Shown here in pieces: positions 1-64,000 of a DNA stretch of 64,000 bases. The notes below the pieces were generated by a model that was not told the DNA's origin, searched no databases, and saw only the letters and a list, made by a program, of their open reading frames with translations. Origin of the DNA: Anseongella ginsenosidimutans (GTDB lineage Bacteria > Bacteroidota > Bacteroidia > Sphingobacteriales > Sphingobacteriaceae); the NCBI RefSeq assembly GCF_008033235.1, contig NZ_CP042432.1, forward strand, positions 1,302,001 through 1,366,000. The letters are read 5' to 3'. Both the position numbers and the translations under genes were made by a program. The first letter of the stretch is position 1. The number at the start of each line of letters is the position of its first letter.

Positions 1-231
1 GGCGCCGAGAACCGAAGTTCGTGGGATAATGTACAGAAGCGTTGATACGAATCCCAGGATTCCGATGGGCAGCAAATGATGTTCGCCGTAGCCCAGGTCC
101 GTAGTGCCTTTAACCACTTCGTCCGGTGGAAAAAATTTGAAAATACTGTCAGACAGCATGAACAGAATGGCAAGCCCGCTTAATACGCGTGAGGTCCAGA
201 GTCTTCCTTTTGAAATTTGATTTGTTTCCAT
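1..231 (-). CDS. DoxX-like membrane protein, partial (runs off the left edge)
   Basis: The minus strand is open from an ATG at 231 to the window edge, 77 codons with no stop. The product begins METNQISKGRLWTSRVL, followed by a hydrophobic helix, the motif FFPPDEVVKG and a second helix ending IIPRTSVLGA. This arrangement is typical of short four-helix DoxX-like proteins (DoxX_2 group) of Bacteroidota, inner-membrane proteins without a firmly established role. The C-terminal half is outside the window. It is divergent from the CHRD gene that follows. Family assignment is by recognition of the N-terminal pattern only. Confidence 0.65.
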   Translation of the reverse strand, partial: METNQISKGRLWTSRVLSGLAILFMLSDSIFKFFPPDEVVKGTTDLGYGEHHLLPIGILGFVSTLLYIIPRTSVLGA

Positions 232-355
232 GTTACATAAATTTTTTAACCGTTGTTTGATAAAGCAAATGTAGCTTGCTTTCCGGGCTGCCGTGAAGTA
301 CGGAAGCGACAATTAAGAGGGCTTATTGCGACTTTGGATCCCCCCTTGATCCGGT

Positions 356-385
356 TTGAATTCCCGGTAATCAATTGTATATTTG
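356..385 (+). promoter_or_regulatory. Bacteroidota-type promoter for the CHRD lipoprotein gene
   Basis: TTG at 356-358 and TATATTTG at 378-385 are separated by 19 bases. They match the Bacteroidota consensus (TTG at -33, TAnnTTTG at -7) exactly. The predicted transcript starts near 391, leaving a leader of under 20 nt before the ATG at 409. Confidence 0.7.
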
Positions 386-408
386 AATTAAACCAATATA
401 TATAAAAC

Positions 409-900
409 ATGATCTCGAATAAAATTTTAACCAGTATCCTGCTTTCTGCTTCAATTCTTGTATTGTCCGCATGCAACAATAAAAAAAATGCAGATAGTCC
501 GGATAATGAAACAACCCTGACAGCCACCGCTGCATTAGATGCCGTCCAGGAAACAGCGGAAGTGAATTCTGAGGGCGCCGGTAGTTTCGAGGGTACGCTT
601 GACACAGCAACCGGGGAATTTACTTTTAAGCTGGAGTGGAGCGGTCTTACCGGCCCGCCTTCCATGATGCATTTTCACGGCCCTGCAGATCCCGGCGCTG
701 ACGCGGGGGTAAAGATCGGAATTACCGATTTCCCGGCGGAAGCCGCTGGTTCGGTAAGCCAGACAGTAACTGTTGAAGAAGCCGACCGGGCGGACCTGCT
801 TGCCGGCAAATGGTATGTGAACATTCATACCGACGCGTACGGCGCCGGCGAGATCAGGGGACAGGTAGAATTTACGAACAGCGGTGGTGCAGCTCAATAA
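409..900 (+). CDS. CHRD-domain lipoprotein
   Basis: 163-residue exported protein. Residues 1-22 form a lipoprotein signal peptide with a lipobox ending LSAC (Cys22). After a short polar linker, residues about 37-156 match the CHRD fold, recognisable from the alternating strands, the HFHGPAD motif and the final WYVNIHTDAYGAGEIRGQVEF-type ending. CHRD domains were named from chordin; in bacteria they are small secreted domains of unknown ligand. It is probably anchored in the cell envelope. The gene is monocistronic, with a consensus promoter directly upstream and a stem-loop unit downstream. Confidence 0.85.
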   Translation: MISNKILTSILLSASILVLSACNNKKNADSPDNETTLTATAALDAVQETAEVNSEGAGSFEGTLDTATGEFTFKLEWSGLTGPPSMMHFHGPADPGADAGVKIGITDFPAEAAGSVSQTVTVEEADRADLLAGKWYVNIHTDAYGAGEIRGQVEFTNSGGAAQ

Positions 901-940
901 AGCCTTTGTAGAATTACTTCTAAAAAAATCGAAAAAGTAA

Positions 941-970
941 TTGACATCTAAGCGAAAATTGCTAACTTAG
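941..970 (+). promoter_or_regulatory. Promoter-like pair in the CHRD-methyltransferase gap
   Basis: TTG (941-943), 19 bases, then TAACTTAG (963-970), one mismatch from TAnnTTTG. The predicted start is near 976, only about 65 nt before the terminator-like hairpin at 1012-1042. The transcript would be either a very short RNA or an attenuated leader of the methyltransferase gene at 1128. Confidence 0.45.
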
Positions 971-1011
971 CTGTTGCCCACCCAAGGGCATGTTTTTCAT
1001 AGGTAGATGTG

Positions 1012-1042
1012 GGTCTGGCTACGCAAGTAGCCGGACCTTTTT
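1012..1042 (+). terminator. Rho-independent terminator or attenuator
   Basis: An 11-bp stem, GGTCTGGCTAC (1012-1022) with GTAGCCGGACC (1027-1037) and one G-U pair, closed by a GCAA tetraloop and followed by TTTTTAT. It can end transcription of the CHRD gene or attenuate transcription from the promoter-like pair at 941. An upstream CCCAC (977-981) can pair with GTGGG (1009-1013), which would break the base of the stem. Confidence 0.75.
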
Positions 1043-1127
1043 ATGAAATACGTTTTTTATAGAGAGCCGTCCCCGTTTTTTGTTAGCTGCCGCAACCGGG
1101 CGCCGGTAAAACAACACAACAAAAGAG

Positions 1128-1637
1128 ATGACCCTTGATGAAGCCAGGAAGTTAATAGCCGTTCCGGCACTCCATGCGGGCGGCCCCCAGGAATGGGCGG
1201 ATCTGGGCTGCGGACCCGGTTTGTTCAGCCGCGCCCTTTTAAGCCTTCTGCCGGACGCAAGTCGTATTCACGCGGTGGATAACCGGTTTTATGATTTCGA
1301 AGAAGCGGGAATACAGTTCATCAAAGCCGATTTTGAACAGGATGTCCTTCCGCTTCCAGCCCTGAACGGGATCATGATGGCAAATTCCCTGCATTTCGTT
1401 AACAATAAATTGCGCCTTTTACGGAAGCTTAAAATGCAGTTGAGGCCGGGAAGTATCTTTATCCTGGTAGAGTATGACAAAGCCTGGCCAAATCCCTGGG
1501 TGCCTTACCCGCTGAAGTTTTCTTCTGCCGGAAAATTATTCCAGGAGGCAGGCTTGGGCCCGCTGGAAAAGATCGCTGAGCGGAAGTCTGTTTACAGCCG
1601 GGCGAAGATCTATTCAGCCTGGTGCCGGGTGGGCTGA
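1128..1637 (+). CDS. Class I SAM-dependent methyltransferase
   Basis: 169-residue cytoplasmic protein. Motif I (DLGCGPG, residues 25-31) binds S-adenosylmethionine, an acidic residue follows strand 2 (AVDN), and the region around FIKADFEQDVLPL corresponds to motifs II/III. It is shorter than most members (200-260 aa), with a minimal Rossmann core and no obvious substrate-recognition insertion, so the substrate cannot be named. It lies 85 nt after the hairpin at 1012-1042, and the A-rich stretch before its ATG is typical of Bacteroidota translation starts. It converges on the EamA transporter gene. Confidence 0.8.
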   Translation: MTLDEARKLIAVPALHAGGPQEWADLGCGPGLFSRALLSLLPDASRIHAVDNRFYDFEEAGIQFIKADFEQDVLPLPALNGIMMANSLHFVNNKLRLLRKLKMQLRPGSIFILVEYDKAWPNPWVPYPLKFSSAGKLFQEAGLGPLEKIAERKSVYSRAKIYSAWCRVG

Positions 1638-1651
1638 TTAAGGAACAGAAG

Positions 1652-2677
1652 TCAGTTCGGCTTATTTTCTGTCTTGTTTCGCTTTTCGCTTTCTGCTCCG
1701 CTGTTGTTTTCTCCCTTGCTTCCGATCTCTTTTCCCTCCCCGCTTCCAGCTTTCCAGCCTATCAGCAGGATGCCGCCGATGACCAAGGCGGTCCCTGCCA
1801 GCTGCCCCGCAAAAATGGGTTCCCCAAGAAACCAGTGTGCCTGCAGGATAGTGGAAACCGGCCCCACAGCTGAAATAATGGAAACGTTATTCGAGCCAAT
1901 TCTTTTAAGCCCGTTGGCAATCATAAAAGAAGGCAGCACGGTGGCTACCACCGCAAGGAGCAGCCCGTACCATATCAAGCCCGGTTTGATAATGATCAGT
2001 TGTTCGCCATTTACAGCAAGTGAGTGCAGCAGTACGCCGGCAGTAGCAGCGAGCATCGCATAGGCGGTGAATTTTTTATCGCCAACCTGTTTTATCATTC
2101 GACCGCTGCCAATGAGATACATCGCAAAGGTCATCGCACAAAGCAGGATCCACAGGCTCCCGGTAACGATGTCCCTTCCAAATCCGGAGATATTCAGCTC
2201 ACCCAGGTACGCAATGACAGCGCCGCCGTAGATAAGGGCCAATGCCAGGCCTTGCCGCCGGGTAACAGGCTGCCGGAACAGCAGCATGTTCAGCAATACG
2301 GTAAAAGTAGGGTAGAGAAACAGGATAAGCCGTTCCAGGCCCGCGGAAATGTATTGCAGGCCGATAAAATCGAACAGGCTGCTCAGGTAATAGCCTAATA
2401 TGCCCAGTAATATGATAAGGACCCATTGCCTGCCGGTGAAACGCACGTTCTCTTTTTGGCGGGAAAAATAAAATGCAGCAGCAAGATAAAAAGGCAGGGC
2501 AAAAAGCATGCGTACCGCCAGCAAACTAAGCACGTCTGTCCCCGTGTCGCGGAATGCCTGCTTTACAAAAATAGCCTTGGTGGAAAATAGAATAGCCCCC
2601 GCCAGCGTAATGGCAAAGCCCCCAAGGAACACGGAAGATTTCCCCCTGATAAGCATCAAATCCTGATAAAGAACCAA
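1652..2677 (-). CDS. EamA/DMT-family transporter
   Basis: 341-residue inner-membrane protein with about ten hydrophobic helices in two EamA repeats (residues about 15-150 and 165-310), the pattern of the drug/metabolite transporter superfamily. Members export or import amino acids, sugars or drugs; the substrate is not evident here. After the last helix comes a 30-residue hydrophilic tail rich in K, E, G and N. An internal Met at residue 8 (MLIRGKS) is an alternative start. It converges on the methyltransferase gene, with a 14-bp gap. Confidence 0.85.
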   Translation of the reverse strand: MVLYQDLMLIRGKSSVFLGGFAITLAGAILFSTKAIFVKQAFRDTGTDVLSLLAVRMLFALPFYLAAAFYFSRQKENVRFTGRQWVLIILLGILGYYLSSLFDFIGLQYISAGLERLILFLYPTFTVLLNMLLFRQPVTRRQGLALALIYGGAVIAYLGELNISGFGRDIVTGSLWILLCAMTFAMYLIGSGRMIKQVGDKKFTAYAMLAATAGVLLHSLAVNGEQLIIIKPGLIWYGLLLAVVATVLPSFMIANGLKRIGSNNVSIISAVGPVSTILQAHWFLGEPIFAGQLAGTALVIGGILLIGWKAGSGEGKEIGSKGENNSGAESEKRNKTENKPN

Positions 2678-2801
2678 AGATACGGCAATTCAGGCTTAAG
2701 AGGACAAATTCTGTTGCCGCGTTCGGCAGGGCCATTGTAACCTTTTGGTATCAGCGCTACTCTATTAAATGATAACACGTAAAAATTTAAAGGAATAAGA
2801 C

Positions 2802-3188
2802 ATGGAAAACAGTATGCAGCATCAGGTCAAATTTGTATTTAACCTGCTAAAGATCACGTTTGCGGTCGTCCCGGTCGTAGCCGGCCTGGATAAATTTACG
2901 AACATCTTAACCGACTGGTCACAATATCTTCATCCCGCACTGCTGGAAATGTTACCGCTTTCCGTGGCTGCTTTTATGATTGTGGTAGGTATCATTGAGA
3001 TCGCAGCGGGGATCCTTGTTTGGATAAGGCCGGGAATGGCAGGATACGTAGTAGCCGCATGGCTTACCCTGATCGCGCTCAACCTGTTGTTCAGCGGCCG
3101 GTACCTGGACGTAGCCGTGCGGGACCTGGTAATGGCTATTTCGGCATTCGCTATGGCAAAAATGGCTACATTAGTACCAAAAGAGTAA
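2802..3188 (+). CDS. DoxX-like four-helix membrane protein
   Basis: 128 residues with four hydrophobic segments (about 12-32, 48-68, 74-92 and 97-120) and a GLDKFTNI motif after the first helix, as in DoxX-like and MauE-like small membrane proteins. The function is not established. It ends 3 bp before the ECF sigma gene, so the two are almost certainly co-transcribed and translationally coupled. Such a pairing could mean the membrane protein senses or restrains the sigma factor, but that is inference. An alternative start lies four codons in. Confidence 0.75.
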   Translation: MENSMQHQVKFVFNLLKITFAVVPVVAGLDKFTNILTDWSQYLHPALLEMLPLSVAAFMIVVGIIEIAAGILVWIRPGMAGYVVAAWLTLIALNLLFSGRYLDVAVRDLVMAISAFAMAKMATLVPKE

Positions 3189-3191
3189 GGG

Positions 3192-3848
3192 ATGTTGACG
3201 AATGGTACGGAATACACGGATGAAGCACTTATCAGCAGGATCGTCCGGGGTGAAACCGCCCTGTTTGAATTGCTGATCCGGCGAAATAATACGTACCTGT
3301 ATAAGGTGGGGCGCGCTTATCCCTACGGGCATGAGGATACGCAGGATCTGATGCAGGATACCTTCGTGGCTGCCTACCTGCACCTTGGCCAGTTTGAACG
3401 CCGGAGTAGTTTCAGGACCTGGCTGGTGCGGATCATGCTGCATAATTGTTACCGGAAACGGCAGAAATGGAGCGCTAAACATATTGCGGCGGCCGAGATT
3501 CAGCCTGGGATGGTCCCGGCATTTTCCCGCGGCAGCGAAACGGACACGAACCAAACCGTTATGAACAAAGAATTGCGATCGGTCATCGAGCAGGCGCTGG
3601 AGCGGCTTCCCCTGGATTACCGGATGGTGTTTACGCTTCGCGAAATGAACGGCATGAACGTGGCTGAAACCGCGGAAGCGCTGCAAATCAGCCCGGCTAA
3701 TGTGAAAGTACGGTTGAACCGGGCAAAGGCCCAGCTGCGCCGGGAAGTAGAAAGATCCTATTCTGCCGGGGAATTATTCGAATTCAACCTGGTTTATTGT
3801 GATGCAATGGTCAGCCGGGTCATGGAAAAGATATCGTCTTTAAAATAG
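3192..3848 (+). CDS. ECF-type RNA polymerase sigma factor
   Basis: 218 residues. Region 2 (about 22-90) shows the core-binding and -10 recognition pattern with DLMQDTFVAAYLHLGQFERRSSFRTWLVRI; region 4 (about 135-190) has LPLDYRMVFTLREMNGMNVAETAEAL followed by a helix-turn-helix (ISPANVKVRLNRAKAQLRRE). A 25-residue tail follows region 4. Unlike the sigma factors at 20951 and 51474 it has no FecR partner or SusC neighbour; its operon mate is the DoxX-like protein 3 bp upstream, so it belongs to a different regulatory type. An AG-rich sequence precedes its ATG inside the end of the upstream gene. Confidence 0.9.
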   Translation: MLTNGTEYTDEALISRIVRGETALFELLIRRNNTYLYKVGRAYPYGHEDTQDLMQDTFVAAYLHLGQFERRSSFRTWLVRIMLHNCYRKRQKWSAKHIAAAEIQPGMVPAFSRGSETDTNQTVMNKELRSVIEQALERLPLDYRMVFTLREMNGMNVAETAEALQISPANVKVRLNRAKAQLRREVERSYSAGELFEFNLVYCDAMVSRVMEKISSLK

Positions 3849-3965
3849 GAGAATAAGCCAGGCGAGGCCCGGGGTGTTGCCGGATGCAGCGGGAGCTGGC
3901 GCAAATGCCCCCTTCTTTTGTCATTCCCACCCCGGCCGGGAACTCGGGTAGACTGCTAAATTTGG

Positions 3966-4742
3966 ATGATGAAAGTCAGCAATCTACAGCCTGGCAACGC
4001 CCTTGCCGGCTACGTGCAGCGGATCCTGGTCATTGAAAACTATCGGGTAATTAGTCCTTTTATCTTGCCGCTATTTGCCAACGGTGCGCCGACGCTGCTT
4101 TTTCTGACGGCCGCCGGCACGCTTGACAACAGTCCCGCGAATCACCTGACACTTTTCGGGCAAACGGTATTTCCAAGGACGTTGACGGTTAAGGAGAACT
4201 TTACCCTGATAGCCTATTTCTTTAAACCGCATGCCCTACATGCGCTGTTCGGGGTTCCGGCGCATGAACTGGCAGACTATCCGGTTTCACTGAATTTGCT
4301 GGAACCCGGGATGACTGCTGAACTTAAAGACCGCTTATTGAATGCAGGCTCCACGAAGATCATGCTGTCCTTGCTGGACAATTATATTTTTCGGTTGATC
4401 ACCAGGACCCGGATCGCTGCTGAAATGGTCATGCATGCGGCAAATATGGTCGCCTCCTGCACTTCGGGCGAATCCCTTGCCGCGGTTCAAAAAGAATTGT
4501 ATGTTACGGAGCGAACATTCCAGCGCCTGTTCAAAAACGCGATAGGCATAGCACCTAATCTTTTCAGGCGGATATGCCAGTTCAATGCCGGATTTCAGCA
4601 GCTGAACAGCGGAAGGTTCTCCAGGCTTTCCGACATCGCCTTTGCGCACGGCTATGCCGACCAAAGCCACTACATACGCACTTTTAAGGAATTCACCGGA
4701 ACTACCCCTAAAGACTACCTCAAGTGGGCCGGCGGGGCATAA
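3966..4742 (+). CDS. AraC-family transcriptional regulator
   Basis: 258-residue cytoplasmic regulator. The N-terminal 130 residues resemble the small sensing domain common in Bacteroidota AraC proteins (DUF6597-like: LQPGNALAGYVQRILVIENY). The C-terminal 100 residues hold two helix-turn-helices, with ERTFQRLFKNAIGIAPNLFRRI and the conserved ending DIAFAHGYADQSHYIRTFKEFTGTTP. TAAATTTG at 3957-3964 matches the -7 box but lies just before the ATG without a good -33 partner, so the transcript may be leaderless or the true start a few codons later. The VOC gene downstream is a plausible target. Confidence 0.88.
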   Translation: MMKVSNLQPGNALAGYVQRILVIENYRVISPFILPLFANGAPTLLFLTAAGTLDNSPANHLTLFGQTVFPRTLTVKENFTLIAYFFKPHALHALFGVPAHELADYPVSLNLLEPGMTAELKDRLLNAGSTKIMLSLLDNYIFRLITRTRIAAEMVMHAANMVASCTSGESLAAVQKELYVTERTFQRLFKNAIGIAPNLFRRICQFNAGFQQLNSGRFSRLSDIAFAHGYADQSHYIRTFKEFTGTTPKDYLKWAGGA

Positions 4743-4775
4743 TGCCCAAGGCAAGATTGTCGGTTCTGTTCTATT

Positions 4776-4802
4776 TTGAGGGAGGCAGCTCTTCTATCTT
4801 TG
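4776..4802 (+). promoter_or_regulatory. Probable promoter of the VOC gene
   Basis: TATCTTTG (4795-4802) is a perfect -7 box. TTG at 4776-4778 lies 16 bases upstream, shorter than the usual 19. The ATG is 39 bp further on. Confidence 0.4.
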
Positions 4803-4841
4803 TCTGAAGATAAAAAGAGTTGTTAAACAAATTAATCCAAC

Positions 4842-5267
4842 ATGAAGAATCCGATTTATCCCTGCCTGTGGTTTGACGGGCAAGCCCAGGAAGCGGCAGC
4901 ATTTTATTGCGCCATTTTTGAGAACTCAACGATCACCGCAGACAACCAAATGGTGGTCACCTTTGAGCTGAACGGCAAACGTTTTATGGGTTTGAACGCC
5001 GGCCCGCAGTTCAAGTTCAATGAAGCCGTATCCTTTGTCGTGGATTGCGAAACCCAGGATGAGATCGACTATTACTGGGCGAAGCTTACAGCGGATGGCG
5101 GTATCGAAAGCCAGTGTGGCTGGCTGAAAGACAAATTCGGCGTTTCCTGGCAAATTGTCCCCACCATTCTGCCTTCGCTCCTGAGCGATCCCGCAAAGGC
5201 GCAGAACGTAATGGAAGTCTTTATGAAAATGAAGAAGTTTGATATCGAAGCCTTGAAAAATGCCTGA
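4842..5267 (+). CDS. VOC-family protein (PhnB/3-dmu-9_3-mt type)
   Basis: 141 residues, one vicinal-oxygen-chelate module of the PhnB-like type that was misnamed 3-demethylubiquinone methyltransferase. Diagnostic stretches are IYPCLWFDGQAQEAAAFYCAIF at the start, FELNGKRFMGLNAGP in the middle and SQCGWLKDKFGVSWQIVP near the end. The enzymatic role of this subgroup is unknown; methyltransferase activity should not be assumed. It is closely similar to the second half of the tandem VOC protein at 13848-14750. The two share SQCGWLKDKFGVSWQIVP almost unchanged, so they are paralogues. Confidence 0.85.
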   Translation: MKNPIYPCLWFDGQAQEAAAFYCAIFENSTITADNQMVVTFELNGKRFMGLNAGPQFKFNEAVSFVVDCETQDEIDYYWAKLTADGGIESQCGWLKDKFGVSWQIVPTILPSLLSDPAKAQNVMEVFMKMKKFDIEALKNA

Positions 5268-5303
5268 AACAGGCGAACTGTCCGGCATCCGGGCCGGAAC
5301 GAA

Positions 5304-5336
5304 AACGAGGGTGTACCTCTTCGATACACCCTCGTT
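5304..5336 (-). terminator. Terminator of the minus-strand susC-susD operon
   Basis: A 12-bp perfect stem, AACGAGGGTGTA (5304-5315) with TACACCCTCGTT (5325-5336) and a 9-nt loop. Read on the minus strand it is followed by TTTTCG, so it can end the susC-susD transcript. It also stops read-through from the VOC gene on the other strand. Confidence 0.75.
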
Positions 5337-5377
5337 AAAAAATAGATTAATGCGCGAAAAAACCGCCTGACGGCCTG

Positions 5378-6886
5378 TTAAAAGTGAGGAGTCAGGGCGG
5401 CCTCGTCGGCAGGCAGCGGAAAATATTGGTCCAGGTTGGTGAAAGCGTTATTAGGCGGCTGATACCCTTCCGGATAATAATAGGTTTGCGGGTTATTCTT
5501 TACCCTTTCGCCGTAAGGCGCAATGATTTCCTGTATCCGGCCTGTCCGCGCAATATCATACCAGCGCTTGTTTTCGAAAGCCAGCTCCACTCTTCTTTCT
5601 TTGAAAATGGCTTCCCGCAGTTCCGCCTGACCTGATGCAGTCGTGGCGCCCAGCCCTGCCCTGGCACGTACCTGGTTCAGGTAGCCGGCGGCTTCTCCCG
5701 TCTGGTTCTGTTCATTTAAGGCCTCCGCCAGGAAGAGCAAAGTCTCCGCGTAACGATAGATGGGCCAGTTCATGCCCGTATTGTTATGCTGGCTGTGCGG
5801 ATGAACATATTTTTTGACATAAGGATAGGTGTCTTCGATCCACTGGCTGCCGCTCAATGTGACATAGCCAATGGTTGCCTCCTCCCGTTCGTCTCCTGCC
5901 TCGTAGGCGGCGATGAGGTCCGGAGTGGGCGTATTGTTGCCTTCTTCCGAAAGGTTCTGGGGATTGCCCGTACCCATAATGGCCCCAAGTTCAGACGCCG
6001 TGATGGGCCGGGGCATAAACCGGTAAACAAAATTACTGCTGTATCCTTCCGGGCCCTCCTTGTACTGGACTTCAAAGATGGACTCCATATTGTTCTTGTT
6101 GCCGGTCGAGGTGGAAAATGCCTGATCGTAGGAAGGCATCAGCTCATACTCGCCGCTGGTTTCAATCTCCAGCAGGACGGTAGACGCATCGGACCATCTT
6201 TTCTGGGTCATATACAAATCGGCCAGCAGCATCCTGGCGGTGCCGGATGTAACTCGTCCCGGTTCCTGCTGCGATTTGGGTAGCAAAAGCTCCGCTGCGG
6301 ATTTGGCTTCGGTTTCTATCAGCTCATATAACTGTTCTTTAGTAGCCAATGGCTGCGCGGCCTCTTCCCTGGTGGCGACGGGCTCCAGCTGAAGGGGCGC
6401 TTGCCCGAATGCGCGTACAAGGTCAAAATAGGCAAAAGCCCTTAAGAAATGTGCTTGTCCTTTGAGGTTCTGCTTGGCCTGTTCGTCAAATTCAACCTCA
6501 TCAATCAGTGCAAGTACCTGGTTGGCCCGCGAAATGATCTGGTAATTCCTCCGGTACTGGTCCCGTATATGCGTGTTGGTAGTGAGGCCATCCGCCTTTG
6601 GAACACAGAAATCAGCCAGGTTCTGATCCTGGTCCCGGGCGCCGAACAAGGGGTTCCTCGCGTAATAGGCATTGTCGGAATGCATTTCCCCCAGCAGGTA
6701 GGCATTTTCGTTATAAATGGCTCTCAATGGAACATAGGCCGCATTCACCGCTTGCTCAAAATCCGCTTCGGTTTTGAAAAAGGTGGCTGAAGTAAGTGCG
6801 GTTTCCGGGTATAGCTCCAGGAAACCTTTGTCGCAGCTTACCAGGCTCAGACCTATGAAGCTGCTGATGACAAGTAACTTTTTCAT
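5378..6886 (-). CDS. SusD/RagB-family outer-membrane glycan-binding lipoprotein
   Basis: 502 residues with a lipoprotein signal (MKKLLVISSFIGLSLVSC, Cys18). The SusD signature is present: ELYPETALTSATFFKTEADFEQAVNAAY near the N-terminus, TPR-like helices in the middle (KGQAHFLRAFAYFDLVRAFGQAPL) and the C-terminal ERRVELAFENKRWYDIARTGRIQEI block. The protein sits on the cell surface as the lid of its SusC partner, encoded immediately upstream in the same operon (34-bp gap). No glycoside hydrolase or sigma/anti-sigma pair is adjacent, so the substrate cannot be inferred. Transcription probably ends at the stem-loop at 5304-5336. Confidence 0.93.
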   Translation of the reverse strand: MKKLLVISSFIGLSLVSCDKGFLELYPETALTSATFFKTEADFEQAVNAAYVPLRAIYNENAYLLGEMHSDNAYYARNPLFGARDQDQNLADFCVPKADGLTTNTHIRDQYRRNYQIISRANQVLALIDEVEFDEQAKQNLKGQAHFLRAFAYFDLVRAFGQAPLQLEPVATREEAAQPLATKEQLYELIETEAKSAAELLLPKSQQEPGRVTSGTARMLLADLYMTQKRWSDASTVLLEIETSGEYELMPSYDQAFSTSTGNKNNMESIFEVQYKEGPEGYSSNFVYRFMPRPITASELGAIMGTGNPQNLSEEGNNTPTPDLIAAYEAGDEREEATIGYVTLSGSQWIEDTYPYVKKYVHPHSQHNNTGMNWPIYRYAETLLFLAEALNEQNQTGEAAGYLNQVRARAGLGATTASGQAELREAIFKERRVELAFENKRWYDIARTGRIQEIIAPYGERVKNNPQTYYYPEGYQPPNNAFTNLDQYFPLPADEAALTPHF

Positions 6887-6920
6887 ATTTTCTCGTTTAA
6901 GAATTGAATACCTTTGAATG

Positions 6921-9900
6921 TTAGAAGTTCATGTTCACTCCGAAAGTAAAGGTGCGTGGCACCGGGTAGCTGGACAGGTCCACTCCCTGGCTCAGGTTCC
7001 CTCCGTCGCCGTTGCCGTCTCCCTCTGCGCTGGTTTCCGGATTGGGGCCGCCCCAGTAATTGGTGAAAACAAAAGCCTGCTGCACCGAGGCGTAAACGCG
7101 TACTGAACGGAAAAAGCGGTCCAGTTCATCAAAGGTATGTCCCAGCGTAATGTTCTTGATCGCAAAGAACGAGGCGTTGGCAATGAACCGGCTGTTCATC
7201 CAGTCCCTTTCAACCCCGGTAATGTTCCCGTCGGCCCCGGCTGTGATCCCGTAAAATCCTCTTCCCGGGTTCTCTTCTGAACGGAAGCGGTATTTCACAT
7301 CCCTCAGTACATTGAATACACCGTCAAGGTTTGCGGTACTGTATATATGGCGTACCAGGAGTTCATTCCCGAAGGAACCTGAACCTACGATGGAGAGGTC
7401 GAATTTGCCGTAGCGGAAATTATTGGTGATGCCGTAGGTAAACTTGGGGAAGGGGCTGCCAATGATCGTCCTGTCGTCAAAATCGCCTCCGTAGCTGATC
7501 ACTCCGTCGCCGTTGACGTCCTTGATCTTAATGCTTCCCACTACCGAGCGGCCCGGGATCTGCGGGGAGTTCTCGAGGTCTTCCTGGTTCATGTAAACCC
7601 CGTCTGCTACCAATCCGTAGAACTGCCCGAAAGGCTTGCCAACCTGGGTAATGTGGAACGTTCCGTAAACCCTGTCAATGCCGTCCGCCAGTTCCATGAC
7701 CTTATTACGGTTAAAGGAAATATTTGCATTGGTGGTCCAGCTTAGCTTGCCTTCCAGATTACGGGTACTGAGCGCCAGTTCATGCCCCCAGAACTTGATC
7801 TCCCCGATATTGTCGTTGAAGTTGCCAAAGCCTGATTCCTGGGGATTTGCACGCTGTACAGCAGGTTCGTCGTTCTTTTAGTATAGAAGTCGTAGATCAG
7901 CTGTACCCGGTCATTGAAGAGGCCCAGGTCCAGCCCCATGTCAAACTGCCTCGTCGTTTCCCAGCCAAGCCCCTGTTGGCCAGGGAGGAAATTGCCGCTC
8001 CCGGAGCCACTACATCACCGAATACCGCATTGACCGTATTATTGATAAGCGCGTGCTGGGTGTAATTCCCGATATTATTATTCCCGATCACCCCGAAGCT
8101 TGCCCGAACCTTGGCAAAGGAGATTTTGTCAAATGTGAAGAAGTCTTCATCAGAGAGGATCCAGCCTGCCGAGACCGAAGGGAAGGTTCCCCAGCGGTTC
8201 TCGGAGCCAAAACGGGAAGAACCGTCGCTGCGGACGGCCGCGGTGAACAGGTATTTCCCCTTGTAGTTATAAGTCAGCCGTGAAACAAAGGAGGTCAGGC
8301 TCCATTGATCGGCTGCGTTATTGGTTCCGCCGCGATTTATATTCAGCGCTCCCTGCACGGTAGGCAGGCGGTCGTCGGAATAGGTATCGGCTTGCAGCCG
8401 GGTCAGTTCACGATGAAAAGTCTGGTTAGTGAAGCCGCCCAGCAGCTCAAAGTTATGATCGCCGAAAGAACGGGTATAAGTAGCCAGGTTCTCATTCAGC
8501 CAGCTTCGTTCTTCGTAATTCATCCTGGTAGATACCGCGGTAGTTGGAATAGGCACATTCATGCCGCTGGTCGCGGTGGAAGGATTGAAGAAGAAGAATT
8601 TATGGTTCGAGAATTCCACATTGAAGGTTGATTTCAACACCAGGCCATCCAGGGGCTCATACTGGATATAAGCATTGGAAAGCACGTTCACTTCCTTAGT
8701 TTCATTCACCAGTTCCTCTGCAGCCCTTACCCAGTTAGGATATACATAAATGTTTCCGGTACTGGCCGGGAACTGGTTGGAAAGGGTTGGTTCGCCGTTT
8801 TCATCATAAATGGGCATAATAGGCCATGTGTGCAAGGCGTTGAAGAGGATCCCTGTGCCGCGGTCGCCGTCAGTACGGGGATATTATCTTCAACATACTG
8901 CGGGGCGACGTTGAATCCCATTTTAACTTTATCTGATACCGAGAAGTCGTTATTCATCCGGAGGGAATAGCGCCGGTAGTCGGTGTTGAGAACAACCCCC
9001 TGCTGGTCGAAAATGCCCGCCGTGATAGAAGTATTGGAGTTTTCCCGGGTTTGCACCATCGACAGATTGTAGCTTTGAATCGGCGCTGTCCGCAGCAGCG
9101 CATCGTACCAGTTATTGTCGTTCATGTCGCGGTACTGGGACGGGTTCTGGAAGGCTTCCGGCACCGGGCGTCCCACATCTTCATAAATTTCCTTTTTGAA
9201 CTGGGCGAACTCTTCGGCATTCATCATTTCAATCCGGCCCTTCTGAGGCACTTTCTGCCAGCCTGTATAAGCGTTAAAGCTGACATTTGTCTGGCCCGGT
9301 GTTCCCCGTTTCTTAGTGGTGATCAAGACCACGCCGTTGGCAGCCCGGGAGCCGTAAAGCGAAGTAGAAGCCGCATCCTTCAGGATGGAAATATCAGCGA
9401 TCTCATCAGGGTTCAATGAATTGATTCCCCCGGTGATCGGGAATCCGTCCACCACATACAGCGGGTCGCTTCCTGCCGAAACCGACATTTGCCCGCGTAT
9501 CCTGACGGACATGCCCCTGCCGGGAATCCCCGTAGTTTGATTGATTTGTACGCCGGCCACTTTGCCCTGCAACTTCTGAGCTACCTGCGGTACGGGAATA
9601 TCTTTAATATCCTGGCTCGAAATCGTCTGGACCGCTCCGGTTACCTCGCGTTTCAGCTGGCTCCCGTATCCAACTACCACCACTTCTTCCAGCTGCTGCT
9701 GATCCGGGACGAGGGTCACATCTATGGTGGTCCTGGAGCCCACGGTGATCTCTTGTGTTGCATAGCCGATGGAAGTGATGACCAGCACGGCGTCGGGCCC
9801 CGGTACTTCCAGGGTAAATGCTCCGTTCTCGTCGGTAGAAGCTCCCAATTGCGCTCCTTTAACGGTAACGCTGGCACCGGGAAGGGGAGCGCCGGATTCA

Positions 9901-10049
9901 TCGGAGACTGTCCCTTTTATTACTGACTGCCGGCCCGACCCGAACGAGCTGGACGAAGTCAGGGCAAAAGCGGCAACTAAAATCAAATAGAATACCCGTT
10001 TCGTAGCCAGAAAGCAATTCCGGCTACAAAAAATCACGTTTTTTGACAT
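6921..10049 (-). pseudogene. SusC/RagA TonB-dependent transporter, three frameshifts
   Basis: The full span is 3129 nt. Adding one base at each of three places restores a 1043-residue SusC. It starts MSKNVIFCSRN with a signal peptide, then a CarboxypepD_reg-like domain (residues about 43-125), the EEVVVVGYGSQ motif, plug domain and barrel, ending TFTFGVNMNF. The breaks are at G4 8877-8880 (restores DNIPRTDGDRGTGILFNALH), GGG 8000-8002 (restores APGSGNFLPGQQGLGWE) and G4 7841-7844 (restores VQIPQESGFGNFNDNIGE). There is no STN domain, consistent with the absence of a sigma/FecR pair. It is either a recent pseudogene or intact with homopolymer assembly errors. Confidence 0.9.
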
Positions 10050-10133
10050 TTTACTTTGGTTTTAGGTGAAAGAAAAAAGAATTCGCATTTCTACATATTT
10101 ATGAGGTTATGGCACTTCCAATCCAACACGTTC

Positions 10134-10148
10134 GTGTACACCGTACAC
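10134..10148. promoter_or_regulatory. Operator-like inverted repeat upstream of susC
   Basis: GTGTAC (10134-10139), three bases, GTACAC (10143-10148): a perfect 6-bp inverted repeat 85 bp upstream of the susC start. A second perfect palindrome, ACATTTAAATGT, lies at 10178-10189. Both are in the 301-bp divergent gap between susC and the OsmC gene (10050-10350), in which I see no gene. Dyads of this size are typical binding sites for dimeric repressors; the regulator is unknown. Confidence 0.35.
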
Positions 10149-10350
10149 TTAAAAGATCAGATAAAATGGTCTGGCATACATTTAAATGTTGGTGTAGTGA
10201 AATTAAACAAAGCGCCGCCGCCAACTATCCTGCCCTGTCCTGCTAAACCGTTGTACGGGAGCAATCCTGCGAAGCCATCCCGCGGTTTGCCTGGGTTGGC
10301 TTTGCCGGGAAAAAATGGTAATTTACCACAAGATCAATGTATTACAGATC

Positions 10351-10746
10351 ATGGCACAAGTAACCGCCGTTAATGGCAAAGAAAATTACCTTATTGAAAT
10401 TTCTTCTCCCACCGGGAACAAAGTAACAGCGGATGAGCCCCTTGATAAGGGGGGCAGGAACAAAGGTTTTTCTCCTAAGGAATTGCTTGCATCCGCTTTA
10501 GCTGCATGCACCAGCGCAACGGTAAGAATGTTTGCAGCTCGCAAGGAGTGGGAACTCCGGGATGTTAAAATAAACATTGAACTGCTGGAAGAAGATGGCA
10601 AAACCACTTTCCGCCGAACGATAAAATTTGAAGGCAACCTGGATAATGCTCAGCAGCAGCGTTTGTTTATGGTAGCGAACGCCTGTCCCGTGCATAAGAT
10701 CCTGACGAATAATATTGTCGTCGACTCAACCATGAAGCGGGGTTAA
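10351..10746 (+). CDS. OsmC-family peroxiredoxin-like protein
   Basis: 131 residues from the ATG at 10351. An upstream ATG at 10315 would add 12 residues not expected in the family, so I prefer the internal start. OsmC/Ohr proteins reduce organic hydroperoxides with two conserved cysteines; both are present, Cys53 in LAACTSATVRM and Cys112 in NACPVHKIL. The GFSPKELLASALAACTS stretch is the family hallmark. It acts in the cytoplasm. The last 4 bp overlap the end of the convergent pirin gene. Confidence 0.85.
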   Translation: MAQVTAVNGKENYLIEISSPTGNKVTADEPLDKGGRNKGFSPKELLASALAACTSATVRMFAARKEWELRDVKINIELLEEDGKTTFRRTIKFEGNLDNAQQQRLFMVANACPVHKILTNNIVVDSTMKRG

Positions 10747-11666
10747 AAACGACATTCAGGAAAGCACCTCCGGAGGGGCCCGGAAGGCCTTGATTTGTCT
10801 TCCGGCAAGGGAATGAATGTGTCGTTATCATTGGGAGGCAAAATAATGCGCCCTTGTTTCCAATCTTCCTTGGCCTGTTCTATTCGTTCCTTCCGGCTCG
10901 ACACAAAATTCCACCAAATGTAACGGTTTCCCAGCGGCTCGCCGCCAAGCAGCATAAGTGTGGCTTTTTCTTTTGCAATGATCAGCGGGTCGCCTCCTTT
11001 GGTAAATACCAGCAGTTTTCCCTCACCGTACGTATTCCCGTTCACTTCTATACTCCCTTTGGCAATGTAAATGCCTCTTTCGGCATGTTCTTTTGGCAAT
11101 CCAAAGCGGGCGCCCTGGCTTAGCACCACATGCAGGTAAAATAAAGGGGAACTCGTTTTCACGCTGCTCAGCAGCCCGTAGGCATTTCCCGCGATCAACC
11201 GCATCCATACGCCGGTGTCGGTAAAGACAGGCAGCTGTTCAACGGTATAGTTATGGAATGACGGCGCCGACTCTTCGTCTTTTTCAGGCAGGGCCACCCA
11301 TGTTTGGATCATTTCCAGTTCGCCGCCCGCCAGTACCGCAGGGTCCTCGAAACGTTCGCTATGAGCAATTCCGCTGCCTGCCGTCATCCAATTCACTTCT
11401 CCGGGCTTTATCACCTGTTCCACCCCAAGGCTGTCCCGGTGAGTAACGGTTCCGCCGAATAAATAACTGACCGTTGACAAGCCGATATGCGGATGCGGCA
11501 GCACGTCGTACTCACCTGCATCCGGCACTTCGGCGCGTACAGGGCCCGCGTGGTCCATAAAAATGAATGGTCCCACCATTCTTCGCAGCCGGAACGGAAG
11601 GATCCGGTTCACCGTCAGGTTCGGGCCGATGGAAGCTTTCCTCGATTCAATGACAATATCAAGCAT
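10743..11666 (-). CDS. Pirin-family bicupin protein
   Basis: 307-residue cytoplasmic protein. The N-terminal cupin (residues about 20-125) carries the pirin metal ligands His58, His60, His102 and Glu104 (LPHPHIGLSTV and GIAHSERF). The C-terminal cupin (about 175-280) matches Pirin_C. Pirins bind iron; some bacterial members have quercetinase activity and others modulate metabolic enzymes, so the exact role is open. It lies next to an OsmC gene, in a group of stress-type genes. The 3' ends of the two genes overlap by 4 bp. Confidence 0.9.
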   Translation of the reverse strand: MLDIVIESRKASIGPNLTVNRILPFRLRRMVGPFIFMDHAGPVRAEVPDAGEYDVLPHPHIGLSTVSYLFGGTVTHRDSLGVEQVIKPGEVNWMTAGSGIAHSERFEDPAVLAGGELEMIQTWVALPEKDEESAPSFHNYTVEQLPVFTDTGVWMRLIAGNAYGLLSSVKTSSPLFYLHVVLSQGARFGLPKEHAERGIYIAKGSIEVNGNTYGEGKLLVFTKGGDPLIIAKEKATLMLLGGEPLGNRYIWWNFVSSRKERIEQAKEDWKQGRIILPPNDNDTFIPLPEDKSRPSGPLRRCFPECRF

Positions 11667-11730
11667 AATTCTTAAAATTACTTATTTCCCGGCGGATTAC
11701 GATACTTCCGGATTCTTATTATATTCGTTC

Positions 11731-12435
11731 ATGAAAACGTCGGCATTGATCGGCATCCTGGCGCTATGCGGCTTTAATGCTTTTGCCACCTGGTCCATTA
11801 TAATTATTGATCCTGAAACGAAGGAAATTGGAATTGCCGGAGCCTCCTGCAGTTATAATTGCTACGGAATCGGCAGCATTATGCCGGGTAAAGGAGCAAT
11901 CATTGTGCAGGCGATGAGCAATAACGAGGCCCGGGAAGAAGGTTTAAAGATGATCATTACAGGAGCCACGCCGAAACAGATCATCGCGGCGATCAGAAAC
12001 CGCAAGTTTGATCCGGAACGCCAGCAATACTCCGTGTTGACGGTCAGCCACATGAATGCTGCCACTTATACAGGCACCTCGACCCATTCGTCTAACGGGG
12101 CGTTAACAGCGCCGGGCATTTCTGTACAAGGCAATACTTTAGCCGGCAAGCAGGTACTCCAGGCAGTTTTTGCCGCGGCCTTGAAGGCAAGAAATGAAGG
12201 GCTCCGGATAGATAAGGTCCTGATGCGGGCGCTGGAAGCAGGATCAATCGCAGGCGGCGATAAAAGATGCGGAGAACAAAAGGCAACTTCGGCATTTATT
12301 ACAGTTACGAAGCCAAATGACCATCCTAAAAGACCCTATCTCGATTTAGTAATATTCGGCCAGAAAAAAGGCGGCCCCAATGCAGTATTGATGCTCCGGC
12401 GGAAATACGACAAGTGGGCCGAAAAAGAACGTTGA
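11731..12435 (+). CDS. DUF1028 family secreted protein
   Basis: 234 residues from the ATG at 11731. The longer frame from 11563 lies over the pirin gene and adds 56 residues of unlikely sequence. Residues 1-20 form a signal peptide (ALIGILALCGFNAFA). The mature N-terminus, TWSIIIIDPETKEIGIAGASCSYNCYGIGSIMPGKGAIIVQA, is the DUF1028 signature. The domain resembles N-terminal nucleophile hydrolases in fold, but no activity is established. It is probably periplasmic. Divergent from pirin; TATATTCG just before the start is a weak -7 candidate. Confidence 0.8.
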   Translation: MKTSALIGILALCGFNAFATWSIIIIDPETKEIGIAGASCSYNCYGIGSIMPGKGAIIVQAMSNNEAREEGLKMIITGATPKQIIAAIRNRKFDPERQQYSVLTVSHMNAATYTGTSTHSSNGALTAPGISVQGNTLAGKQVLQAVFAAALKARNEGLRIDKVLMRALEAGSIAGGDKRCGEQKATSAFITVTKPNDHPKRPYLDLVIFGQKKGGPNAVLMLRRKYDKWAEKER

Positions 12436-12508
12436 AAAATGCGACTACTCCTTTCATCTTTTTAATCTGCTTTACGCAGGAAGTGCTGTGTCAAATTCAT
12501 CCACGACT

Positions 12509-12799
12509 TTAATACCGGATCCGTACCACGACGATATCAGGGTTGAAGAAGGAAGGTTCAAATGAGATGATCTCCCCCTCACGGGCGTAGGTCTGTAACT
12601 CCTGGTAAACGCGTTCACGGAGGGCGCCTTTTCCGCGCCCGTGGATAAAGCGGATTTCTTTTTCGCCGTTGGAAATGGCTTCGTCCAGGGCGGACCGCAT
12701 CCGTTCGATGCTCACATTCAACATGGCTTCGGGGCTCATTCCGGACGTGTTCCGCCTGAATGCCTGTAAATGAAGATCAATTTCCCTTGGCTTGCCCAT
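12509..12799 (-). CDS. Smr-domain protein
   Basis: 96 residues, essentially a stand-alone Smr domain. REIDLHLQAF gives the conserved DLHG-like start, and HGRGKG at residues 53-58 is the second signature, preceding LRERVYQEL. Smr domains, first seen at the C-terminus of MutS2, often have nicking endonuclease activity or act on colliding ribosomes. Single-domain versions of this size are common in Bacteroidota and their target is unclear. The protein is cytoplasmic. Confidence 0.85.
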   Translation of the reverse strand: MGKPREIDLHLQAFRRNTSGMSPEAMLNVSIERMRSALDEAISNGEKEIRFIHGRGKGALRERVYQELQTYAREGEIISFEPSFFNPDIVVVRIRY

Positions 12800-12888
12800 G
12801 ATATCTGTGAATCAGCAAGCGAAGTTAAGGAAATCCTTCTTTCGGCGAAAAACAGTATATTGATTCCAGGATAACAGGATCAACTCAT

Positions 12889-13851
12889 ATGGATAAATTT
12901 AAGGTAGCGACCGCGCAGTTTGAACATAAAAGCGGCGACAAAGCATACAATCTTTCCGTTATTGAAGAGCTTTCCGCGAAGGCTTCAGAAAAAGGGGCGA
13001 AGGCCATTGCCTTTCATGAGTGTTCGATTACCGGGTACACGTTTGCCAGGCGTCTTTCGAAGGAGCAGATGCTGGAACTGGCCGAACCTATACCTTCCGG
13101 GGAAAGCATTTCAACACTTACCCGCATAGCCGCCAATCATAAAATCGCTGTGTTGGCCGGGCTTTTTGAGCGGGATGATAATGATCGCTTGTATAAGGCG
13201 TACGTTTGTGTCGATCAAAACGGGCTGGTTGCCAGGTACCGGAAGCTGCACCCTTTTATCAATCCTCACCTGACACCCGGAAATGAATACTGTGTATTTG
13301 ACCTTTATGGCTGGAAGTGCGGTATCCTGATCTGCTATGATAACAATATCATAGAAAATGTAAGGGCTACGGCGCTTTTGGGAGCTAATGTCATATTTAT
13401 GCCGCATGTGACCATGTGTACACCGTCAAGCCGCCCCGGCGCCGGATTTGTAGATCCCGCTCTCTGGGAAAAGCGCGAAGAGGATCCTACTTCGCTGAGG
13501 CTGGAGTTCGAGGGAATGAAAGGACGGGATTGGTTAATGAAGTGGCTTCCTGCCAGAGCCTATGATAACGCAGTTTACTGCATTTTTTCAAATCCTATTG
13601 GCATGGATGATGACCAGCTGAAAAATGGCTGCTCCATGATCATTGACCCGTTCGGCGATATCCTCGCGGAATGTAAAACCCTTGGGAATGACCTGGTCGC
13701 TGCCGTGCTGACACCCGAAAAACTCCGCCTGGCCGGCGGGTACCGCTATATGCAGGCAAGGCGTCCGGAACTATACCGGGATATCCTCGGGCAGCCTCAC
13801 CAGCCGCACCAAAAAGTAGCCTGGCTTGCCCCAGGCAACCTGGACAATTAG
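12889..13851 (+). CDS. Nitrilase-family carbon-nitrogen hydrolase
   Basis: 320 residues. The catalytic triad of the superfamily is visible: Glu44 (FHECSITGY), Lys119 (YRKLHPF) and Cys149 (ILICYDNN). The enzyme should hydrolyse an amide or nitrile C-N bond in the cytoplasm; the many branches (amidases, N-carbamoyl hydrolases, nitrilases) cannot be separated by eye. An insertion at about residues 175-205 (MCTPSSRPGAGFVDPALWEKREEDPTSLRLEFEG) may shape the pocket. The stop overlaps the end of the convergent tandem VOC gene by 4 bp. Confidence 0.88.
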   Translation: MDKFKVATAQFEHKSGDKAYNLSVIEELSAKASEKGAKAIAFHECSITGYTFARRLSKEQMLELAEPIPSGESISTLTRIAANHKIAVLAGLFERDDNDRLYKAYVCVDQNGLVARYRKLHPFINPHLTPGNEYCVFDLYGWKCGILICYDNNIIENVRATALLGANVIFMPHVTMCTPSSRPGAGFVDPALWEKREEDPTSLRLEFEGMKGRDWLMKWLPARAYDNAVYCIFSNPIGMDDDQLKNGCSMIIDPFGDILAECKTLGNDLVAAVLTPEKLRLAGGYRYMQARRPELYRDILGQPHQPHQKVAWLAPGNLDN

Positions 13852-14750
13852 CGTCCCTGGTAGGCTTCTTCCAGCCGCCGGATATCGAATTTCTGCATTT
13901 GCAAAAAGGCCTTGGTCACGCGCGCAACTTTCTCCGGGTCAGGGTCCTTCATCATTTCGTTGAGTACCGAGGGAACGATCTGCCATGATACTCCGAACTT
14001 GTCTTTCAGCCAGCCGCACTGGCTTTCTTCCCCGCCATCGGTAAGCTTTTCCCAGAAATAATCCACTTCTTCCTGCGATCCGCAATTGACCATGAGCGAT
14101 AAGCCCTCGGTGAAAGAATAATTATGTTCGCCTGCGCCGTCCATAGCAACAAAAGACTCGCCGCTCAGCTGGAATTGTCCATAGAGTACCGGTTCCCGCC
14201 CCTGTGGCCCGGCTGCTTCGCCCCGAAAAATATTTACTATTTCGGAATCCTTAAACACGGACGTATACAGATCAATAGCCTCCTCGGCCCGTCCGTACTG
14301 GTCGCCGACAAATAGAAAAGAAGGGGTTATTTTTTGCCCCGCGTCCTGAAGGTGGCCAAGGGTTATTTGCCAGGAAAGGCCATATTTATCAGCCACCCAT
14401 CCGTATTTTTCGCTCCAATTGTATTTTCCCAGTTCCATCAATACTTTTCCGCTTTCAGAAAGCTTTTGCCAAAGCGCATCTGTTTCCGCTTCCGTTTCGC
14501 AAACCACGAAAAAAGAAATTGCAGGGGTGAACTTAAAAAGCGGACCGCCGTTCAGCCCCGTCATCCGGAATCCGGCCAGTTCGAAATCGACGGTCAATAC
14601 GGCGCCCTCGGGCTGCCCGTGAATCTCAAACCCCTCCTTTCCATACCGGGTTATTGTGCCTGTCTCCGACCCCGGGAAAAGCGAGGTATAGAATTGCGCG
14701 GCTTCTTCAGCTTCGCTGTCGAACCACAAATTGGGAATGATCTTTTGCAT
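13848..14750 (-). CDS. Tandem VOC-family protein (two PhnB-like domains)
   Basis: 300 residues from the ATG at 14750; a longer frame from 14849 adds 33 residues with no family counterpart. Two vicinal-oxygen-chelate modules follow each other. Module one is residues about 1-135 (MQKIIPNLWFDSEAEEAAQFY to KYGLSWQI). Module two is about 145-295 (PSFLFVGDQYGRAEEAIDLY to KFGVSWQIVPSVL). Module two is nearly the twin of the single-domain protein at 4842-5267. Role unknown; the methyltransferase name sometimes attached to this family is misleading. Confidence 0.85.
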   Translation of the reverse strand: MQKIIPNLWFDSEAEEAAQFYTSLFPGSETGTITRYGKEGFEIHGQPEGAVLTVDFELAGFRMTGLNGGPLFKFTPAISFFVVCETEAETDALWQKLSESGKVLMELGKYNWSEKYGWVADKYGLSWQITLGHLQDAGQKITPSFLFVGDQYGRAEEAIDLYTSVFKDSEIVNIFRGEAAGPQGREPVLYGQFQLSGESFVAMDGAGEHNYSFTEGLSLMVNCGSQEEVDYFWEKLTDGGEESQCGWLKDKFGVSWQIVPSVLNEMMKDPDPEKVARVTKAFLQMQKFDIRRLEEAYQGR

Positions 14751-14845
14751 GATGCCTGTTGTTTTTGTTATACAAACATACGCCGGAAAGCCACCGTCCG
14801 GGAGGGGGAGCTTGCGACATTTAAGATGGTTATACGGGACAAAAT

Positions 14846-15292
14846 TCAACGGAATTCATCAAGGGGGATTTCCAGTAAAGGATCTCCTCCGTCAATGAAC
14901 AGCCTCCCGCTCTTTGTTAAGGCTTTCGCAATCCCGGACAGCGCCAATCGCGCCAGGGAAGGGTGACGCCCGTCCAGCGCGCCCACCCTCACCGCAAACG
15001 CCAGATCGAAGGGCTGCTCATCCGCTTCCAGCACCAGGTTCTCAGCTGCCACCTGGCGAAAACTAAGCCGGCCGGAAAGGATTTCATCGGATGAAGCGCT
15101 TATCGCCTGCCTTATTGCCTTTTCCGAGCGGTCAATGGCAAGAATATGTCCCTCGCCAATAAGTTTGACAATTTCGCGGGCCGCAGCCCCGGGGCCGCAG
15201 CCAATTTCCAATACGCGCATCCCCGGCCGTAAGGGAAGCGCGGTGACAATAGCCCCTAACCGTGGCGATAGCTTTTTTTTGCCTGGTTCCAT
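14846..15292 (-). CDS. Small class I SAM-dependent methyltransferase
   Basis: 148 residues. Motif I LEIGCGPGAAAREI (about 28-41) binds SAM and HILAIDRSEKAI gives the acidic ribose-binding residue. The protein ends after the strand containing GRLFIDGGDP, so it is a compact single domain. Substrate unknown. It starts just downstream of the ECF sigma relic on the same strand, which suggests it was once in another transcriptional context. It lies 96 bp upstream of the tandem VOC gene, also on the minus strand. Confidence 0.75.
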   Translation of the reverse strand: MEPGKKKLSPRLGAIVTALPLRPGMRVLEIGCGPGAAAREIVKLIGEGHILAIDRSEKAIRQAISASSDEILSGRLSFRQVAAENLVLEADEQPFDLAFAVRVGALDGRHPSLARLALSGIAKALTKSGRLFIDGGDPLLEIPLDEFR

Positions 15293-15299
15293 TTACCGG

Positions 15300-15430
15300 T
15301 TAAGTTAATAAAAGAAGCATAAATGGCAGGGTAGCAATGGACAGGAATAGCAACGTCCAGTTTGGCCCGCAGGACTTTCAGCGCGTTGTTGACCTGTTTC
15401 TTCACGGTGGCTTCGGCAACGGTCAGCTTT
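15300..15430 (-). pseudogene. Relic of an ECF sigma factor C-terminus
   Basis: The minus strand encodes LTVAEATVKKQVNNALKVLRAKLDV, a sigma region 4 helix-turn-helix of the FecI-like Bacteroidota type. One frame later comes LLFLSIATLPFMLLLLT and a stop at 15300-15302, a hydrophobic tail like those of the intact sigma factors at 20951 and 51474. Upstream the similarity ends at the stop codon of the kinase gene, so regions 2 and 3 are missing and the tail is in a shifted frame. It cannot be functional. Confidence 0.7.
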
Positions 15431-16343
15431 CTTGGCAAAATTTTTCAAATTCAGCTAATTGATATTCCGGACAGCCTCCTTCCCTGGCGGCGATAAAGGC
15501 TCCCATGGCAGCGGCTTTCCGCAAGATGAGGGCGGGCGGTTCTTTTCGGGCGTGTCCGGCGATAAATGCGGCGAGGAAGGAATCTCCGCTGCCTACGGTG
15601 TCGGCAACCTGCACAGGTGTTCCCGGGGTCTGCCAGCTTCCTTCAGGGGTGTAATACGCGGCGCCCCGGGCGCCTTTGGTGAGGATGATTTCCGGTATCC
15701 CGAAGCGTTCCCGGACAAATCCGACCTGGGAGGCTTCCCGGGCGGGGGTGTCTTCGCCTGCAGGGGCGCCGCCGAACAGTTGCTGAATAAGCGCCAGCTC
15801 ATGCTGGTTGGTTTTAAGAACATGCGCATGGCGAAGCAGGTCTTCCAGCAGCAGCTTTTCAACGAACGGGGGCCGCAGGTTAATGTCCAGTACCCTGAAC
15901 GGGGCTTGTTCCAGCAGCTGGAAAAGCGCCGTTCGCGAAACGATATGCCGGGCCGCAAGGCTGCCATAGACAAAAAAGGAGGCTTCTCTTACTTTTTCCA
16001 AAGCCTGGGGAGAGGCGTTGATAAAGTCCCAGGCGGCAGGGAAGCGGATCTCGTAACTCATTTCATGGTGCTGGTCCATGCGTGCCAGGACTTCTCCCGT
16101 AGGATGAGTGGGATCGGTTTGCAGCAGGTCGTTTTCCACTCCCCAGGTTTCCATAAGCGCCTGCAGCTGCCGGCCCCTCGGGTCGCTGCCGATCCTGCTG
16201 ATCATGCTGCAGGGGTAATTTAAGCGGCTGAGGTGGCAGGCTACATTAAAAGGCGCCCCCCCGGGCAGGGCCCCCTGCGGCAGAACGTCCCAAAGGATCT
16301 CGCCAAAGCAATATACAGGAGAAGATTTGCGGGTGTTTGTCAT
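15423..16343 (-). CDS. PfkB-family carbohydrate kinase (fructokinase-like)
   Basis: 306 residues. The ribokinase/PfkB fold is shown by PGGAPFNVACHLSRLN (residues 27-42, sugar-binding GG motif) and DTVGSGDSFLAAF (248-260), with Asp254 as catalytic base. It phosphorylates a free sugar with ATP in the cytoplasm; FGEILWDVLPQG is typical of fructokinase-like members. Its start overlaps the end of the isomerase-like gene by 4 bp, so it is the last gene of the five-gene oxidative sugar operon and may supply the phosphorylated product of that pathway. Confidence 0.88.
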   Translation of the reverse strand: MTNTRKSSPVYCFGEILWDVLPQGALPGGAPFNVACHLSRLNYPCSMISRIGSDPRGRQLQALMETWGVENDLLQTDPTHPTGEVLARMDQHHEMSYEIRFPAAWDFINASPQALEKVREASFFVYGSLAARHIVSRTALFQLLEQAPFRVLDINLRPPFVEKLLLEDLLRHAHVLKTNQHELALIQQLFGGAPAGEDTPAREASQVGFVRERFGIPEIILTKGARGAAYYTPEGSWQTPGTPVQVADTVGSGDSFLAAFIAGHARKEPPALILRKAAAMGAFIAAREGGCPEYQLAEFEKFCQES

Positions 16344-17224
16344 GGCCAGTACTGATTTATTTTACGGCGAAGGAACGTGACGCTCCTGGCCAGCTGGTCC
16401 ATCCCCTCAACACCGTCTTCGATGCTGATCCAGCCATCAAATCCCACGCGCCTGAGTTCCGTAAAAATCGCGTCATAATTGTTGAGTCCCTTTCCGATCT
16501 CTCCGTGGCTGAGCCGCCTGGCATAACCGGTGGCCCCGCCTTCTTCACGACGCAGGTCTTCGATGGTCCCTTCCCGGAGGTAGCGGTCGCTGGCGTGCAT
16601 GGTCACTACCCGGTTGGAAACCTTGCGAAGCAGTTCCAGGGGGTCTTCTCCGGCCAGGTAAGTATTGCTGGGGTCGTAATTCACCCCGAAATGGGGATGG
16701 TCTATCCGTTCCACCAGCGCACAAAAAACATCCATTTTCTGGGCGAATTCAGGATACTCCCAGAAATCGTCTTTGTAATGGTTCTCAATGATCAGGGTAA
16801 TCCCCAGCCTCGCGGCGTACGGGAGGCATTCCCGAATGCATCCGGCTGCCAGGTTCAGGCCTTCTTCGATGGATAATTCCGGCCGCCGCTGTCCCGAAAG
16901 TACGCGGCAGTAGGAGCCGCCCAGCACCGCGGTCATGTCTATCCAATGTTTTTGCTTTTCGATCTCCCGCCGGCGGAACTCTTCGACGGGATGGGTAAAG
17001 TCCGGGGAACAGCACATCATGGGGATTACCAGGCCGTGGTCTTCTACCTGCCGGCGGAAAAGTGGCCAGTTCTTTTCATCAGCCATTTCCAGGAACCCGG
17101 CATACCATTCAAGGCCGTCGATATCCAGGGCAGCGGCCAGTTCAATCCATTCGGCAAGCCGCATGGATCCGTCCTTGCAAAGAGCCTGCATAAAGGCTTT
17201 GGGAAAGGCTGCTAACTGAGGCAT
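16340..17224 (-). CDS. Sugar phosphate isomerase/epimerase-like TIM-barrel protein
   Basis: 294 residues from the ATG at 17224 (MPQLAAFPKAFM), which begins 4 bp after the upstream stop; an ATG at 17248 would add eight residues. The AP endonuclease 2-like TIM barrel is recognisable, with probable metal ligands Glu in LIIENHYKDD, Asp in NYDPSN, His in VTMHASD and Glu in ISIEDGVEG. Such enzymes isomerise or epimerise keto sugars, and some act on 3-keto sugars. Position between the dehydrogenase and kinase genes supports a role in converting an oxidised sugar. Confidence 0.85.
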   Translation of the reverse strand: MPQLAAFPKAFMQALCKDGSMRLAEWIELAAALDIDGLEWYAGFLEMADEKNWPLFRRQVEDHGLVIPMMCCSPDFTHPVEEFRRREIEKQKHWIDMTAVLGGSYCRVLSGQRRPELSIEEGLNLAAGCIRECLPYAARLGITLIIENHYKDDFWEYPEFAQKMDVFCALVERIDHPHFGVNYDPSNTYLAGEDPLELLRKVSNRVVTMHASDRYLREGTIEDLRREEGGATGYARRLSHGEIGKGLNNYDAIFTELRRVGFDGWISIEDGVEGMDQLARSVTFLRRKINQYWP

Positions 17225-17228
17225 AGGA

Positions 17229-18257
17229 TCATGCAGGTTTAAGTACACTTTTTACCACGGCGCCGCTGTGCATCTTTTCAAAGGCTTCCCGCCATTCTGA
17301 AATCGGCCAGATGCCGCCTACAATGGGTCTGACGTCCAGTTGCCCGCTGGCCAGCAGAGCGATCACGCGTTCCCACATAGGCCAGTTATGGCTAAAGCTG
17401 CCGTGAAGGCTGATATTTTTTTGCACCAGCGGATCCAGCGAAAAAGTCAGCGGCTGCGGCCCCCAGCCGACTTTGGAGATAAAGCCGCCGGGCCGGACCA
17501 GGCGCAGGGCAATCTGAAGGGTAATGCTGGCCCCTGCTGCATCAATGACTCCGTCAACACCCAGGCCATCGCGCTCCAGCGCCCATTCTGTGGCGTCGCC
17601 AACCAGGGGATGGCAACCATATTGGCGGGCAATCTCAAGTCTTCCTCGGTCGGCCTCCAGGCCGAGTACCGCTACCTGGGCACCGCATAACCGGGCCATG
17701 GCGGCGCAAAGGATGCCAATGGTGCCGGGGCCCAGTACCAGGATGCGGTCGCCGGGGCGGATACGGACATTGCCAACCACCGCATTGTAGGCCACGCAGC
17801 AGGGCTCCGTCAGGCAGGCATATTCAAAAGAAAGAGCATCCGGGATGCGATGCAGGCACCGGGCGGGAACGCTTACATAGCGGGTCATGGCGCCGTTGAC
17901 GCCGTATCCGAAGCCCTTCCGGGAAGGATCCAGATTATACTGGCCGCAGCGTGAGAGAGGATTGTTCAGATCGATGATGGCGGCGGTTTCGCTTACTACG
18001 CGGTCACCTTCTTTCCATCCGCTGACCCGTCTGCCGGTTTCAGCGACGCGGCCGGCAAATTCATGGCCCAGTACCACCGGGTAGTTCACCGGCCAGCTAT
18101 GATCGCAGTTCCATTGGTGAATATCACTGCCACAAACCCCTACATTAGCTACTTCAAGCAATACATCTTCTTCGCCGATTTCCGGCCTGCTTACTTCACG
18201 GATCTCTACCGCGCCCTTTTCCGGGGCATAATTTACTACAGCAGCTGACTTTATCAT
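17229..18257 (-). CDS. Zinc-type medium-chain dehydrogenase (sorbitol dehydrogenase-like)
   Basis: 342 residues from the ATG at 18257 (MIKSAAVV); a start at 18287 is possible. Catalytic zinc ligands are Cys42 (VGVCGSD), His65-Glu66 (LGHEFAG) and Glu151 (LTEPCCVAYNAV). The NAD(P)-binding Rossmann motif is LGPGTIG (175-181). The structural-zinc lobe is degenerate: where four cysteines are expected (about 93-108) there is only Cys104. The enzyme probably oxidises or reduces a sugar or polyol hydroxyl in the cytoplasm. It is the middle gene of the five-gene operon. Confidence 0.88.
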   Translation of the reverse strand: MIKSAAVVNYAPEKGAVEIREVSRPEIGEEDVLLEVANVGVCGSDIHQWNCDHSWPVNYPVVLGHEFAGRVAETGRRVSGWKEGDRVVSETAAIIDLNNPLSRCGQYNLDPSRKGFGYGVNGAMTRYVSVPARCLHRIPDALSFEYACLTEPCCVAYNAVVGNVRIRPGDRILVLGPGTIGILCAAMARLCGAQVAVLGLEADRGRLEIARQYGCHPLVGDATEWALERDGLGVDGVIDAAGASITLQIALRLVRPGGFISKVGWGPQPLTFSLDPLVQKNISLHGSFSHNWPMWERVIALLASGQLDVRPIVGGIWPISEWREAFEKMHSGAVVKSVLKPA

Positions 18258-18349
18258 TGACTTATCTTTTTTTGAAATACGCGACACTCGCCTGGACCCG
18301 GTACGTCAATATTAAAATTAAGAATTCATTCTTATGTAATTTATGTTTT

Positions 18350-20062
18350 TTACAAATTTCTCTTTTTGAGTTCTTCCGCCGCGTAATTTGCCGCGCGGGC
18401 AGTAATGGCCATATAGGTCAGCGATGGATTTTGCGTGGAAGTGGAGGTCATGCAGGCTCCGTCCGTTACAAACACGTTTTTGCAGGCGTGAAATTGATTC
18501 CATTTGTTCAGCAAGGAGGTCTTGGGGTCTTTTCCCATCCTGACGCCGCCCATTTCGTGAATGTCCAGGCCGGGAGCCATGGGTTTATTCCTGGGCTGGA
18601 TATTGGTGAACCCGGCTGCCGCGAACATTTCCTCGAACTGTGCTAAATAATCCTTCCGCATTTTTTCGTCGTTGTCGTCATAGGCCACGGAGATCCGTAG
18701 CTGTGGAATTCCCCAGGCATCCTTGCGGTCGGGATCCAGGCTTACATAATTGCTTTCTTTGGGAATTGTTTCCGCCATCATGTGGGAGCCTACTCTCCAG
18801 GGGCCAAGTTGCGGGTTCAGGATGTTTTCCTTTAATTCCGTTCCAAAGCCACCCGTATCCCTGTCCAGGCCCCTGTGTGCGGAAAAGCCGGCTGCATAGC
18901 CCCTGAGGAAATCCGTTTCCTGTTTGAACACGTTCCTGAACCGGGGGACATAACCTCCGGTGGGCCTTCGCCCGTCAGTGGTGAATTCTTTAAGCCCGTC
19001 GAACTCCGCGCTGATGGTGGCGCTATAATTATGAAAAGCGACGTATTTTCCGAGTAAGCCATTATCATTACCCAGCCCCGCCGGGAAGCGGCCGGAAACA
19101 GAATTCAGCAAAACAAGGTTTGTATTCACCGAACCGGCGTTCACGAAAATGATCTTTGCATAGTATTCCGTTTCTTCCTTCGTATTTGCGTCAATGACCC
19201 GCACGCCGCTTGCCCTGCCCTTTTGTTCATCATAAAGAATGGAATGAACCACGGAAAAGGGCCGCAACGTTAAATGCCCTGACTTTGCCGCCCAGGGAAG
19301 GGTAGATGAGTTACTGCTGTAATAGCCTCCCAGCGGGCAGCCCCGGTTGCAAAGCGTGCGGCTCAGGCATTGTCCCCGTCCCTGTTCCAGGTGAACAGGT
19401 TCCGGCCTGGATAAATGAGCGCAGCGCCCGCTGATAATATGACGTCCTTTAAATTTTTCGCTGACCTGCTTTTTGAAATAATCCTCTACGGCATTAAGCG
19501 GGAAGCCCGGTAAAAATTCCCCGTCCGGCAATTCCTGTAAGCCGTCCTTATTGCCCGCAATGCCGGCGAACTTCTCCACGTGGCTGTACCAGGGTGCAAT
19601 ATCTGCATACCTGATGGGCCAGTCAACGGCAAAACCATCCCTTGCCGGCCCTGAAAAGTCAAAGTCGCTCCAGCGCTGGGTTTGCCTTGCCCAGAGCAGC
19701 GAACGTCCGCCTACCTGGTAAGCCCTGATCCAGTCAAATTCCTTTTCCTGGATATAGGGATGTTCCTTGTCTTTAACAAAGAAATGCGCTGTTGATTCGC
19801 CGAAGGCATAGCAGCGCCCGACAACCGGGTTTTCTTTTTTTACGGCAAGAGGCAATTCTCCGCGGTGTTCAAATTCAAAAGGGTACATATTGGCGGTGGG
19901 ATAGTCTTTTATATGCTTTACGTCCCTGCCTCTTTCCAAAACCAGCGTTTTCAAGCCATTGTCTGTCAATTCCTTGGCCGCCCATCCGCCGCTCATACCG
20001 GAACCTATTACAATGGCGTCGAACGTTCGTTCTTTTATACTGTTAATATTCAAATAAGCCAT
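18350..20062 (-). CDS. GMC-family FAD-dependent oxidoreductase
   Basis: 570 residues. The FAD-binding GSGMSGG motif is at 20-26, and the C-terminal GMC domain contains HEMGGVRMGKDP and STQNPSLTYMAIT, supplying the active-site His and Asn. Together with the gluconate 2-dehydrogenase subunit 3-like gene 11 bp upstream this matches membrane-associated sugar dehydrogenases, including glucoside 3-dehydrogenases that make 3-keto sugars. The protein itself has no clear signal peptide, so export would have to be with the small subunit's Tat-like leader. No cytochrome c subunit is adjacent. Confidence 0.88.
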   Translation of the reverse strand: MAYLNINSIKERTFDAIVIGSGMSGGWAAKELTDNGLKTLVLERGRDVKHIKDYPTANMYPFEFEHRGELPLAVKKENPVVGRCYAFGESTAHFFVKDKEHPYIQEKEFDWIRAYQVGGRSLLWARQTQRWSDFDFSGPARDGFAVDWPIRYADIAPWYSHVEKFAGIAGNKDGLQELPDGEFLPGFPLNAVEDYFKKQVSEKFKGRHIISGRCAHLSRPEPVHLEQGRGQCLSRTLCNRGCPLGGYYSSNSSTLPWAAKSGHLTLRPFSVVHSILYDEQKGRASGVRVIDANTKEETEYYAKIIFVNAGSVNTNLVLLNSVSGRFPAGLGNDNGLLGKYVAFHNYSATISAEFDGLKEFTTDGRRPTGGYVPRFRNVFKQETDFLRGYAAGFSAHRGLDRDTGGFGTELKENILNPQLGPWRVGSHMMAETIPKESNYVSLDPDRKDAWGIPQLRISVAYDDNDEKMRKDYLAQFEEMFAAAGFTNIQPRNKPMAPGLDIHEMGGVRMGKDPKTSLLNKWNQFHACKNVFVTDGACMTSTSTQNPSLTYMAITARAANYAAEELKKRNL

Positions 20063-20073
20063 ATCTTTTCAGT

Positions 20074-20604
20074 TTAACTTGCTTTCACAGGGAAATAGCC
20101 ATTGTATCTTCCCGGCGCCATCTCGTAAATAAGCTGCTTGGTCATTACGTACTCCGAACTCAGGTAGCCCTGCAGCGTTTTCTGTTTCATGATCTGATAG
20201 AAATCGAAGATCTCCGCCGGAAGCGAGGCTTTATTTTCGATGTCGCTGATAAGCTCCTGCCGTTGTTCCGGCTTACATTTGGTAAATGAAGCCCCAAAAC
20301 GTTCTTTCGCAACCTGGTCTGCCTGCCCCAGGCCCTTGATGAATTTCTGCTGCGCGTCCTTTTCATAGCAGTCGTCGAGCATCTTTAAGACAAAGAGGTG
20401 TACGCCAAGTTCTTTTGCGCCGGGAGTATCGGTTGCCGGGATGATCGTTCCCGCAATTTCGGCCAGCGTTTTTTCCTGCTCGCCGCTAAGAATAATGTTG
20501 CTGAGCTTGATAGCCGCATTTCCCGGCCCGCTCAGGCAGGAGGGCAGTAAAGCAAGCCCTCCTGCTACAACGACTAATTGCCTGATGGCTGTTCTTCTTT
20601 TCAT
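20074..20604 (-). CDS. Gluconate 2-dehydrogenase subunit 3-like protein
   Basis: 176 residues. The N-terminus KRRTAIRQLVVVAGGLALLPSC resembles a twin-arginine leader ending in a lipobox. The remainder matches the gluconate_2-dh3 family (LAEIAGTIIPATDTPGAKELGVHLFVLKML). This small subunit accompanies GMC dehydrogenases and is thought to escort or stabilise the flavoprotein during export. It is now the first gene of the operon; 28 bp upstream lies the tail of a broken susD, so the operon has lost its original head and promoter. Confidence 0.87.
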   Translation of the reverse strand: MKRRTAIRQLVVVAGGLALLPSCLSGPGNAAIKLSNIILSGEQEKTLAEIAGTIIPATDTPGAKELGVHLFVLKMLDDCYEKDAQQKFIKGLGQADQVAKERFGASFTKCKPEQRQELISDIENKASLPAEIFDFYQIMKQKTLQGYLSSEYVMTKQLIYEMAPGRYNGYFPVKAS

Positions 20605-20632
20605 GACTCAATTTCGCGTTGCTACCCGGTGG

Positions 20633-20782
20633 TTAATAGCCGGGATTTTGTGCTAAATAAGGCGTTCGGTCTTCCGCATACCCCGTAGCGAGTATCTGGG
20701 CTTCGGGAATGGGAAAATACATTTTATATTCTGTAAATGCGGGGGCGGCTGCAAATTTTTCCAGCTGATTTTTTCTGTTATC
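20633..20782 (-). pseudogene. C-terminal relic of a SusD gene
   Basis: The minus strand encodes 49 codons ending FPIPEAQILATGYAEDRTPYL-AQNPGY-stop. The FPIP block and the final QNPGY are the usual C-terminus of SusD/RagB proteins. Upstream an in-frame TAA (20783-20785) precedes it and nothing SusD-like follows. The rest of susD and its susC are absent, replaced by the divergent ECF sigma locus. The remainder of the 346-bp gap (20783-20950) should hold the sigma promoter, but I see no consensus match. Confidence 0.8.
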
Positions 20783-20950
20783 TTATCGGTCCCTCCACAA
20801 TAGTAGTCTTTACGGAAAGCATATTGTTCTCTTATTTGTCAAACACCCGGTACTTTGCAAAGAGTGTTGAAGAAATCGGGGCGCATGCCGGGATCCATAT
20901 TTTTCACCCTGGCTTTCCCGTTACATTAAAAGTTCTAAATTCGCTATATA

Positions 20951-21547
20951 ATGGCGCGCGCTTCCCGATATCGTATGTGCAGTGATGCGGAACTGGCTGA
21001 ATTTTTGCGGTCGGGGGATCCCGTAGCGTTCGCAGAGGTTTATGACCGGTATAATACGGTGCTGCTTGCTCATGCTTTCCGTAAGCTGGAGAACAGGGAA
21101 GAGGCCAGGGACATTGTACAGGAAACCTTTTCCCTGGTATGGCAAAGGCGGGAACACCTGGACCCGGGAAGCAACCTTTCCGGCTATTTGTTTACCACGG
21201 TCCGTAACCTGGTACTGAATTGTTTTGCCCACAGGAAGGTAAAGGACAAATACCATCTTTCCATGGAACAATTCGCGGCCGCATACGGCAAAAGCCAGGA
21301 GGCGGCAGATCACCTGATCCGCGAAAAACAGCTGGCCGACGCCATCGGGCGGGAGATCGAAGAGCTTCCCGCCCGCATGAGAAATGTGTTCAAGCTTAGC
21401 CGACGGGAACACCTGGATCACAAAGAAATTGCTTCGCGGCTGCGGATATCGGAGCAAACGGTTTCCTCGCACATCACCCATGCGCTTAAAATACTGAGAA
21501 CCAGGCTTAGTACATTGCTGCTGTTTTTTTTCTTATTATTTTCTTAA
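20951..21547 (+). CDS. ECF sigma factor, Bacteroidota FecI-like
   Basis: 198 residues. Region 2 (about 25-90) includes NREEARDIVQETFSLVWQRRE; region 4 (about 130-185) ends with a helix-turn-helix (LRISEQTVSSHITHALKILRTRL). The C-terminus is a hydrophobic run (TLLLFFFLLFS), a feature of the SusC-linked sigma factors of this phylum. It is followed by FecR, SusC and SusD on the same strand. The expected circuit is that substrate binding to the SusC STN domain relieves FecR and frees this sigma factor to transcribe the susC-susD operon. Confidence 0.93.
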   Translation: MARASRYRMCSDAELAEFLRSGDPVAFAEVYDRYNTVLLAHAFRKLENREEARDIVQETFSLVWQRREHLDPGSNLSGYLFTTVRNLVLNCFAHRKVKDKYHLSMEQFAAAYGKSQEAADHLIREKQLADAIGREIEELPARMRNVFKLSRREHLDHKEIASRLRISEQTVSSHITHALKILRTRLSTLLLFFFLLFS

Positions 21548-21600
21548 AAAAATTTCCCTGTTGACCCGGGCTTGCCTGTATAGTAACTAGTTTGGCAATC

Positions 21601-22791
21601 ATGGAAAAGGACAGGATCGAAACTTTATTGGACAAATACCGCCGTGGAGATATCAAGGAAGAGGAAAGGGCTTTCCTGGAAAACTGGTATGTGGAATACC
21701 GTGAATACGGACATGATGCCTATGATGCCGGAGAACTGCTCGAAGACTCTGCTGCCGTGAAATCCAGGCTTCAAGGTTCGGTTCTTCCAATAAAACAAAG
21801 AAAGCGGTTCCTTTATGCTGCCGCCGCCACCGCCGGCCTCGTTTTAATCAGCGGCCTTTATTTATACAGGGAAGGCCTTGACCCGGATCAGTTTATGCAC
21901 CGGGAAGCAGCGGGCCTCTCTTCTGCCGCCGGTATCTCGCCCGGAGGTAACAAAGCTACTCTTGCATTCCTGGCCGGCACTCCCGGAAGCGGCGGTAACG
22001 ATGCTGTCGGCCTCATTCACCTCAGCAGCGAAAAAGAAGGCATCGTTACCGATGGTGGAAAATTGCTGTACAGCGACGGGACGGCTATAGAAGGTCGTTC
22101 GCAGCAGGACGGCGGCGATTCCAGGTATGCAGTATTATCCACTCCCAGGGGCGGGCAATACCAGGTGCGTCTGCCGGATGGCTCCCGGGTATGGCTCAAC
22201 GCCTCTTCCACCTTAACCTATCCCCTGTCATTTGAAGGGCTGAAAGAACGCCGTATTTCGTTGAGCGGAGAAGCCTACTTCGAGGTGGCGAAAGACGCGG
22301 CGAAGCCCTTCCTGGTATCCACCCAGGGGCAAACGGTAGAAGTACTCGGTACGCGCTTCAATATCAGCAGTTATTCGGCCGAGCCGGTCGTGAAAACGAC
22401 GCTGCTGGAAGGGTCCCTTAAAGTAACGCCTGTTCGTGAAGATGCCGGTGATAAAGATGCCCGTGAGAAAGATGCCGGCCGCCTGCTCGCTCCGGGCCAG
22501 CAATCCGCGATTCTCGAAGGTAGTGTTACGGTGAAACAAGTGGATGCGGATGAAGTGGTGGCCTGGAAAAACGGGTATTTCCAGTTCAATAACAAGAACC
22601 TGGAAACAGCGCTCGTTGAACTTGCGCGTTGGTATGACGTGGAGATCGAATACGGGAACGAGAAAATACGGAAACAGGAGCTGGCAGGCACTATTTCCAG
22701 GTATGCAACTATTTCAGAGGTGCTGGAGAAAATGGAGCTGGCCGGGTTGATGCACTTCCGGGTAGAGGGAAGAAAGATCATTGTAGAATAA
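21601..22791 (+). CDS. FecR-family anti-sigma factor
   Basis: 396 residues from the ATG at 21601; a TTG nine bases earlier is less likely. A cytoplasmic N-terminal segment binds sigma, one transmembrane helix lies near residues 62-80 (LYAAAATAGLVLISGLYLY), and the periplasmic FecR domain contains LSTPRGGQYQVRLPDGSRVWLNASSTLTYP. A C-terminal DUF4974/STN-like domain ends the protein. A repetitive Asp/Ala stretch (REDAGDKDAREKDAG) interrupts the FecR domain. It should hold the sigma factor at 20951 and respond to the SusC at 22964. Confidence 0.92.
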   Translation: MEKDRIETLLDKYRRGDIKEEERAFLENWYVEYREYGHDAYDAGELLEDSAAVKSRLQGSVLPIKQRKRFLYAAAATAGLVLISGLYLYREGLDPDQFMHREAAGLSSAAGISPGGNKATLAFLAGTPGSGGNDAVGLIHLSSEKEGIVTDGGKLLYSDGTAIEGRSQQDGGDSRYAVLSTPRGGQYQVRLPDGSRVWLNASSTLTYPLSFEGLKERRISLSGEAYFEVAKDAAKPFLVSTQGQTVEVLGTRFNISSYSAEPVVKTTLLEGSLKVTPVREDAGDKDAREKDAGRLLAPGQQSAILEGSVTVKQVDADEVVAWKNGYFQFNNKNLETALVELARWYDVEIEYGNEKIRKQELAGTISRYATISEVLEKMELAGLMHFRVEGRKIIVE

Positions 22792-22874
22792 CCTAAACAC
22801 AATAAAAATGACCTCACAAAACGACCCCTAGAGATTCCCTGCGTAAAAAAAACGGCCGGGGACAGAAATAAAAA

Positions 22875-22899
22875 CCGGGAGCGCTCGCAACACTCCCGG
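22875..22899 (+). promoter_or_regulatory. Stem-loop between fecR and susC
   Basis: CCGGGAG (22875-22881) pairs perfectly with CTCCCGG (22893-22899) in the 172-bp fecR-susC spacer. No T-tract follows, so it is not a simple terminator. The second ECF locus has a comparable hairpin in the same place (50176-50214). Confidence 0.5.
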
Positions 22900-22963
22900 G
22901 CAATATCTGGCCCCATCCAAATGGTATTGGAAACCTTTTGTTGAACTTAAACCAGATTTTCAA

Positions 22964-25900
22964 ATGTACGAACATTCTATTAAACTGCTGCGTACTATGA
23001 AGTTGATTGCTGTTTTGCTGACAGTTTCGATTATGCAGGTCAGTGCCGGCGGCTTCGCGCAAAACCTTACCTTCAGCCAGGACGACGTAAGCATCAAACA
23101 GATTTTTAAGGAGATCAGGAAGCAAACGGGCTACGATGTCTTTTACCTGCCCCGGATGGTTGACGCCGGCAGGCGGCTGCAGGTGAATTTTGATAATGCT
23201 CCGCTGGAACAGGTTATGGAGCGATGCCTGGAGGGGTATCCGCTGACTTATGTCATTGACGACAAGACCATCGTGATAACAAGGAAGCTGTCCTTCCCCC
23301 GGCCTGAAGATTTCACTACCGCTGAAAAAGCCCAGCAGGCAGTCAGCGGGCAGGTCACCGATAGCATCGGAGCCCCCTTGCCGGGGGTGGCGGTGCAGGT
23401 AAAGGGTACCAGCACAGGCAGCATAACCGACGAGGAGGGCCGGTATGAATTGCCTGCACTGGAAGACGGCGCCGTACTGGTATTCAACCTGATGGGCTTC
23501 TTCAGCCAGGAGATTCCCGTGAATGGACGTGGGGTAATTGACCTGGTAATGAAGGTCGAAGAATCACAGCTTGAAGAAGTAGTGGTGGTTGGATACGGAA
23601 CGCAGAAAAGGACAAGCCTGACTAGTGCTGTCTCGGATATTAAGGGCGAAGAATTGACCAGGCGGCCGGTAGCAAATGCGCCGCAGGCCTTACAGGGGCT
23701 TGCCCCGGGAGTCACGGTCATGGACCGCGGCGGGGCGCCCGGCAAGTCAAACGCCACCATCCGCATACGAGGCATCACTACCCTGGGCGCTAATGACCCC
23801 CTGGTAGTCGTAGACGGGATAGAACAAAGCCTTCAGGATCTGAATCCCAACGACATTGCCTCCGTAACCGTGCTGAAGGACGCCGCTTCTACCGCGATTT
23901 ATGGTTCCAGAGCGGCGAACGGTGTGGTGCTGGTCACCACCAAACGCGCGGAAACCGGTACGCTTTCGGTGAATTATAATGGTTATTATGCCGTTCAGCA
24001 AAGCATTTACAATCCCGAACACATGGGACTGGAAGATTTTATGCGGCTTGAGAATACAGGCTTCGTGAATGCGGGTAAAGAACCCAAGTACACCGAAACA
24101 GAGATCCAGGAATGGGTGAACGCGACTGACCGCTATAAATACCCGTTGCCCAACGTTTGGTTTGACGTATTCCTTGATCCGGCTCCCCAGCAAAGCCATA
24201 CCTTGTCGCTATCTGGGGGAACCGAACAGATCAAGGCCCTGTTCTCTGTAAACTATTACAAACAGGATGGTATTATCCCTACATCAACAGGCGACAGGAA
24301 GGACGTCCGTCTAAACACGGATTTTAAGGTTTCCGACCGGATCAGTCTGTCCGGTGATTTTAACTACCGGGTAAAAGAATACGCTGCGCCTCTCCATGAG
24401 GACGCAGCGTTCAGGTATATGCTCAGCGGCTCCAATTTTGCAGTTCCCGTATATCCTGACGGGACCTATGGGCTGGGTTCGGAAAATTATAGCCCCCTGG
24501 TAACCGCTGTTATGGATGGTACATCCGATTTTGCCGATAACTACGCGTTCATTAACCTGAAGGGAAACATTGAGATCCTTAAGGGCCTCAGGTTTCAGAC
24601 ACAATATGCCGTCAAGTATGAACAATATTACCGTAAGGACTTCGCCAACGATTATGAAATACGGGACTATTATAACAAGGACAATATTCTGAAATCCGTT
24701 GGCCCCAATAGCCTTACGGAGATACGCAATAATAGCAAGGAGTATACCTTGAATAACCTGCTCGTGTACGATGCGAACTGGAGTGATCATGCCCTGAACG
24801 CGACGCTCGGCTATTCGCAAATCTCCCATGACGCATCGGAGCTGTCAGCTTCCAGGAACGATTTTTATAATAATGAGATTCAGGCCATCTCACAAGGCTC
24901 AGCCGACTCGCGGGACAATGACGGCCTGGATTTTGACTGGGGCCTGCGTTCTTATTTTGGCCGGGCAACCTATAACTACAGCGGGAAATATTTCCTGGAG
25001 GCCAGCGCCCGTTATGATGGCTCTTCGCGTTTTACCGGGGATAATAAATACAGCTTCTTTCCCTCTGTTTCAGGCGCATGGAGAATTTCCCGGGAGCCTT
25101 TCTGGGATGGAGCCCGGAGCGTGGTCAACGAGTTTAAGCTAAGGGGGTCCTGGGGGAAGACCGGCAACCAGGCGGTAGACCTGTACTCGTACTTTGAAAC
25201 CCTGGCTGCCCTGAATTATAATTTCGGCGGTAACGGCGTTCAGGGCATTATCCAGCAAGCGCTCGCCAACGAGGCCCTGACCTGGGAAACTACCGTTCAA
25301 ACCGATGTGGGTGTAGATCTTGAATTCCTGAACGGCAAATTCGGGCTAACATTTGACTATTATGTGAAGAATACCGAGGGAATCTTGCTCGACTTGCCCA
25401 TACCGTCAGTCATCGGCCTCACCGCACCTCCCCAAAATGCCGGCGTTGTTGAGAATAAAGGATGGGAAGTGTCTGTTACCCATCAAAACGACACGCATGA
25501 TTTTCGCTATGCGATCACGGCTAACGTATCGGACGTGCGTAACAAGATCGTAAGCCTTGCCGGTACAGGGCCGTATATCAGCGGCAGCCCCAATGAGATC
25601 CTGACCATCCGGAAAGAGGGCCTCCCGATAGACGCTTACATCGGTTATAAGACCCTTGGTTTTTTTCAATCTGAAGAAGACGTCGCAAACTATGCCCTGT
25701 TTGATCCCGCCACTTCGGTGGGCGATGTGAAATACGCTGATATCAACGAGGATGGCGCCATTAATTCGGAAGATTATGTCATGATAGGCTCCAGCATACC
25801 GCGCTATACATTCGGCCTGAATATGAATTTCGGCTATAAGAATTTCGATATGAATGTGTTTTTCCAGGGTGTGGGGAAGGTGAACGGACTGCCCTCAGGC

Positions 25901-26272
25901 GCATTCAGGGAGCAGGGGAACTGGGGCGGATTTGCGCTGGCCATCGGAAAGGATTACTGGACACCCGAGAACCGGGATGCGGAATTTCCGCGGCCCAAGG
26001 CACAAACTATCCATAATTCCCAAATGTCCGATTTTTGGATGATTGATGCGTCCTATGTAAAATTAAAGAACCTGCAGATCGGATACACCCTGCCCGCCAG
26101 CCTCACAGAGAAATTGACCATCCGGAAACTGAGGGTATATGTGAGCGGCTCTAACCTGTTCACTATTTCCGAGGCAACCAAATGGGGCCTTGATCCTGAA
26201 TTCCCCTCAGGCCGCCTTAATTACTACCCGCAGGTTTCATTGTACACCCTGGGACTGAATGTGACCTTTTAA
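22964..26272 (+). CDS. SusC/RagA TonB-dependent transporter with STN signalling domain
   Basis: 1102 residues. Signal peptide to about residue 33; STN domain at about 45-112 (VSIKQIFKEIRKQTGYDVFYLP), which signals to FecR; CarboxypepD_reg-like domain at about 126-205 (VSGQVTDSIGAPLPGVAVQVKG); EEVVVVGYGTQ box; plug (AIYGSRAANGVVLVTTKR); then a 22-strand barrel ending LGLNVTF. It forms the outer-membrane channel for a glycan, with the SusD at 26290 as lid. The STN domain fits its place behind a sigma/FecR pair. The frame is intact throughout. Confidence 0.95.
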   Translation: MYEHSIKLLRTMKLIAVLLTVSIMQVSAGGFAQNLTFSQDDVSIKQIFKEIRKQTGYDVFYLPRMVDAGRRLQVNFDNAPLEQVMERCLEGYPLTYVIDDKTIVITRKLSFPRPEDFTTAEKAQQAVSGQVTDSIGAPLPGVAVQVKGTSTGSITDEEGRYELPALEDGAVLVFNLMGFFSQEIPVNGRGVIDLVMKVEESQLEEVVVVGYGTQKRTSLTSAVSDIKGEELTRRPVANAPQALQGLAPGVTVMDRGGAPGKSNATIRIRGITTLGANDPLVVVDGIEQSLQDLNPNDIASVTVLKDAASTAIYGSRAANGVVLVTTKRAETGTLSVNYNGYYAVQQSIYNPEHMGLEDFMRLENTGFVNAGKEPKYTETEIQEWVNATDRYKYPLPNVWFDVFLDPAPQQSHTLSLSGGTEQIKALFSVNYYKQDGIIPTSTGDRKDVRLNTDFKVSDRISLSGDFNYRVKEYAAPLHEDAAFRYMLSGSNFAVPVYPDGTYGLGSENYSPLVTAVMDGTSDFADNYAFINLKGNIEILKGLRFQTQYAVKYEQYYRKDFANDYEIRDYYNKDNILKSVGPNSLTEIRNNSKEYTLNNLLVYDANWSDHALNATLGYSQISHDASELSASRNDFYNNEIQAISQGSADSRDNDGLDFDWGLRSYFGRATYNYSGKYFLEASARYDGSSRFTGDNKYSFFPSVSGAWRISREPFWDGARSVVNEFKLRGSWGKTGNQAVDLYSYFETLAALNYNFGGNGVQGIIQQALANEALTWETTVQTDVGVDLEFLNGKFGLTFDYYVKNTEGILLDLPIPSVIGLTAPPQNAGVVENKGWEVSVTHQNDTHDFRYAITANVSDVRNKIVSLAGTGPYISGSPNEILTIRKEGLPIDAYIGYKTLGFFQSEEDVANYALFDPATSVGDVKYADINEDGAINSEDYVMIGSSIPRYTFGLNMNFGYKNFDMNVFFQGVGKVNGLPSGAFREQGNWGGFALAIGKDYWTPENRDAEFPRPKAQTIHNSQMSDFWMIDASYVKLKNLQIGYTLPASLTEKLTIRKLRVYVSGSNLFTISEATKWGLDPEFPSGRLNYYPQVSLYTLGLNVTF

Positions 26273-26289
26273 AATTAACCGGAAAAATC

Positions 26290-27867
26290 ATGAAACGAAC
26301 TATATACAGATTTCTGGCCGGATGCTGCTTTGCGTTGCTTGCCGGCGGCTGCCAGAAAGACCTGCTCAAGACAATTCCCAACGACCGGATCACCTCTGAA
26401 ATATTCTGGACCGAGGAAAAGGATGCAGTCCTGGCGGTAAATGCGATTTATACGTACCTGGAAGGCGTCAGCATATTTTCCTACGATGCCCTGTCCGATA
26501 TCGCAAGGCCGAATCAAAACTTTATGCAGGAATCCTACATCGTAAAAGGAACGTATGATGCCCTCAATCCCTTTGTGGTAGAAAAGTGGGACAATGCTTA
26601 CAAAGGTATACGCGCCGTAAATTATTTCCTGGAGAACGTGGATAAGGTTCCGACGGACAACATGGACCTGATCACCCGGCTAAAGGGGGAAGCACGCTTC
26701 CTGCGGGCCTATTTTTACATCCAGCTGACCACCCTCTTTGGCGATGTGCCCTTGATTACGAAGTCATTATCCATCGAGGAAGGCAAAACGGTCCAGCGTA
26801 CCCCGGCGACCGAGGTGTATGATTTTATCGGGGAAGAGCTGACGGCTGCCGCCGCGGAGTTGCCGGTGGACGCCAGTGAGCCGGGCAGAATAACCAAAGG
26901 CGCTGCTCTTGCCTTTAAAGCGCGTCTGATGCTTCTTATCAAACGTTATGACGAGGCTGCCCAAGCCGCAGCCGAAGTGATGGCGCTGGATAAGTACGAA
27001 CTTTATCCCAGCTATGAGAACTTATTTTCCTATTCGGCCGAGAATAACAGCGAAGTTATCCTGGATAAACAATTTACAGAGAATATCTACGCAAACAACA
27101 GCTTTGCCTTGCTGGCCCCTTACTCACAGACAGCTTCGGGTAATATTGTTCCGGTTAAAAAGCTGGTGGATGCCTACCAGATGCAGAACGGGAAAGGCAT
27201 AGAAGAAGCCGGCAGCGGCTTTGATCCTCATGACCCCTATGCGAACAGGGATCCCCGCCTGCATTATTCCATCTTTGTGTTGGGAAGCCAGCTTCCTGAC
27301 GGAACAACCTATGACTCCCGGCCCGGTAGCGGCACTGCCGATGCCATCGGGTATAATCCCGGTTCCACCAAAACGGGTTTCAACGTAAAGAAGTATGTAA
27401 ATGCGCAAGACAGGAATGACAGGGACAATAGCGGGATCAATATCATTTTAATGCGCTACGCGGAAGTACTGTTAACGTATGCCGAAGCTAAAATCGAGCT
27501 AAACCAGGTTGATGCATCTGTTTTTGAGGCCATCAACGAGGTTCGTCAGCGCGCCGATGTGGGTATGCCGGCGATCACAGCGCCAAAATCGCAGGAAGAA
27601 ATGCGTAGTATTGTAAGGCGGGAACGTATGATAGAACTGGCCTTTGAAGGACAAAGATTCTTCGATATTCGCCGTTACGGCATCGCCGGGGAAGTAATGA
27701 ACGGGACGGCGTCCGGGATGACCTATACCAACAGCAGCGGTGACCTGGTTACCGTAACTGACAATTCTTTTATACGGTTTTTTGACCCGGACCGCGACGT
27801 GTTATGGCCGATACCGCAAAAGGAACTGGATCTGAACCCCGGGCTGACACCGAACCCAGGCTGGTGA
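26290..27867 (+). CDS. SusD/RagB-family glycan-binding lipoprotein
   Basis: 525 residues with a lipobox (FALLAGGC, Cys21). The SusD pattern is clear: DRITSEIFWTEEKDAVLAVNAIYTYL, KGEARFLRAYFYIQLTTLFGDVPL and the C-terminal RRERMIELAFEGQRFFDIRRYG. The last residues, LNPGLTPNPGW, match the usual ending. It forms the surface lid of the SusC encoded 17 bp upstream. The genes that follow (Gfo/Idh/MocA, DUF1080) suggest that the imported ligand is a glycoside handled by an oxidative route. Confidence 0.94.
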   Translation: MKRTIYRFLAGCCFALLAGGCQKDLLKTIPNDRITSEIFWTEEKDAVLAVNAIYTYLEGVSIFSYDALSDIARPNQNFMQESYIVKGTYDALNPFVVEKWDNAYKGIRAVNYFLENVDKVPTDNMDLITRLKGEARFLRAYFYIQLTTLFGDVPLITKSLSIEEGKTVQRTPATEVYDFIGEELTAAAAELPVDASEPGRITKGAALAFKARLMLLIKRYDEAAQAAAEVMALDKYELYPSYENLFSYSAENNSEVILDKQFTENIYANNSFALLAPYSQTASGNIVPVKKLVDAYQMQNGKGIEEAGSGFDPHDPYANRDPRLHYSIFVLGSQLPDGTTYDSRPGSGTADAIGYNPGSTKTGFNVKKYVNAQDRNDRDNSGINIILMRYAEVLLTYAEAKIELNQVDASVFEAINEVRQRADVGMPAITAPKSQEEMRSIVRRERMIELAFEGQRFFDIRRYGIAGEVMNGTASGMTYTNSSGDLVTVTDNSFIRFFDPDRDVLWPIPQKELDLNPGLTPNPGW

Positions 27868-27912
27868 ATTGCGGTTTAACTGATTATATTTACAGGTTTT
27901 AAATTAAATACT

Positions 27913-29235
27913 ATGGATACGAGAAAGAATAATGGATCACAGGATGCTAACGACATGGGCCGCCGGTCTTTTATAAAAGGTACCGGTGCGGCCATGATCG
28001 GCGGCGCGCTTGCGTATAACCTGGGTTTTCCCAATGAAGCGTTTGCCGCGAACAAAGGAACACTGAAAGTTGGATTGATCGGCTGCGGCGGCCGGGGCAC
28101 CGGCGCGACGATCCAGGCGCTGACCGCAGACCCGGATGTGGTATTGACCGCCATGGGCGATGTTTTTCCTGATCGTTTGGAAGAGGCCTATGCTGCCATT
28201 ACCAAAGTGAAACCGGATGAGGTGAAGGTTCCGCGCAGGCGCCAGTATATCGGCTTTGACGCTTACCAGAAGGTGATCGATTCAGGGGTTGACGTGGTGA
28301 TCCTGACTACGCCGCCCGCTTTCCGCCCCGGGCATCTGGAGGCGGCCATAGCAGCCGGGAAACATGTGTTCTGCGAAAAACCGGTAGCTGTTGATGCTCC
28401 GGGGGTCCGTAAGGTGCTGGCGGCGGCAAAGGAGGCGAAGGCGAAAAACCTGTCACTCATGTCAGGCTTTTGCTTCCGGCGCGATTATGCAAATATGGCT
28501 GCTTTCGGCAAAGTCCTCGATGGCGCTATCGGCGATGTGCGCACCGTAACCACTTTCCGCAACGGCGGGGAACTCTGGACCAAGCCAAGGCAGCCGGACT
28601 GGACGGATATGGTCTATAAAATGCGCAACTGGTATTATCATGACTGGCTTTCAGGCGATTTTATCGTGGAACAGGCGGTGCATAGTATCGATATGATGTC
28701 ATGGGCTATGGGTGACCGGCTTCCGGTACGGGCCACCGGAACAGGCGGGCGGCAGCGCCGGGTAGATGAAATATACGGCAATATTTACGACCATTTTGCG
28801 ATAGAATATGAATATGCCGACGGGGCAAAGGGAATCCATTTTTGCCGCCAGCAGGCCGGCACCACCGGCCGCAATACGGTAGAAGTTGCCGGCACGCTGG
28901 GAAATGCCAACTTCATGATCGGCCGCGAGCATGTAATTACCGGCAAGAACCCCTGGAAGTACGAAGGAGAAAACAATAATATGTTCCAGGCGGAACACGA
29001 TGAGCTTTTCGCTTCGATCCGCAGCGGCAAACCTGTGAACGACGGCGAATGGATGGCGAACAGCACGATGCTTGCCATCTTAGGAAAGATGGTCGGGTAC
29101 AGCGGCCAGTCCATCACGCTGGAAGAAGCCTTTAATTCGGAGCTAGCTATCGGCCCGAAACTGGAGGAGTATGATTGGGACCTCGTTTGGGAAACTCAGC
29201 CGGTTGCTGTGCCGGGCATTACAAAAGTACTTTAA
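27913..29235 (+). CDS. Tat-exported Gfo/Idh/MocA-family oxidoreductase
   Basis: 440 residues. A twin-arginine signal, RRSFIKGTGAAMIGG (from Arg17), directs export of the folded protein with its cofactor. The NAD(P)-binding motif GLIGCGGRGTG (54-64) and the CEKPVAVD motif with catalytic Lys identify the Gfo/Idh/MocA family, and HSIDMMSWAMGD lies in the C-terminal domain. Such enzymes oxidise a sugar hydroxyl, and several Bacteroidota members act at C3 of glycosides. It follows SusD by 45 bp and precedes the DUF1080 gene, so the three likely act on the same imported glycan. Confidence 0.92.
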   Translation: MDTRKNNGSQDANDMGRRSFIKGTGAAMIGGALAYNLGFPNEAFAANKGTLKVGLIGCGGRGTGATIQALTADPDVVLTAMGDVFPDRLEEAYAAITKVKPDEVKVPRRRQYIGFDAYQKVIDSGVDVVILTTPPAFRPGHLEAAIAAGKHVFCEKPVAVDAPGVRKVLAAAKEAKAKNLSLMSGFCFRRDYANMAAFGKVLDGAIGDVRTVTTFRNGGELWTKPRQPDWTDMVYKMRNWYYHDWLSGDFIVEQAVHSIDMMSWAMGDRLPVRATGTGGRQRRVDEIYGNIYDHFAIEYEYADGAKGIHFCRQQAGTTGRNTVEVAGTLGNANFMIGREHVITGKNPWKYEGENNNMFQAEHDELFASIRSGKPVNDGEWMANSTMLAILGKMVGYSGQSITLEEAFNSELAIGPKLEEYDWDLVWETQPVAVPGITKVL

Positions 29236-29276
29236 CTGTGTAAAAAGCACTTTAGAATTCAACAATTGTCGATCAA

Positions 29277-30029
29277 ATGCGAACAAGACTAGTAATATTT
29301 TTCCTTGCCGTCTTTGCTGCGGGGCCGCATGATTCGCTCTATGCCCAGTCAACGATTTCCTTTGGAACCGTAACGAAGCCGGACTGGGAACGGGCCGATC
29401 TGAAGGGGGAACCCGCATCCATCAAATGGATCAACGTCAACACCAACCCGGATACCTGGAAGCTGAAAAAGGATGTGCTGGTTTGTTCCGGAGAGCCCAT
29501 TGGCGTAATGCGGTCGGAAAAGCAGTACGAGAATTTCATACTTCATGTTGAATGGAGGCATATGGAAGCAGGCGGGAACTCCGGCATCTTTGTATGGAGC
29601 GACGCCCTGCCGGGCAAGGAAAACCGGCTCCCGGGCGGCGTTGAAGTGCAAATGCTGGAGCTGGACTGGGTAAACCAGCACAAACGCGACGGTGTTACGC
29701 CGCCCATCGCCTACGTTCATGGCGAACTTTTCGGCGTTGGCGGCGTCACTACAGTACCTGATAACCCCAGGGGAACCCGCAGCAAATCCGTTGAAAACCG
29801 GTGCAAGGGCAAGGGCGAATGGAACACCTACGACGTGGTTTGCGTGGACGGCGTGATCAAGCTATCCGTTAACGGCAAGTTCGTCAATGGCATCAGCCAG
29901 TCAACGATCAAGAAAGGCTATCTCTGCCTCGAGTCGGAAGGCGCTGAAATAGAGTTCCGCAACCTGAGATTGGTGGAACTGCCGCCGGGAGTAACGACAA
30001 CGGCCCAAACCGCTCCTTTGGCGCGGTAG
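29277..30029 (+). CDS. DUF1080 protein (3-keto-disaccharide hydrolase / 3-keto-glycoside lyase family)
   Basis: 250 residues with a signal peptide ([22 protein letters not shown]). The body is a concanavalin-like beta sandwich with the family's conserved patches: [37 protein letters not shown] and [12 protein letters not shown]1080 proteins have been linked to cleavage of 3-keto-glycosides, by hydrolysis or elimination, after oxidation by a partner dehydrogenase; the partner here would be the Gfo/Idh/MocA protein just upstream. It should act in the periplasm. The stop codon lies inside the first copy of a 30-bp repeat. Confidence 0.88.
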
Positions 30030-30099
30030 CTGCTGTACCGGCAGATGGACTACGTGAGCCAGCGCAAGCCCCAAACCGCTCCTGTAGCACGGTAGCTGC
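30004..30099. repeat. Pair of 30-bp direct repeats, 66 bp apart
   Basis: Copies at 30004-30033 and 30070-30099 share CCCAAACCGCTCCT, then a variable 7 bases, then CGGTAGCTGC; they differ at three positions. Each copy contains a small dyad (ACCG/CGGT). The first contains the DUF1080 stop codon (30027-30029) and the second is intergenic, which suggests a dispersed palindromic element of REP type. Confidence 0.6.
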
Positions 30100-30239
30100 C
30101 CGGCCGGCCGCATTATGCAGCGGGCATGCCTTGAGCGTCGGCCTGCCGCTCTGAAGGGAAAGGATTTTGCGACCGCAGCCAGTAGCTGCTTTTGCATATA
30201 GCTGTTTTGCATAAAAATTTAAAAAAAAGAAGATTAACG

Positions 30240-31238
30240 ATGAATATCCGAAAGTCAATTCCTGCTTTTATACTGACGATCTGTTTCCTGATTTTTTTCC
30301 AGCCCCCTGCGGCTTTTTCGCAGGCGGGTGAATTCGACCCTTATACCCAGGACCTGGCCAATGTTAAAACCGGGATTGACATGGTACCCATACAGGCAGG
30401 TGAGTTTACCATGGGCAGCCCGGCCGATGAACCCGGACGAAAACCAGATGAAGGCCCGGCGATCCAGGTGAAGCTGGACCCCTTCTGGATGTCGGCAAAA
30501 GAGATCCCATGGGACGTGTACGAACTCTTTATTTTCGAATCGGGCGATGTGACGAAACCTGTTGATGAAGCAGCCGGCGCTGACGCCGTTACCCGGCCGA
30601 CGCCTCCTTACCTGGACATGACCTTCGGTATGGGCAAAGAAGGCCATCCCGCGGTAGGCATGACGCAATACAACGCCATTCAGTTCTGTAAATGGCTTTA
30701 CACCCGCACCGGCGTATTTTACCGCCTTCCCACGGAAGCAGAATGGGAATATGCCTGCCGCGCAGGCTCAGCCAGCGCTTACTTTTTCGGCCAGGAGGCG
30801 TCCGCCCTTGACGAATACGCCTGGTATGCGGCTAATAGCAGCGGGGAAACCCATCCGGTTGGCAGCAAAAAGCCGAATCCCTGGGGGCTCTACGACATGT
30901 ACGGGAATGCCTCCGAATGGACAATTGACCAATACGTCCCCGACTTTTACAAGCAGGCCGGCAAGAAAACCGTCGAAAACCCGGTGGCCGAAGCTACCGA
31001 GCTGTACCCGCATTCCGTACGGGGCGGCTCCTTTGAGGATGAGGCGGCTGAACTTCGCTCCGCCAACCGGCAGAAATCCGACCCAAGCTGGAAGGCGATG
31101 GACCCTCAAACACCTAAAAGCAATTGGTGGTTTCCCTCCACTCCCTTTATCGGCGTCCGGATCGTCCGCCCGCTGAACCCTCCTTCCAAAGAGGAAATAG
31201 CCGCATATTATAATGTGGAACCGATCCCGGAGTATTAA
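30240..31238 (+). CDS. SUMF1/formylglycine-generating-enzyme-fold protein, probably not a true FGE
   Basis: 332 residues from the ATG at 30240; a TTG frame from 30192 is rejected. A signal peptide covers about residues 1-29. The SUMF1 fold is seen in [45 protein letters not shown] and [19 protein letters not shown]. The cysteines that true formylglycine-generating enzymes need near the C-terminus are absent: after RGGSF the expected Cys positions are E/A/S. A structural or binding role is more likely. No sulfatase gene is present. It closes the Gfo/Idh-DUF1080 operon. Confidence 0.85.
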
Positions 31239-31262
31239 GGGAAATTCTGCTGATCACTCTGA

Positions 31263-33650
31263 TCACAATGATTTCACCGGGTTCATCAACGCCGCCTTTA
31301 CGGACTGGAAGCTTACGGTCAGGAGGGCGACCAGCACGGACAACAAACCGGCCAGGGCAAATATCCACCACTCGATAGCCACCCTGTAGGTGAAATTTTC
31401 CAGCCATTTGTTCATTGCATACCAGGCAATGGGCGTGGCAATGACAAAACCGAATACGACAAGTTTAAGGTAATCTTTACTCAGCAGGCGAATGATGCTG
31501 GATACGTTTGCGCCCAGCACTTTGCGGACGCCAATCTCTTTCATGCGCAGCTCGGAAGTATAGGCGGCAAGGCCGAACAAACCCAGGGAGGCGATCAGGA
31601 TAGCCAGCAAGGTAAAGAACCCGAACATTTCTCCGAGCCGGATATCCCTTTTATAGAGTTGGTCAAAGCTGTCGTCCAGGAACTGGTACTCAAAGGGGTA
31701 ATGCGTGAACTGCCGGACTTTTTGCTCAAACAACTCAACGGTCCCGGGAAGGTTTTGTGCGCTTACGCGGGCGGAGATATATCCGGCGGGCTCCCTGTCA
31801 AGGGTGAGTACGAGCGGATCGATCGCACGGTGGATAGAGTTGTAGTGAAAGTCGCTGACGACACCTAGGACGGTCCTTCGTCCGCGGCCGTCCGAGTAAC
31901 CGAATTCCTTGCCCACCGCCTCTTCGGGTGTCCAGCCGAGCGCCTTCGCCGTGGTTTCATTGATCAAAGCGACCGGAGCGCCCAGGGTATCTGTGCCGAA
32001 CCTGCGTGAGAAGCCCCGTCCGGCGATGACACTGATCCCGTAAATATCAAGGAAGTCATAGTCAATACTAGTGGTACGGGTTGAAAGAAGCTTCCCGTTA
32101 CTGCCTTCGTAGTCGAACATATTTTGAGTGGTCAGCACACTGGTGGGCAGGTTCTTCGAATAGGCGATGGTAATAATGCGGGAATCCTGCAGCAATTCTT
32201 CCCGGATAGACGCATAGTGCCGGCTGAGGCCCGGATCCCTGACTTCTACCGTAAGGACATGTTCCCGGTTATAGCCCAGGTCCCGGTTTTGTACAAGCTG
32301 CATTTGCCGGTATATAACGAGGCTGCCTACTACAAGTGCAATGGAAACAGCATATTGTCCTACGATCAGCACAGGCTGCAGCCTGAAACCGGCTTTACGC
32401 CGTCCCTGCTTTCCCGCCAGTGCCTGGATAGGCCGGAGCGAGGTCAGCAGGAACGCGGGGTAGCTTCCGGAAAGCAGGCCCACCAACAGCGTAAGCGTCA
32501 GCATTCCCGGAAGGAGCAGGGGGTTGTCAAGATAGTCCATCCGGAGCGGACGCTCCACCAAATGGCTGAAAAACGGCAGCAGAAGATGCGCTAACACGAG
32601 GGCGAGTACCAACGCCAGGAAGGTCATCATCACCGACTCTCCGATAAACTGGGCCATGAGCTGCCCCTGCCGCGCTCCCGCGACTTTGCGCATACCTACT
32701 TCCTGTGCCCTCCGGATGGAGCGCGCTACGGCCAGGTTGGTATAATTGATACAGGCCAGCAGCAGGATGGCGAAACCAATAGCCAGGAAAAGATATACGT
32801 ATTGCTGGTTCCCGCTCTTCTCGAACGGAAAGGTGAGGATGTTCCGCGAAGGAAGGTGAATGTCATTCAATGATTGTAAAAAAAATGTCATCCGGTCTTC
32901 CGGCCGCCGGTCGGCCAGGTTCTTTTCGATATAGGCGTACATCTTTCCCTCCAGCTGCCCGGTGGTTGCACCACCGGCCAATTCTACGTAGGTGTACCAT
33001 CCGTTATTGTTCCAGGGCTCCCGGCTCACACATTCCCGGTAGTTCTGATTAGACGCGGCAGGCAGGACATAACTAAATGTCAGGTGGGAGGTTTCGGGCA
33101 CATCGGCCATTATTCCCGTCACAATATGCGGATGCTGATCCTGGTAGATCAATGTCCGGCCCATGGGGTCTTCTTCACCAAAGATCTTCCGGGCAAGGCT
33201 TTCGGTGAGTACAATGCTGTTAGGGCTTGCCAGCGAGGTTTCCGGATTCCCCTGCACAAGGGGAAAAGTAAAAATGTCCAGGAAAGCTGTGTCAGCTAAT
33301 ATCCCTTGTTCCTCGTAATACTGGTCACCCAGGCTCAGCAGGGGGTTGAAGGTTTCCGCGACCGTCGTAGCGGCCGTAACTTCAGGAAATTCCTGCGTCA
33401 GCGTGCCCGCCATAGCCGGTGAAGTGACTGCCCAGTACTCCGCCGCACCTGAAGTGGGCCGCTGCTGCGCCACCCGGAATATACGCTCTCCTTTTTCATG
33501 AAAACGGTCATATGAAAACTCGTGCTGCACAAAGAGCAGGATCAATATACAGCAAGCCAGGCCCGCGGCCAGCCCGAAGATATTAATGAACGAATATCCC
33601 GGATTCCTCCAAAGGTTTCTCCCGGTAATTTTCAGATAGTTTCTAAACAT
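31263..33650 (-). CDS. FtsX/MacB-type ABC transporter permease
   Basis: 795 residues. Architecture: TM helix (about 21-41), a periplasmic MacB-type core domain, an FtsX block of three helices (about 285-400), a further TM near 425, a second periplasmic domain, and a C-terminal FtsX block (about 675-780) ending SFQSVKAALMNPVKSL. This duplicated eight-TM form is expanded in Bacteroidota and is thought to use a separately encoded ATPase. It does not transport in the classical sense but may drive periplasmic or efflux work. It is paralogous to 40161-42554 and preceded by a sigma-54 promoter. Confidence 0.9.
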   Translation of the reverse strand: MFRNYLKITGRNLWRNPGYSFINIFGLAAGLACCILILLFVQHEFSYDRFHEKGERIFRVAQQRPTSGAAEYWAVTSPAMAGTLTQEFPEVTAATTVAETFNPLLSLGDQYYEEQGILADTAFLDIFTFPLVQGNPETSLASPNSIVLTESLARKIFGEEDPMGRTLIYQDQHPHIVTGIMADVPETSHLTFSYVLPAASNQNYRECVSREPWNNNGWYTYVELAGGATTGQLEGKMYAYIEKNLADRRPEDRMTFFLQSLNDIHLPSRNILTFPFEKSGNQQYVYLFLAIGFAILLLACINYTNLAVARSIRRAQEVGMRKVAGARQGQLMAQFIGESVMMTFLALVLALVLAHLLLPFFSHLVERPLRMDYLDNPLLLPGMLTLTLLVGLLSGSYPAFLLTSLRPIQALAGKQGRRKAGFRLQPVLIVGQYAVSIALVVGSLVIYRQMQLVQNRDLGYNREHVLTVEVRDPGLSRHYASIREELLQDSRIITIAYSKNLPTSVLTTQNMFDYEGSNGKLLSTRTTSIDYDFLDIYGISVIAGRGFSRRFGTDTLGAPVALINETTAKALGWTPEEAVGKEFGYSDGRGRRTVLGVVSDFHYNSIHRAIDPLVLTLDREPAGYISARVSAQNLPGTVELFEQKVRQFTHYPFEYQFLDDSFDQLYKRDIRLGEMFGFFTLLAILIASLGLFGLAAYTSELRMKEIGVRKVLGANVSSIIRLLSKDYLKLVVFGFVIATPIAWYAMNKWLENFTYRVAIEWWIFALAGLLSVLVALLTVSFQSVKAALMNPVKSL

Positions 33651-33684
33651 AATTTTTTACCGTTGTTTGGACATAACCGTTCGT

Positions 33685-33700
33685 TGCAAGAAAGCTGCCA
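33685..33700 (-). promoter_or_regulatory. Sigma-54 (-24/-12) promoter of the permease at 31263
   Basis: On the minus strand the sequence reads TGGCAGCTTTCTTGCA, with GG at -24 and GC at -12 in the exact spacing of the RpoN consensus (TGGCAnnnnnnTTGCA). The predicted start is near 33675, about 25 nt before the ATG at 33650. The same element stands upstream of the paralogous permease at 42633-42648. Confidence 0.75.
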
Positions 33701-33750
33701 CACCGGTAAACAATGTTTTTGAGGAATCTGGGCGTTTTCTTACTGGGAAT

Positions 33751-33788
33751 TGTCCGATTACGGACATTGGTGCGTTCATATATGGACA
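33751..33788 (-). promoter_or_regulatory. Paired enhancer-type dyads upstream of the sigma-54 promoter
   Basis: TGTCCG-ATTA-CGGACA (33751-33766) is a perfect 6-bp dyad starting 51 bp upstream of the -24 element. A degenerate copy, CGTTCA-TATA-TGGACA, starts exactly 22 bp further (33773-33788). Two sites two helical turns apart is the usual layout for an NtrC-type activator. Confidence 0.65.
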
Positions 33789-33797
33789 GTATTCGCT

Positions 33798-33881
33798 CGC
33801 TTAATCTGTATTTTTTAAGGAGATTTAGCGTAATAAAAAGCTACAATACGCTTAATCATACTTTTTTTTGTAGATTTAGCG
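33798..33881 (+). promoter_or_regulatory. Two 33-bp repeats, each an inverted repeat, before the ATPase gene
   Basis: Copies at 33798-33830 and 33849-33881 each read CGCTTAATC, 15 variable bases rich in T, GATTTAGCG. The arms of each copy are complementary at 8 of 9 positions. They are 51 bp apart, about five helical turns, and the second ends 11 bp before the ATG at 33893, so a bound protein would block transcription or translation start. This is probably an operator, perhaps autoregulatory. Confidence 0.55.
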
Positions 33882-33892
33882 CACTATAGAGA

Positions 33893-35317
33893 ATGAGCAT
33901 GGAAGCTATTATTGGCCGGAAGGAAGAAGTTACGGAGATGCAATCTCTCATATCGTCCTCGCAACCAGAATTTTTGGCTGTATATGGAAGAAGGCGTGTT
34001 GGTAAGACCTATCTTATCAGGAATACATACCGGGAACGTATTGTTTTTCAAATGACCGGCTTTGCAGATGCCAGTACAGCCGAACAACTTAGCAACTATT
34101 GGAGTGCGCTCAAGTCTGTTTACTCAGATATGGTATATGACGCCCCTCCAAAAGATTGGATGCAGGCTTTTGAATGGTTAAGGGAATATCTGGAAAGCAT
34201 TGATGACGGGAAAAAAGTCATATTCTTTGACGAGCTTCCCTGGATCGATACGTTTCGATCTAAGTTCATCCAGGCTTTAGGTCATTTTTGGAATGCATGG
34301 GCATCGGATAGAAGCGATATAATTCTCGTAGTTTGCGGGTCTGCGGCCTCCTGGATGATCAATAAGCTAATCAACGACCCGGGCGGCCTTCATAACCGGG
34401 TGACCAAGCGCATCCGGTTAGACCCCTTTACGCTTCAGGAAACAGAGGCATTCCTGCACCATAAGCACATTAAGTATGACCGGTACCAAACCATCCAATT
34501 GTATATGAGTTTGGGCGGTATCCCTTATTACCTCAATGAACTAAAACCGGGCCGCAGCGTTTTTCAGGAGATTGACCGACTGTGTTTTTCGCCGAAGGGC
34601 AGCTTAGCGGGCGAATATCACAATCTGTATCGTTCTTTATTCCGGCATGCCGACAACCATATTGCTATTGTGGAAGCGCTGGCAAAGAAAAGCAAAGGAT
34701 TGACGCGTGATGAACTTATCAAACAAAGTGGTCTTAGCAACGGAGGCTACATCACCAAGGTTATTGCCGAGCTGGAAGAAAGCGGATTTATCACCATTGT
34801 GTATCCCTTTGGAAAGCGAATCAAAAATGCGCTTTACCGGTTAACTGACCAATTTACACTCTTTTATCTCAAATTTATGCAAGACAGGAAGGCAAAAGGA
34901 GAAGGCGCCTGGCTTAGTCGCATAGACAGCCCATCCTGGCGGGCATGGAGCGGTTATGCATTTGAAAACGTCTGCTTCCGGCACATCCATCACCTGAAAA
35001 AGGCCCTTGGTATCAGCGGAGTATATACGGAAATTTCTTCCTGGCAAAGCCGGGATCAGGGCGCGCAAATTGACCTGCTGATTGATCGGCGCGACCATGT
35101 GATCTCCGTATGCGAAATCAAGTTCTCCAAAGACCCCTATATAATCACCAAAAGCTACAGGGCAGAACTTGAAAAGAAACTGTCTGTATTCCGAATGGAA
35201 ACCGGCACCGCAAAAACGGTATTCCTTACGTTTGTTACAACCATGGGACTGGTGCCAAATCAGCACTCCTTAGGATTGGTGCAGAATGTAGTTACGCTGG
35301 ATGCATTGTTTGAGTAG
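33893..35317 (+). CDS. AAA ATPase with C-terminal DUF234/PD-(D/E)XK-like domain
   Basis: 474 residues. Walker A GRRRVGKT is at 32-39 and Walker B VIFFDELPW at 109-117 (Asp113, Glu114); a winged-helix segment follows at about 255-320. The C-terminal domain has Asp394 in AQIDLLIDRR and Glu408-x-Lys410 in VCEIKFS, the D-(x)n-ExK pattern of PD-(D/E)XK nucleases. This is the archaeal-type ATPase/DUF234 family, widespread, mobile and poorly understood. It has no operon partner and carries unusual repeated dyads at its promoter. Cytoplasmic. Confidence 0.85.
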   Translation: MSMEAIIGRKEEVTEMQSLISSSQPEFLAVYGRRRVGKTYLIRNTYRERIVFQMTGFADASTAEQLSNYWSALKSVYSDMVYDAPPKDWMQAFEWLREYLESIDDGKKVIFFDELPWIDTFRSKFIQALGHFWNAWASDRSDIILVVCGSAASWMINKLINDPGGLHNRVTKRIRLDPFTLQETEAFLHHKHIKYDRYQTIQLYMSLGGIPYYLNELKPGRSVFQEIDRLCFSPKGSLAGEYHNLYRSLFRHADNHIAIVEALAKKSKGLTRDELIKQSGLSNGGYITKVIAELEESGFITIVYPFGKRIKNALYRLTDQFTLFYLKFMQDRKAKGEGAWLSRIDSPSWRAWSGYAFENVCFRHIHHLKKALGISGVYTEISSWQSRDQGAQIDLLIDRRDHVISVCEIKFSKDPYIITKSYRAELEKKLSVFRMETGTAKTVFLTFVTTMGLVPNQHSLGLVQNVVTLDALFE

Positions 35318-35330
35318 CGATTCGCATCCT

Positions 35331-37454
35331 TTACAACAACCCCTTCTCCTCCAACGTCTTTCTCAGCTCCCGGTTATTATTCCAGAACTTGATCTCCATA
35401 TCGCTGATGACGCGTTTGAAAGCCGGGCTGTCCCGGAAAGGTGCCACCAGCGGATCGTCTTTGAAAAGCAGCACCCAGTATTGGTAATTGTCTTCTTCAG
35501 CAAATTCCCGGAGGTGTGTTATTGTTTTCTGCGCGTTCCGGCGGTAGGTGTAATACATGGCCAGTTGCAGGTGCTTGTATATGGATTCATCATTCATGGC
35601 ATGTTCAAGGAATTGAGTTGCGTATACTTCGGCTTCTTCCCGCATGCCTAGTTTGGACCATACGGCTGCGATGGTAATGTCGGCAGCTTGAAAAATATCC
35701 AGGTCCTGATCGGTCCGCAAGTCGATAAATCGGAGGTAATATTCACGGGCTGCCGGGTAATTGCCGGTGTGGTAGTATAGCTTGCCGAGTTCCTGGAGGA
35801 TGTGCAGGGCCGCGGGGTTTTTCTCCAGTTCGGCAAGCAGCAGTTTTTCAAGTTTTACCGGGTCGCGGTATTTGGCGTAGACCACGGCGGCTTTTACCCA
35901 ACCGGCGTAAGGGTTGCGGGGATTATAGGCCAGGGATTTCTCAATGTATTCGAGTGACTCATCCACAAAGCCGGTTTGGATCAGGGCGTTGCTTAAATGG
36001 AGGTAATTGTAACTGGTGGTGACGCTGTCGTAGGCGGTGGGGTCCAGACGGATGCCCTGGAGCGCATATTCGAGGTACTTGGCGGTATTGGGGACCATGC
36101 TGTTGTAAAAATTGGACAGGAAATGGATCACAATAATGGAATTGGGATTGAATTCCAGTGCTTTTTCCAAATAAGGGACGGCTGACCCGTATTCTTTTTG
36201 ATGGACGTAGTAAAGGGCTTTTGCAAACAGGCATTCGGGTGCGGAGGGGTCGTAAAGCAGCGCTTTATCGGAATAGGTGTCCAGCTGGTTAGTGTATTGC
36301 TTATGCGTCTGGAACAGGTCCAGGTAGTAATAGGCGATGGCAGACGTTGCGTAAGCAAGGGCAAAATCGCTGTCGCGGGTAATGGCCTGCCGGAGGTAGG
36401 CGAGGGCTTGTTCCAGGTTTCCGGCCCCGCCCTGCCGCATGAGGTCGGATGCCTTCAGGAACAGGTCGTAGGCCGCCAGATCGGTCGTGGGAATCTTTTC
36501 GATGCGTTTTGCTTCTTCCCAGGTAACGAAGGCTTGTACTTCCCGGGCAATGTCTTTCGCTATTTCCTGCTGCAGCTGAAAGATATCGGTTATCTCCCGC
36601 TCGTACTGCCGCGCCCACAGATGGCGGTCATGCCGCGCGTCAATTAACTGGATGTGCAGCAGTATCCGGTTGCCTGCCTTTTGTCCGCTTCCCTCCACCA
36701 CATAACTCACATCCAGTTCTTCGGCCAATTCCGGAATAGTCCTGGCGGTATGCCGGTATTTTTCGGTCGAAGTGCGGCTGACCACGCGGAGGTCCTTTAT
36801 TTTCTGCAGGTTGTTCAGGGTGGATTCCATCAGGCCATTGATCAGGTACAGATTGGCGGAGTCGCTGCTTTCATTTTTGAAGGGGAGTACGGCGATGGAT
36901 TTTTCGCGGAGTCCGGGTTTGGGCCGCCATGCATAGTAGGCTACGGCGCCCAATAAGACAATAAGTACCGCCGCCGCGCTTATCATCAGCCAGGGGCTGG
37001 CTTTTCGCTTGGATGGCGCTAAGGCCAGGGGCCTGGCTTCGGGCGCGTTCTTTGCACCTGCTGCGATTTCCCCTTCCGCTGCTTCGCGCCCTGCGGCAAG
37101 CTCAGCTTCCTCGGCCTTTCGTTTGCCGGCCTCTCCAGGCGGATATCCGTAGTACTCGCGAAAACATTTAATAAAATAGGACGTGCCGCCAAATCCTACC
37201 TGGTAAGACACCTCCGACACCGTAAACGAGGTGCTGACAAGCAATTCCATGGCCCGTTCAAGGCGTACTTCCCGTATGAATTGGCTGGCGGATTTGCCGG
37301 TAGCCTGTTTGATGCGCCGAAGCAGGTTGGACCGGCTCATGTGCATCTTTTCAGCTAATTCTGACACACCGAACCGCTCGTCCGGCAGGTTTTCCAGCAC
37401 AATAGCGGTGGCCTGGTCAGGAAAATTATTATCGATGGGAGAGATATCGGGCAT
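35331..37454 (-). CDS. AraC-type HTH, transmembrane, TolB-like and TPR regulator
   Basis: 707 residues. An N-terminal AraC DNA-binding domain (about 20-108, MHMSRSNLLRRIKQATGKSASQFIREVRL and EVSYQVGFGGTSYFIKCFREYYGYPP) leads to an E/A-rich linker (110-145). One transmembrane helix follows (about 153-171), then a FlgO/TolB-like domain (about 184-300, KSIAVLPFKNESSDSANLYLINGLMESTL) and roughly eight TPR repeats to about 650. The layout implies a membrane-spanning one-component regulator that senses outside and binds DNA inside. Its target is unknown. Its stop is 13 bp from that of the convergent ATPase gene. Confidence 0.88.
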   Translation of the reverse strand: MPDISPIDNNFPDQATAIVLENLPDERFGVSELAEKMHMSRSNLLRRIKQATGKSASQFIREVRLERAMELLVSTSFTVSEVSYQVGFGGTSYFIKCFREYYGYPPGEAGKRKAEEAELAAGREAAEGEIAAGAKNAPEARPLALAPSKRKASPWLMISAAAVLIVLLGAVAYYAWRPKPGLREKSIAVLPFKNESSDSANLYLINGLMESTLNNLQKIKDLRVVSRTSTEKYRHTARTIPELAEELDVSYVVEGSGQKAGNRILLHIQLIDARHDRHLWARQYEREITDIFQLQQEIAKDIAREVQAFVTWEEAKRIEKIPTTDLAAYDLFLKASDLMRQGGAGNLEQALAYLRQAITRDSDFALAYATSAIAYYYLDLFQTHKQYTNQLDTYSDKALLYDPSAPECLFAKALYYVHQKEYGSAVPYLEKALEFNPNSIIVIHFLSNFYNSMVPNTAKYLEYALQGIRLDPTAYDSVTTSYNYLHLSNALIQTGFVDESLEYIEKSLAYNPRNPYAGWVKAAVVYAKYRDPVKLEKLLLAELEKNPAALHILQELGKLYYHTGNYPAAREYYLRFIDLRTDQDLDIFQAADITIAAVWSKLGMREEAEVYATQFLEHAMNDESIYKHLQLAMYYTYRRNAQKTITHLREFAEEDNYQYWVLLFKDDPLVAPFRDSPAFKRVISDMEIKFWNNNRELRKTLEEKGLL

Positions 37455-37660
37455 GCCGGGTTTAAAGCGCGTTTATGAACAAATATACCGGTTGAACGGG
37501 TATTTGCATCATAATTTATATCCTAGCACCATAATTTATACCTGTGTTGCGAAACTTGATGCTTTTGGGCACATAAATAATAACCGGTTTTTCCGGCAGG
37601 ACCGAGCTTTGCCTTATTCAACAGGTAACCAGAAATTCTTACATTTTAAATTCAACAATC

Positions 37661-38254
37661 ATGAACAGTCAACACCGCAATTGCCTGCATGGCCTTACCA
37701 GGTGGACCGGCATTTTATCCCTTTCCCTGTTAGCTGCCTGCGCAGGTAAGGGGCATTCTTCCCAGGCAGATGACACGCCCGGCGCCGAACGGGTGGAAGC
37801 ACCGAAGGTAGATATTCATACGGCGGTGGCCAGCGGCAATGAAGCCGCACTGCGGCAGCATATTGCCGCGGGCACGGACATTAATACGAAAGATCCCTTC
37901 GGGGGTTCCAGCCCGCTGATCACAGCGGCGGTTTTCGGCCAAACGGATATGGCCGGAATCCTTATCGAATCGGGCGCCGATCTTGACTTCCGCAATAATG
38001 AAGGTTCCACGGCTCTTCTCTCGGCTGCGTTCTTTGGCCGTCCCGAGATCGTACGGCTGCTGCTGGATGCCGGTGCGGATAAATCCATTGAGAATAAGTA
38101 TGGAGCTACCGCGTATGAGTCGGTGGCAGCACCCTTTGCCGAAATGAAAAGTACCTACGACATGATGGGTAAGCTGTTAAAGCCGCTGGGGCTCAAACTT
38201 GATTACGCCTACCTGGAAAAGATCCGTCCTGTAATTGCTGAAATGCTGAAGTAA
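37661..38254 (+). CDS. Ankyrin-repeat lipoprotein
   Basis: 197 residues with a lipoprotein signal ending SLLAAC (Cys27). After a short linker come about three ankyrin repeats (about 48-150), for example GSSPLITAAVFGQTDMAGILIESGADLDFRNNEGSTALL. The C-terminal 45 residues are helical and not recognised. A periplasmic or surface-anchored protein-binding role is likely. The stop codon overlaps the start of the acyltransferase gene (TAATG), so the two are translationally coupled. Confidence 0.85.
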   Translation: MNSQHRNCLHGLTRWTGILSLSLLAACAGKGHSSQADDTPGAERVEAPKVDIHTAVASGNEAALRQHIAAGTDINTKDPFGGSSPLITAAVFGQTDMAGILIESGADLDFRNNEGSTALLSAAFFGRPEIVRLLLDAGADKSIENKYGATAYESVAAPFAEMKSTYDMMGKLLKPLGLKLDYAYLEKIRPVIAEMLK

Positions 38255-39297
38255 TGGAAGCAAGAAGATACGATATCGATTGGATAAGGGTCATCGCCAT
38301 AGGCCTGCTCCTGCTGTACCATGTGGCGATCGGCTTTCAATCCTGGGGCATGCTGATCGGGTTCATAACCACAGAGCAGACCTGGCCTTCGCTCTGGATT
38401 CCCATGAGTATGCTCAATGTCTGGCGAATACCGCTGCTGTTTTTCGTGTCCGGAATGGGAGCCTGCTTCGCTTTGCGCCAGCGAACCTGGGCACAGCTGC
38501 TGCCGGAACGGGCAAAACGCATATTGCTGCCTTTCCTCTTCGGGATGGTGGCCATTGTTCCCATTCACGTATATCTGTGGCAGCAGTATAATGATTTAGA
38601 GACCGGCTACGCGCCTGGTCCCGGCCACCTGTGGTTCCTGGGCAACCTCTTTATCTATGTCCTTTTCCTGACGCCCCTTTTTTATTACCTGAAACGGGGC
38701 GGCGGAAAAGCGCTTGCCCGAAAGGCGGAGGTATTTATGCGCAGTCCTTTGGGCCTGCTTCCCATGTTCGCACTATTCATATTGGAGGTGCTTATCCTGG
38801 AGCCCTTTCCGTTTGAACGGTATGCCATGACCTGGCACGGGTTCTTCCTGGGCCTGCTGGCCTTTTTCTTCGGCTATTTCTTCGTTTGGTGCGGCGCTGT
38901 CTTCTGGAATATGCTGCTTCGCTGGCGGTGGCTGTTTCTCCTGGCGGCTGCCACTCTTTTTGCGCTGCGGCTGTCCTTTTTCCAGTCCCTGGCTCCGAAT
39001 TACCTGGTTTCCATCGAATCCAATTGCTGGGTATTGGCAGTCTTCGCCTTTGGTTACCGGCACTTCAACCGCCCCAGCTGCCTGCTGAGCTACCTGAGCC
39101 AGGCGGCCTACCCGGTCTACATTGTCCACATGGTATTTCTCTACCTTGGGTCGCTCCTCATCTTCCCGCTTGGAATGCCCGTTCCGCTTCAGTTCGTTTT
39201 GCTACTATTGTTTACCTTTCTCAGTTGCTTTGCCTGCTACGAACTGCTCATCCGGAGAGTTAGGTTCATCAGGCCTTTGTTTGGGCTTAAAACCTGA
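38254..39297 (+). CDS. Acyltransferase-3 family membrane protein
   Basis: 347 residues with about ten TM helices. The start RRYDIDWIRVIAIGLLLLYHVAIGFQ is the acyltransferase-3 signature, with the conserved His in the first helix, and PGPGHLWFLGNLFIYVL is typical of the OpgC/glucan-succinylase-like branch. It would transfer an acyl group to a cell-surface carbohydrate across the inner membrane. Overlap with the ankyrin lipoprotein gene suggests joint expression. Confidence 0.85.
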   Translation: MEARRYDIDWIRVIAIGLLLLYHVAIGFQSWGMLIGFITTEQTWPSLWIPMSMLNVWRIPLLFFVSGMGACFALRQRTWAQLLPERAKRILLPFLFGMVAIVPIHVYLWQQYNDLETGYAPGPGHLWFLGNLFIYVLFLTPLFYYLKRGGGKALARKAEVFMRSPLGLLPMFALFILEVLILEPFPFERYAMTWHGFFLGLLAFFFGYFFVWCGAVFWNMLLRWRWLFLLAAATLFALRLSFFQSLAPNYLVSIESNCWVLAVFAFGYRHFNRPSCLLSYLSQAAYPVYIVHMVFLYLGSLLIFPLGMPVPLQFVLLLLFTFLSCFACYELLIRRVRFIRPLFGLKT

Positions 39298-39307
39298 GGG
39301 AAAAACT

Positions 39308-39340
39308 TTGAAGCAAAGCGGGAGAAAGCTTTTATCTTTG
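39308..39340 (+). promoter_or_regulatory. Promoter of the metallo-beta-lactamase gene
   Basis: TTG (39308-39310), 22 bases, TATCTTTG (39333-39340), a perfect Bacteroidota -7 box. Transcription should begin at about 39346, on top of the first possible ATG, which favours the second ATG at 39361 as the start. Confidence 0.6.
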
Positions 39341-39360
39341 AACACATGAAAAATATCCCC

Positions 39361-40152
39361 ATGAAAAAGCAAATTATCACCGTATCAATACTTGCCGGGC
39401 TGGTATTTGCTTCCTGCCAAAACAAGCCGGGCAGCCAATCAGCGGCCGCTGCCTCCAAAGATATACTTGCACAAGACACCGTGTACCAATCGGAAACCCT
39501 GGTTATCCGGAAACTTTCTGATCATACCTTCCAGCATATTTCTTACCTGAACACCCGCGATTTCGGGAAAGTGGGCTGTAATGGAATGATCGTGGTGAAC
39601 GATCATGAAGCGATCGTTTTCGATACACCAGCGGATAAGGAAAGCTCCGCGGAATTGATCCGTTACCTGGCGGAAACGATGAATTACACCATCAAAGGGG
39701 TGGTAGCTACCCATTTCCATGCGGATTGCGTCGCGGGATTAGCCGAATTTCATGAAAAACAGGTTCCATCGTACGCAAATGAACGGACGATTGTCTCCTT
39801 GAAGAATAGCGGGGATAGCGCTGCGGTTCCGCAAAACGGCTTTGAGGATGTCCTGGAATTAAGCGTAGGCGACGAAATCGTTTCTGCCAGGTTTTTTGGC
39901 CAGGGACACACGAAAGACAATATCATCGCCTATTACCCGGAAGAAAACGTGTTGTTCGGCGGCTGCCTGATCAAAGAGCTGGATGCCGGCAAAGGCAACC
40001 TGGAAGATGCGAACGTATCCGCATGGTCCGAAACGGTCAGAAAGATCAAACAGGAATACCCTGATGTTTCTATTGTGATCCCGGGCCACGGGAAAACAGG
40101 AGGGGCTCAGCTGCTTGATTATACGATACAACTATTCGATCCGGGAGCCTGA
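39361..40152 (+). CDS. Subclass B1 metallo-beta-lactamase homologue, lipoprotein
   Basis: 263 residues from the ATG at 39361, chosen because the promoter places the transcript start near the earlier ATG at 39346. A lipobox (GLVFASC, Cys19) predicts membrane anchoring, as in NDM-type enzymes. All six B1 zinc ligands are present: His118, His120 and His183 for Zn1, and Asp122, Cys202 and His243 for Zn2 (ATHFHADC, GQGHTKDN, GGCLIK, PGHG), as is the substrate-binding Lys205 after the Cys. It is expected to hydrolyse beta-lactams in the periplasm. Nothing nearby suggests a mobile cassette. Confidence 0.9.
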   Translation: MKKQIITVSILAGLVFASCQNKPGSQSAAAASKDILAQDTVYQSETLVIRKLSDHTFQHISYLNTRDFGKVGCNGMIVVNDHEAIVFDTPADKESSAELIRYLAETMNYTIKGVVATHFHADCVAGLAEFHEKQVPSYANERTIVSLKNSGDSAAVPQNGFEDVLELSVGDEIVSARFFGQGHTKDNIIAYYPEENVLFGGCLIKELDAGKGNLEDANVSAWSETVRKIKQEYPDVSIVIPGHGKTGGAQLLDYTIQLFDPGA

Positions 40153-40160
40153 CAGCGACC

Positions 40161-42554
40161 TTATTCCGATCGCAGCGACTTTACCGGGTTCATCAGCGCG
40201 GCTTTCACTGATTGAAAGCTGACGGTCAGTAAGGCGATCAACAGCGCCAGCAAGCCCGCCAGGCCAAAGATCCACCAGGCCAGGTCTATCCGGTAGGCAA
40301 AATTCTGGAGCCAGCGACTGACCGCATAATGGCTTAAAGGAATGGCCAGCACGAAAGCCAAAGCTACCAGCTTCAAAAAGTCGCGGGACAGTAGTAAAAC
40401 TATATCGGGTACGGCCGCCCCCATTACCTTCCTAATGCCTACTTCTTTAGTACGGCGTTGTATCGACTGCATGGCCAGGCCGAATAAGCCCATACAGGAA
40501 ATAAAGATCGACAAGATGGCGCCGGCGGTGATCATTTGCTTCCATTTCGCTTCGCTTGCGTAACCCGCCTGGTTAATGTCATGCATATAAGCGTAAGAGA
40601 AAGGACGAAAGGGCATCACCTTTTCATAGGCTTCCCGTATGGCCTTCAGGGCTTGGGTGGCCTTACCCGGCCTTAGCTTTACCCAAAGGTCCCCTGAGCC
40701 GTGTTTCAAAAGGAGCGGCCCTATTTTTTCTTTCAGAGAGGTAAAATGGTAGTCTTTCACCATACCTATCACGGTCAGCTGCTCATCGCCGTAATTGATC
40801 ACCTGCCCGATGGGATCCTTTCCGGAGGCAGGGGCCCAACCGGCTTCTTTCGCAAAGGTTTCGTTGATAATCACCGAATGCGCAGCGTCGGCGGGAAAAT
40901 CCGGTGAAAAATTCCGGCCCTGAAGTATGGGAATCTGTAAGGCGGGGAGAAACTGTTCATCTATCCAACTGAGGGCAAAATAAATTTCCTTTTCCTGGTT
41001 GTTCACCTTAGCCATCGTATAGCTTTGTCCGCCGAAATCTTTGGTAGCGGTTAGTGTAATGGAAGATTCGCCGGCCAGTTCGTTTTTCAGCGTACTGATA
41101 GCGGCATCGTGCCGCCCTCTCCCCAGATGTACGATGACCAGATCTTCATCGTTGTATCCGAGGTCTTTGTGCATCAGGTAGCTGAACTGGGAATAGATAC
41201 CGGTGGTGGCTATCATCAGAAACGTGGCCAGTGTGAACTGCAGGATCACCAGCCCCCTGGCCAAATAGTTTCTGCCGGTGCGGTGGTGGCGATTATAGAG
41301 GGTCTGCACAGGTTTATATCCCGAAAGAACCAGCGCCGGGTAGAGGCCGGAAGCCAGCCCCGTGGTCAGGAAAAGCGCCAGGTAAATGGTTATCAGCTTA
41401 ATATCCAACAAGTAAGAAAAGCTCAGACGTTTGTTTGATAACTCATTAAAGAATGGAAGCGCCAGCTGTGCGATCGCGATGGCAGCAGCAAAAGCCAGCA
41501 GGCAAAGAATGAATGATTCGCCCAGAAACTGGCCCGCAAGTTGCCCCCTTTGCCCGCCAATGACTTTCCGGATGCCTATTTCTTTGCCTCTTTTCAGCGA
41601 ATGGGCAATGGTAAGGTTCACAAAGTTGATGCAGGCAATGACCAGGATAAATAATGCAATGCCCGAGAGAATGTAGGAGTATAGTGGATTACTTCCTGCG
41701 GTCAGCCCGTTTCTGAGATCCCCGTATCCAGTATCCAGGTGAATCTGCGGGAAGGGCTGCAAGCCGAAGCGAACCCTGTCTTTGTAATCAAGTTTCTCCT
41801 TCATTTCCTGCAATTCTCCTCCGGCCTTGCTAAGGAAAACCTGGTTCAGCTTGGGCGCCACTGTTTTATCATCCGACCCGGGGCGCAATACAAGGAATGT
41901 ATTGATATAGAACCCTACCCAGGCATTATCGGGGTAGCGGGACCGGAGAAATTCGAAAGGGATCAGTATATCGAACTGAAGCGATGAGTTCTGCGGCGGA
42001 TTTTTGGCTACCGCCGTAACCTGAAAGGGTTGAAACTTTTCGTCCACCCGCAATTCCAGCGTTCTGCCAAGTACGTTCGTCGTGCCGAAGTATTTTTCCG
42101 CAGCAGCTTCCGACAATACCATTGACTGCAACCCGGACAAGGCCGTCGCGGCATCTCCGGAGATAAGCGGAAAGGAGAACACGGAGAAAAAGTTTTCATC
42201 CGCAGACAAAATCTCTTCCTCAAAAGTTTCAGCGCCCCGGCGAAGGATATACGACCCGGTTTCCATGCGCACAAAGGCTTCCACTTCGGGAATTTCCGCG
42301 GCAAAAGACGGTCCGACGATCTGGTTAGTGCTTCCAAGCTTGTTCACGCCGTCTTTACCACTTATCGTGGCCGTCACCCGGAAGATCTGATCTTTTTTTT
42401 CATGGAAGCGATCAAAGCTCACTTCATCTTTGGTATACAGCACAATAAGCATGCAGCAGGCCAACCCCATGCTGAGTCCGGCCACATTAATAGCCGAATA
42501 CACCTTATTGCGGGCAAGCGCCCTGAAAGCGGTCCGAAAATAGTTTCTGAGCAT
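40161..42554 (-). CDS. FtsX/MacB-type ABC transporter permease
   Basis: 797 residues, with the same eight-TM duplicated layout as 31263-33650: first TM at about 21-41 (KVYSAINVAGLSMGLACCMLIV), MacB core domain, FtsX block at about 285-400 with GKEIGIRKVIGGQRGQLAGQF, and a C-terminal FtsX block ending TVSFQSVKAALMNPVKSL. The first and last 30 residues are nearly shared with the paralogue, the periplasmic parts less so. The upstream region carries a sigma-54 promoter and paired dyads arranged as in the paralogue, so both should answer to one activator. No ATPase gene is adjacent. Confidence 0.9.
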   Translation of the reverse strand: MLRNYFRTAFRALARNKVYSAINVAGLSMGLACCMLIVLYTKDEVSFDRFHEKKDQIFRVTATISGKDGVNKLGSTNQIVGPSFAAEIPEVEAFVRMETGSYILRRGAETFEEEILSADENFFSVFSFPLISGDAATALSGLQSMVLSEAAAEKYFGTTNVLGRTLELRVDEKFQPFQVTAVAKNPPQNSSLQFDILIPFEFLRSRYPDNAWVGFYINTFLVLRPGSDDKTVAPKLNQVFLSKAGGELQEMKEKLDYKDRVRFGLQPFPQIHLDTGYGDLRNGLTAGSNPLYSYILSGIALFILVIACINFVNLTIAHSLKRGKEIGIRKVIGGQRGQLAGQFLGESFILCLLAFAAAIAIAQLALPFFNELSNKRLSFSYLLDIKLITIYLALFLTTGLASGLYPALVLSGYKPVQTLYNRHHRTGRNYLARGLVILQFTLATFLMIATTGIYSQFSYLMHKDLGYNDEDLVIVHLGRGRHDAAISTLKNELAGESSITLTATKDFGGQSYTMAKVNNQEKEIYFALSWIDEQFLPALQIPILQGRNFSPDFPADAAHSVIINETFAKEAGWAPASGKDPIGQVINYGDEQLTVIGMVKDYHFTSLKEKIGPLLLKHGSGDLWVKLRPGKATQALKAIREAYEKVMPFRPFSYAYMHDINQAGYASEAKWKQMITAGAILSIFISCMGLFGLAMQSIQRRTKEVGIRKVMGAAVPDIVLLLSRDFLKLVALAFVLAIPLSHYAVSRWLQNFAYRIDLAWWIFGLAGLLALLIALLTVSFQSVKAALMNPVKSLRSE

Positions 42555-42632
42555 CGGTTTTATTGTTTTTTCTTATTCTACCCGCGATAGTTTTTCCGTT
42601 CACCCCGGTGGCCCCTTCCCCGAAAGCAGCGC

Positions 42633-42648
42633 TGCAAGAAGGCTGCCA
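42633..42648 (-). promoter_or_regulatory. Sigma-54 (-24/-12) promoter of the permease at 40161
   Basis: On the minus strand the sequence reads TGGCAGCCTTCTTGCA, with GG and GC in RpoN spacing. It differs by one base from the element at 33685-33700. The predicted start near 42623 leaves a leader of about 70 nt. Confidence 0.75.
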
Positions 42649-42699
42649 CACCGCTGATCTTTCCCTGCGGGCAATTTATCCACTTTTGAAAAAACTTCC

Positions 42700-42737
42700 T
42701 GTCCGTTTGCGAACACGCCTATGTCCGGATACGGACA
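42700..42737 (-). promoter_or_regulatory. Paired enhancer-type dyads, second permease
   Basis: TGTCCG-TTTG-CGAACA (42700-42715, one mismatch) and TGTCCG-GATA-CGGACA (42722-42737, perfect), 22 bp apart. The nearer one begins 52 bp upstream of the -24 element. The rest of the 327-bp gap (42555-42881) shows no gene. Confidence 0.65.
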
Positions 42738-42881
42738 GATGCTCCCAAATCAAGCCCCGGCCCCGTCATCGCAAAGGTTCGGGATTTACGGACCCTGTTT
42801 CACTTTTTTGTGCAAACACATATCGGTATTAAAATTGCAGTACTAACCTCGCCTTTTAATACAAATTCTTAAAATTCGATC

Positions 42882-43175
42882 ATGGAACAGATGAGCATTT
42901 CCGAAAAAGCGCGTGTACCTTTTGACTACGAAAAGAAAGGCCTTCCGCGGGCAGTATGCGAGCTTCGGCCAATAATTTTTCGCGAAGGGGATTTATTCCG
43001 CTGTCTTTTGGGGCCCGATCTTCAAAAAGGAATTTCCGGAGAAGGGGCGACCCCTGAAGCAGCCGTTGAAGAATGGGTAAGTTCCCTGCGACAAAGGCTT
43101 CAGGCCCACGCGGAAGATGAAGCTACGCAATATGCAAGGGACGTACTGAATACCTCGGTGAATGACGTTTGGTAA
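42882..43175 (+). CDS. Small HicB-like protein, function unknown
   Basis: 97 residues, not firmly recognised. The stretch LFRCLLGPDLQKGISGEGATPEAAVEEWVSSLRQRLQ resembles the partial RNase H-like fold of HicB antitoxins (the PDL-GxxxxGxTxEEA pattern), but no DNA-binding tail and no HicA toxin gene is present on either side. It is therefore either an orphan HicB-like domain or an unrelated conserved protein. The start has an A-rich leader. It is followed on the same strand by the Gfo/Idh/MocA gene, 66 bp away. Confidence 0.6.
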   Translation: MEQMSISEKARVPFDYEKKGLPRAVCELRPIIFREGDLFRCLLGPDLQKGISGEGATPEAAVEEWVSSLRQRLQAHAEDEATQYARDVLNTSVNDVW

Positions 43176-43241
43176 GGGATTGGTTAATTGAAAAATATTT
43201 CCTACTTTGATCTATGCTTTCCAAACCAAATTAACAAAATC

Positions 43242-44708
43242 ATGAAAGGACCCAGAAAAGATGCTTCAAACCGGTCGCGGAGGGAGTTTATAAGGAATGC
43301 CGCGATCGCTTCTTCCGTTTTTATAGTACCCAGACACGTGTTAGGCGGACCAGGTTTTATATCTCCCAGTGATCAGCTGAACCTGGCCGCCATCGGTGCG
43401 GGCGGAAAGGGCGCAAGCGATATCCGGAATGCTTCAGTCAACGGGCGGGAACGGGTAATTGCCCTCTGTGATGTGGATTTTGCGGGTTCGGCAAAAGCGT
43501 CCGTGGAACGTTTTCCGAACGCAAAGCTTTATGCGGATTACCGGGAAATGCTGGATAAGGAAAAAGATATTGACGCGGTAACGATCTCCACCCCGGACCA
43601 CGTACATGCCCCCGCGGCGAAATATGCGATGGAACGGGGCAAGCATGTCTACGTCCAGAAGCCCATGACCCATAATATCCGGGAAGCCCGGATCCTGACC
43701 CAGATGGCCCGGGATCAGAAAGTTGTTACCCAGATGGGTAATCAGGGCGGGTCTAATGATTTGTTAAAACTTGTGCAAAAATGGGTGGACGAAGATGAGG
43801 TAGGAAAGGTTTCCAAAGTTCAGATCTGGACGAATCGACCCGTATGGCCGCAGGGAGGAGCATTCCCGCAAGCTTCGCCGGGAGAGAAGCCGGACTCGTT
43901 GAGCTGGGACCTTTGGCTGGGCCCCGCTCCTGAGATTCCTTATACCCCCAAACTTCATCCTTTCAACTGGAGAGGATGGTGGAATTACGGTACAGGCGCC
44001 CTGGGCGACGTGGGATGCCACTTAATTGATATACCTTTCCGGACACTTGGTTTGATGTACCCCACGGATGCGGAGTGCAGCGTCGGGTCCGTTTATTCCC
44101 AGATGTGGACGGCTGATTACCACCCGGAAGGCTGCCCGGCCTCGTCTTTCATTACCTTGCATTTCGCAGCTACCAAAAAAAGTAAATCGCCGATAGAAAT
44201 GACCTGGAGCGACGGAGGGATCCGCCCTTCCCACCCGGATATCATCCCGGCTGACCACGACATCGGAGGGGCTGGCAGCGCCAATGGCGTTCTCATTATC
44301 GGGGACAAAGGGATTATTTCCACCAATATCAATGACAGCTCACCAATGATGCCCAAACTCTACCGCAACGACGGTACGGTGGAAACCGCCCCCGAAACCA
44401 AGAAAGACGCCGAACCCGAATACGGTCATCAACGTAAATGGGTAGATGCCTGCAAAGCCGGATTCAATAGCCCCGAACACAAAGGCCTCACCTCCTCTTT
44501 CGACTATGCCGGCCCAATGACGGAAACAGTCCTGATGGGCAATCTTGCCATTCGGAGTTACCTGCTCCGTCGGGAAAACAGCCAGGGCCAGATGGAGTTC
44601 TTTGCCAGGAAAAAACTCCTGTGGGACGGAGAAAACATGCGCATCACCAACCTTGAAGAGGCGAATCAGTTTGTAGGAAGGACCTACCGAAAAGGATTTG
44701 AAGTTTAA
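43242..44708 (+). CDS. Tat-exported Gfo/Idh/MocA-family oxidoreductase
   Basis: 488 residues from the ATG at 43242 (MKGPRKDASN); a TTG frame from 43188 is rejected. The twin-arginine signal is SRREFIRNAAIASSVFIVP. The NAD(P) motif AAIGAGGKGASDI and the VQKPMTHNIREA block with the catalytic Lys define the family. C-terminal features GDVGCHLIDIPFRTLGL and WWNYGTGALGD are typical of the large secreted Bacteroidota/Planctomycetes members. It likely oxidises a sugar or glycoside in the periplasm. It converges on the xylan-type susD across a strong stem-loop. Confidence 0.9.
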   Translation: MKGPRKDASNRSRREFIRNAAIASSVFIVPRHVLGGPGFISPSDQLNLAAIGAGGKGASDIRNASVNGRERVIALCDVDFAGSAKASVERFPNAKLYADYREMLDKEKDIDAVTISTPDHVHAPAAKYAMERGKHVYVQKPMTHNIREARILTQMARDQKVVTQMGNQGGSNDLLKLVQKWVDEDEVGKVSKVQIWTNRPVWPQGGAFPQASPGEKPDSLSWDLWLGPAPEIPYTPKLHPFNWRGWWNYGTGALGDVGCHLIDIPFRTLGLMYPTDAECSVGSVYSQMWTADYHPEGCPASSFITLHFAATKKSKSPIEMTWSDGGIRPSHPDIIPADHDIGGAGSANGVLIIGDKGIISTNINDSSPMMPKLYRNDGTVETAPETKKDAEPEYGHQRKWVDACKAGFNSPEHKGLTSSFDYAGPMTETVLMGNLAIRSYLLRRENSQGQMEFFARKKLLWDGENMRITNLEEANQFVGRTYRKGFEV

Positions 44709-44736
44709 GCATTCCGCCTGGTTTGCGTTTAATAGC

Positions 44737-44761
44737 CCGCGACGGTTAATGTTCGTCGCGG
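44737..44761. terminator. Stem-loop between convergent Gfo/Idh and susD genes
   Basis: CCGCGACG (44737-44744) pairs perfectly with CGTCGCGG (44754-44761), loop of 9 nt, and the flanks TAG/CTA extend the stem past one mismatch. No clear T-tract on either strand. Its position between two stop codons suggests a shared bidirectional terminator. Confidence 0.55.
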
Positions 44762-44778
44762 ACTATAAGAATCAAGCT

Positions 44779-46728
44779 TCAATACCCGGGATTCTGGTAA
44801 GCGGCTTTTTCTGCTTCGGTCATCTCTAAGCCATCAAGCTGTCCCTGGGGAATGGGGCGCAGGTAATGATACGGTTGAATATTGCGTGTGATCGTCTCCG
44901 GCGTATGGTCTCCATAATTGCTTCCTCCTATTTCATAGGCAGATGCGAGATCGGCCCATTTTTGCGTACGTATCAAATCGTACCAGCGATAACCTTCTCC
45001 GTAGTATTCACGCGAACGTTCGGCCAGGATATAGTCAATGTCAATCACGGCTGGTGTAGCGGCGATCATTTCGGCACTATGATCTTCCAATTTGGCGGCA
45101 TTCCCGTTATTATCCCAGCGCCATTTGCCTGCGCGTGAACGAATGACGTTGATCAATTCTGCGGCGCTTTTACCGGCCTGCACCGCCGCGCCTTTTACCG
45201 CCGCTTCGGCAGCAATAAAATAGAGTTCCGAAAACTTGGCAATGTTGAAAGGGCGGGTGCTGCCGGCATTGGGCTGCCCCAGTCCGCCGCCGTTGTCCGT
45301 ACGGTAAACGCCAAGCTTCCAAAGCCCTGGATACACGATCCTGCTGATGCCGCGCGGAGATACTACGAAATCGGATCTTCCGGGTAATACGCCGGCGCCG
45401 ATATTGCTTTTGTAGGTCGAATTTGAATAATCTATTGACCCGGCCGGTTCTTCGTCAAGAAAAGTTAATATAGGTTCACCCGGATAGACTTTCATATTGT
45501 TTGCGTTGTACACGAATGCTTCGCCAGCGCCTCCTTTAGGCCAGTTTCCGCGATAAACGGTTGTAAATGTGCCGTCATAGCGGGAATCATTGGTTTTATC
45601 GGCGAAGGTGTTTTCAATTACACCGATCGTGGGGGCCATACGTGTCCAGGGACGCCCCAGGTCCTGTGATGCTTCACGCTGAACGGAATTTATCACCGTA
45701 TTCCAGGCCGGATCAACAGCGCTTGTGATGTTTGTATAGTTCCAGGTCATCATCCAAACGGCAAAATTATCAGGGGCGCCGCCGCTGCCGTAGGTAAGGC
45801 TGCCTCCGTTATAAAACTCGCTGGTCTCGGTGTGGTCGGCATATAACAGTATTTCATTATTCCGGTCGTTTTGGGCCAGGTTAACGTCATAATAGGTTTC
45901 CTGCAGGCCGAACGGACCCGGGTTATCAATCGCCTCTGCTGCTATATCGTATGCTTGCTGAAAATACCAATGGGCGTCATGCCCGTCGGGGTCGGTACGC
46001 GGCGTTTCCGGGTAGGTAGGAATGTTATTGGGGTTTTCCAGCCACCAGGCATACGTGAGGTACGCTTTTGCCAGGTAGAGGCGGGCTGCTGTTTTGGTGA
46101 CTCCGCCTGTTACACGGCCGGTTTCAGGCAGGTCATTTACCGCTGTGAGCAAATCCGGGAATACGGCCTTTGTGTAAACCTCGGGTACTGTATTTCGCAC
46201 GGAGGTCCTTACAGGATTTGTATTGAATTTCAGTTCTCCCGAACCTAAGTCCAGGGGCACGCCGCCAAAGGTTTGTACAAGTAAAAAGTAGTCGAATGCG
46301 CGAAAGAACCTGGCTTCGGCAATCAAAGCGTCGGATATTGTGCCTATTTCAGCCGCATTTTCGATAATACCGCTCGCGGTGTTAATATTGGAGAACGCGG
46401 TTCCCCATAGTACATCGGCACGGCTGCTGGTAGAAGTAATATCTCCCTGGCCGCTAATGTCCATTACCTTGAAATTCTGGTCGGCGCTTTGGGCGTAAGT
46501 GGCTTCATCGGTGCCGGTAAGGCAAGTGTTATAGTAATAGGCCTGGCCGTAAATATACCGCAGGTGGGCGTACAGGGAGGTGATTCCTCCGTTAATACCC
46601 TTTTCGGTCTTGAAAAAGCCGGGTTCATAGATACTGCGAGGCTCTTCTTCCAGGATATCATTGCAGCCCACCAGAAACAAGGTCATTGCAATTGTTGCCA
46701 GGAACGTAGTTATATAGGTCCGTTTCAT
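44779..46728 (-). CDS. SusD/RagB-family glycan-binding lipoprotein
   Basis: 649 residues, long for the family. Lipobox TLFLVGC; the N-terminal motif RSIYEPGFFKTEKGINGGITSLYAHLRYIYG is typical of SusD. FFRAFDYFLLVQTFGGVPLDLG and the C-terminal EYYGEGYRWYDLIRTQKWADL follow. Extra length lies in the middle (about 300-450), possibly glycan-contacting loops. It is encoded 10 bp after its SusC, behind ECF sigma, FecR and a GH10 xylanase, so the ligand is probably xylan-derived. Transcription runs into the stem-loop at 44737-44761. Confidence 0.93.
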   Translation of the reverse strand: MKRTYITTFLATIAMTLFLVGCNDILEEEPRSIYEPGFFKTEKGINGGITSLYAHLRYIYGQAYYYNTCLTGTDEATYAQSADQNFKVMDISGQGDITSTSSRADVLWGTAFSNINTASGIIENAAEIGTISDALIAEARFFRAFDYFLLVQTFGGVPLDLGSGELKFNTNPVRTSVRNTVPEVYTKAVFPDLLTAVNDLPETGRVTGGVTKTAARLYLAKAYLTYAWWLENPNNIPTYPETPRTDPDGHDAHWYFQQAYDIAAEAIDNPGPFGLQETYYDVNLAQNDRNNEILLYADHTETSEFYNGGSLTYGSGGAPDNFAVWMMTWNYTNITSAVDPAWNTVINSVQREASQDLGRPWTRMAPTIGVIENTFADKTNDSRYDGTFTTVYRGNWPKGGAGEAFVYNANNMKVYPGEPILTFLDEEPAGSIDYSNSTYKSNIGAGVLPGRSDFVVSPRGISRIVYPGLWKLGVYRTDNGGGLGQPNAGSTRPFNIAKFSELYFIAAEAAVKGAAVQAGKSAAELINVIRSRAGKWRWDNNGNAAKLEDHSAEMIAATPAVIDIDYILAERSREYYGEGYRWYDLIRTQKWADLASAYEIGGSNYGDHTPETITRNIQPYHYLRPIPQGQLDGLEMTEAEKAAYQNPGY

Positions 46729-46738
46729 TTTGGTTATT

Positions 46739-49700
46739 CTAAAATGTCAAATTAATACCAAGCATGTAGTTGCGTGTCGCGGGCGCGTTGGTGCCTATGG
46801 TAAGCAGGCGGCTCTGGTAAGCCGTCGTTACCGCCGCGTTTTCATCACCGTATGAATTGGTTTCGGGGTCCAGGCCCGTTTCACGGTGAAAAGGCGAAAA
46901 CAATACGAACGCGTTCTGTACCGTAAAATAAAGGCGAAGCTGGTCAATGCCGGTATTTTGAAGCCAGCCATTCCGGCTAAGGTCATAGCCGAGGGACAAC
47001 GCGCGTATCTTCAGATAGGATGCTTCGAAGTAACCAAGGGTATTGGCGTATTTTGGATTGTCCCCGCTGGTTATTCCGCCGGGTTTGGGGTACCTGGCGC
47101 CGGTATTCTCCGGTGTCCAGTAGTCAACTTTTACGTTCCCCCGGCGCCCGCTCAGCATATTAAGATATCCGGCTCCCGAATGGAGGGTGCTGATAAGGAT
47201 TCCGCCGCTTTTAAAAGCGGCGACAGTGCTGAGGTCAAAACCCTTATACGACACGCGGGTATTAAAACCACCCTGGAATTCAGGTTCCACGCTCATTATT
47301 TGCCGGTCCTCGGGCCCGATCGCTCTTACCGGCGAACCATCAGCATTGTACACGCCGGTATATTTGACCTTGATCATACCTGCATTTCCGCCTGGTTCCA
47401 GAATATCCAGGTAAGGATCGTCTTCCTGCCAAAGCCCGGTTTTCTCGTAATCATAAATTACATTCACCGGGTGGCCGGTGAACCACCAGTTGCTTTCATC
47501 CCGTTCCTGTCCCGAAGCAAGCGATACCAGCTCGTTGCGGTTGCCGTAAACGTTGATTCCCACATCCCATGTCCAGCCGTTCACGTTATCCAGTATCAAC
47601 CCGCTGAGGGAAAGTTCCAGACCTTTATTCCGGGTTTCTCCTATATTGGCTGTGTAGCTGCCCACGCCGGAGGTGCCTGGCAGGTTAACATTAAGCAGAA
47701 TGTCTTTGGTATTGGTTGTGTAGTACTCTATAGTACCGGAAAGGCGATTATTCAGTATGGTAAAATCCAATCCGTAATTCCATGTTTCAGAATATTCCCA
47801 TCCTAAATTTGAATTGGGAAGTGTAGATACGTAGAATCCGGTTGCGTAGGAATCATCTCCAAAGTTATAAGGCCGGGTGCTTAATCGTCCGAGTGTGGCA
47901 TAAGGTGCAATGGCCTGGTTGGACGTTTGTCCGTAGCCAACACGCAGCTTCAGCCTGTTCACCGCGGCAAGGTTTTCCATAAAGGGCATGTTCCCGATAT
48001 TCCAGCCGGCCGATACCGCGGGATAGGTGTGCCATTTATGCCCTTCCGCCAGCCTTGAAGAGCCATCGGAGCGCAGGGTGGCGGTTAGCATATAACGATC
48101 GTCATAAGAATACATTACGCGGCCCATCCATGACATCAAACCGCTCACCTGGTAATCCTGGTCTTCAGGATTAACTGTGATTTCCCCGGCGGCCTGCCCG
48201 ATATTATAGAACTGGAACGCATCGGCGGGAATATCCCTTGCAGACATCGCGGACCGGTTATATTTATTCTGCTCCACGGAATATAAGCCTATCACATTCA
48301 AGCGATGCTTATCGAAGCTGCGATCGTAGGTGAGCAGGTTTTCAACCGCCCAGTGATAGGTATGGGAATTGCTTATCGAAGCGCTTGAAGGGGTTGTGGC
48401 GTTGGAGCTGTTGATACCTTCAGCAGTATATGCCCCGCCGTTGCTCTGACGGTAATCCAGGCCAATATTTGCGCGGTAGCTCAAGCCTTCGATACCGGGG
48501 ATTTTCACTTCTCCATACAGTGCGTTATAGGTTCCATAAGCCCTGGTTTCGTCCAGCCATTTATCCTCCAGTCCTTCTAATAGTTCTCTTGAATATACCC
48601 ACTGCTCGTCCAGGGGCATGTTTACGGTTCGCTTCCATGAGCCGTCCTCGTTATAAGGATTGGCGGTAGGAGACATGCTCAATATGCCATATAGGCCTAC
48701 CTGGGAGCCTTCGGTAATATTATAATTATTGTTGGTGGTAAAGCCGAAGCGGAAATACTCTCCTACCTGCTGGTCAATGGAACCCCGCAGGGAAAAGCGG
48801 TTGTATTGCTGGCCGGGGATCAGGCCTTCGTCGTGATAATAACCGGCGCCGAAATTATAACTGCCTTTTTGTGTGCCGCCGGTAATGCTAACATCATGAC
48901 TGGTGACCACGCCGGTTCTGTATAACAAGTCCTGCCAATCGGTATTTACATCATCGGCTTCATCCAGGGCATTGGTGAATTGGCCGGCGGCCTTACGCAA
49001 GGCGACAAATTCCGGCCCATCCATCATTGGGTATTCAGCGAAAACTGTTTTTGCGCCGTAATAACTATTATAATTCACTTTTGCCTCCTGGCCCGGGCGC
49101 CCTTTACGGGTGGTGACCAATATAACACCGTTGGCGCCGCGGGAGCCGTAAATGGCAGTTGCCGAAGCGTCTTTAAGGATATCAACGCTCTTAATGTCGT
49201 TGGGGTTGATATCGGCGATTGATCCGGCAAAGGGAATCCCGTCCAGTACGATCAGCGGATCGTTGCTGGCAGTCAGGGAGCGGGTACCGCGAATGCGGAT
49301 TTGCATGGTAGCGCCAGGCTTGGATGATGTTTGCGATATTTCTACCCCCGGCAAGCGCCCTTGCAGGGCCTGCGAAATATTGGACGATGGCACCTCCCGC
49401 ATTTTATCCCCGCTTATTGAAACCACGGACCCCGTAACGGCTTCTCTCCGCTGGGTACCGTAACCCACTACCACCACCTCTTCAAGCTGCTGCAAATCTT
49501 CTTCCAGCGTAATATTAATTACTGACTGCTCGCCAACCGCTACTTCCCGGGTTGTGAACCCGATAAAGGAGAATACAAGCACGGCATTTTCATTGGTGAC
49601 CGTAAGAGAAAAATTGCCGTTCTCATCGGTGATGGTTCCGTTAGTTGTTCCTTTTTCAACGATGTTGATTCCCGCCATGGGACTGCCCTCCTTATCCCTG

Positions 49701-50122
49701 ACCGTGCCTTTTACTGTCAGAAGCTGCAGCCCCCATTCGGCAAAGCGAATTCCGGGATCTGATGCGAGCCCCGTCTTGTTCAGCAGGATATAACGGTTGA
49801 TTACTTCATAATCAATTTGGAGGGGGTCAAGAAGCTCTTCAAGAATTCGGTCTAATGATTTGTTCCTGACATCAAGGGTTACTTTACTTCCGGCATTGAT
49901 CAATTCGGGACTGTACATGAACTGTACATCGGTTTCCTTTTCAATGTCCTTCAGGACTTCCCGGAGCGCCTTTCCTTCGGATTCCAGGCTTAATTTTTGT
50001 GCGAGTACCTTTTGCCCGGCGGATTCCTCCGCATTGGCGCAAAATCCCAGCATCAATAGCAAAGAAGGAAGAAGAGAGAGTTTCATTGCCATTACAATTG
50101 ATTTCTTCGGCCTTTTTTTCAT
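46739..50122 (-). CDS. SusC/RagA TonB-dependent transporter with STN signalling domain
   Basis: 1127 residues, frame intact. Signal peptide (LSLLPSLLLMLGFCANA); STN domain at about 48-112 (KALREVLKDIEKETDVQFMYSPELINAGSKVTLDV); CarboxypepD_reg-like domain at about 138-215 (VKGTVRDKEGSPMAGINIVEKG); EEVVVVGYGTQ box; plug with AIYGSRGANGVILVTTRKG; barrel ending YMLGINLTF. The STN domain should contact the FecR at 50231. It imports a glycan, probably xylo-oligosaccharides in view of the GH10 gene. The initiator could also be one of the Met residues a few codons in. Confidence 0.95.
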   Translation of the reverse strand: MKKRPKKSIVMAMKLSLLPSLLLMLGFCANAEESAGQKVLAQKLSLESEGKALREVLKDIEKETDVQFMYSPELINAGSKVTLDVRNKSLDRILEELLDPLQIDYEVINRYILLNKTGLASDPGIRFAEWGLQLLTVKGTVRDKEGSPMAGINIVEKGTTNGTITDENGNFSLTVTNENAVLVFSFIGFTTREVAVGEQSVINITLEEDLQQLEEVVVVGYGTQRREAVTGSVVSISGDKMREVPSSNISQALQGRLPGVEISQTSSKPGATMQIRIRGTRSLTASNDPLIVLDGIPFAGSIADINPNDIKSVDILKDASATAIYGSRGANGVILVTTRKGRPGQEAKVNYNSYYGAKTVFAEYPMMDGPEFVALRKAAGQFTNALDEADDVNTDWQDLLYRTGVVTSHDVSITGGTQKGSYNFGAGYYHDEGLIPGQQYNRFSLRGSIDQQVGEYFRFGFTTNNNYNITEGSQVGLYGILSMSPTANPYNEDGSWKRTVNMPLDEQWVYSRELLEGLEDKWLDETRAYGTYNALYGEVKIPGIEGLSYRANIGLDYRQSNGGAYTAEGINSSNATTPSSASISNSHTYHWAVENLLTYDRSFDKHRLNVIGLYSVEQNKYNRSAMSARDIPADAFQFYNIGQAAGEITVNPEDQDYQVSGLMSWMGRVMYSYDDRYMLTATLRSDGSSRLAEGHKWHTYPAVSAGWNIGNMPFMENLAAVNRLKLRVGYGQTSNQAIAPYATLGRLSTRPYNFGDDSYATGFYVSTLPNSNLGWEYSETWNYGLDFTILNNRLSGTIEYYTTNTKDILLNVNLPGTSGVGSYTANIGETRNKGLELSLSGLILDNVNGWTWDVGINVYGNRNELVSLASGQERDESNWWFTGHPVNVIYDYEKTGLWQEDDPYLDILEPGGNAGMIKVKYTGVYNADGSPVRAIGPEDRQIMSVEPEFQGGFNTRVSYKGFDLSTVAAFKSGGILISTLHSGAGYLNMLSGRRGNVKVDYWTPENTGARYPKPGGITSGDNPKYANTLGYFEASYLKIRALSLGYDLSRNGWLQNTGIDQLRLYFTVQNAFVLFSPFHRETGLDPETNSYGDENAAVTTAYQSRLLTIGTNAPATRNYMLGINLTF

Positions 50123-50175
50123 AAATTACATCAGTTTTGTTGGTTAGAGTAAACAATTACTTTACGGAACCTTAT

Positions 50176-50214
50176 CGTATTGCGCTCCGCCCTGCCCGGC
50201 GGGGACGCAATACG
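50176..50214 (-). promoter_or_regulatory. Long stem-loop between fecR and susC
   Basis: CGTATTGCG (50176-50184) pairs perfectly with CGCAATACG (50206-50214); inside it CCGCC pairs with GGCGG. No T-tract follows on the minus strand. It lies in the 108-bp fecR-susC spacer, the same place as the hairpin at 22875-22899 in the other ECF locus. Confidence 0.6.
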
Positions 50215-50230
50215 TTTATCATCCGGCACA

Positions 50231-51385
50231 CTATCTGCAGCCCTTCGCATAGATCACGACGCTTCCGTCAATAATCTCATACGAAGCATTTACCACTTTG
50301 CAGATCATTTCCAGCTTTTCAAAAAACGGCTCGTCACCGAGGGTGGCTGATAAAGAACAGGACGCCACGATTCGTTCATCATAAATAATGGGAATACCGT
50401 ACACCTTCTGCAGTTCTTCAAATACCTCTCTCAGGGGTGTTCTGTCAAAGCGAAAAAGTTCCTTTTCCTTTCGCTCCACGGGCTCCCAGACCGGCTCGGG
50501 CGCATCCACTAAGCCCTTTTCCAGGCTTTTTCGTTTTCTGTCATACTTTACCCGTTGATTCGGGCGCAGGATCAATGCGGTAGAAGCATCGTCCTCTTTC
50601 GCCACGTAAACTTTCCCGGTTTTTACGCTTACTTCCGCCAGCTGCTCTCCTGGCTGTGCGCGCACGCGGAAGCTGGTTCCCAGCACCCGGGTAACAATTT
50701 CACCTGCATGCACAAGAAATGGCCTTGCCGGCTCCCTGGAAACATCAAAGAACGCTTCTCCGCTCAGTATGACTTCCCGTTTCCCTTCAAAATACCGGTA
50801 ACGGATGGTGCTGTTCTCACTCAGGGAAACCAGGCTTTGGTCCGGAAGCCTGATCTGCACGACTGAATCGCCCTTGTTTTCATACCTGCCCGAAAGAGGC
50901 AGCTGTTCAACCCGGGAACTTGTGGCGCCGGAAGAAAAATCTTTCTGTGATGCGACAAGCAGCCATCCCAGGCTCAGCCCCATGAAAATAACTGCGGCCG
51001 CTGCTTTGAACCAGGTTTTGCGATAAACCGGGCGTTTAATGACCTGCAGGTATTGTTTTTGTTCCGTTTCAGCGGCGCCGGATTCGCCGCCAGGCTGCGA
51101 GTTTTCAACCGCCTGCCCGTTCACCGGCATATAGGAAAGGTCTTCTATTCCGGCACGGATCCGGAGTATTTCATTTTCAATTTCCTTATCCGACAGCAAA
51201 GGCTCTTTCAGCTGCAAAGCCAGCACAATCGCTTTTGCGGTAATTATCTGCTCAGCCTGTTCCGCATGATCCTTTTCCCAGTTAGTCCACCGTACAGTAT
51301 CGGCATCCGGCCGTGCAAGCACCCAATCTCTGAAAGAAGGGTCGGATACCAGCTGTTCAATAATTTGATTCACGGGTTCATCCAT
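50231..51385 (-). CDS. FecR-family anti-sigma factor
   Basis: 384 residues. Cytoplasmic N-terminal segment (about 1-125), one transmembrane helix (about 131-147, FKAAAAVIFMGLSLGWLLVAS), and a periplasmic FecR domain with QIRLPDQSLVSLSENSTIRYRYFEGKREVILSGEAFFDV. A C-terminal STN-like DUF4974 domain (about 310-380, TPLREVFEELQKVYGIPIIY) ends the protein. It should restrain the sigma factor encoded 88 bp upstream and receive the signal from the SusC STN domain. A small stem-loop (CCTTATA/TATAAGG, 51396-51414) lies just before its start. Confidence 0.93.
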   Translation of the reverse strand: MDEPVNQIIEQLVSDPSFRDWVLARPDADTVRWTNWEKDHAEQAEQIITAKAIVLALQLKEPLLSDKEIENEILRIRAGIEDLSYMPVNGQAVENSQPGGESGAAETEQKQYLQVIKRPVYRKTWFKAAAAVIFMGLSLGWLLVASQKDFSSGATSSRVEQLPLSGRYENKGDSVVQIRLPDQSLVSLSENSTIRYRYFEGKREVILSGEAFFDVSREPARPFLVHAGEIVTRVLGTSFRVRAQPGEQLAEVSVKTGKVYVAKEDDASTALILRPNQRVKYDRKRKSLEKGLVDAPEPVWEPVERKEKELFRFDRTPLREVFEELQKVYGIPIIYDERIVASCSLSATLGDEPFFEKLEMICKVVNASYEIIDGSVVIYAKGCR

Positions 51386-51473
51386 GATTTAGGTTCCTTA
51401 TACTTTATATAAGGCTCCCTTTTCAAAAATCTACTGGATTTCCGGAATTTTTTTTGAATAATCCTCCCCTACA

Positions 51474-52085
51474 CTAGTGATACGATCGCAAGAGCAGCAG
51501 GAAAACTACCATATGCAGGGAGCCGGCCAGGGCCTTTAGCCGTTTAAGCGCATCGTGCAGGTGATTATAGACAGACTGTTTACTTACGGACATGATGGCG
51601 GCGATCTCGTTAATATCAGCATCCATGTAAAAGCGCAGGTAAATCACTTCCTGTTGCCGCCGGGAGAGCTGGTTCAACAATTCCCGCATTTTTAAGGCCA
51701 GGGCAGTCAATTGCTCGTCGCGAATTATATGGCTTTCCCGGGGAAGTTCCCTGTCATATCCTGCATAGAAGAGCGTTCCTTCGTCCAGCGGTTCCGGTTT
51801 TTTCTTCTGCAATTCCCTGATCAGCCTTCTTCTGAGTGATTTCAACAGGTAGAATTTTACATAACCTGTTTCGCTGATGGTGCTTCGGTTCTTCCAAAGG
51901 TCCAGGCAGATTTCCTGGATACAATCTTTCAATAGTTCCGCGTTTGCCGTAAACCGGATGCCATAGGCGTACAAATCATGGTAGTAATGACTGATCAGCT
52001 CACCCAAAGCGTCTCCCTTGCCAGCCCTGAACTGGTTCCAAAGCTTTGCGGCTTCTTCCCTGGAAAATGCAGAAGCAGAACGCAT
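51474..52085 (-). CDS. ECF sigma factor, Bacteroidota FecI-like
   Basis: 203 residues. Region 2 at about 25-90 (NAELLKDCIQEICLDLWKNRSTISET) and region 4 at about 125-185 (LSRRQQEVIYLRFYMDADINEIAAIMSVSKQSVYNHLHDALKRLK). A hydrophobic tail (VVFLLLL) ends the protein, as in the sigma at 20951. It is transcribed ahead of fecR, susC and susD on the minus strand and should control them. TAGCTTTG on the minus strand (52114-52107) is a perfect -7 box 22 bp before the ATG, but no TTG lies at the right distance. Confidence 0.93.
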   Translation of the reverse strand: MRSASAFSREEAAKLWNQFRAGKGDALGELISHYYHDLYAYGIRFTANAELLKDCIQEICLDLWKNRSTISETGYVKFYLLKSLRRRLIRELQKKKPEPLDEGTLFYAGYDRELPRESHIIRDEQLTALALKMRELLNQLSRRQQEVIYLRFYMDADINEIAAIMSVSKQSVYNHLHDALKRLKALAGSLHMVVFLLLLRSYH

Positions 52086-52201
52086 GGAGATATATATTGG
52101 TTAAGGCAAAGCTATACACAAGGCCCGCCTTAAAAGTACATGTTTTTTGCAAGTACTGACTATATATTATCAAGCGATGCCTTGTGATCGCAATACGGGG
52201 T

Positions 52202-53329
52202 TTATTTTGCGATAAGGGAATCCACCGCCGCTTTAGGCCGGTTGTTCCTGTCGAACAGCAGCGGATAATCCGTCCGTCCCCTAACCGGCCAGTTGTTACG
52301 CCAGGAATAGCCGTCGTTTACTCCCCACAGAGTAACCCGGGAGATCTTGTCCTGGTGCTTTAAGAATAAGTTAAAAAAGCTTAAATACCGTTCGGTTGAT
52401 GCCCTGGCAATGGAATCAGGCAGGCCGGCGGCATAGGGGTCCAGCTCCTGCCGGTACTTGAAATTGCTGGAAATATCTGCTCCGCCAGTTCCCCGAGGCT
52501 GCGGCAGGACGGTAATGTCCAGTTCCGTTATCATGACCTTTACTCCAAGTTCAGCAAATGCAATGATGCTTTTCTCGAATTCGTCCAGCGAGGGATACTT
52601 TAAGCCAACATGGCCCTGCATGCCTATTCCGTCGATTTTAATCCCGCGGCGCTGAAGCTTTGTGACCAGTGCCGCAACTGCTGCTCTTTTGGCAGGATTG
52701 GCCATGGAATAGTCATTATAGTAGAGTTCGGCTTCCGGGTCGGCCTGGCGGGCAAACTCAAAAGCCAGCGCTATGTACTCTTCACCGATAATTTCGTAGA
52801 ACTTGTTTTTCCGATATGAACCGTCATCCAGTATCGCTTCATTTACTACGTCCCAGGAATGCACCCTTCCTTTATAGCGGCCAACGACTGAAAAGATATG
52901 ATTCTTCATCCGGCGGATCAGTACCTCAGCGGAAACCGGGTTTCCAGACCTGTCGGTAAAAAACCAGTTGGGCGCCTGGGAATGCCAGATAAGCGTGTGC
53001 CCGTTAATAAACATTCCATGTTCCTCTCCCCAGGCCACAAAACGGTCGGCGGGCAGGAAATTGAACTCGCCTTCCCGCGGCTGGATAATCCGGCTTTTCA
53101 TACAGTTTTCTGCTACGATAGCATTAAAATGTTTTTTTACCACTGCCAGTGAAGCTGTATCCCTTCCGCTAATCTGAAACTGGTTCAGCGCCGTGCCGAT
53201 ATAGAATTTGCCTTCCAGCGCTTCCTTCAGCGAAGCCGAAGTTCCGCGTTCCTGGGAAAAACAAGCAGGCTTGCAGGCAACCAGTAAGATCAATGCAATC
53301 AGTATACTTCTATGTTTTCTTTGATCCAT
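52202..53329 (-). CDS. GH10 endo-1,4-beta-xylanase
   Basis: 375 residues with an N-terminal signal ([16 protein letters not shown]; both a signal peptidase I site and a lipobox are possible). The GH10 TIM barrel fills the rest. The acid/base is Glu164 (WDVVNEAI), the nucleophile Glu269 (ITELDI), and xylose-binding patches include [13 protein letters not shown] and [11 protein letters not shown]. It cleaves internal xylan bonds in the periplasm or at the cell surface. It lies upstream of the sigma/FecR/SusC/SusD set on the same strand and gives this locus its probable xylan specificity. Confidence 0.95.
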
Positions 53330-53454
53330 TTTTCTGTTATTACGAATTTACCAGTTAAGTGCAGTTTTTGGAAACAATCTCAAAGTTGAATATATCAAGA
53401 AATTTTTAGGTACCTTGTATAGGATCCAGCAAATGAAATCCTAAACCAAAAAAA

Positions 53455-54255
53455 ATGGAAAAGATCGATCAGGAAGTTTATGGCCGGATAAACAACGATG
53501 TTTACCAGACCCAGGGCGATACATGGTGGAAGCCCGACAGCATTTTACACCTTCTGAAAACCTCAATTAATCCGTGGCGGGTGGGCTACGCCGCTAAAGT
53601 TTTAAAGAAACTGGATATAGACCCCCAAGGCAAAACAGCCCTAGAAGTAGGCAGCGGAGGCGGAATACTGACGGAAGAAATCTGCAAAATGGGATTCACT
53701 ACCAGCGGCATTGAACCTGCAGAGGAATCGCTGCATGCGGCCCGCAACCATGCAAATGCCGAAGGGCTGGCCATCACCTATGAAAAAGGCTCCGGTGAGC
53801 AGATCCCTTTTCCGGACCAATCGTTTGACTGCGTGTTTTGCTGTGATGTGTTAGAACACGTGCGTGATTTGCCGAAAGTGATTTCTGAGATTTCAAGAGT
53901 GCTGAAACCCAGGGGCGTTTTCATTTATGACACGCTTAACCGGACGTTTATCAGTAAGATGGTAGCCATTAAAATATGGCAGGAGTGGAAACGCTGGGCA
54001 TTCATGCCGCCCAATCTTCATGTCTGGAAAATGTTCATCAAGCCCGGTGAAATAAAAGACCTTTTGACTCAAAATGGTTTTGAGTGGCGGGAACATGTAG
54101 GTTCAGAACCGAACGTGCCACTTCCTAAAATGCTGGGTTATCTCAGAAAGCGTACAAAAGGAGAGTGGACCTATGCCGACCTTGGAAAGAATTTCCGGCT
54201 GGTTGAAAGTAAAGACATGAACATACTTTATGGAGGGTATGCGATAAAGAAATAA
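53455..54255 (+). CDS. UbiG-like class I methyltransferase
   Basis: 266 residues. Motif I is ALEVGSGGGILTEEI (about 62-76), followed by GIEPAEESL and the motif IPFPDQSFDCVFCCDVLEHVRDLPKVI. The overall pattern resembles UbiG-type O-methyltransferases, but Bacteroidota make menaquinone, so a ubiquinone role is unlikely and the substrate is unknown. TTG (53386-53388), 22 bases, TACCTTG (53411-53417) is a near-consensus promoter. It opens a plus-strand run (methyltransferase, Crp/Fnr regulator, azoreductase) that looks AT-richer than its surroundings. Confidence 0.85.
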   Translation: MEKIDQEVYGRINNDVYQTQGDTWWKPDSILHLLKTSINPWRVGYAAKVLKKLDIDPQGKTALEVGSGGGILTEEICKMGFTTSGIEPAEESLHAARNHANAEGLAITYEKGSGEQIPFPDQSFDCVFCCDVLEHVRDLPKVISEISRVLKPRGVFIYDTLNRTFISKMVAIKIWQEWKRWAFMPPNLHVWKMFIKPGEIKDLLTQNGFEWREHVGSEPNVPLPKMLGYLRKRTKGEWTYADLGKNFRLVESKDMNILYGGYAIKK

Positions 54256-54271
54256 CGACGATAATTTTAAA

Positions 54272-54859
54272 GTGAAAAACAGGTTAATTCATAACATTCA
54301 GTCGATCATAAGTTTAACCGCCCTGGAGGTAGAATTGCTGAGTTCTTTCTGGAAAGAAAAAAAACTGCTAAAAAATGAGTTTCTGTTTAGAAATGGAGAG
54401 ACTTGCCATTACGACAGTTTTGTAATATCAGGAAGCTTAAAGGCTTTTTATATTCATCCGGACACGGGAAAAGAGGAAATATTATTTTTTGCGATTGAAG
54501 ACTGGTGGGCTACGGATTTGGATAGTTTTGCTAATAAAACTCCGTCAATTTATAATATTCAGGCGCTCGAAGATTCTGTTTTGCTGCAGGTCCATTTCGA
54601 TTCTTTAGAGAAATTATTGGGCCAGATTCCTAAGTTGGAAAGATATTTCAGATTGATCCTGCAAGGATATATTACATCCATTCAAAAGAGGATCATTCAG
54701 TTTAACGCACTGACTGCTGAAGAAAGGTATATTGATTTCACCAGAAAGTACCCGGATATTGTCCGAAAAGTTCCTCAATACCTTATCGCTTCATATTTAG
54801 GGATAACTCCCGAATTTTTAAGCAGGATAAGGGCTAAAAGATCTTCTGCTATTTCTTAA
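54272..54859 (+). CDS. Crp/Fnr-family transcriptional regulator
   Basis: 195 residues, probable GTG start at 54272, 16 bp after the upstream stop. The cyclic-nucleotide-binding-like beta roll covers about 25-115 (LLKNEFLFRNGETCHYDSFVISGSLKAFYIHPDTGKEEILFF). The C-terminal helix-turn-helix is short but recognisable (YIDFTRKYPDIVRKVPQYLIASYLGITPEFLSRIRAK). There are no cysteines of an FNR iron-sulfur cluster. Such regulators often control the next gene; here that is the azoreductase cut by the insertion sequence, 59 bp downstream. Confidence 0.88.
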   Translation: MKNRLIHNIQSIISLTALEVELLSSFWKEKKLLKNEFLFRNGETCHYDSFVISGSLKAFYIHPDTGKEEILFFAIEDWWATDLDSFANKTPSIYNIQALEDSVLLQVHFDSLEKLLGQIPKLERYFRLILQGYITSIQKRIIQFNALTAEERYIDFTRKYPDIVRKVPQYLIASYLGITPEFLSRIRAKRSSAIS

Positions 54860-55359
54860 ACTACATCAATAGGTCCGCGAAAACCGGATTCTACTTTTGC
54901 TTAAACAAAATTTAAGCAATGAAAAAAATACTGATTATCAATGCAAGTCCGAGAAACGGAAAATCGCATAGCAGAAAGTTAACTGAATTATTCGTTAAAA
55001 CCTGGGTAAAACGTTATCCGGAGGACCTTTTTACTTACCGTGAAGTTGGGTTAAGTTCTATCCCGCATATTACAGAAAGCTGGATTGCATCCGCATTTGT
55101 TAAAGTTGAAGATAGAACCGAAGAAAATCAAAGACCCCTGGAATTCAGCAACGTCCTTGTCAGGGAGTTGCAGGCTGCTGACATTTATGTTATCGGGACT
55201 CCGATGTATAACTGGTCAATTCCAAGCGGACTGAAAGCTTATATCGACCAAGTAATGAGGATTGAGATACTCCCCATTTTCAGGACCAATTTCTCTAAAT
55301 CTTAATTGAATTTATAGTCATTTGTTGTTGTAGCGGTGTGGGGTTGTGGTAAACTCGGA

Positions 55360-55441
55360 GAGTTTTCCACAAATCCACGCCTTTTTTCTCTTTTGGTTCT
55401 TTTCTCTTTTTTGCCCATGATCTCCCATTTGTGGATAACTC
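55360..55441. repeat. Subterminal inverted repeat with a DnaA box in the IS
   Basis: GAGTTTTCCACAAAT (55360-55374) and ATTTGTGGATAACTC (55427-55441) are complementary at 14 of 15 positions, 52 bp apart around a pyrimidine-rich stretch. The second arm contains TGTGGATAA (55430-55438), a perfect DnaA box on the opposite strand. It begins right at the orfB stop codon. Confidence 0.6.
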
Positions 55442-56257
55442 TCATGCTGCTTTGCCCGTCAGGTACAAACTGGCTGGTTTTCTTCGTCCGATCCCTTGAT
55501 GGGATTTATAAAAGTTATAACGGTGGAAAAAGGCACGAAGTCCTTGTTCCAGTTCCCATCCGTCCAGCGCCGGGTTCAGGTACACGTATTCGTACTTTAC
55601 CGTACGCCACAGCCGCTCAATGAACACGTTGTCAATCGCTCTTCCTTTGCCGTCCATGCTGATCTTGATGCCCAGCTGCGGAAGAAGCGATATCCATTCC
55701 CGGCAGGTAAACTGGCTGCCTTGATCGGAATTAACGATCTCCGGTTTTCCGTGCCGCTTCACCGCTTCTTTTACCAGTGAACAGACCCACTCGGAGGTCA
55801 TGCTGTTGGAAAGGCTCCAGGCCACCACAAAGCGGCTATGCAGGTCAATAATGGCGGCCAGGTACATGAACCCCTTTTTCATTGGGATGTACGTTATATC
55901 CACAGCCCACACCTGATTAGGGCGTTCGATCTTCAGGTTCCGAAGCAGGTAGGGCCGGATGTATTCGGCCTTGCCCAATTTGGTCAGTATACGCCGGGGA
56001 TATTGCGCCCGGATGCCCATCTTGCGCATTAACCGCCGGATCCGCTTGTGATTCACCTGGAGGCCCTCATCCCGAAAGTAATCCTGCAATTGCAGCACGC
56101 CTTCGGTCGGGTATTGCAAATGACGCTCATCCATCCTCCGCATCAGCGCAAGGTTTTTTTCTCCTTCTCCGACCGGGGTGTAATAAATTCCGCTGCGGTG
56201 AAGTTCCAGCAACTCACACTGCCGGCGCACGCTCAATCGATGGGAAGGTGTGATCAT
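55442..56257 (-). CDS. IS3-family transposase OrfB (DDE catalytic part)
   Basis: 271 residues from the ATG at 56257. Catalytic residues Asp120 (WAVDITYIP), Asp178 (VNSDQGSQF) and Glu214 (NVFIERLWR) show the DD(35)E spacing of IS3 transposases. The N-terminal HTH_21-like part carries LSVRRQCELLELHRSGIYY. The functional enzyme is normally the OrfAB fusion: the orfB frame is open back to the A-run at 56292-56299 in orfA, in the -1 frame. OrfB alone may also be made. Confidence 0.93.
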   Translation of the reverse strand: MITPSHRLSVRRQCELLELHRSGIYYTPVGEGEKNLALMRRMDERHLQYPTEGVLQLQDYFRDEGLQVNHKRIRRLMRKMGIRAQYPRRILTKLGKAEYIRPYLLRNLKIERPNQVWAVDITYIPMKKGFMYLAAIIDLHSRFVVAWSLSNSMTSEWVCSLVKEAVKRHGKPEIVNSDQGSQFTCREWISLLPQLGIKISMDGKGRAIDNVFIERLWRTVKYEYVYLNPALDGWELEQGLRAFFHRYNFYKSHQGIGRRKPASLYLTGKAA

Positions 56258-56271
56258 CGCTCTACGATCGG

Positions 56272-56562
56272 TTAATGGAGCTTTTTCAAGCTTTTTTTTA
56301 AAAAGTCATTTTCCAGCTCCAGTTGGCCGATCTTAGCATACAGCCGGTCGGGATCCACCTGTTCTTCTTGATCCGCCTCTTTGTCAAACACGTGAGCGGA
56401 CTTTTCCAGAAACTCCTGTTTCCACTTGCTGATCATTACCGCGTGAACTTCGAACCGCTGAGCCAATTCTGCCAGCGTTTCCTTTTCCTTCAGCGCTTCC
56501 AGCGCCACTTTGGCCTTGAAGGCCGAACTGAATTTTCTACGTTTTCCTTTCATTGTTACCAC
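56272..56562 (-). CDS. IS3-family transposase OrfA
   Basis: 96 residues, with a helix-turn-helix of the HTH_Tnp_1 type (KFSSAFKAKVALEALKEKETLAELAQRFEVHAVMISKWKQEF) and a C-terminal leucine-zipper-like helix (LYAKIGQLELENDFLKKSL). It binds the IS ends and supplies the N-terminal part of OrfAB after -1 frameshifting. Its last codons overlap the slippery run at 56291-56304; normal termination is at 56272. Confidence 0.92.
   Translation of the reverse strand: MVTMKGKRRKFSSAFKAKVALEALKEKETLAELAQRFEVHAVMISKWKQEFLEKSAHVFDKEADQEEQVDPDRLYAKIGQLELENDFLKKSLKKLH
56291..56304 (-). other. Programmed -1 ribosomal frameshift site between orfA and orfB
   Basis: On the minus strand T5A8G lies near the end of orfA and contains T-TTA-AAA and A-AAA-AAA heptamers in the correct phase. 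A one-base backward slip joins orfA to the orfB frame, which has no stop between here and its ATG at 56257. Confidence 0.8.
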
Positions 56563-57070
56563 GAAGTTAGTTACTTATTTTTTTAACTTAACCAGTGGTC
56601 CTGATTTTGGGGAGTATTACAGATCAACGAAACCTGGAAGTTCAGGTCAGGGCAACCTGATGGAAACTACGTTGGTTTACTGAAAAATAAAAAGCTATAT
56701 ATTTTATCAAGCCGGGGAGACAGCGGATACGGTGAAGGAGAGCCCAATGTTCATATGAATTTTCAAACCACGTATTTGAAAACAGTTTTTAATATTATGG
56801 GCGTGCAGGATATAAAGACGGTTTCCCTTGACAATGAAGAATACGGAGGCGAACACTTTGCAAAATCGCAACGTGAAATTTATGCTCAGATCGCGAATAT
56901 GAAGTGAATGCCGCCTTTGCCCCCCCGATTGTCGTAAAGCGCGCTGCGGATAAGATCGCCGGATCTCAGGCCAGAATATCCTGTTCAATAATTTTATTTG
57001 GAATTAGTTTAAATAAACTTTTTCTTTGCTGTCCAATTGACTTATACGATTTGATCCTATAACAGCAGAA

Positions 57071-59496
57071 ATGAACCCTTCAAAACTTCTTCTACACATC
57101 GCCTTGTTGCTGATCATCCCCTTCACTTCTTCAATCGCCCAGCAGAAACCGGCGGCCACGCTTCGCGGGACCGTCACCACATCTGACGGCCAACCGGCTG
57201 CGGGGGTGACGCTCCGGTTGAAAGATAAAAATAACGGTGCGGCTACCGGCGAAAACGGAGAATACCGGATCGCGATTAGCGAAGAAGGAACCTATACCGT
57301 TATCGCCTCGGCAGTGGGCCGGCAAACTGTGGAAAAGACCATCAGGATAGACGGGCCGGGAACCTTCCGGCTTGATTTCGTACTGTCAGGAAATGCGGAG
57401 CAGTTGAAGGAAGTTGTAGTCCTTTCCGGCAGGGACGTCAACAAAATAGATCGTTTTGCCGCCAAAATGCCGCTTACCAATCTTGAAAACCCGCAGATAT
57501 ACAATACGGTTTCATCAGAGGTCATGAAACAGCAGGCAATCGTCAATTTCGACGACGCCATGAGGAACGTGCCCGGGATTGTGAGAACCTGGGAATCCAC
57601 GGGCCGCGGAGGGGACGGAGCCTCCTACTTCGCATTAAGGGGCTTTGATGCACAGCCGGTATTGTATAACGGCTTGCCCGGCCTCACGAGCGGCAACCTG
57701 GACCCGGCTGGTGTTGAAGAGATCCAGGTACTTAAAGGCCCATCGGGTACGCTTTTCGGCGGCAGCTTTTACAGCTACGGCGGCATTATCAATACCATAA
57801 CCAAGAAACCTTATTTCACTACCGGCGGCGAAGTGGCTTACCAGGCAGGGAGTTTTGGGTTGAACCGCGTAACCCTTGATTTTAATACGCCCCTGGGCGA
57901 GCAGGAAAAAGTGGCCATGCGCGTCAATGCCGCTTATCATACCGAGAACAGTTTCCAGGACGCGGGTTTTAAAGAATCATTTTATGTGGCCCCCTCGCTG
58001 GTTTACCAGGTAAACGACCGTCTGTCATTGCATTTGAACGCGGAGATCCTCCAGGAGGAAAGGGCCTTAGCGTCTATCTTTTTTCATTCGGACCGGGTAA
58101 GCCCGCTTGACTTCAAGAACATTGCCGAACTGAACCTCAATAATGAATTATCCTTTACCAGCGATGAGCTGACCATCAAAAACCCAAGGTATAACCTGCA
58201 GGCGCTGGCAGTTTACCAGTTGTCCTCTGAATGGACTTCCCAAACGGTCGTGTCCCAGGGAAGGGTCCGGTCTGACGGGATCTATTCCTATATCTGGGAT
58301 GATGATCCGGGCAACGAGTGGTTCAGCCAGTATTTCCATAACGAAGACCAGGTAACCAATACCCTGGACATCCAGCAGAATTTTAACGGAGATTTTAATA
58401 TCGGTGGAATGAGGAACCGCGTGGTGGTGGGGCTGGAATATTTCAACCGGCAGGTAACGGACCAGGGGTCGGGATGGGCAGTAGGCAGGAAAGTAACCCC
58501 CTGGGGTGATGTGGCGCCTCCCGCCGACACCCTGGAAACGGTACCCATGACAGCCGCTTCCATAGACGAACTCCTGGCCGGGACAGGTACCACCAACAGC
58601 GATATCGCGAACAGCTCATACAGCGCCTATTTTTCCAACGTGCTGAATGTTACTCCTCAGCTCATGGCAATGGTGAGCCTCAGGGCTGATTATTTTGATT
58701 CCCGCGGAGAAAAGAGCGCCGAAGATGATGATTACGACCAATTCGCGCTTTCGCCCAAATTCGGCCTGGTGTACCAGCCTGTTCCGGATAAGGTTTCCCT
58801 TTTTGCCAACTACATGAACGCCTTCATTAACGTGGCTCCCCGGCAGGTCTTTGATGAAGAAGGCAATTACCTGAGTACCCGGTCGTTCAAACCCGAACAT
58901 GCCAATCAGCTGGAGTTCGGCGTAAAGGCCGGCCTGTTTTCGGACCGGTTATTCGGTACCCTTTCCGTGTACAATATCAGGGTGAGCGACCGCGTTTACC
59001 CCGACCCCGCAAATACCTTTAATTCCGTTCAGGGCGGAACCGTCAGAAGCCAGGGTTTCGAAATAGATATCCAGGCACATCCGGTAGAGGGCCTGAACCT
59101 GCTCGCCGGCTACAGTTACAACGATATAGAGACCGTGGACGGCAACAATACCGATTTTTATTCCGAACCGGGCCGGAGCCCGGGGGCCAGGGGCCGCAGA
59201 ATCTCGCTAATTTCTGGGCTACCTATACCTTCACCCGCGGCCCGGTCAGGAATTTCGGCATAGGGCTGGGAGGAAACTACGGAAGTGAGTATAAGGTGAT
59301 CGATAACAGCCAAACCGGTGACTTTTACCTTCCGGCGTATACGCTGCTGAACGCCAGCTTGTTCTATAATTCGAGCCGGTTCCGTGTGACATTTAATGTA
59401 AATAACCTGACCGACGAGGTTTACTATACCGGTTACTGGTCGGTTAATCCACAAAGGCCCAGGAACTTTATCGCAGGTTTTGCTTACAAGTTCTGA
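57071..59496 (+). pseudogene. TonB-dependent siderophore-type receptor, one frameshift
   Basis: Adding one G to the run at 59182-59186 gives an 808-residue receptor. Features: signal peptide (LLHIALLLIIPFTSSIAQ), CarboxypepD_reg-like domain (about 30-112), plug with MRNVPGIVRTWESTGRGGDGASYFALRGFDAQP and EEIQVLKGPSGTLFGG, and a barrel ending NPQRPRNFIAGFAYKF. The plug motifs match FhuA-type siderophore receptors rather than SusC. Without the repair, translation stops at 59263 and loses the last strands, which are essential for outer-membrane insertion. No sigma/FecR pair or siderophore genes adjoin it. Confidence 0.88.
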
Positions 59497-59512
59497 GCTT
59501 CCGGAAAGTTGC

Positions 59513-59800
59513 TTATCGTCTTCTGAAGTATTTTAAATTGACGTCCGGGTCGAAGGCCAGATCATAATCGCTCCTGCTGCCGGTAATATAGGACGACCAT
59601 TCGCGGCGATTGAACACGGCCGAATTATAGAAATAGATATGGCCCGGCGCAATGCCTCCGACGCTTTCCGCTTTTTTCCTGGTTGGTTCAAGGACTTTCA
59701 GCGCGGTAGACAGCCTGATCCGGTCAAGGGACATCAGCCCATTTTTGAAATCGCGGGAGGCGTATGATTTTATCGCAAGTATAAGTTGACATTAAACGAA
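59513..59800 (-). pseudogene. Unrecognised open fragment, possible gene remnant
   Basis: The minus strand is open for about 95 codons, but the first ATG is at 59734, giving 73 residues (MSLDRIRLSTALKVLEPTRKK to LAFDPDVNLKYFRRR). The sequence looks protein-like (GGIAPGHIYFYNSAVFNRREWSSYI), but I do not recognise a family. Reading continues upstream of the ATG with plausible residues to about 59800, which suggests the C-terminal end of a decayed gene. It is the only candidate in the 380-bp gap 59497-59876. Confidence 0.3.
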
Positions 59801-59876
59801 TTCGATTTCCTGTGCATTGCCGGACAGTAAATAGCGAAGGCTTTCTTATATTAGGGCGAGTATATGCAAATTAGCT

Positions 59877-61103
59877 ATGAAGGTTTTCTTATTATTGGCG
59901 TTAATCTGTTTAAGTACTGAAGGTCGTGCGCAGGGAACTATTAAAAGTATCCGTGACTTCGGCGTTTTGCCGGATAATGACGCTGCAATAAATACAAAGA
60001 ATCTTCAAAAGGCAATTGACTGGGCAACCGAATACGGAGCGGCGTTGTTTGTGACGCCTTCGGATAAGCCCTATCCGGTTAACAGCGGCATCATATTAAA
60101 AAACAATGTGTCACTGATAGGGGTACATGGCCCCACGCCACGTGGAACCAGGCATCCTTCGGCCAAAACACCGGTAGGAAGTGTATTTAATATCCTTGAT
60201 GATAAGCATGCCTTCATCACCGTAGAATCAGGTACGCAGCTGAAAGGGATCCAATTCTGGTACAGCCAGCAGGAACTGGATGATCCGGCCGGGATCATTA
60301 AATATCCTCCGGTGATAAAGGTAAGCGGCTCTTCCAGCACACAGGGAGTGACCCTGTCCAACCTGACTTTTTATGGCGAATACATCACGATGGATTTCAA
60401 CGCAAAAAGCGATGTTCCCTGCGAATTGATTTTGATAGAGCATTGCTACGGCTATCCGCTGAGCGGGGAATTCATTCGTATTGACTATTGTTATGATATA
60501 CCCCGAATACTGCATTGTCATGTGAACCCCGCCATCATGCGTAAGATCGGGCTGCACTTAAGCAAGGCAGTTATTGATCATGTGGTGAACAATAAAACCT
60601 TTGCGTATACTATTAACCACACGGATAATGCCCAGCTGATGGATGTGTTTACCTTTGGCACCTGGGGAGGCATTCTTCTCGGCGAAGAAAGTTACGGGCA
60701 GCTCACCAATTTTAATCTGGACTGTGTGGCGGTAGGGATCCATAAAAAGGGATCCCAGTCTAAAAACAGGAACTGGATGATCGCCCAGGGGTCCATTATT
60801 GCTAATGCGGGTGAAACGGCGGAAGAAACCCATCCTTTTATTATAGAAGGAGAAGGGCATACCGCCATTTCCAATGTGGAAGCATTTTCCGGTGATAACC
60901 CGGCCCTGACCAATATTGGCAAGTCCTCCGACTATATGCTGGTAAAGGGAGACAAAAAGCTGACCGTCTCAATGGTGGGCTGCAGGATGCGGAATTACAC
61001 CTCAGACGAACCGCTTACGATAAAAAATCCTCATGCCGTGCTGCAGGCCGTAGCATGCTTTGACAAAGAGGAGAATTTATATAATATTACTATTTCAAAA
61101 TAG
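59877..61103 (+). CDS. Secreted right-handed beta-helix protein (pectate-lyase-3 / GH28-like fold)
   Basis: 408 residues with a signal peptide (KVFLLLALICLSTEGRAQ). The start of the mature protein, SIRDFGVLPDNDAAINTKNLQKAIDWATEYGAALFVTP, is the Pectate_lyase_3 motif that opens many polysaccharide lyases and GH28-type enzymes. The middle is a run of short beta-helix coils with histidine- and asparagine-rich turns. No canonical GH28 catalytic Asp cluster is evident, so lyase, hydrolase or binding protein are all possible. Its stop lies 4 bp before the YdeI-like gene. Confidence 0.8.
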   Translation: MKVFLLLALICLSTEGRAQGTIKSIRDFGVLPDNDAAINTKNLQKAIDWATEYGAALFVTPSDKPYPVNSGIILKNNVSLIGVHGPTPRGTRHPSAKTPVGSVFNILDDKHAFITVESGTQLKGIQFWYSQQELDDPAGIIKYPPVIKVSGSSSTQGVTLSNLTFYGEYITMDFNAKSDVPCELILIEHCYGYPLSGEFIRIDYCYDIPRILHCHVNPAIMRKIGLHLSKAVIDHVVNNKTFAYTINHTDNAQLMDVFTFGTWGGILLGEESYGQLTNFNLDCVAVGIHKKGSQSKNRNWMIAQGSIIANAGETAEETHPFIIEGEGHTAISNVEAFSGDNPALTNIGKSSDYMLVKGDKKLTVSMVGCRMRNYTSDEPLTIKNPHAVLQAVACFDKEENLYNITISK

Positions 61104-61107
61104 CGTT

Positions 61108-61674
61108 ATGACTTCATCTGACAAATGGCAGGAAGAGCTGGGCCTCTTGCACTCCATTATGCAAAAAACCGGGCTGGTGGAGACCACTAAATGGGGCGGG
61201 CCGGTGTATACCCATAAAGGCAAGAATATACTGAGTTATGGCGGGTTCAAAAATCATATTGCGCTGGTATTCTTCCAGGGAGTTTTTTTAAAAGACCCCT
61301 ATAAGGTCCTTCAGAGCGCCCAGGATGGGAAAACCAAAGCCATGCGGCAGTGGCGATTTACTTCCGCCGGCCAGATCGACGAAAAACGGATCCTGGAATA
61401 CGTTAAAGAGGCTATCAGGAATGCGGAGGAAGGAAAGCAGCATAAGCCGGAGAAATCCGAACCCATCTCCATGCCGGAGCAATTGAAGGACGCGCTCACG
61501 CAGGATAAGACCTTGAAATCGGCTTTTGAAGCGCTGGCCCCGTATCAGCAACGGCTGTACATGGAACACATCGCCGGCGCCAAACAGGAATCCACGAAGC
61601 ATTCCAGGCTGGAAAAGATAAAGCCCATGATTTTGCAGGGCGTAGGCTTGCATGACAAATACAAGAATTCTTAG
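61108..61674 (+). CDS. YdeI/OmpD-associated family protein with DUF1801 domain
   Basis: 188 residues from the ATG at 61108; an earlier ATG at 61060 overlaps the previous gene and adds an unlikely segment. The N-terminal DUF1801 domain (about 15-110) has ETTKWGGPVYTHKGKNILSYGGFKNHIALVFFQG. The C-terminal part (about 125-180) has the YdeI-type repeat LKDALTQDKTLKSAFEALAPYQQRLYMEHIAGAKQESTKHSRLEK. Cytoplasmic; biochemical role unknown. It is probably co-transcribed with the beta-helix gene 4 bp upstream, though a functional link is not obvious. Confidence 0.85.
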   Translation: MTSSDKWQEELGLLHSIMQKTGLVETTKWGGPVYTHKGKNILSYGGFKNHIALVFFQGVFLKDPYKVLQSAQDGKTKAMRQWRFTSAGQIDEKRILEYVKEAIRNAEEGKQHKPEKSEPISMPEQLKDALTQDKTLKSAFEALAPYQQRLYMEHIAGAKQESTKHSRLEKIKPMILQGVGLHDKYKNS

Positions 61675-61982
61675 CTGGAGGAAGCCTCAGATCCAGCCTG
61701 GTCATCATTGACATCTGCGCCTTTTTTAATATTATTATTTAAAGCACCTTGGTTTAAAGTGCCCTTATTCCGTTTGTACTTGACATTTATCAAAACGCCT
61801 GTTAGCTTTTGCTTCTACCTGCAACTGGCCAGAAATGCCTGATAACAGATTTTACGACATTTGAAATGGCAGGTGTTCATTTTTTGTACACCAAATCGTT
61901 TTGCTAAATCGATTTTAAATTTTAACTTGTATCAACGGAAGATTATCATTGACAGACTGAGGATCAACCTAAACCATAAGCG
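61675..61982. other. 308-bp intergenic region before susC
   Basis: AT-rich region between the YdeI-like gene and the last susC. I find no ORF, tRNA or strong hairpin. It should hold the susC promoter, but no TTG/TAnnTTTG pair with good spacing is present; TAACTTG near 61922 and TATCATTG near 61945 are partial -7 matches. Confidence 0.5.
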
Positions 61983-64000
61983 ATGGAAAAACAAAGGTGT
62001 CTCACACTAGCCGCGTTCATGGTATTTATGCAGGTCAGTACCGGAGGTTACGGTCGGGAAATCACGCTGAACTGGGAAAATACCCTCATTAGAGAATCAA
62101 AAGCTGCTTCCCACCCCGGGGAACGTTTCCAGGAGACTGATGTCTCGGGTAACGTGACAAATGTCCTTGGGGAGCCGCTCCCCGGGGTAAATGTACTTGT
62201 AAAGGGTACGGAAACCGGCGTTTCGACCGATCAGGAGGGTCGTTTTTTGCTAGAAGATATTCCTGAAGACGCTATCCTGGTGTTCTCCTTCCTTGGGTAT
62301 AAAACGCGTGAAATAGCGGTAGCCGGGCAAAAGGAGATTAAACTGACGCTGGAGGAAGATCTGCAATCCCTGGAAGAGGTCGTGGTAGTAGGTTACGGGA
62401 CCCAGAAAAAAGCAACCCTTACCGGTTCGGTAGCTTCGATCAATAATGAAGAGATCACGACCACCAAAAATGAGAATGTTCAGAACATGCTTACCGGTAA
62501 GATTCCCGGAGTAAGAGTTGTTCAGCGGACAGCAGAGCCGGGCAGCTTCAATAATGCCTTCGATATCCGGGGAATGGGAACACCCCTGATCGTAATAGAC
62601 GGCGTTCCGCGGACCATGGCGGATTTTCAACGTCTGAATGCAGACGACATTGATAATATTTCGGTTTTGAAAGATGCTTCGGCTGCAATTTACGGCGTGC
62701 GTTCAGCGAACGGTGTCGTGCTTATTACCACCAAACAGGGGGGCAACCGCAAAAGCACACTTAGCTATGACGGTGATTTCGTATGGCAGTTTCCGTCAGG
62801 CCTACCCGAAACGGTGGATATCTTCCAGTATATGACCCTGCGGAATGAGCAAGCCATGCATAATATAAACGGCGGATCGCCTGTTTTCAGTGACGAGGAG
62901 TTTGAAGCCTATCGCAGCGGGGAAAAACAAAGTACTGATTGGTATCCATTGGTATTCGCCAACTTCGCTCCCCAAACCACACACAACCTTAGCGCATCCG
63001 GAGGAAATGAAGACATACAGTACTATGTAGGCGCCGGCTATATGAACCAGGGAAGTTTCTTCCAATCTGATGATCTGAATTACACTAGATATAATCTCCG
63101 GTCGAATATTACCGCGAAAATTGCCAAGCGTTTTACCTTGGAAGGTGGCATTAACCTGATTACGGAAACGCAAAATCGTCCATATCAGGATTCCTGGTGG
63201 ATCATTCGCGGTTTTTGGCGACAGGGTCCACAAATTCCGGCCTATGCCAATAATGATCCCAGCAGGTTGTATCACGGGTTGATAGAAGGGGATAACCCGC
63301 TTTCCTTCATGGATAAAGACGTTGTGGGTTACCGGAAATTCACGAATAGCTGGATACAGCCTACGCTTGGTCTGCGGTACGATATTCCCGGGGTAGAAGG
63401 ACTCTACGTCCGAAGTCTGTTCAGCTATGACTACAGCATGGATAACAGGTCCTATTTTCAGCAGGAATACGAGCAATACAGGTACGATGAAACTACTGAT
63501 ACGTACACCACATTTACGAGACAGTCTCCTAACAGGATAGCCCGCGAGGCCTATTTTCGTTCCCAGCTTTTATCCCAGACATCGCTCAATTATTCGGGCA
63601 CCTTTGATCAGCACGAGATCAGCGGGCTTTTAGTATGGGAAGCCCAGAAAAGGAAAGGGGATAACCTGATCGCCCAGCGGGATCTAGGGCTTCCGCTGCC
63701 TTACCTGTTTGCCGGAGTACCTCTGGGACAGGTTGCGCGGATGAACACTGGCGAGAATGACCTGTATGAAGATGCCAATATGGGCCTTGCCGGAAGGATC
63801 AATTATTCCTGGGCGGGCAAGTATCTGGCTGAATTCCTTTTCAGGTACGACGGATCTTCGAAATTTGCAAATACCTATCAGTGGGGTTTTTTCCCGGGCG
63901 CATCAGTAGGGTGGCGCATTTCTGAGGAAAGCTTTATAAAGGATGCGGCCGGCCTGGCATTCATTGATCAGTTAAAGGTCCGTGCATCCTATGGTCTTAC
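61983..64000 (+). CDS. SusC/RagA TonB-dependent transporter, partial (runs off the right edge)
   Basis: About 672 codons are visible, open from the ATG at 61983 to the window end. It has a signal peptide (LTLAAFMVFMQVSTGGYG), then only a stub where an STN domain would be (REITLNWENTLIRESKAASH), a CarboxypepD_reg-like domain (about 55-135, VSGNVTNVLGEPLPGVNVLVKG), EEVVVVGYGTQ, plug with AIYGVRSANGVVLITTKQG, and half of the barrel. The SusC-like domain order is clear. The absence of a full STN domain and of an upstream sigma/FecR pair suggests other regulation. A susD is expected beyond the edge. Confidence 0.93.
   Translation, partial: MEKQRCLTLAAFMVFMQVSTGGYGREITLNWENTLIRESKAASHPGERFQETDVSGNVTNVLGEPLPGVNVLVKGTETGVSTDQEGRFLLEDIPEDAILVFSFLGYKTREIAVAGQKEIKLTLEEDLQSLEEVVVVGYGTQKKATLTGSVASINNEEITTTKNENVQNMLTGKIPGVRVVQRTAEPGSFNNAFDIRGMGTPLIVIDGVPRTMADFQRLNADDIDNISVLKDASAAIYGVRSANGVVLITTKQGGNRKSTLSYDGDFVWQFPSGLPETVDIFQYMTLRNEQAMHNINGGSPVFSDEEFEAYRSGEKQSTDWYPLVFANFAPQTTHNLSASGGNEDIQYYVGAGYMNQGSFFQSDDLNYTRYNLRSNITAKIAKRFTLEGGINLITETQNRPYQDSWWIIRGFWRQGPQIPAYANNDPSRLYHGLIEGDNPLSFMDKDVVGYRKFTNSWIQPTLGLRYDIPGVEGLYVRSLFSYDYSMDNRSYFQQEYEQYRYDETTDTYTTFTRQSPNRIAREAYFRSQLLSQTSLNYSGTFDQHEISGLLVWEAQKRKGDNLIAQRDLGLPLPYLFAGVPLGQVARMNTGENDLYEDANMGLAGRINYSWAGKYLAEFLFRYDGSSKFANTYQWGFFPGASVGWRISEESFIKDAAGLAFIDQLKVRASYGL

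Follow-up and report, generated by a model that had tools for sequence, protein, structure and literature searches.

A candidate sigma-54 regulon of scattered duplicated permeases and two ATPase operons in Anseongella ginsenosidimutans

Results

Duplicated permease genes preceded by paired dyads and a -24/-12 element

The window, by which we mean the whole 64,000-nucleotide stretch of the Anseongella ginsenosidimutans genome under analysis (genome positions 1302001-1366000), carries two minus-strand genes for duplicated MacB_PCD/FtsX permeases, each with a match to the -24/-12 promoter of sigma-54 and two palindromic dyads upstream (Table 1). A preliminary description had reported, for the first permease, an RpoN -24/-12 match with exact spacing, a perfect dyad 51 bp further up, and a degenerate copy 22 bp beyond that. 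The letters and coordinates of the promoter are correct, the degenerate copy is present, and the product is indeed of the FtsX/MacB type, with MacB_PCD and FtsX domains in duplicate; the perfect dyad also exists at its place, but the gap counts 50 intervening bases. The second copy of the arrangement (42633-42737), the activator itself, and the lack of an ATPase gene near the permeases are absent from that description.

The window contains two mismatch-free copies of TGGCA-N6-TTGCA, in which ten bases separate GG from GC; they are found at 33685 and 42633 on the minus strand, each upstream of a permease. The exact TGTCCG-N4-CGGACA dyad likewise has two copies (33751 and 42722). The distal dyad of the first permease, with mismatches at four of 12 positions, is the weakest of our matrix training set, yet its position is typical, as a distal dyad 87-89 bp ahead of the promoter start is what the other promoters show. 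We built a dyad-dyad-promoter matrix from nine promoters outside the window, leaving out both window sites, and these two came up as its top-scoring window positions (66.6 bits at 42633, 63.5 bits at 33685); on 40 random first-order Markov windows the maximum was 14.4 bits. Window positions ranked lower (33.5 bits or less) come from the palindromic dyads of the two sites, read in overlapping registers.

As to the surroundings, the gene at 33893-35317 (plus strand) encodes an archaeal-type ATPase (ATPase_2/DUF234); it is divergent from the first permease and starts 105 bp past the distal dyad of that permease. SusC/SusD-type loci lie on both sides of the permeases (22964-31238 and 44779-51385), one with genes for a 3-keto-disaccharide hydrolase, a GFO/IDH/MocA protein, and an FGE-sulfatase-like protein, the other with a FecR gene.

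Table 1. Positions of the permeases, putative promoters, and dyads discussed in the text
Feature	Position	Strand	Evidence or context
Putative sigma-54 -24/-12 promoter of permease 1, TGGCAGCTTTCTTGCA	window 33685..33700	-	exact TGGCA-N6-TTGCA; held-out matrix 63.5 bits
Proximal dyad of permease 1 (putative activator site), perfect TGTCCG-N4-CGGACA	window 33751..33766	-	pattern match
Distal dyad of permease 1 (putative activator site), TGTCCATATATGAACG, degenerate, 22 bp from proximal	window 33773..33788	-	4/12 mismatches
Second putative sigma-54 promoter, TGGCAGCCTTCTTGCA	window 42633..42648	-	exact pattern; held-out matrix 66.6 bits
Proximal dyad of second promoter, one mismatch	window 42700..42715	-	pattern/matrix
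Distal dyad of second promoter, perfect	window 42722..42737	-	pattern/matrix
Duplicated MacB_PCD/FtsX permease 1, 795 aa	window 31263..33650	-	domain search; no ATPase gene nearby; NCBIfam ADOP 295.7 bits vs cut-off 622.3
Duplicated MacB_PCD/FtsX permease 2, 797 aa	window 40161..42554	-	domain search
Activator/HlyD dyad pair	genome ~2415977/2415978		between candidate activator gene (minus) and divergent HlyD-type adaptor + ATPase, 2415994-2418109 (plus)
Dyad pair upstream of second motor operon (ATPase, TolC-type channel, HlyD)	genome ~2440373/2440374
13 permease-type promoters	genome 1252998, 1335685, 1344633, 1418576, 2140644, 2173698, 2420060, 2648296, 2655838, 2700540, 2930918, 3690239, 3977902		-24/-12 element with permease or remnant downstream

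The arrangement recurs throughout the genome

In the genome searched (4,322,684 bases), the exact dyad has eight matches versus none for a backwards control, and the exact -24/-12 pattern has 15 versus five, a mild enrichment. Little can be concluded from the promoter word on its own, whereas dyad, dyad, and promoter in their fixed combination are decisive. Four of the 15 exact promoter matches are of the dyad class (1335685, 1344633, 2420060, 2930918). The other 11 were set aside as unrelated or chance matches, with no dyad above 10.7 bits within ~1.5 kb, and the one-mismatch matches at 846697, 1966553, and 3882801 also come without dyads. A dyad-pair pattern of fixed spacing matched at two places only, because the actual spacing varies, and we replaced it with a profile, R1. 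Scanned across the genome, the combined pattern recurs upstream of permease genes and not at random, and rpoN itself is present (PF04552 match at 3773440-3773916, E 2.1e-55), two points on which the preliminary description had made its reading depend.

The 378,429 bases fetched from this genome contain 16 places with paired dyads, counting the overlapping pairs at 3690135/3690152 once. The two dyads lie 19-23 bp apart, a spacing that would place them on the same helix face. Eleven places precede duplicated MacB/FtsX permease genes and two precede permease remnants; the remaining three are the gap between the gene for an NtrC-type response regulator, the candidate activator, and a divergent HlyD-ATPase operon, an ATPase-TolC-HlyD operon, and a gene of unknown function. 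A genome-wide search with R1, in which 150 of 1057 first-look candidates were scored, recovered the same 16 places (with E 2.2e-8 for the activator/HlyD region at ~2415977 and 1.0e-5 for the second ATPase operon at ~2440373) plus a weak match at 2365859 (E 0.02).

The layout of the permease-type promoters varies little. In the 11 matrix training rows the distal dyad lies at -87 to -89 and the proximal one at -66 to -70, and at 2140644 the dyads lie at -86 and -65. Two promoters had no part in training the matrix: 2648296, with 59.6 bits, and 2140644, with 26.3 bits, the next-best non-site reaching 21.5. The low score at 2140644 reflects a spacing below the range permitted by the matrix; R1, whose construction did not include this site, gives it 44.3 bits (E 7.2e-11). 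TGGC and TTG are invariant in 12 aligned promoters of this genome, four of which have T in place of the -12 C, and the R1 alignment extends to position 106 or 107 at all 13 promoters (12 of them R1 training rows). Behind the promoters at 2420060 and 3977902, just the final 20-70 residues of a permease survive. These C-terminal remnants lie at L052:12061-12168 and L063:4903-5169, and a further permease remnant at L063:1804-2019.

One might suppose that the dyads serve an ordinary repressor or activator acting alongside the main sigma factor and that the -24/-12 resemblance is a coincidence. Taken singly, the promoter word is common by chance, as the control count indicates, and the pair near 4096049 (R1 match at 4096018; locus L056:6050-6085), in which one dyad is perfect and the other near-perfect, has no -24/-12 element recognizable by eye on either strand, its downstream product being without a Pfam family. 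We nevertheless consider this very improbable, given the near-constant distance between promoter and dyads at the 13 promoters with their invariant TGGC and TTG, a distance also kept in the ortholog loci described below, and given that the adjoining regulator is of the sigma-54 class.

Association with duplicated permeases that lack a neighboring ATPase gene

The genome has 12 duplicated permeases, with the promoter directly upstream of 11; the twelfth (1413656-1416064) follows another one on the same strand, 48 bp behind it. The gene at 1252998 is split over two reading frames. All 11 promoter-proximal genes have the dyad-dyad-promoter arrangement, versus none of the six short single MacB permeases, around which no matrix position exceeds 21.5 bits. 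Among MacB_PCD genes, the arrangement is thus restricted to the duplicated class.

The permeases are paralogs with promoters directly upstream, and their upstream regions might simply be stretches copied in recent gene duplications, free of regulatory constraint. However, the permeases share only ~25%-40% identity in the pairs compared, little conservation is seen in the spacer that separates the dyads from the promoter whereas both of these are conserved, and the identical layout stands before non-permease operons and in other genera; we regard the probability of mere copying as negligible.

Of 29 ATPase matches (E up to 1e-10), none comes closer than ~36 kb to the 12 duplicated permeases, while an ATPase match lies within a few kilobases of two short ones (2586023 and 3108491). 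Because there is no other ATPase gene near them, the duplicated permeases probably draw on the two ATPases that appear to be co-regulated with them.

These two ATPases belong to operons that we call motor operons. In the gap between the activator gene and the HlyD-type adaptor gene, TGGCACGGCGATTGGC departs from the -24/-12 consensus by two mismatches and lies 89 bp from the distal dyad; the true start of the adaptor is probably ~170 bp inside the listed frame, past the promoter. The second motor operon has the -24/-12-like TGGCCGCAATATTGCG, likewise 89 bp from the distal dyad. A tblastn search of both motor loci detected no intact permease: one (L116) gave no match and the other (L052) a remnant only.

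A response regulator beside the paired dyads

According to the preliminary description, the activator gene lies outside the window and the regulon is governed from elsewhere. Both statements agree with the genome: none of 12 PF00158 matches, of which those at 561650, 616887, 1242343, and 2414901 are strong, falls between 1302001 and 1366000, and members of the set are spread over the genome. Only one of the four strong sigma-54 activators has an adjoining dyad pair in the fetched DNA. Encoded at 2414499-2415848 on the minus strand, it is a response regulator with receiver, Sigma54_activat (AAA), and Fis domains, and a histidine kinase gene adjoins it. This response regulator is likely to be the activator of the regulon.

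We collected its ortholog loci as the best 80 of 506 confirmed relatives, from Chitinophaga, Dyadobacter, Runella, Larkinella, Pedobacter, and others; these loci are not independent, many coming from one genus, Dyadobacter. A divergent HlyD gene is found in 70, a divergent ATPase gene in 71, and a permease match in 69. Within 450 bp upstream of the activator, 64 of the 80 have a dyad pair with a spacing of 20-22 bp (one second pair at 24), versus none in 20 rounds of shuffled upstream stretches; Chitinophaga pinensis (L122) and Dyadobacter fermentans (L134) are among the 64. A more stringent scan along the full length of the loci yielded 67 pairs, distributed over 63 of them, versus none after shuffling. 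The dyads are conserved beside the activator orthologs. Searched in the direction of HlyD, 46 of the 64 loci have their best -24/-12 match at a distance of 100-101 bp from the distal dyad and another 16, one helical turn closer, at 90-92 bp; the match falls elsewhere in the remaining two (L155 and L176). Where a divergent HlyD gene is present (70 loci), the gap contains an R1 match (E up to 1) in 69, and the remaining locus (L136) has it before a more distant HlyD gene; of the 10 loci without a divergent HlyD gene, some of them short contigs, one has a match. The conserved dyads thus go with the divergent exporter operon, not just with the activator gene. Five further R1 matches were found in these loci, four of them shortly upstream of an additional permease; the fifth (L167) is more than 400 bp away from any family member.

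The predicted sigma-54 contact loop of the candidate activator reads GAFTDA, not GAFTGA, and AFTDA was seen in 77 of 78 loop motif matches across the 80 ortholog loci. The accessible text of one source reports that single changes in GAFTGA usually reduce activity or eliminate it, most of all when F or T is altered (PMC3162934), and that of another calls the motif invariant (PMC12316311). F and T are preserved in GAFTDA, which perhaps reflects a lineage-specific contact with sigma-54.

It could also be that the regulon is real while another activator, for example that at 1242343 or that at 616887, binds the dyads, or that several share them. Three other strong Sigma54_activat genes exist, of which 616887 has the GAFTGA loop and 1242343 GSFTGA, and 1242343 lies ~10 kb from the permease at 1253086. 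Yet in the 378,429 fetched bases none of the three adjoins a dyad pair, the nearest being 9.6 kb from 1242343 and a permease site, whereas the dyads are conserved beside the response regulator at 2414499; we judge a different or shared activator unlikely, even considering the two genomes, described next, that have sites but no ortholog of it.

Occurrence in the family

We sampled 61 genomes of the family, this one included, from a larger group, defining an activator ortholog by E 1e-100 or better. R1 matches were found in 19 and an ortholog in 32 (both in 17, sites only in two, activator only in 15, neither in 27). R1 matches thus occur in 17 of 32 genomes with the ortholog versus two of 29 without (Fisher 8e-5, on genomes that are related), the 15 ortholog-bearing genomes without a match being so under the strict filter applied above 40 genomes. 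The two genomes with sites only are G015 (20 R1 matches) and G044 (four). A loose search of these two and of the same-genus genome G007 returned no ortholog, just weaker relatives (best E 4.9e-81 to 2.8e-85). In G015 and G044 the activator may have been lost in a draft assembly, or another activator may serve or have taken over. G007, a draft of 92% completeness, also has no R1 match.

A further 28 loci were fetched around R1 matches in the family. The match lies beside the N-terminal part of a permease in 18, in an activator/HlyD gap in five (two of these being one place read on both strands), and before an ATPase in two; in the other three (L204, L213, L224) no permease, adaptor, ATPase, or activator adjoins it. 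The candidate activator of A. ginsenosidimutans is up to 69% identical to orthologs from Chitinophaga and at most 52% to those in the sampled genomes of its own family. It is possible that the activator locus was acquired by horizontal transfer, G007 having none.

Discussion

NtrC-type activators bind as dimers to two sites, assemble into an ATPase ring on phosphorylation, and act on the sigma-54 polymerase. The reading that we favor, with a probability of about 0.85, is that both window sites belong to a single sigma-54 regulon driven by the response regulator at 2414499-2415848, together with scattered permeases and two motor operons. The regulator would be phosphorylated, probably by the adjoining histidine kinase. 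Its dimers would bind the two TGTCCG-N4-CGGACA dyads ~21 bp (two helical turns) apart, on one face of the DNA, and on phosphorylation form an ATPase ring, which would open an RNA polymerase-sigma-54 complex poised at TGGCAG-N2-TTCTTGCA, ~67 bp downstream of the start of the proximal dyad. Activated together would be its own divergent HlyD-ATPase operon, the second ATPase-TolC-HlyD operon, and the 12 duplicated permeases, two of them in the window; the scattered exporter genes probably switch on together. Counting against this reading are G015 and G044, with sites but no ortholog, the 15 ortholog-bearing genomes lacking an R1 match, the GAFTDA loop, the T at -12 in four of 12 promoters, and the tie of the conserved dyads to the exporter operon. 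The checkable parts of the preliminary reading agree with the genome, and that reading is supported.

Going further, with the odds somewhat against us, one may picture a modular exporter, in which one sensor kinase and activator control two motor/adaptor operons without an intact permease, and a dozen permeases, themselves without a nearby motor gene, are switched on with them and act as interchangeable heads for the same motors. If so, a shared promoter and not an operon would unite the machine, and a new substrate could be gained by placing one more permease under a copy of that promoter.

The permeases described here presumably fall into COG0577. A survey reports that sigma-54 promoters are enriched before COG0577 permeases in Bacteroidia, which it calls the first evidence of the link (PMC12316311); its accessible text gives no enhancer motif, activator, or regulon membership, and the main text contains none of the terms "palindrom," "UAS," and "upstream activating." In their accessible text, one article argues that sigma-54 governs the bacterial exterior (PMC3162934) and another describes the sigma-54 regulon of Flavobacterium psychrophilum, with the word "permease" absent (PMC9723704). 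Our literature search, with most subscription journals outside its scope, returned no account of the dyad motif, the activator, or the regulon. Hence the general link between sigma-54 and COG0577 is already published, while the dyad, activator, and regulon appear to be new and, judged from genome comparisons, well supported, with an unusual split between motor and permease genes.

Duplicated orphan permeases are present in dozens of copies in some Bacteroidota and are without a known role; two Dyadobacter genomes have 28 and 33 genes annotated as such, no regulation being given in the accessible text (PMC11573002). Linking a full permease set to a single activator, a DNA motif, and two ATPase operons that lack a permease would provide it with a testable switch and candidate partners, and the motif can be used to look for that set in related genomes.

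Several known systems share parts of this organization. With ADOP (TIGR03434), the permeases have in common a length of ~800 aa, two MacB_PCD-FtsX halves, the lack of a nearby ATPase gene, and many copies per genome; three of the 12 were tested and stay under the cut-off of 622.3 (295.7, 272.4, and 294.4 bits), so that they resemble ADOP without being assigned to it. As in the NtrC, ZraR, AtoC, and GlrR regulons, a receiver-AAA-Fis activator is encoded beside a kinase gene, and paired palindromes lie upstream of a -24/-12 element. Among 25 of 74 NCBIfam rows listed, however, the candidate activator reaches no cut-off, the best being PEP_resp_reg (383.5 of 502.6), and for AtoC it scores 365.1 against a cut-off of 714. 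The dyad, TGTC-N8-GACA, also differs from GlrR sites, which are TGTC-N10-GACA. Finally, an ATPase, a periplasmic adaptor, and a MacB-type permease also make up MacAB-TolC and DarBCD. The adaptor and ATPase match DarC and DarD best, although below the curated cut-offs (216.5 of 450 and 269.9 of 375), and the HlyD-type adaptor passes the broad RND_mfp cut-off (130.1 versus 94.9). Unlike in those systems, the permease genes here stand apart from the genes for ATPase and adaptor.
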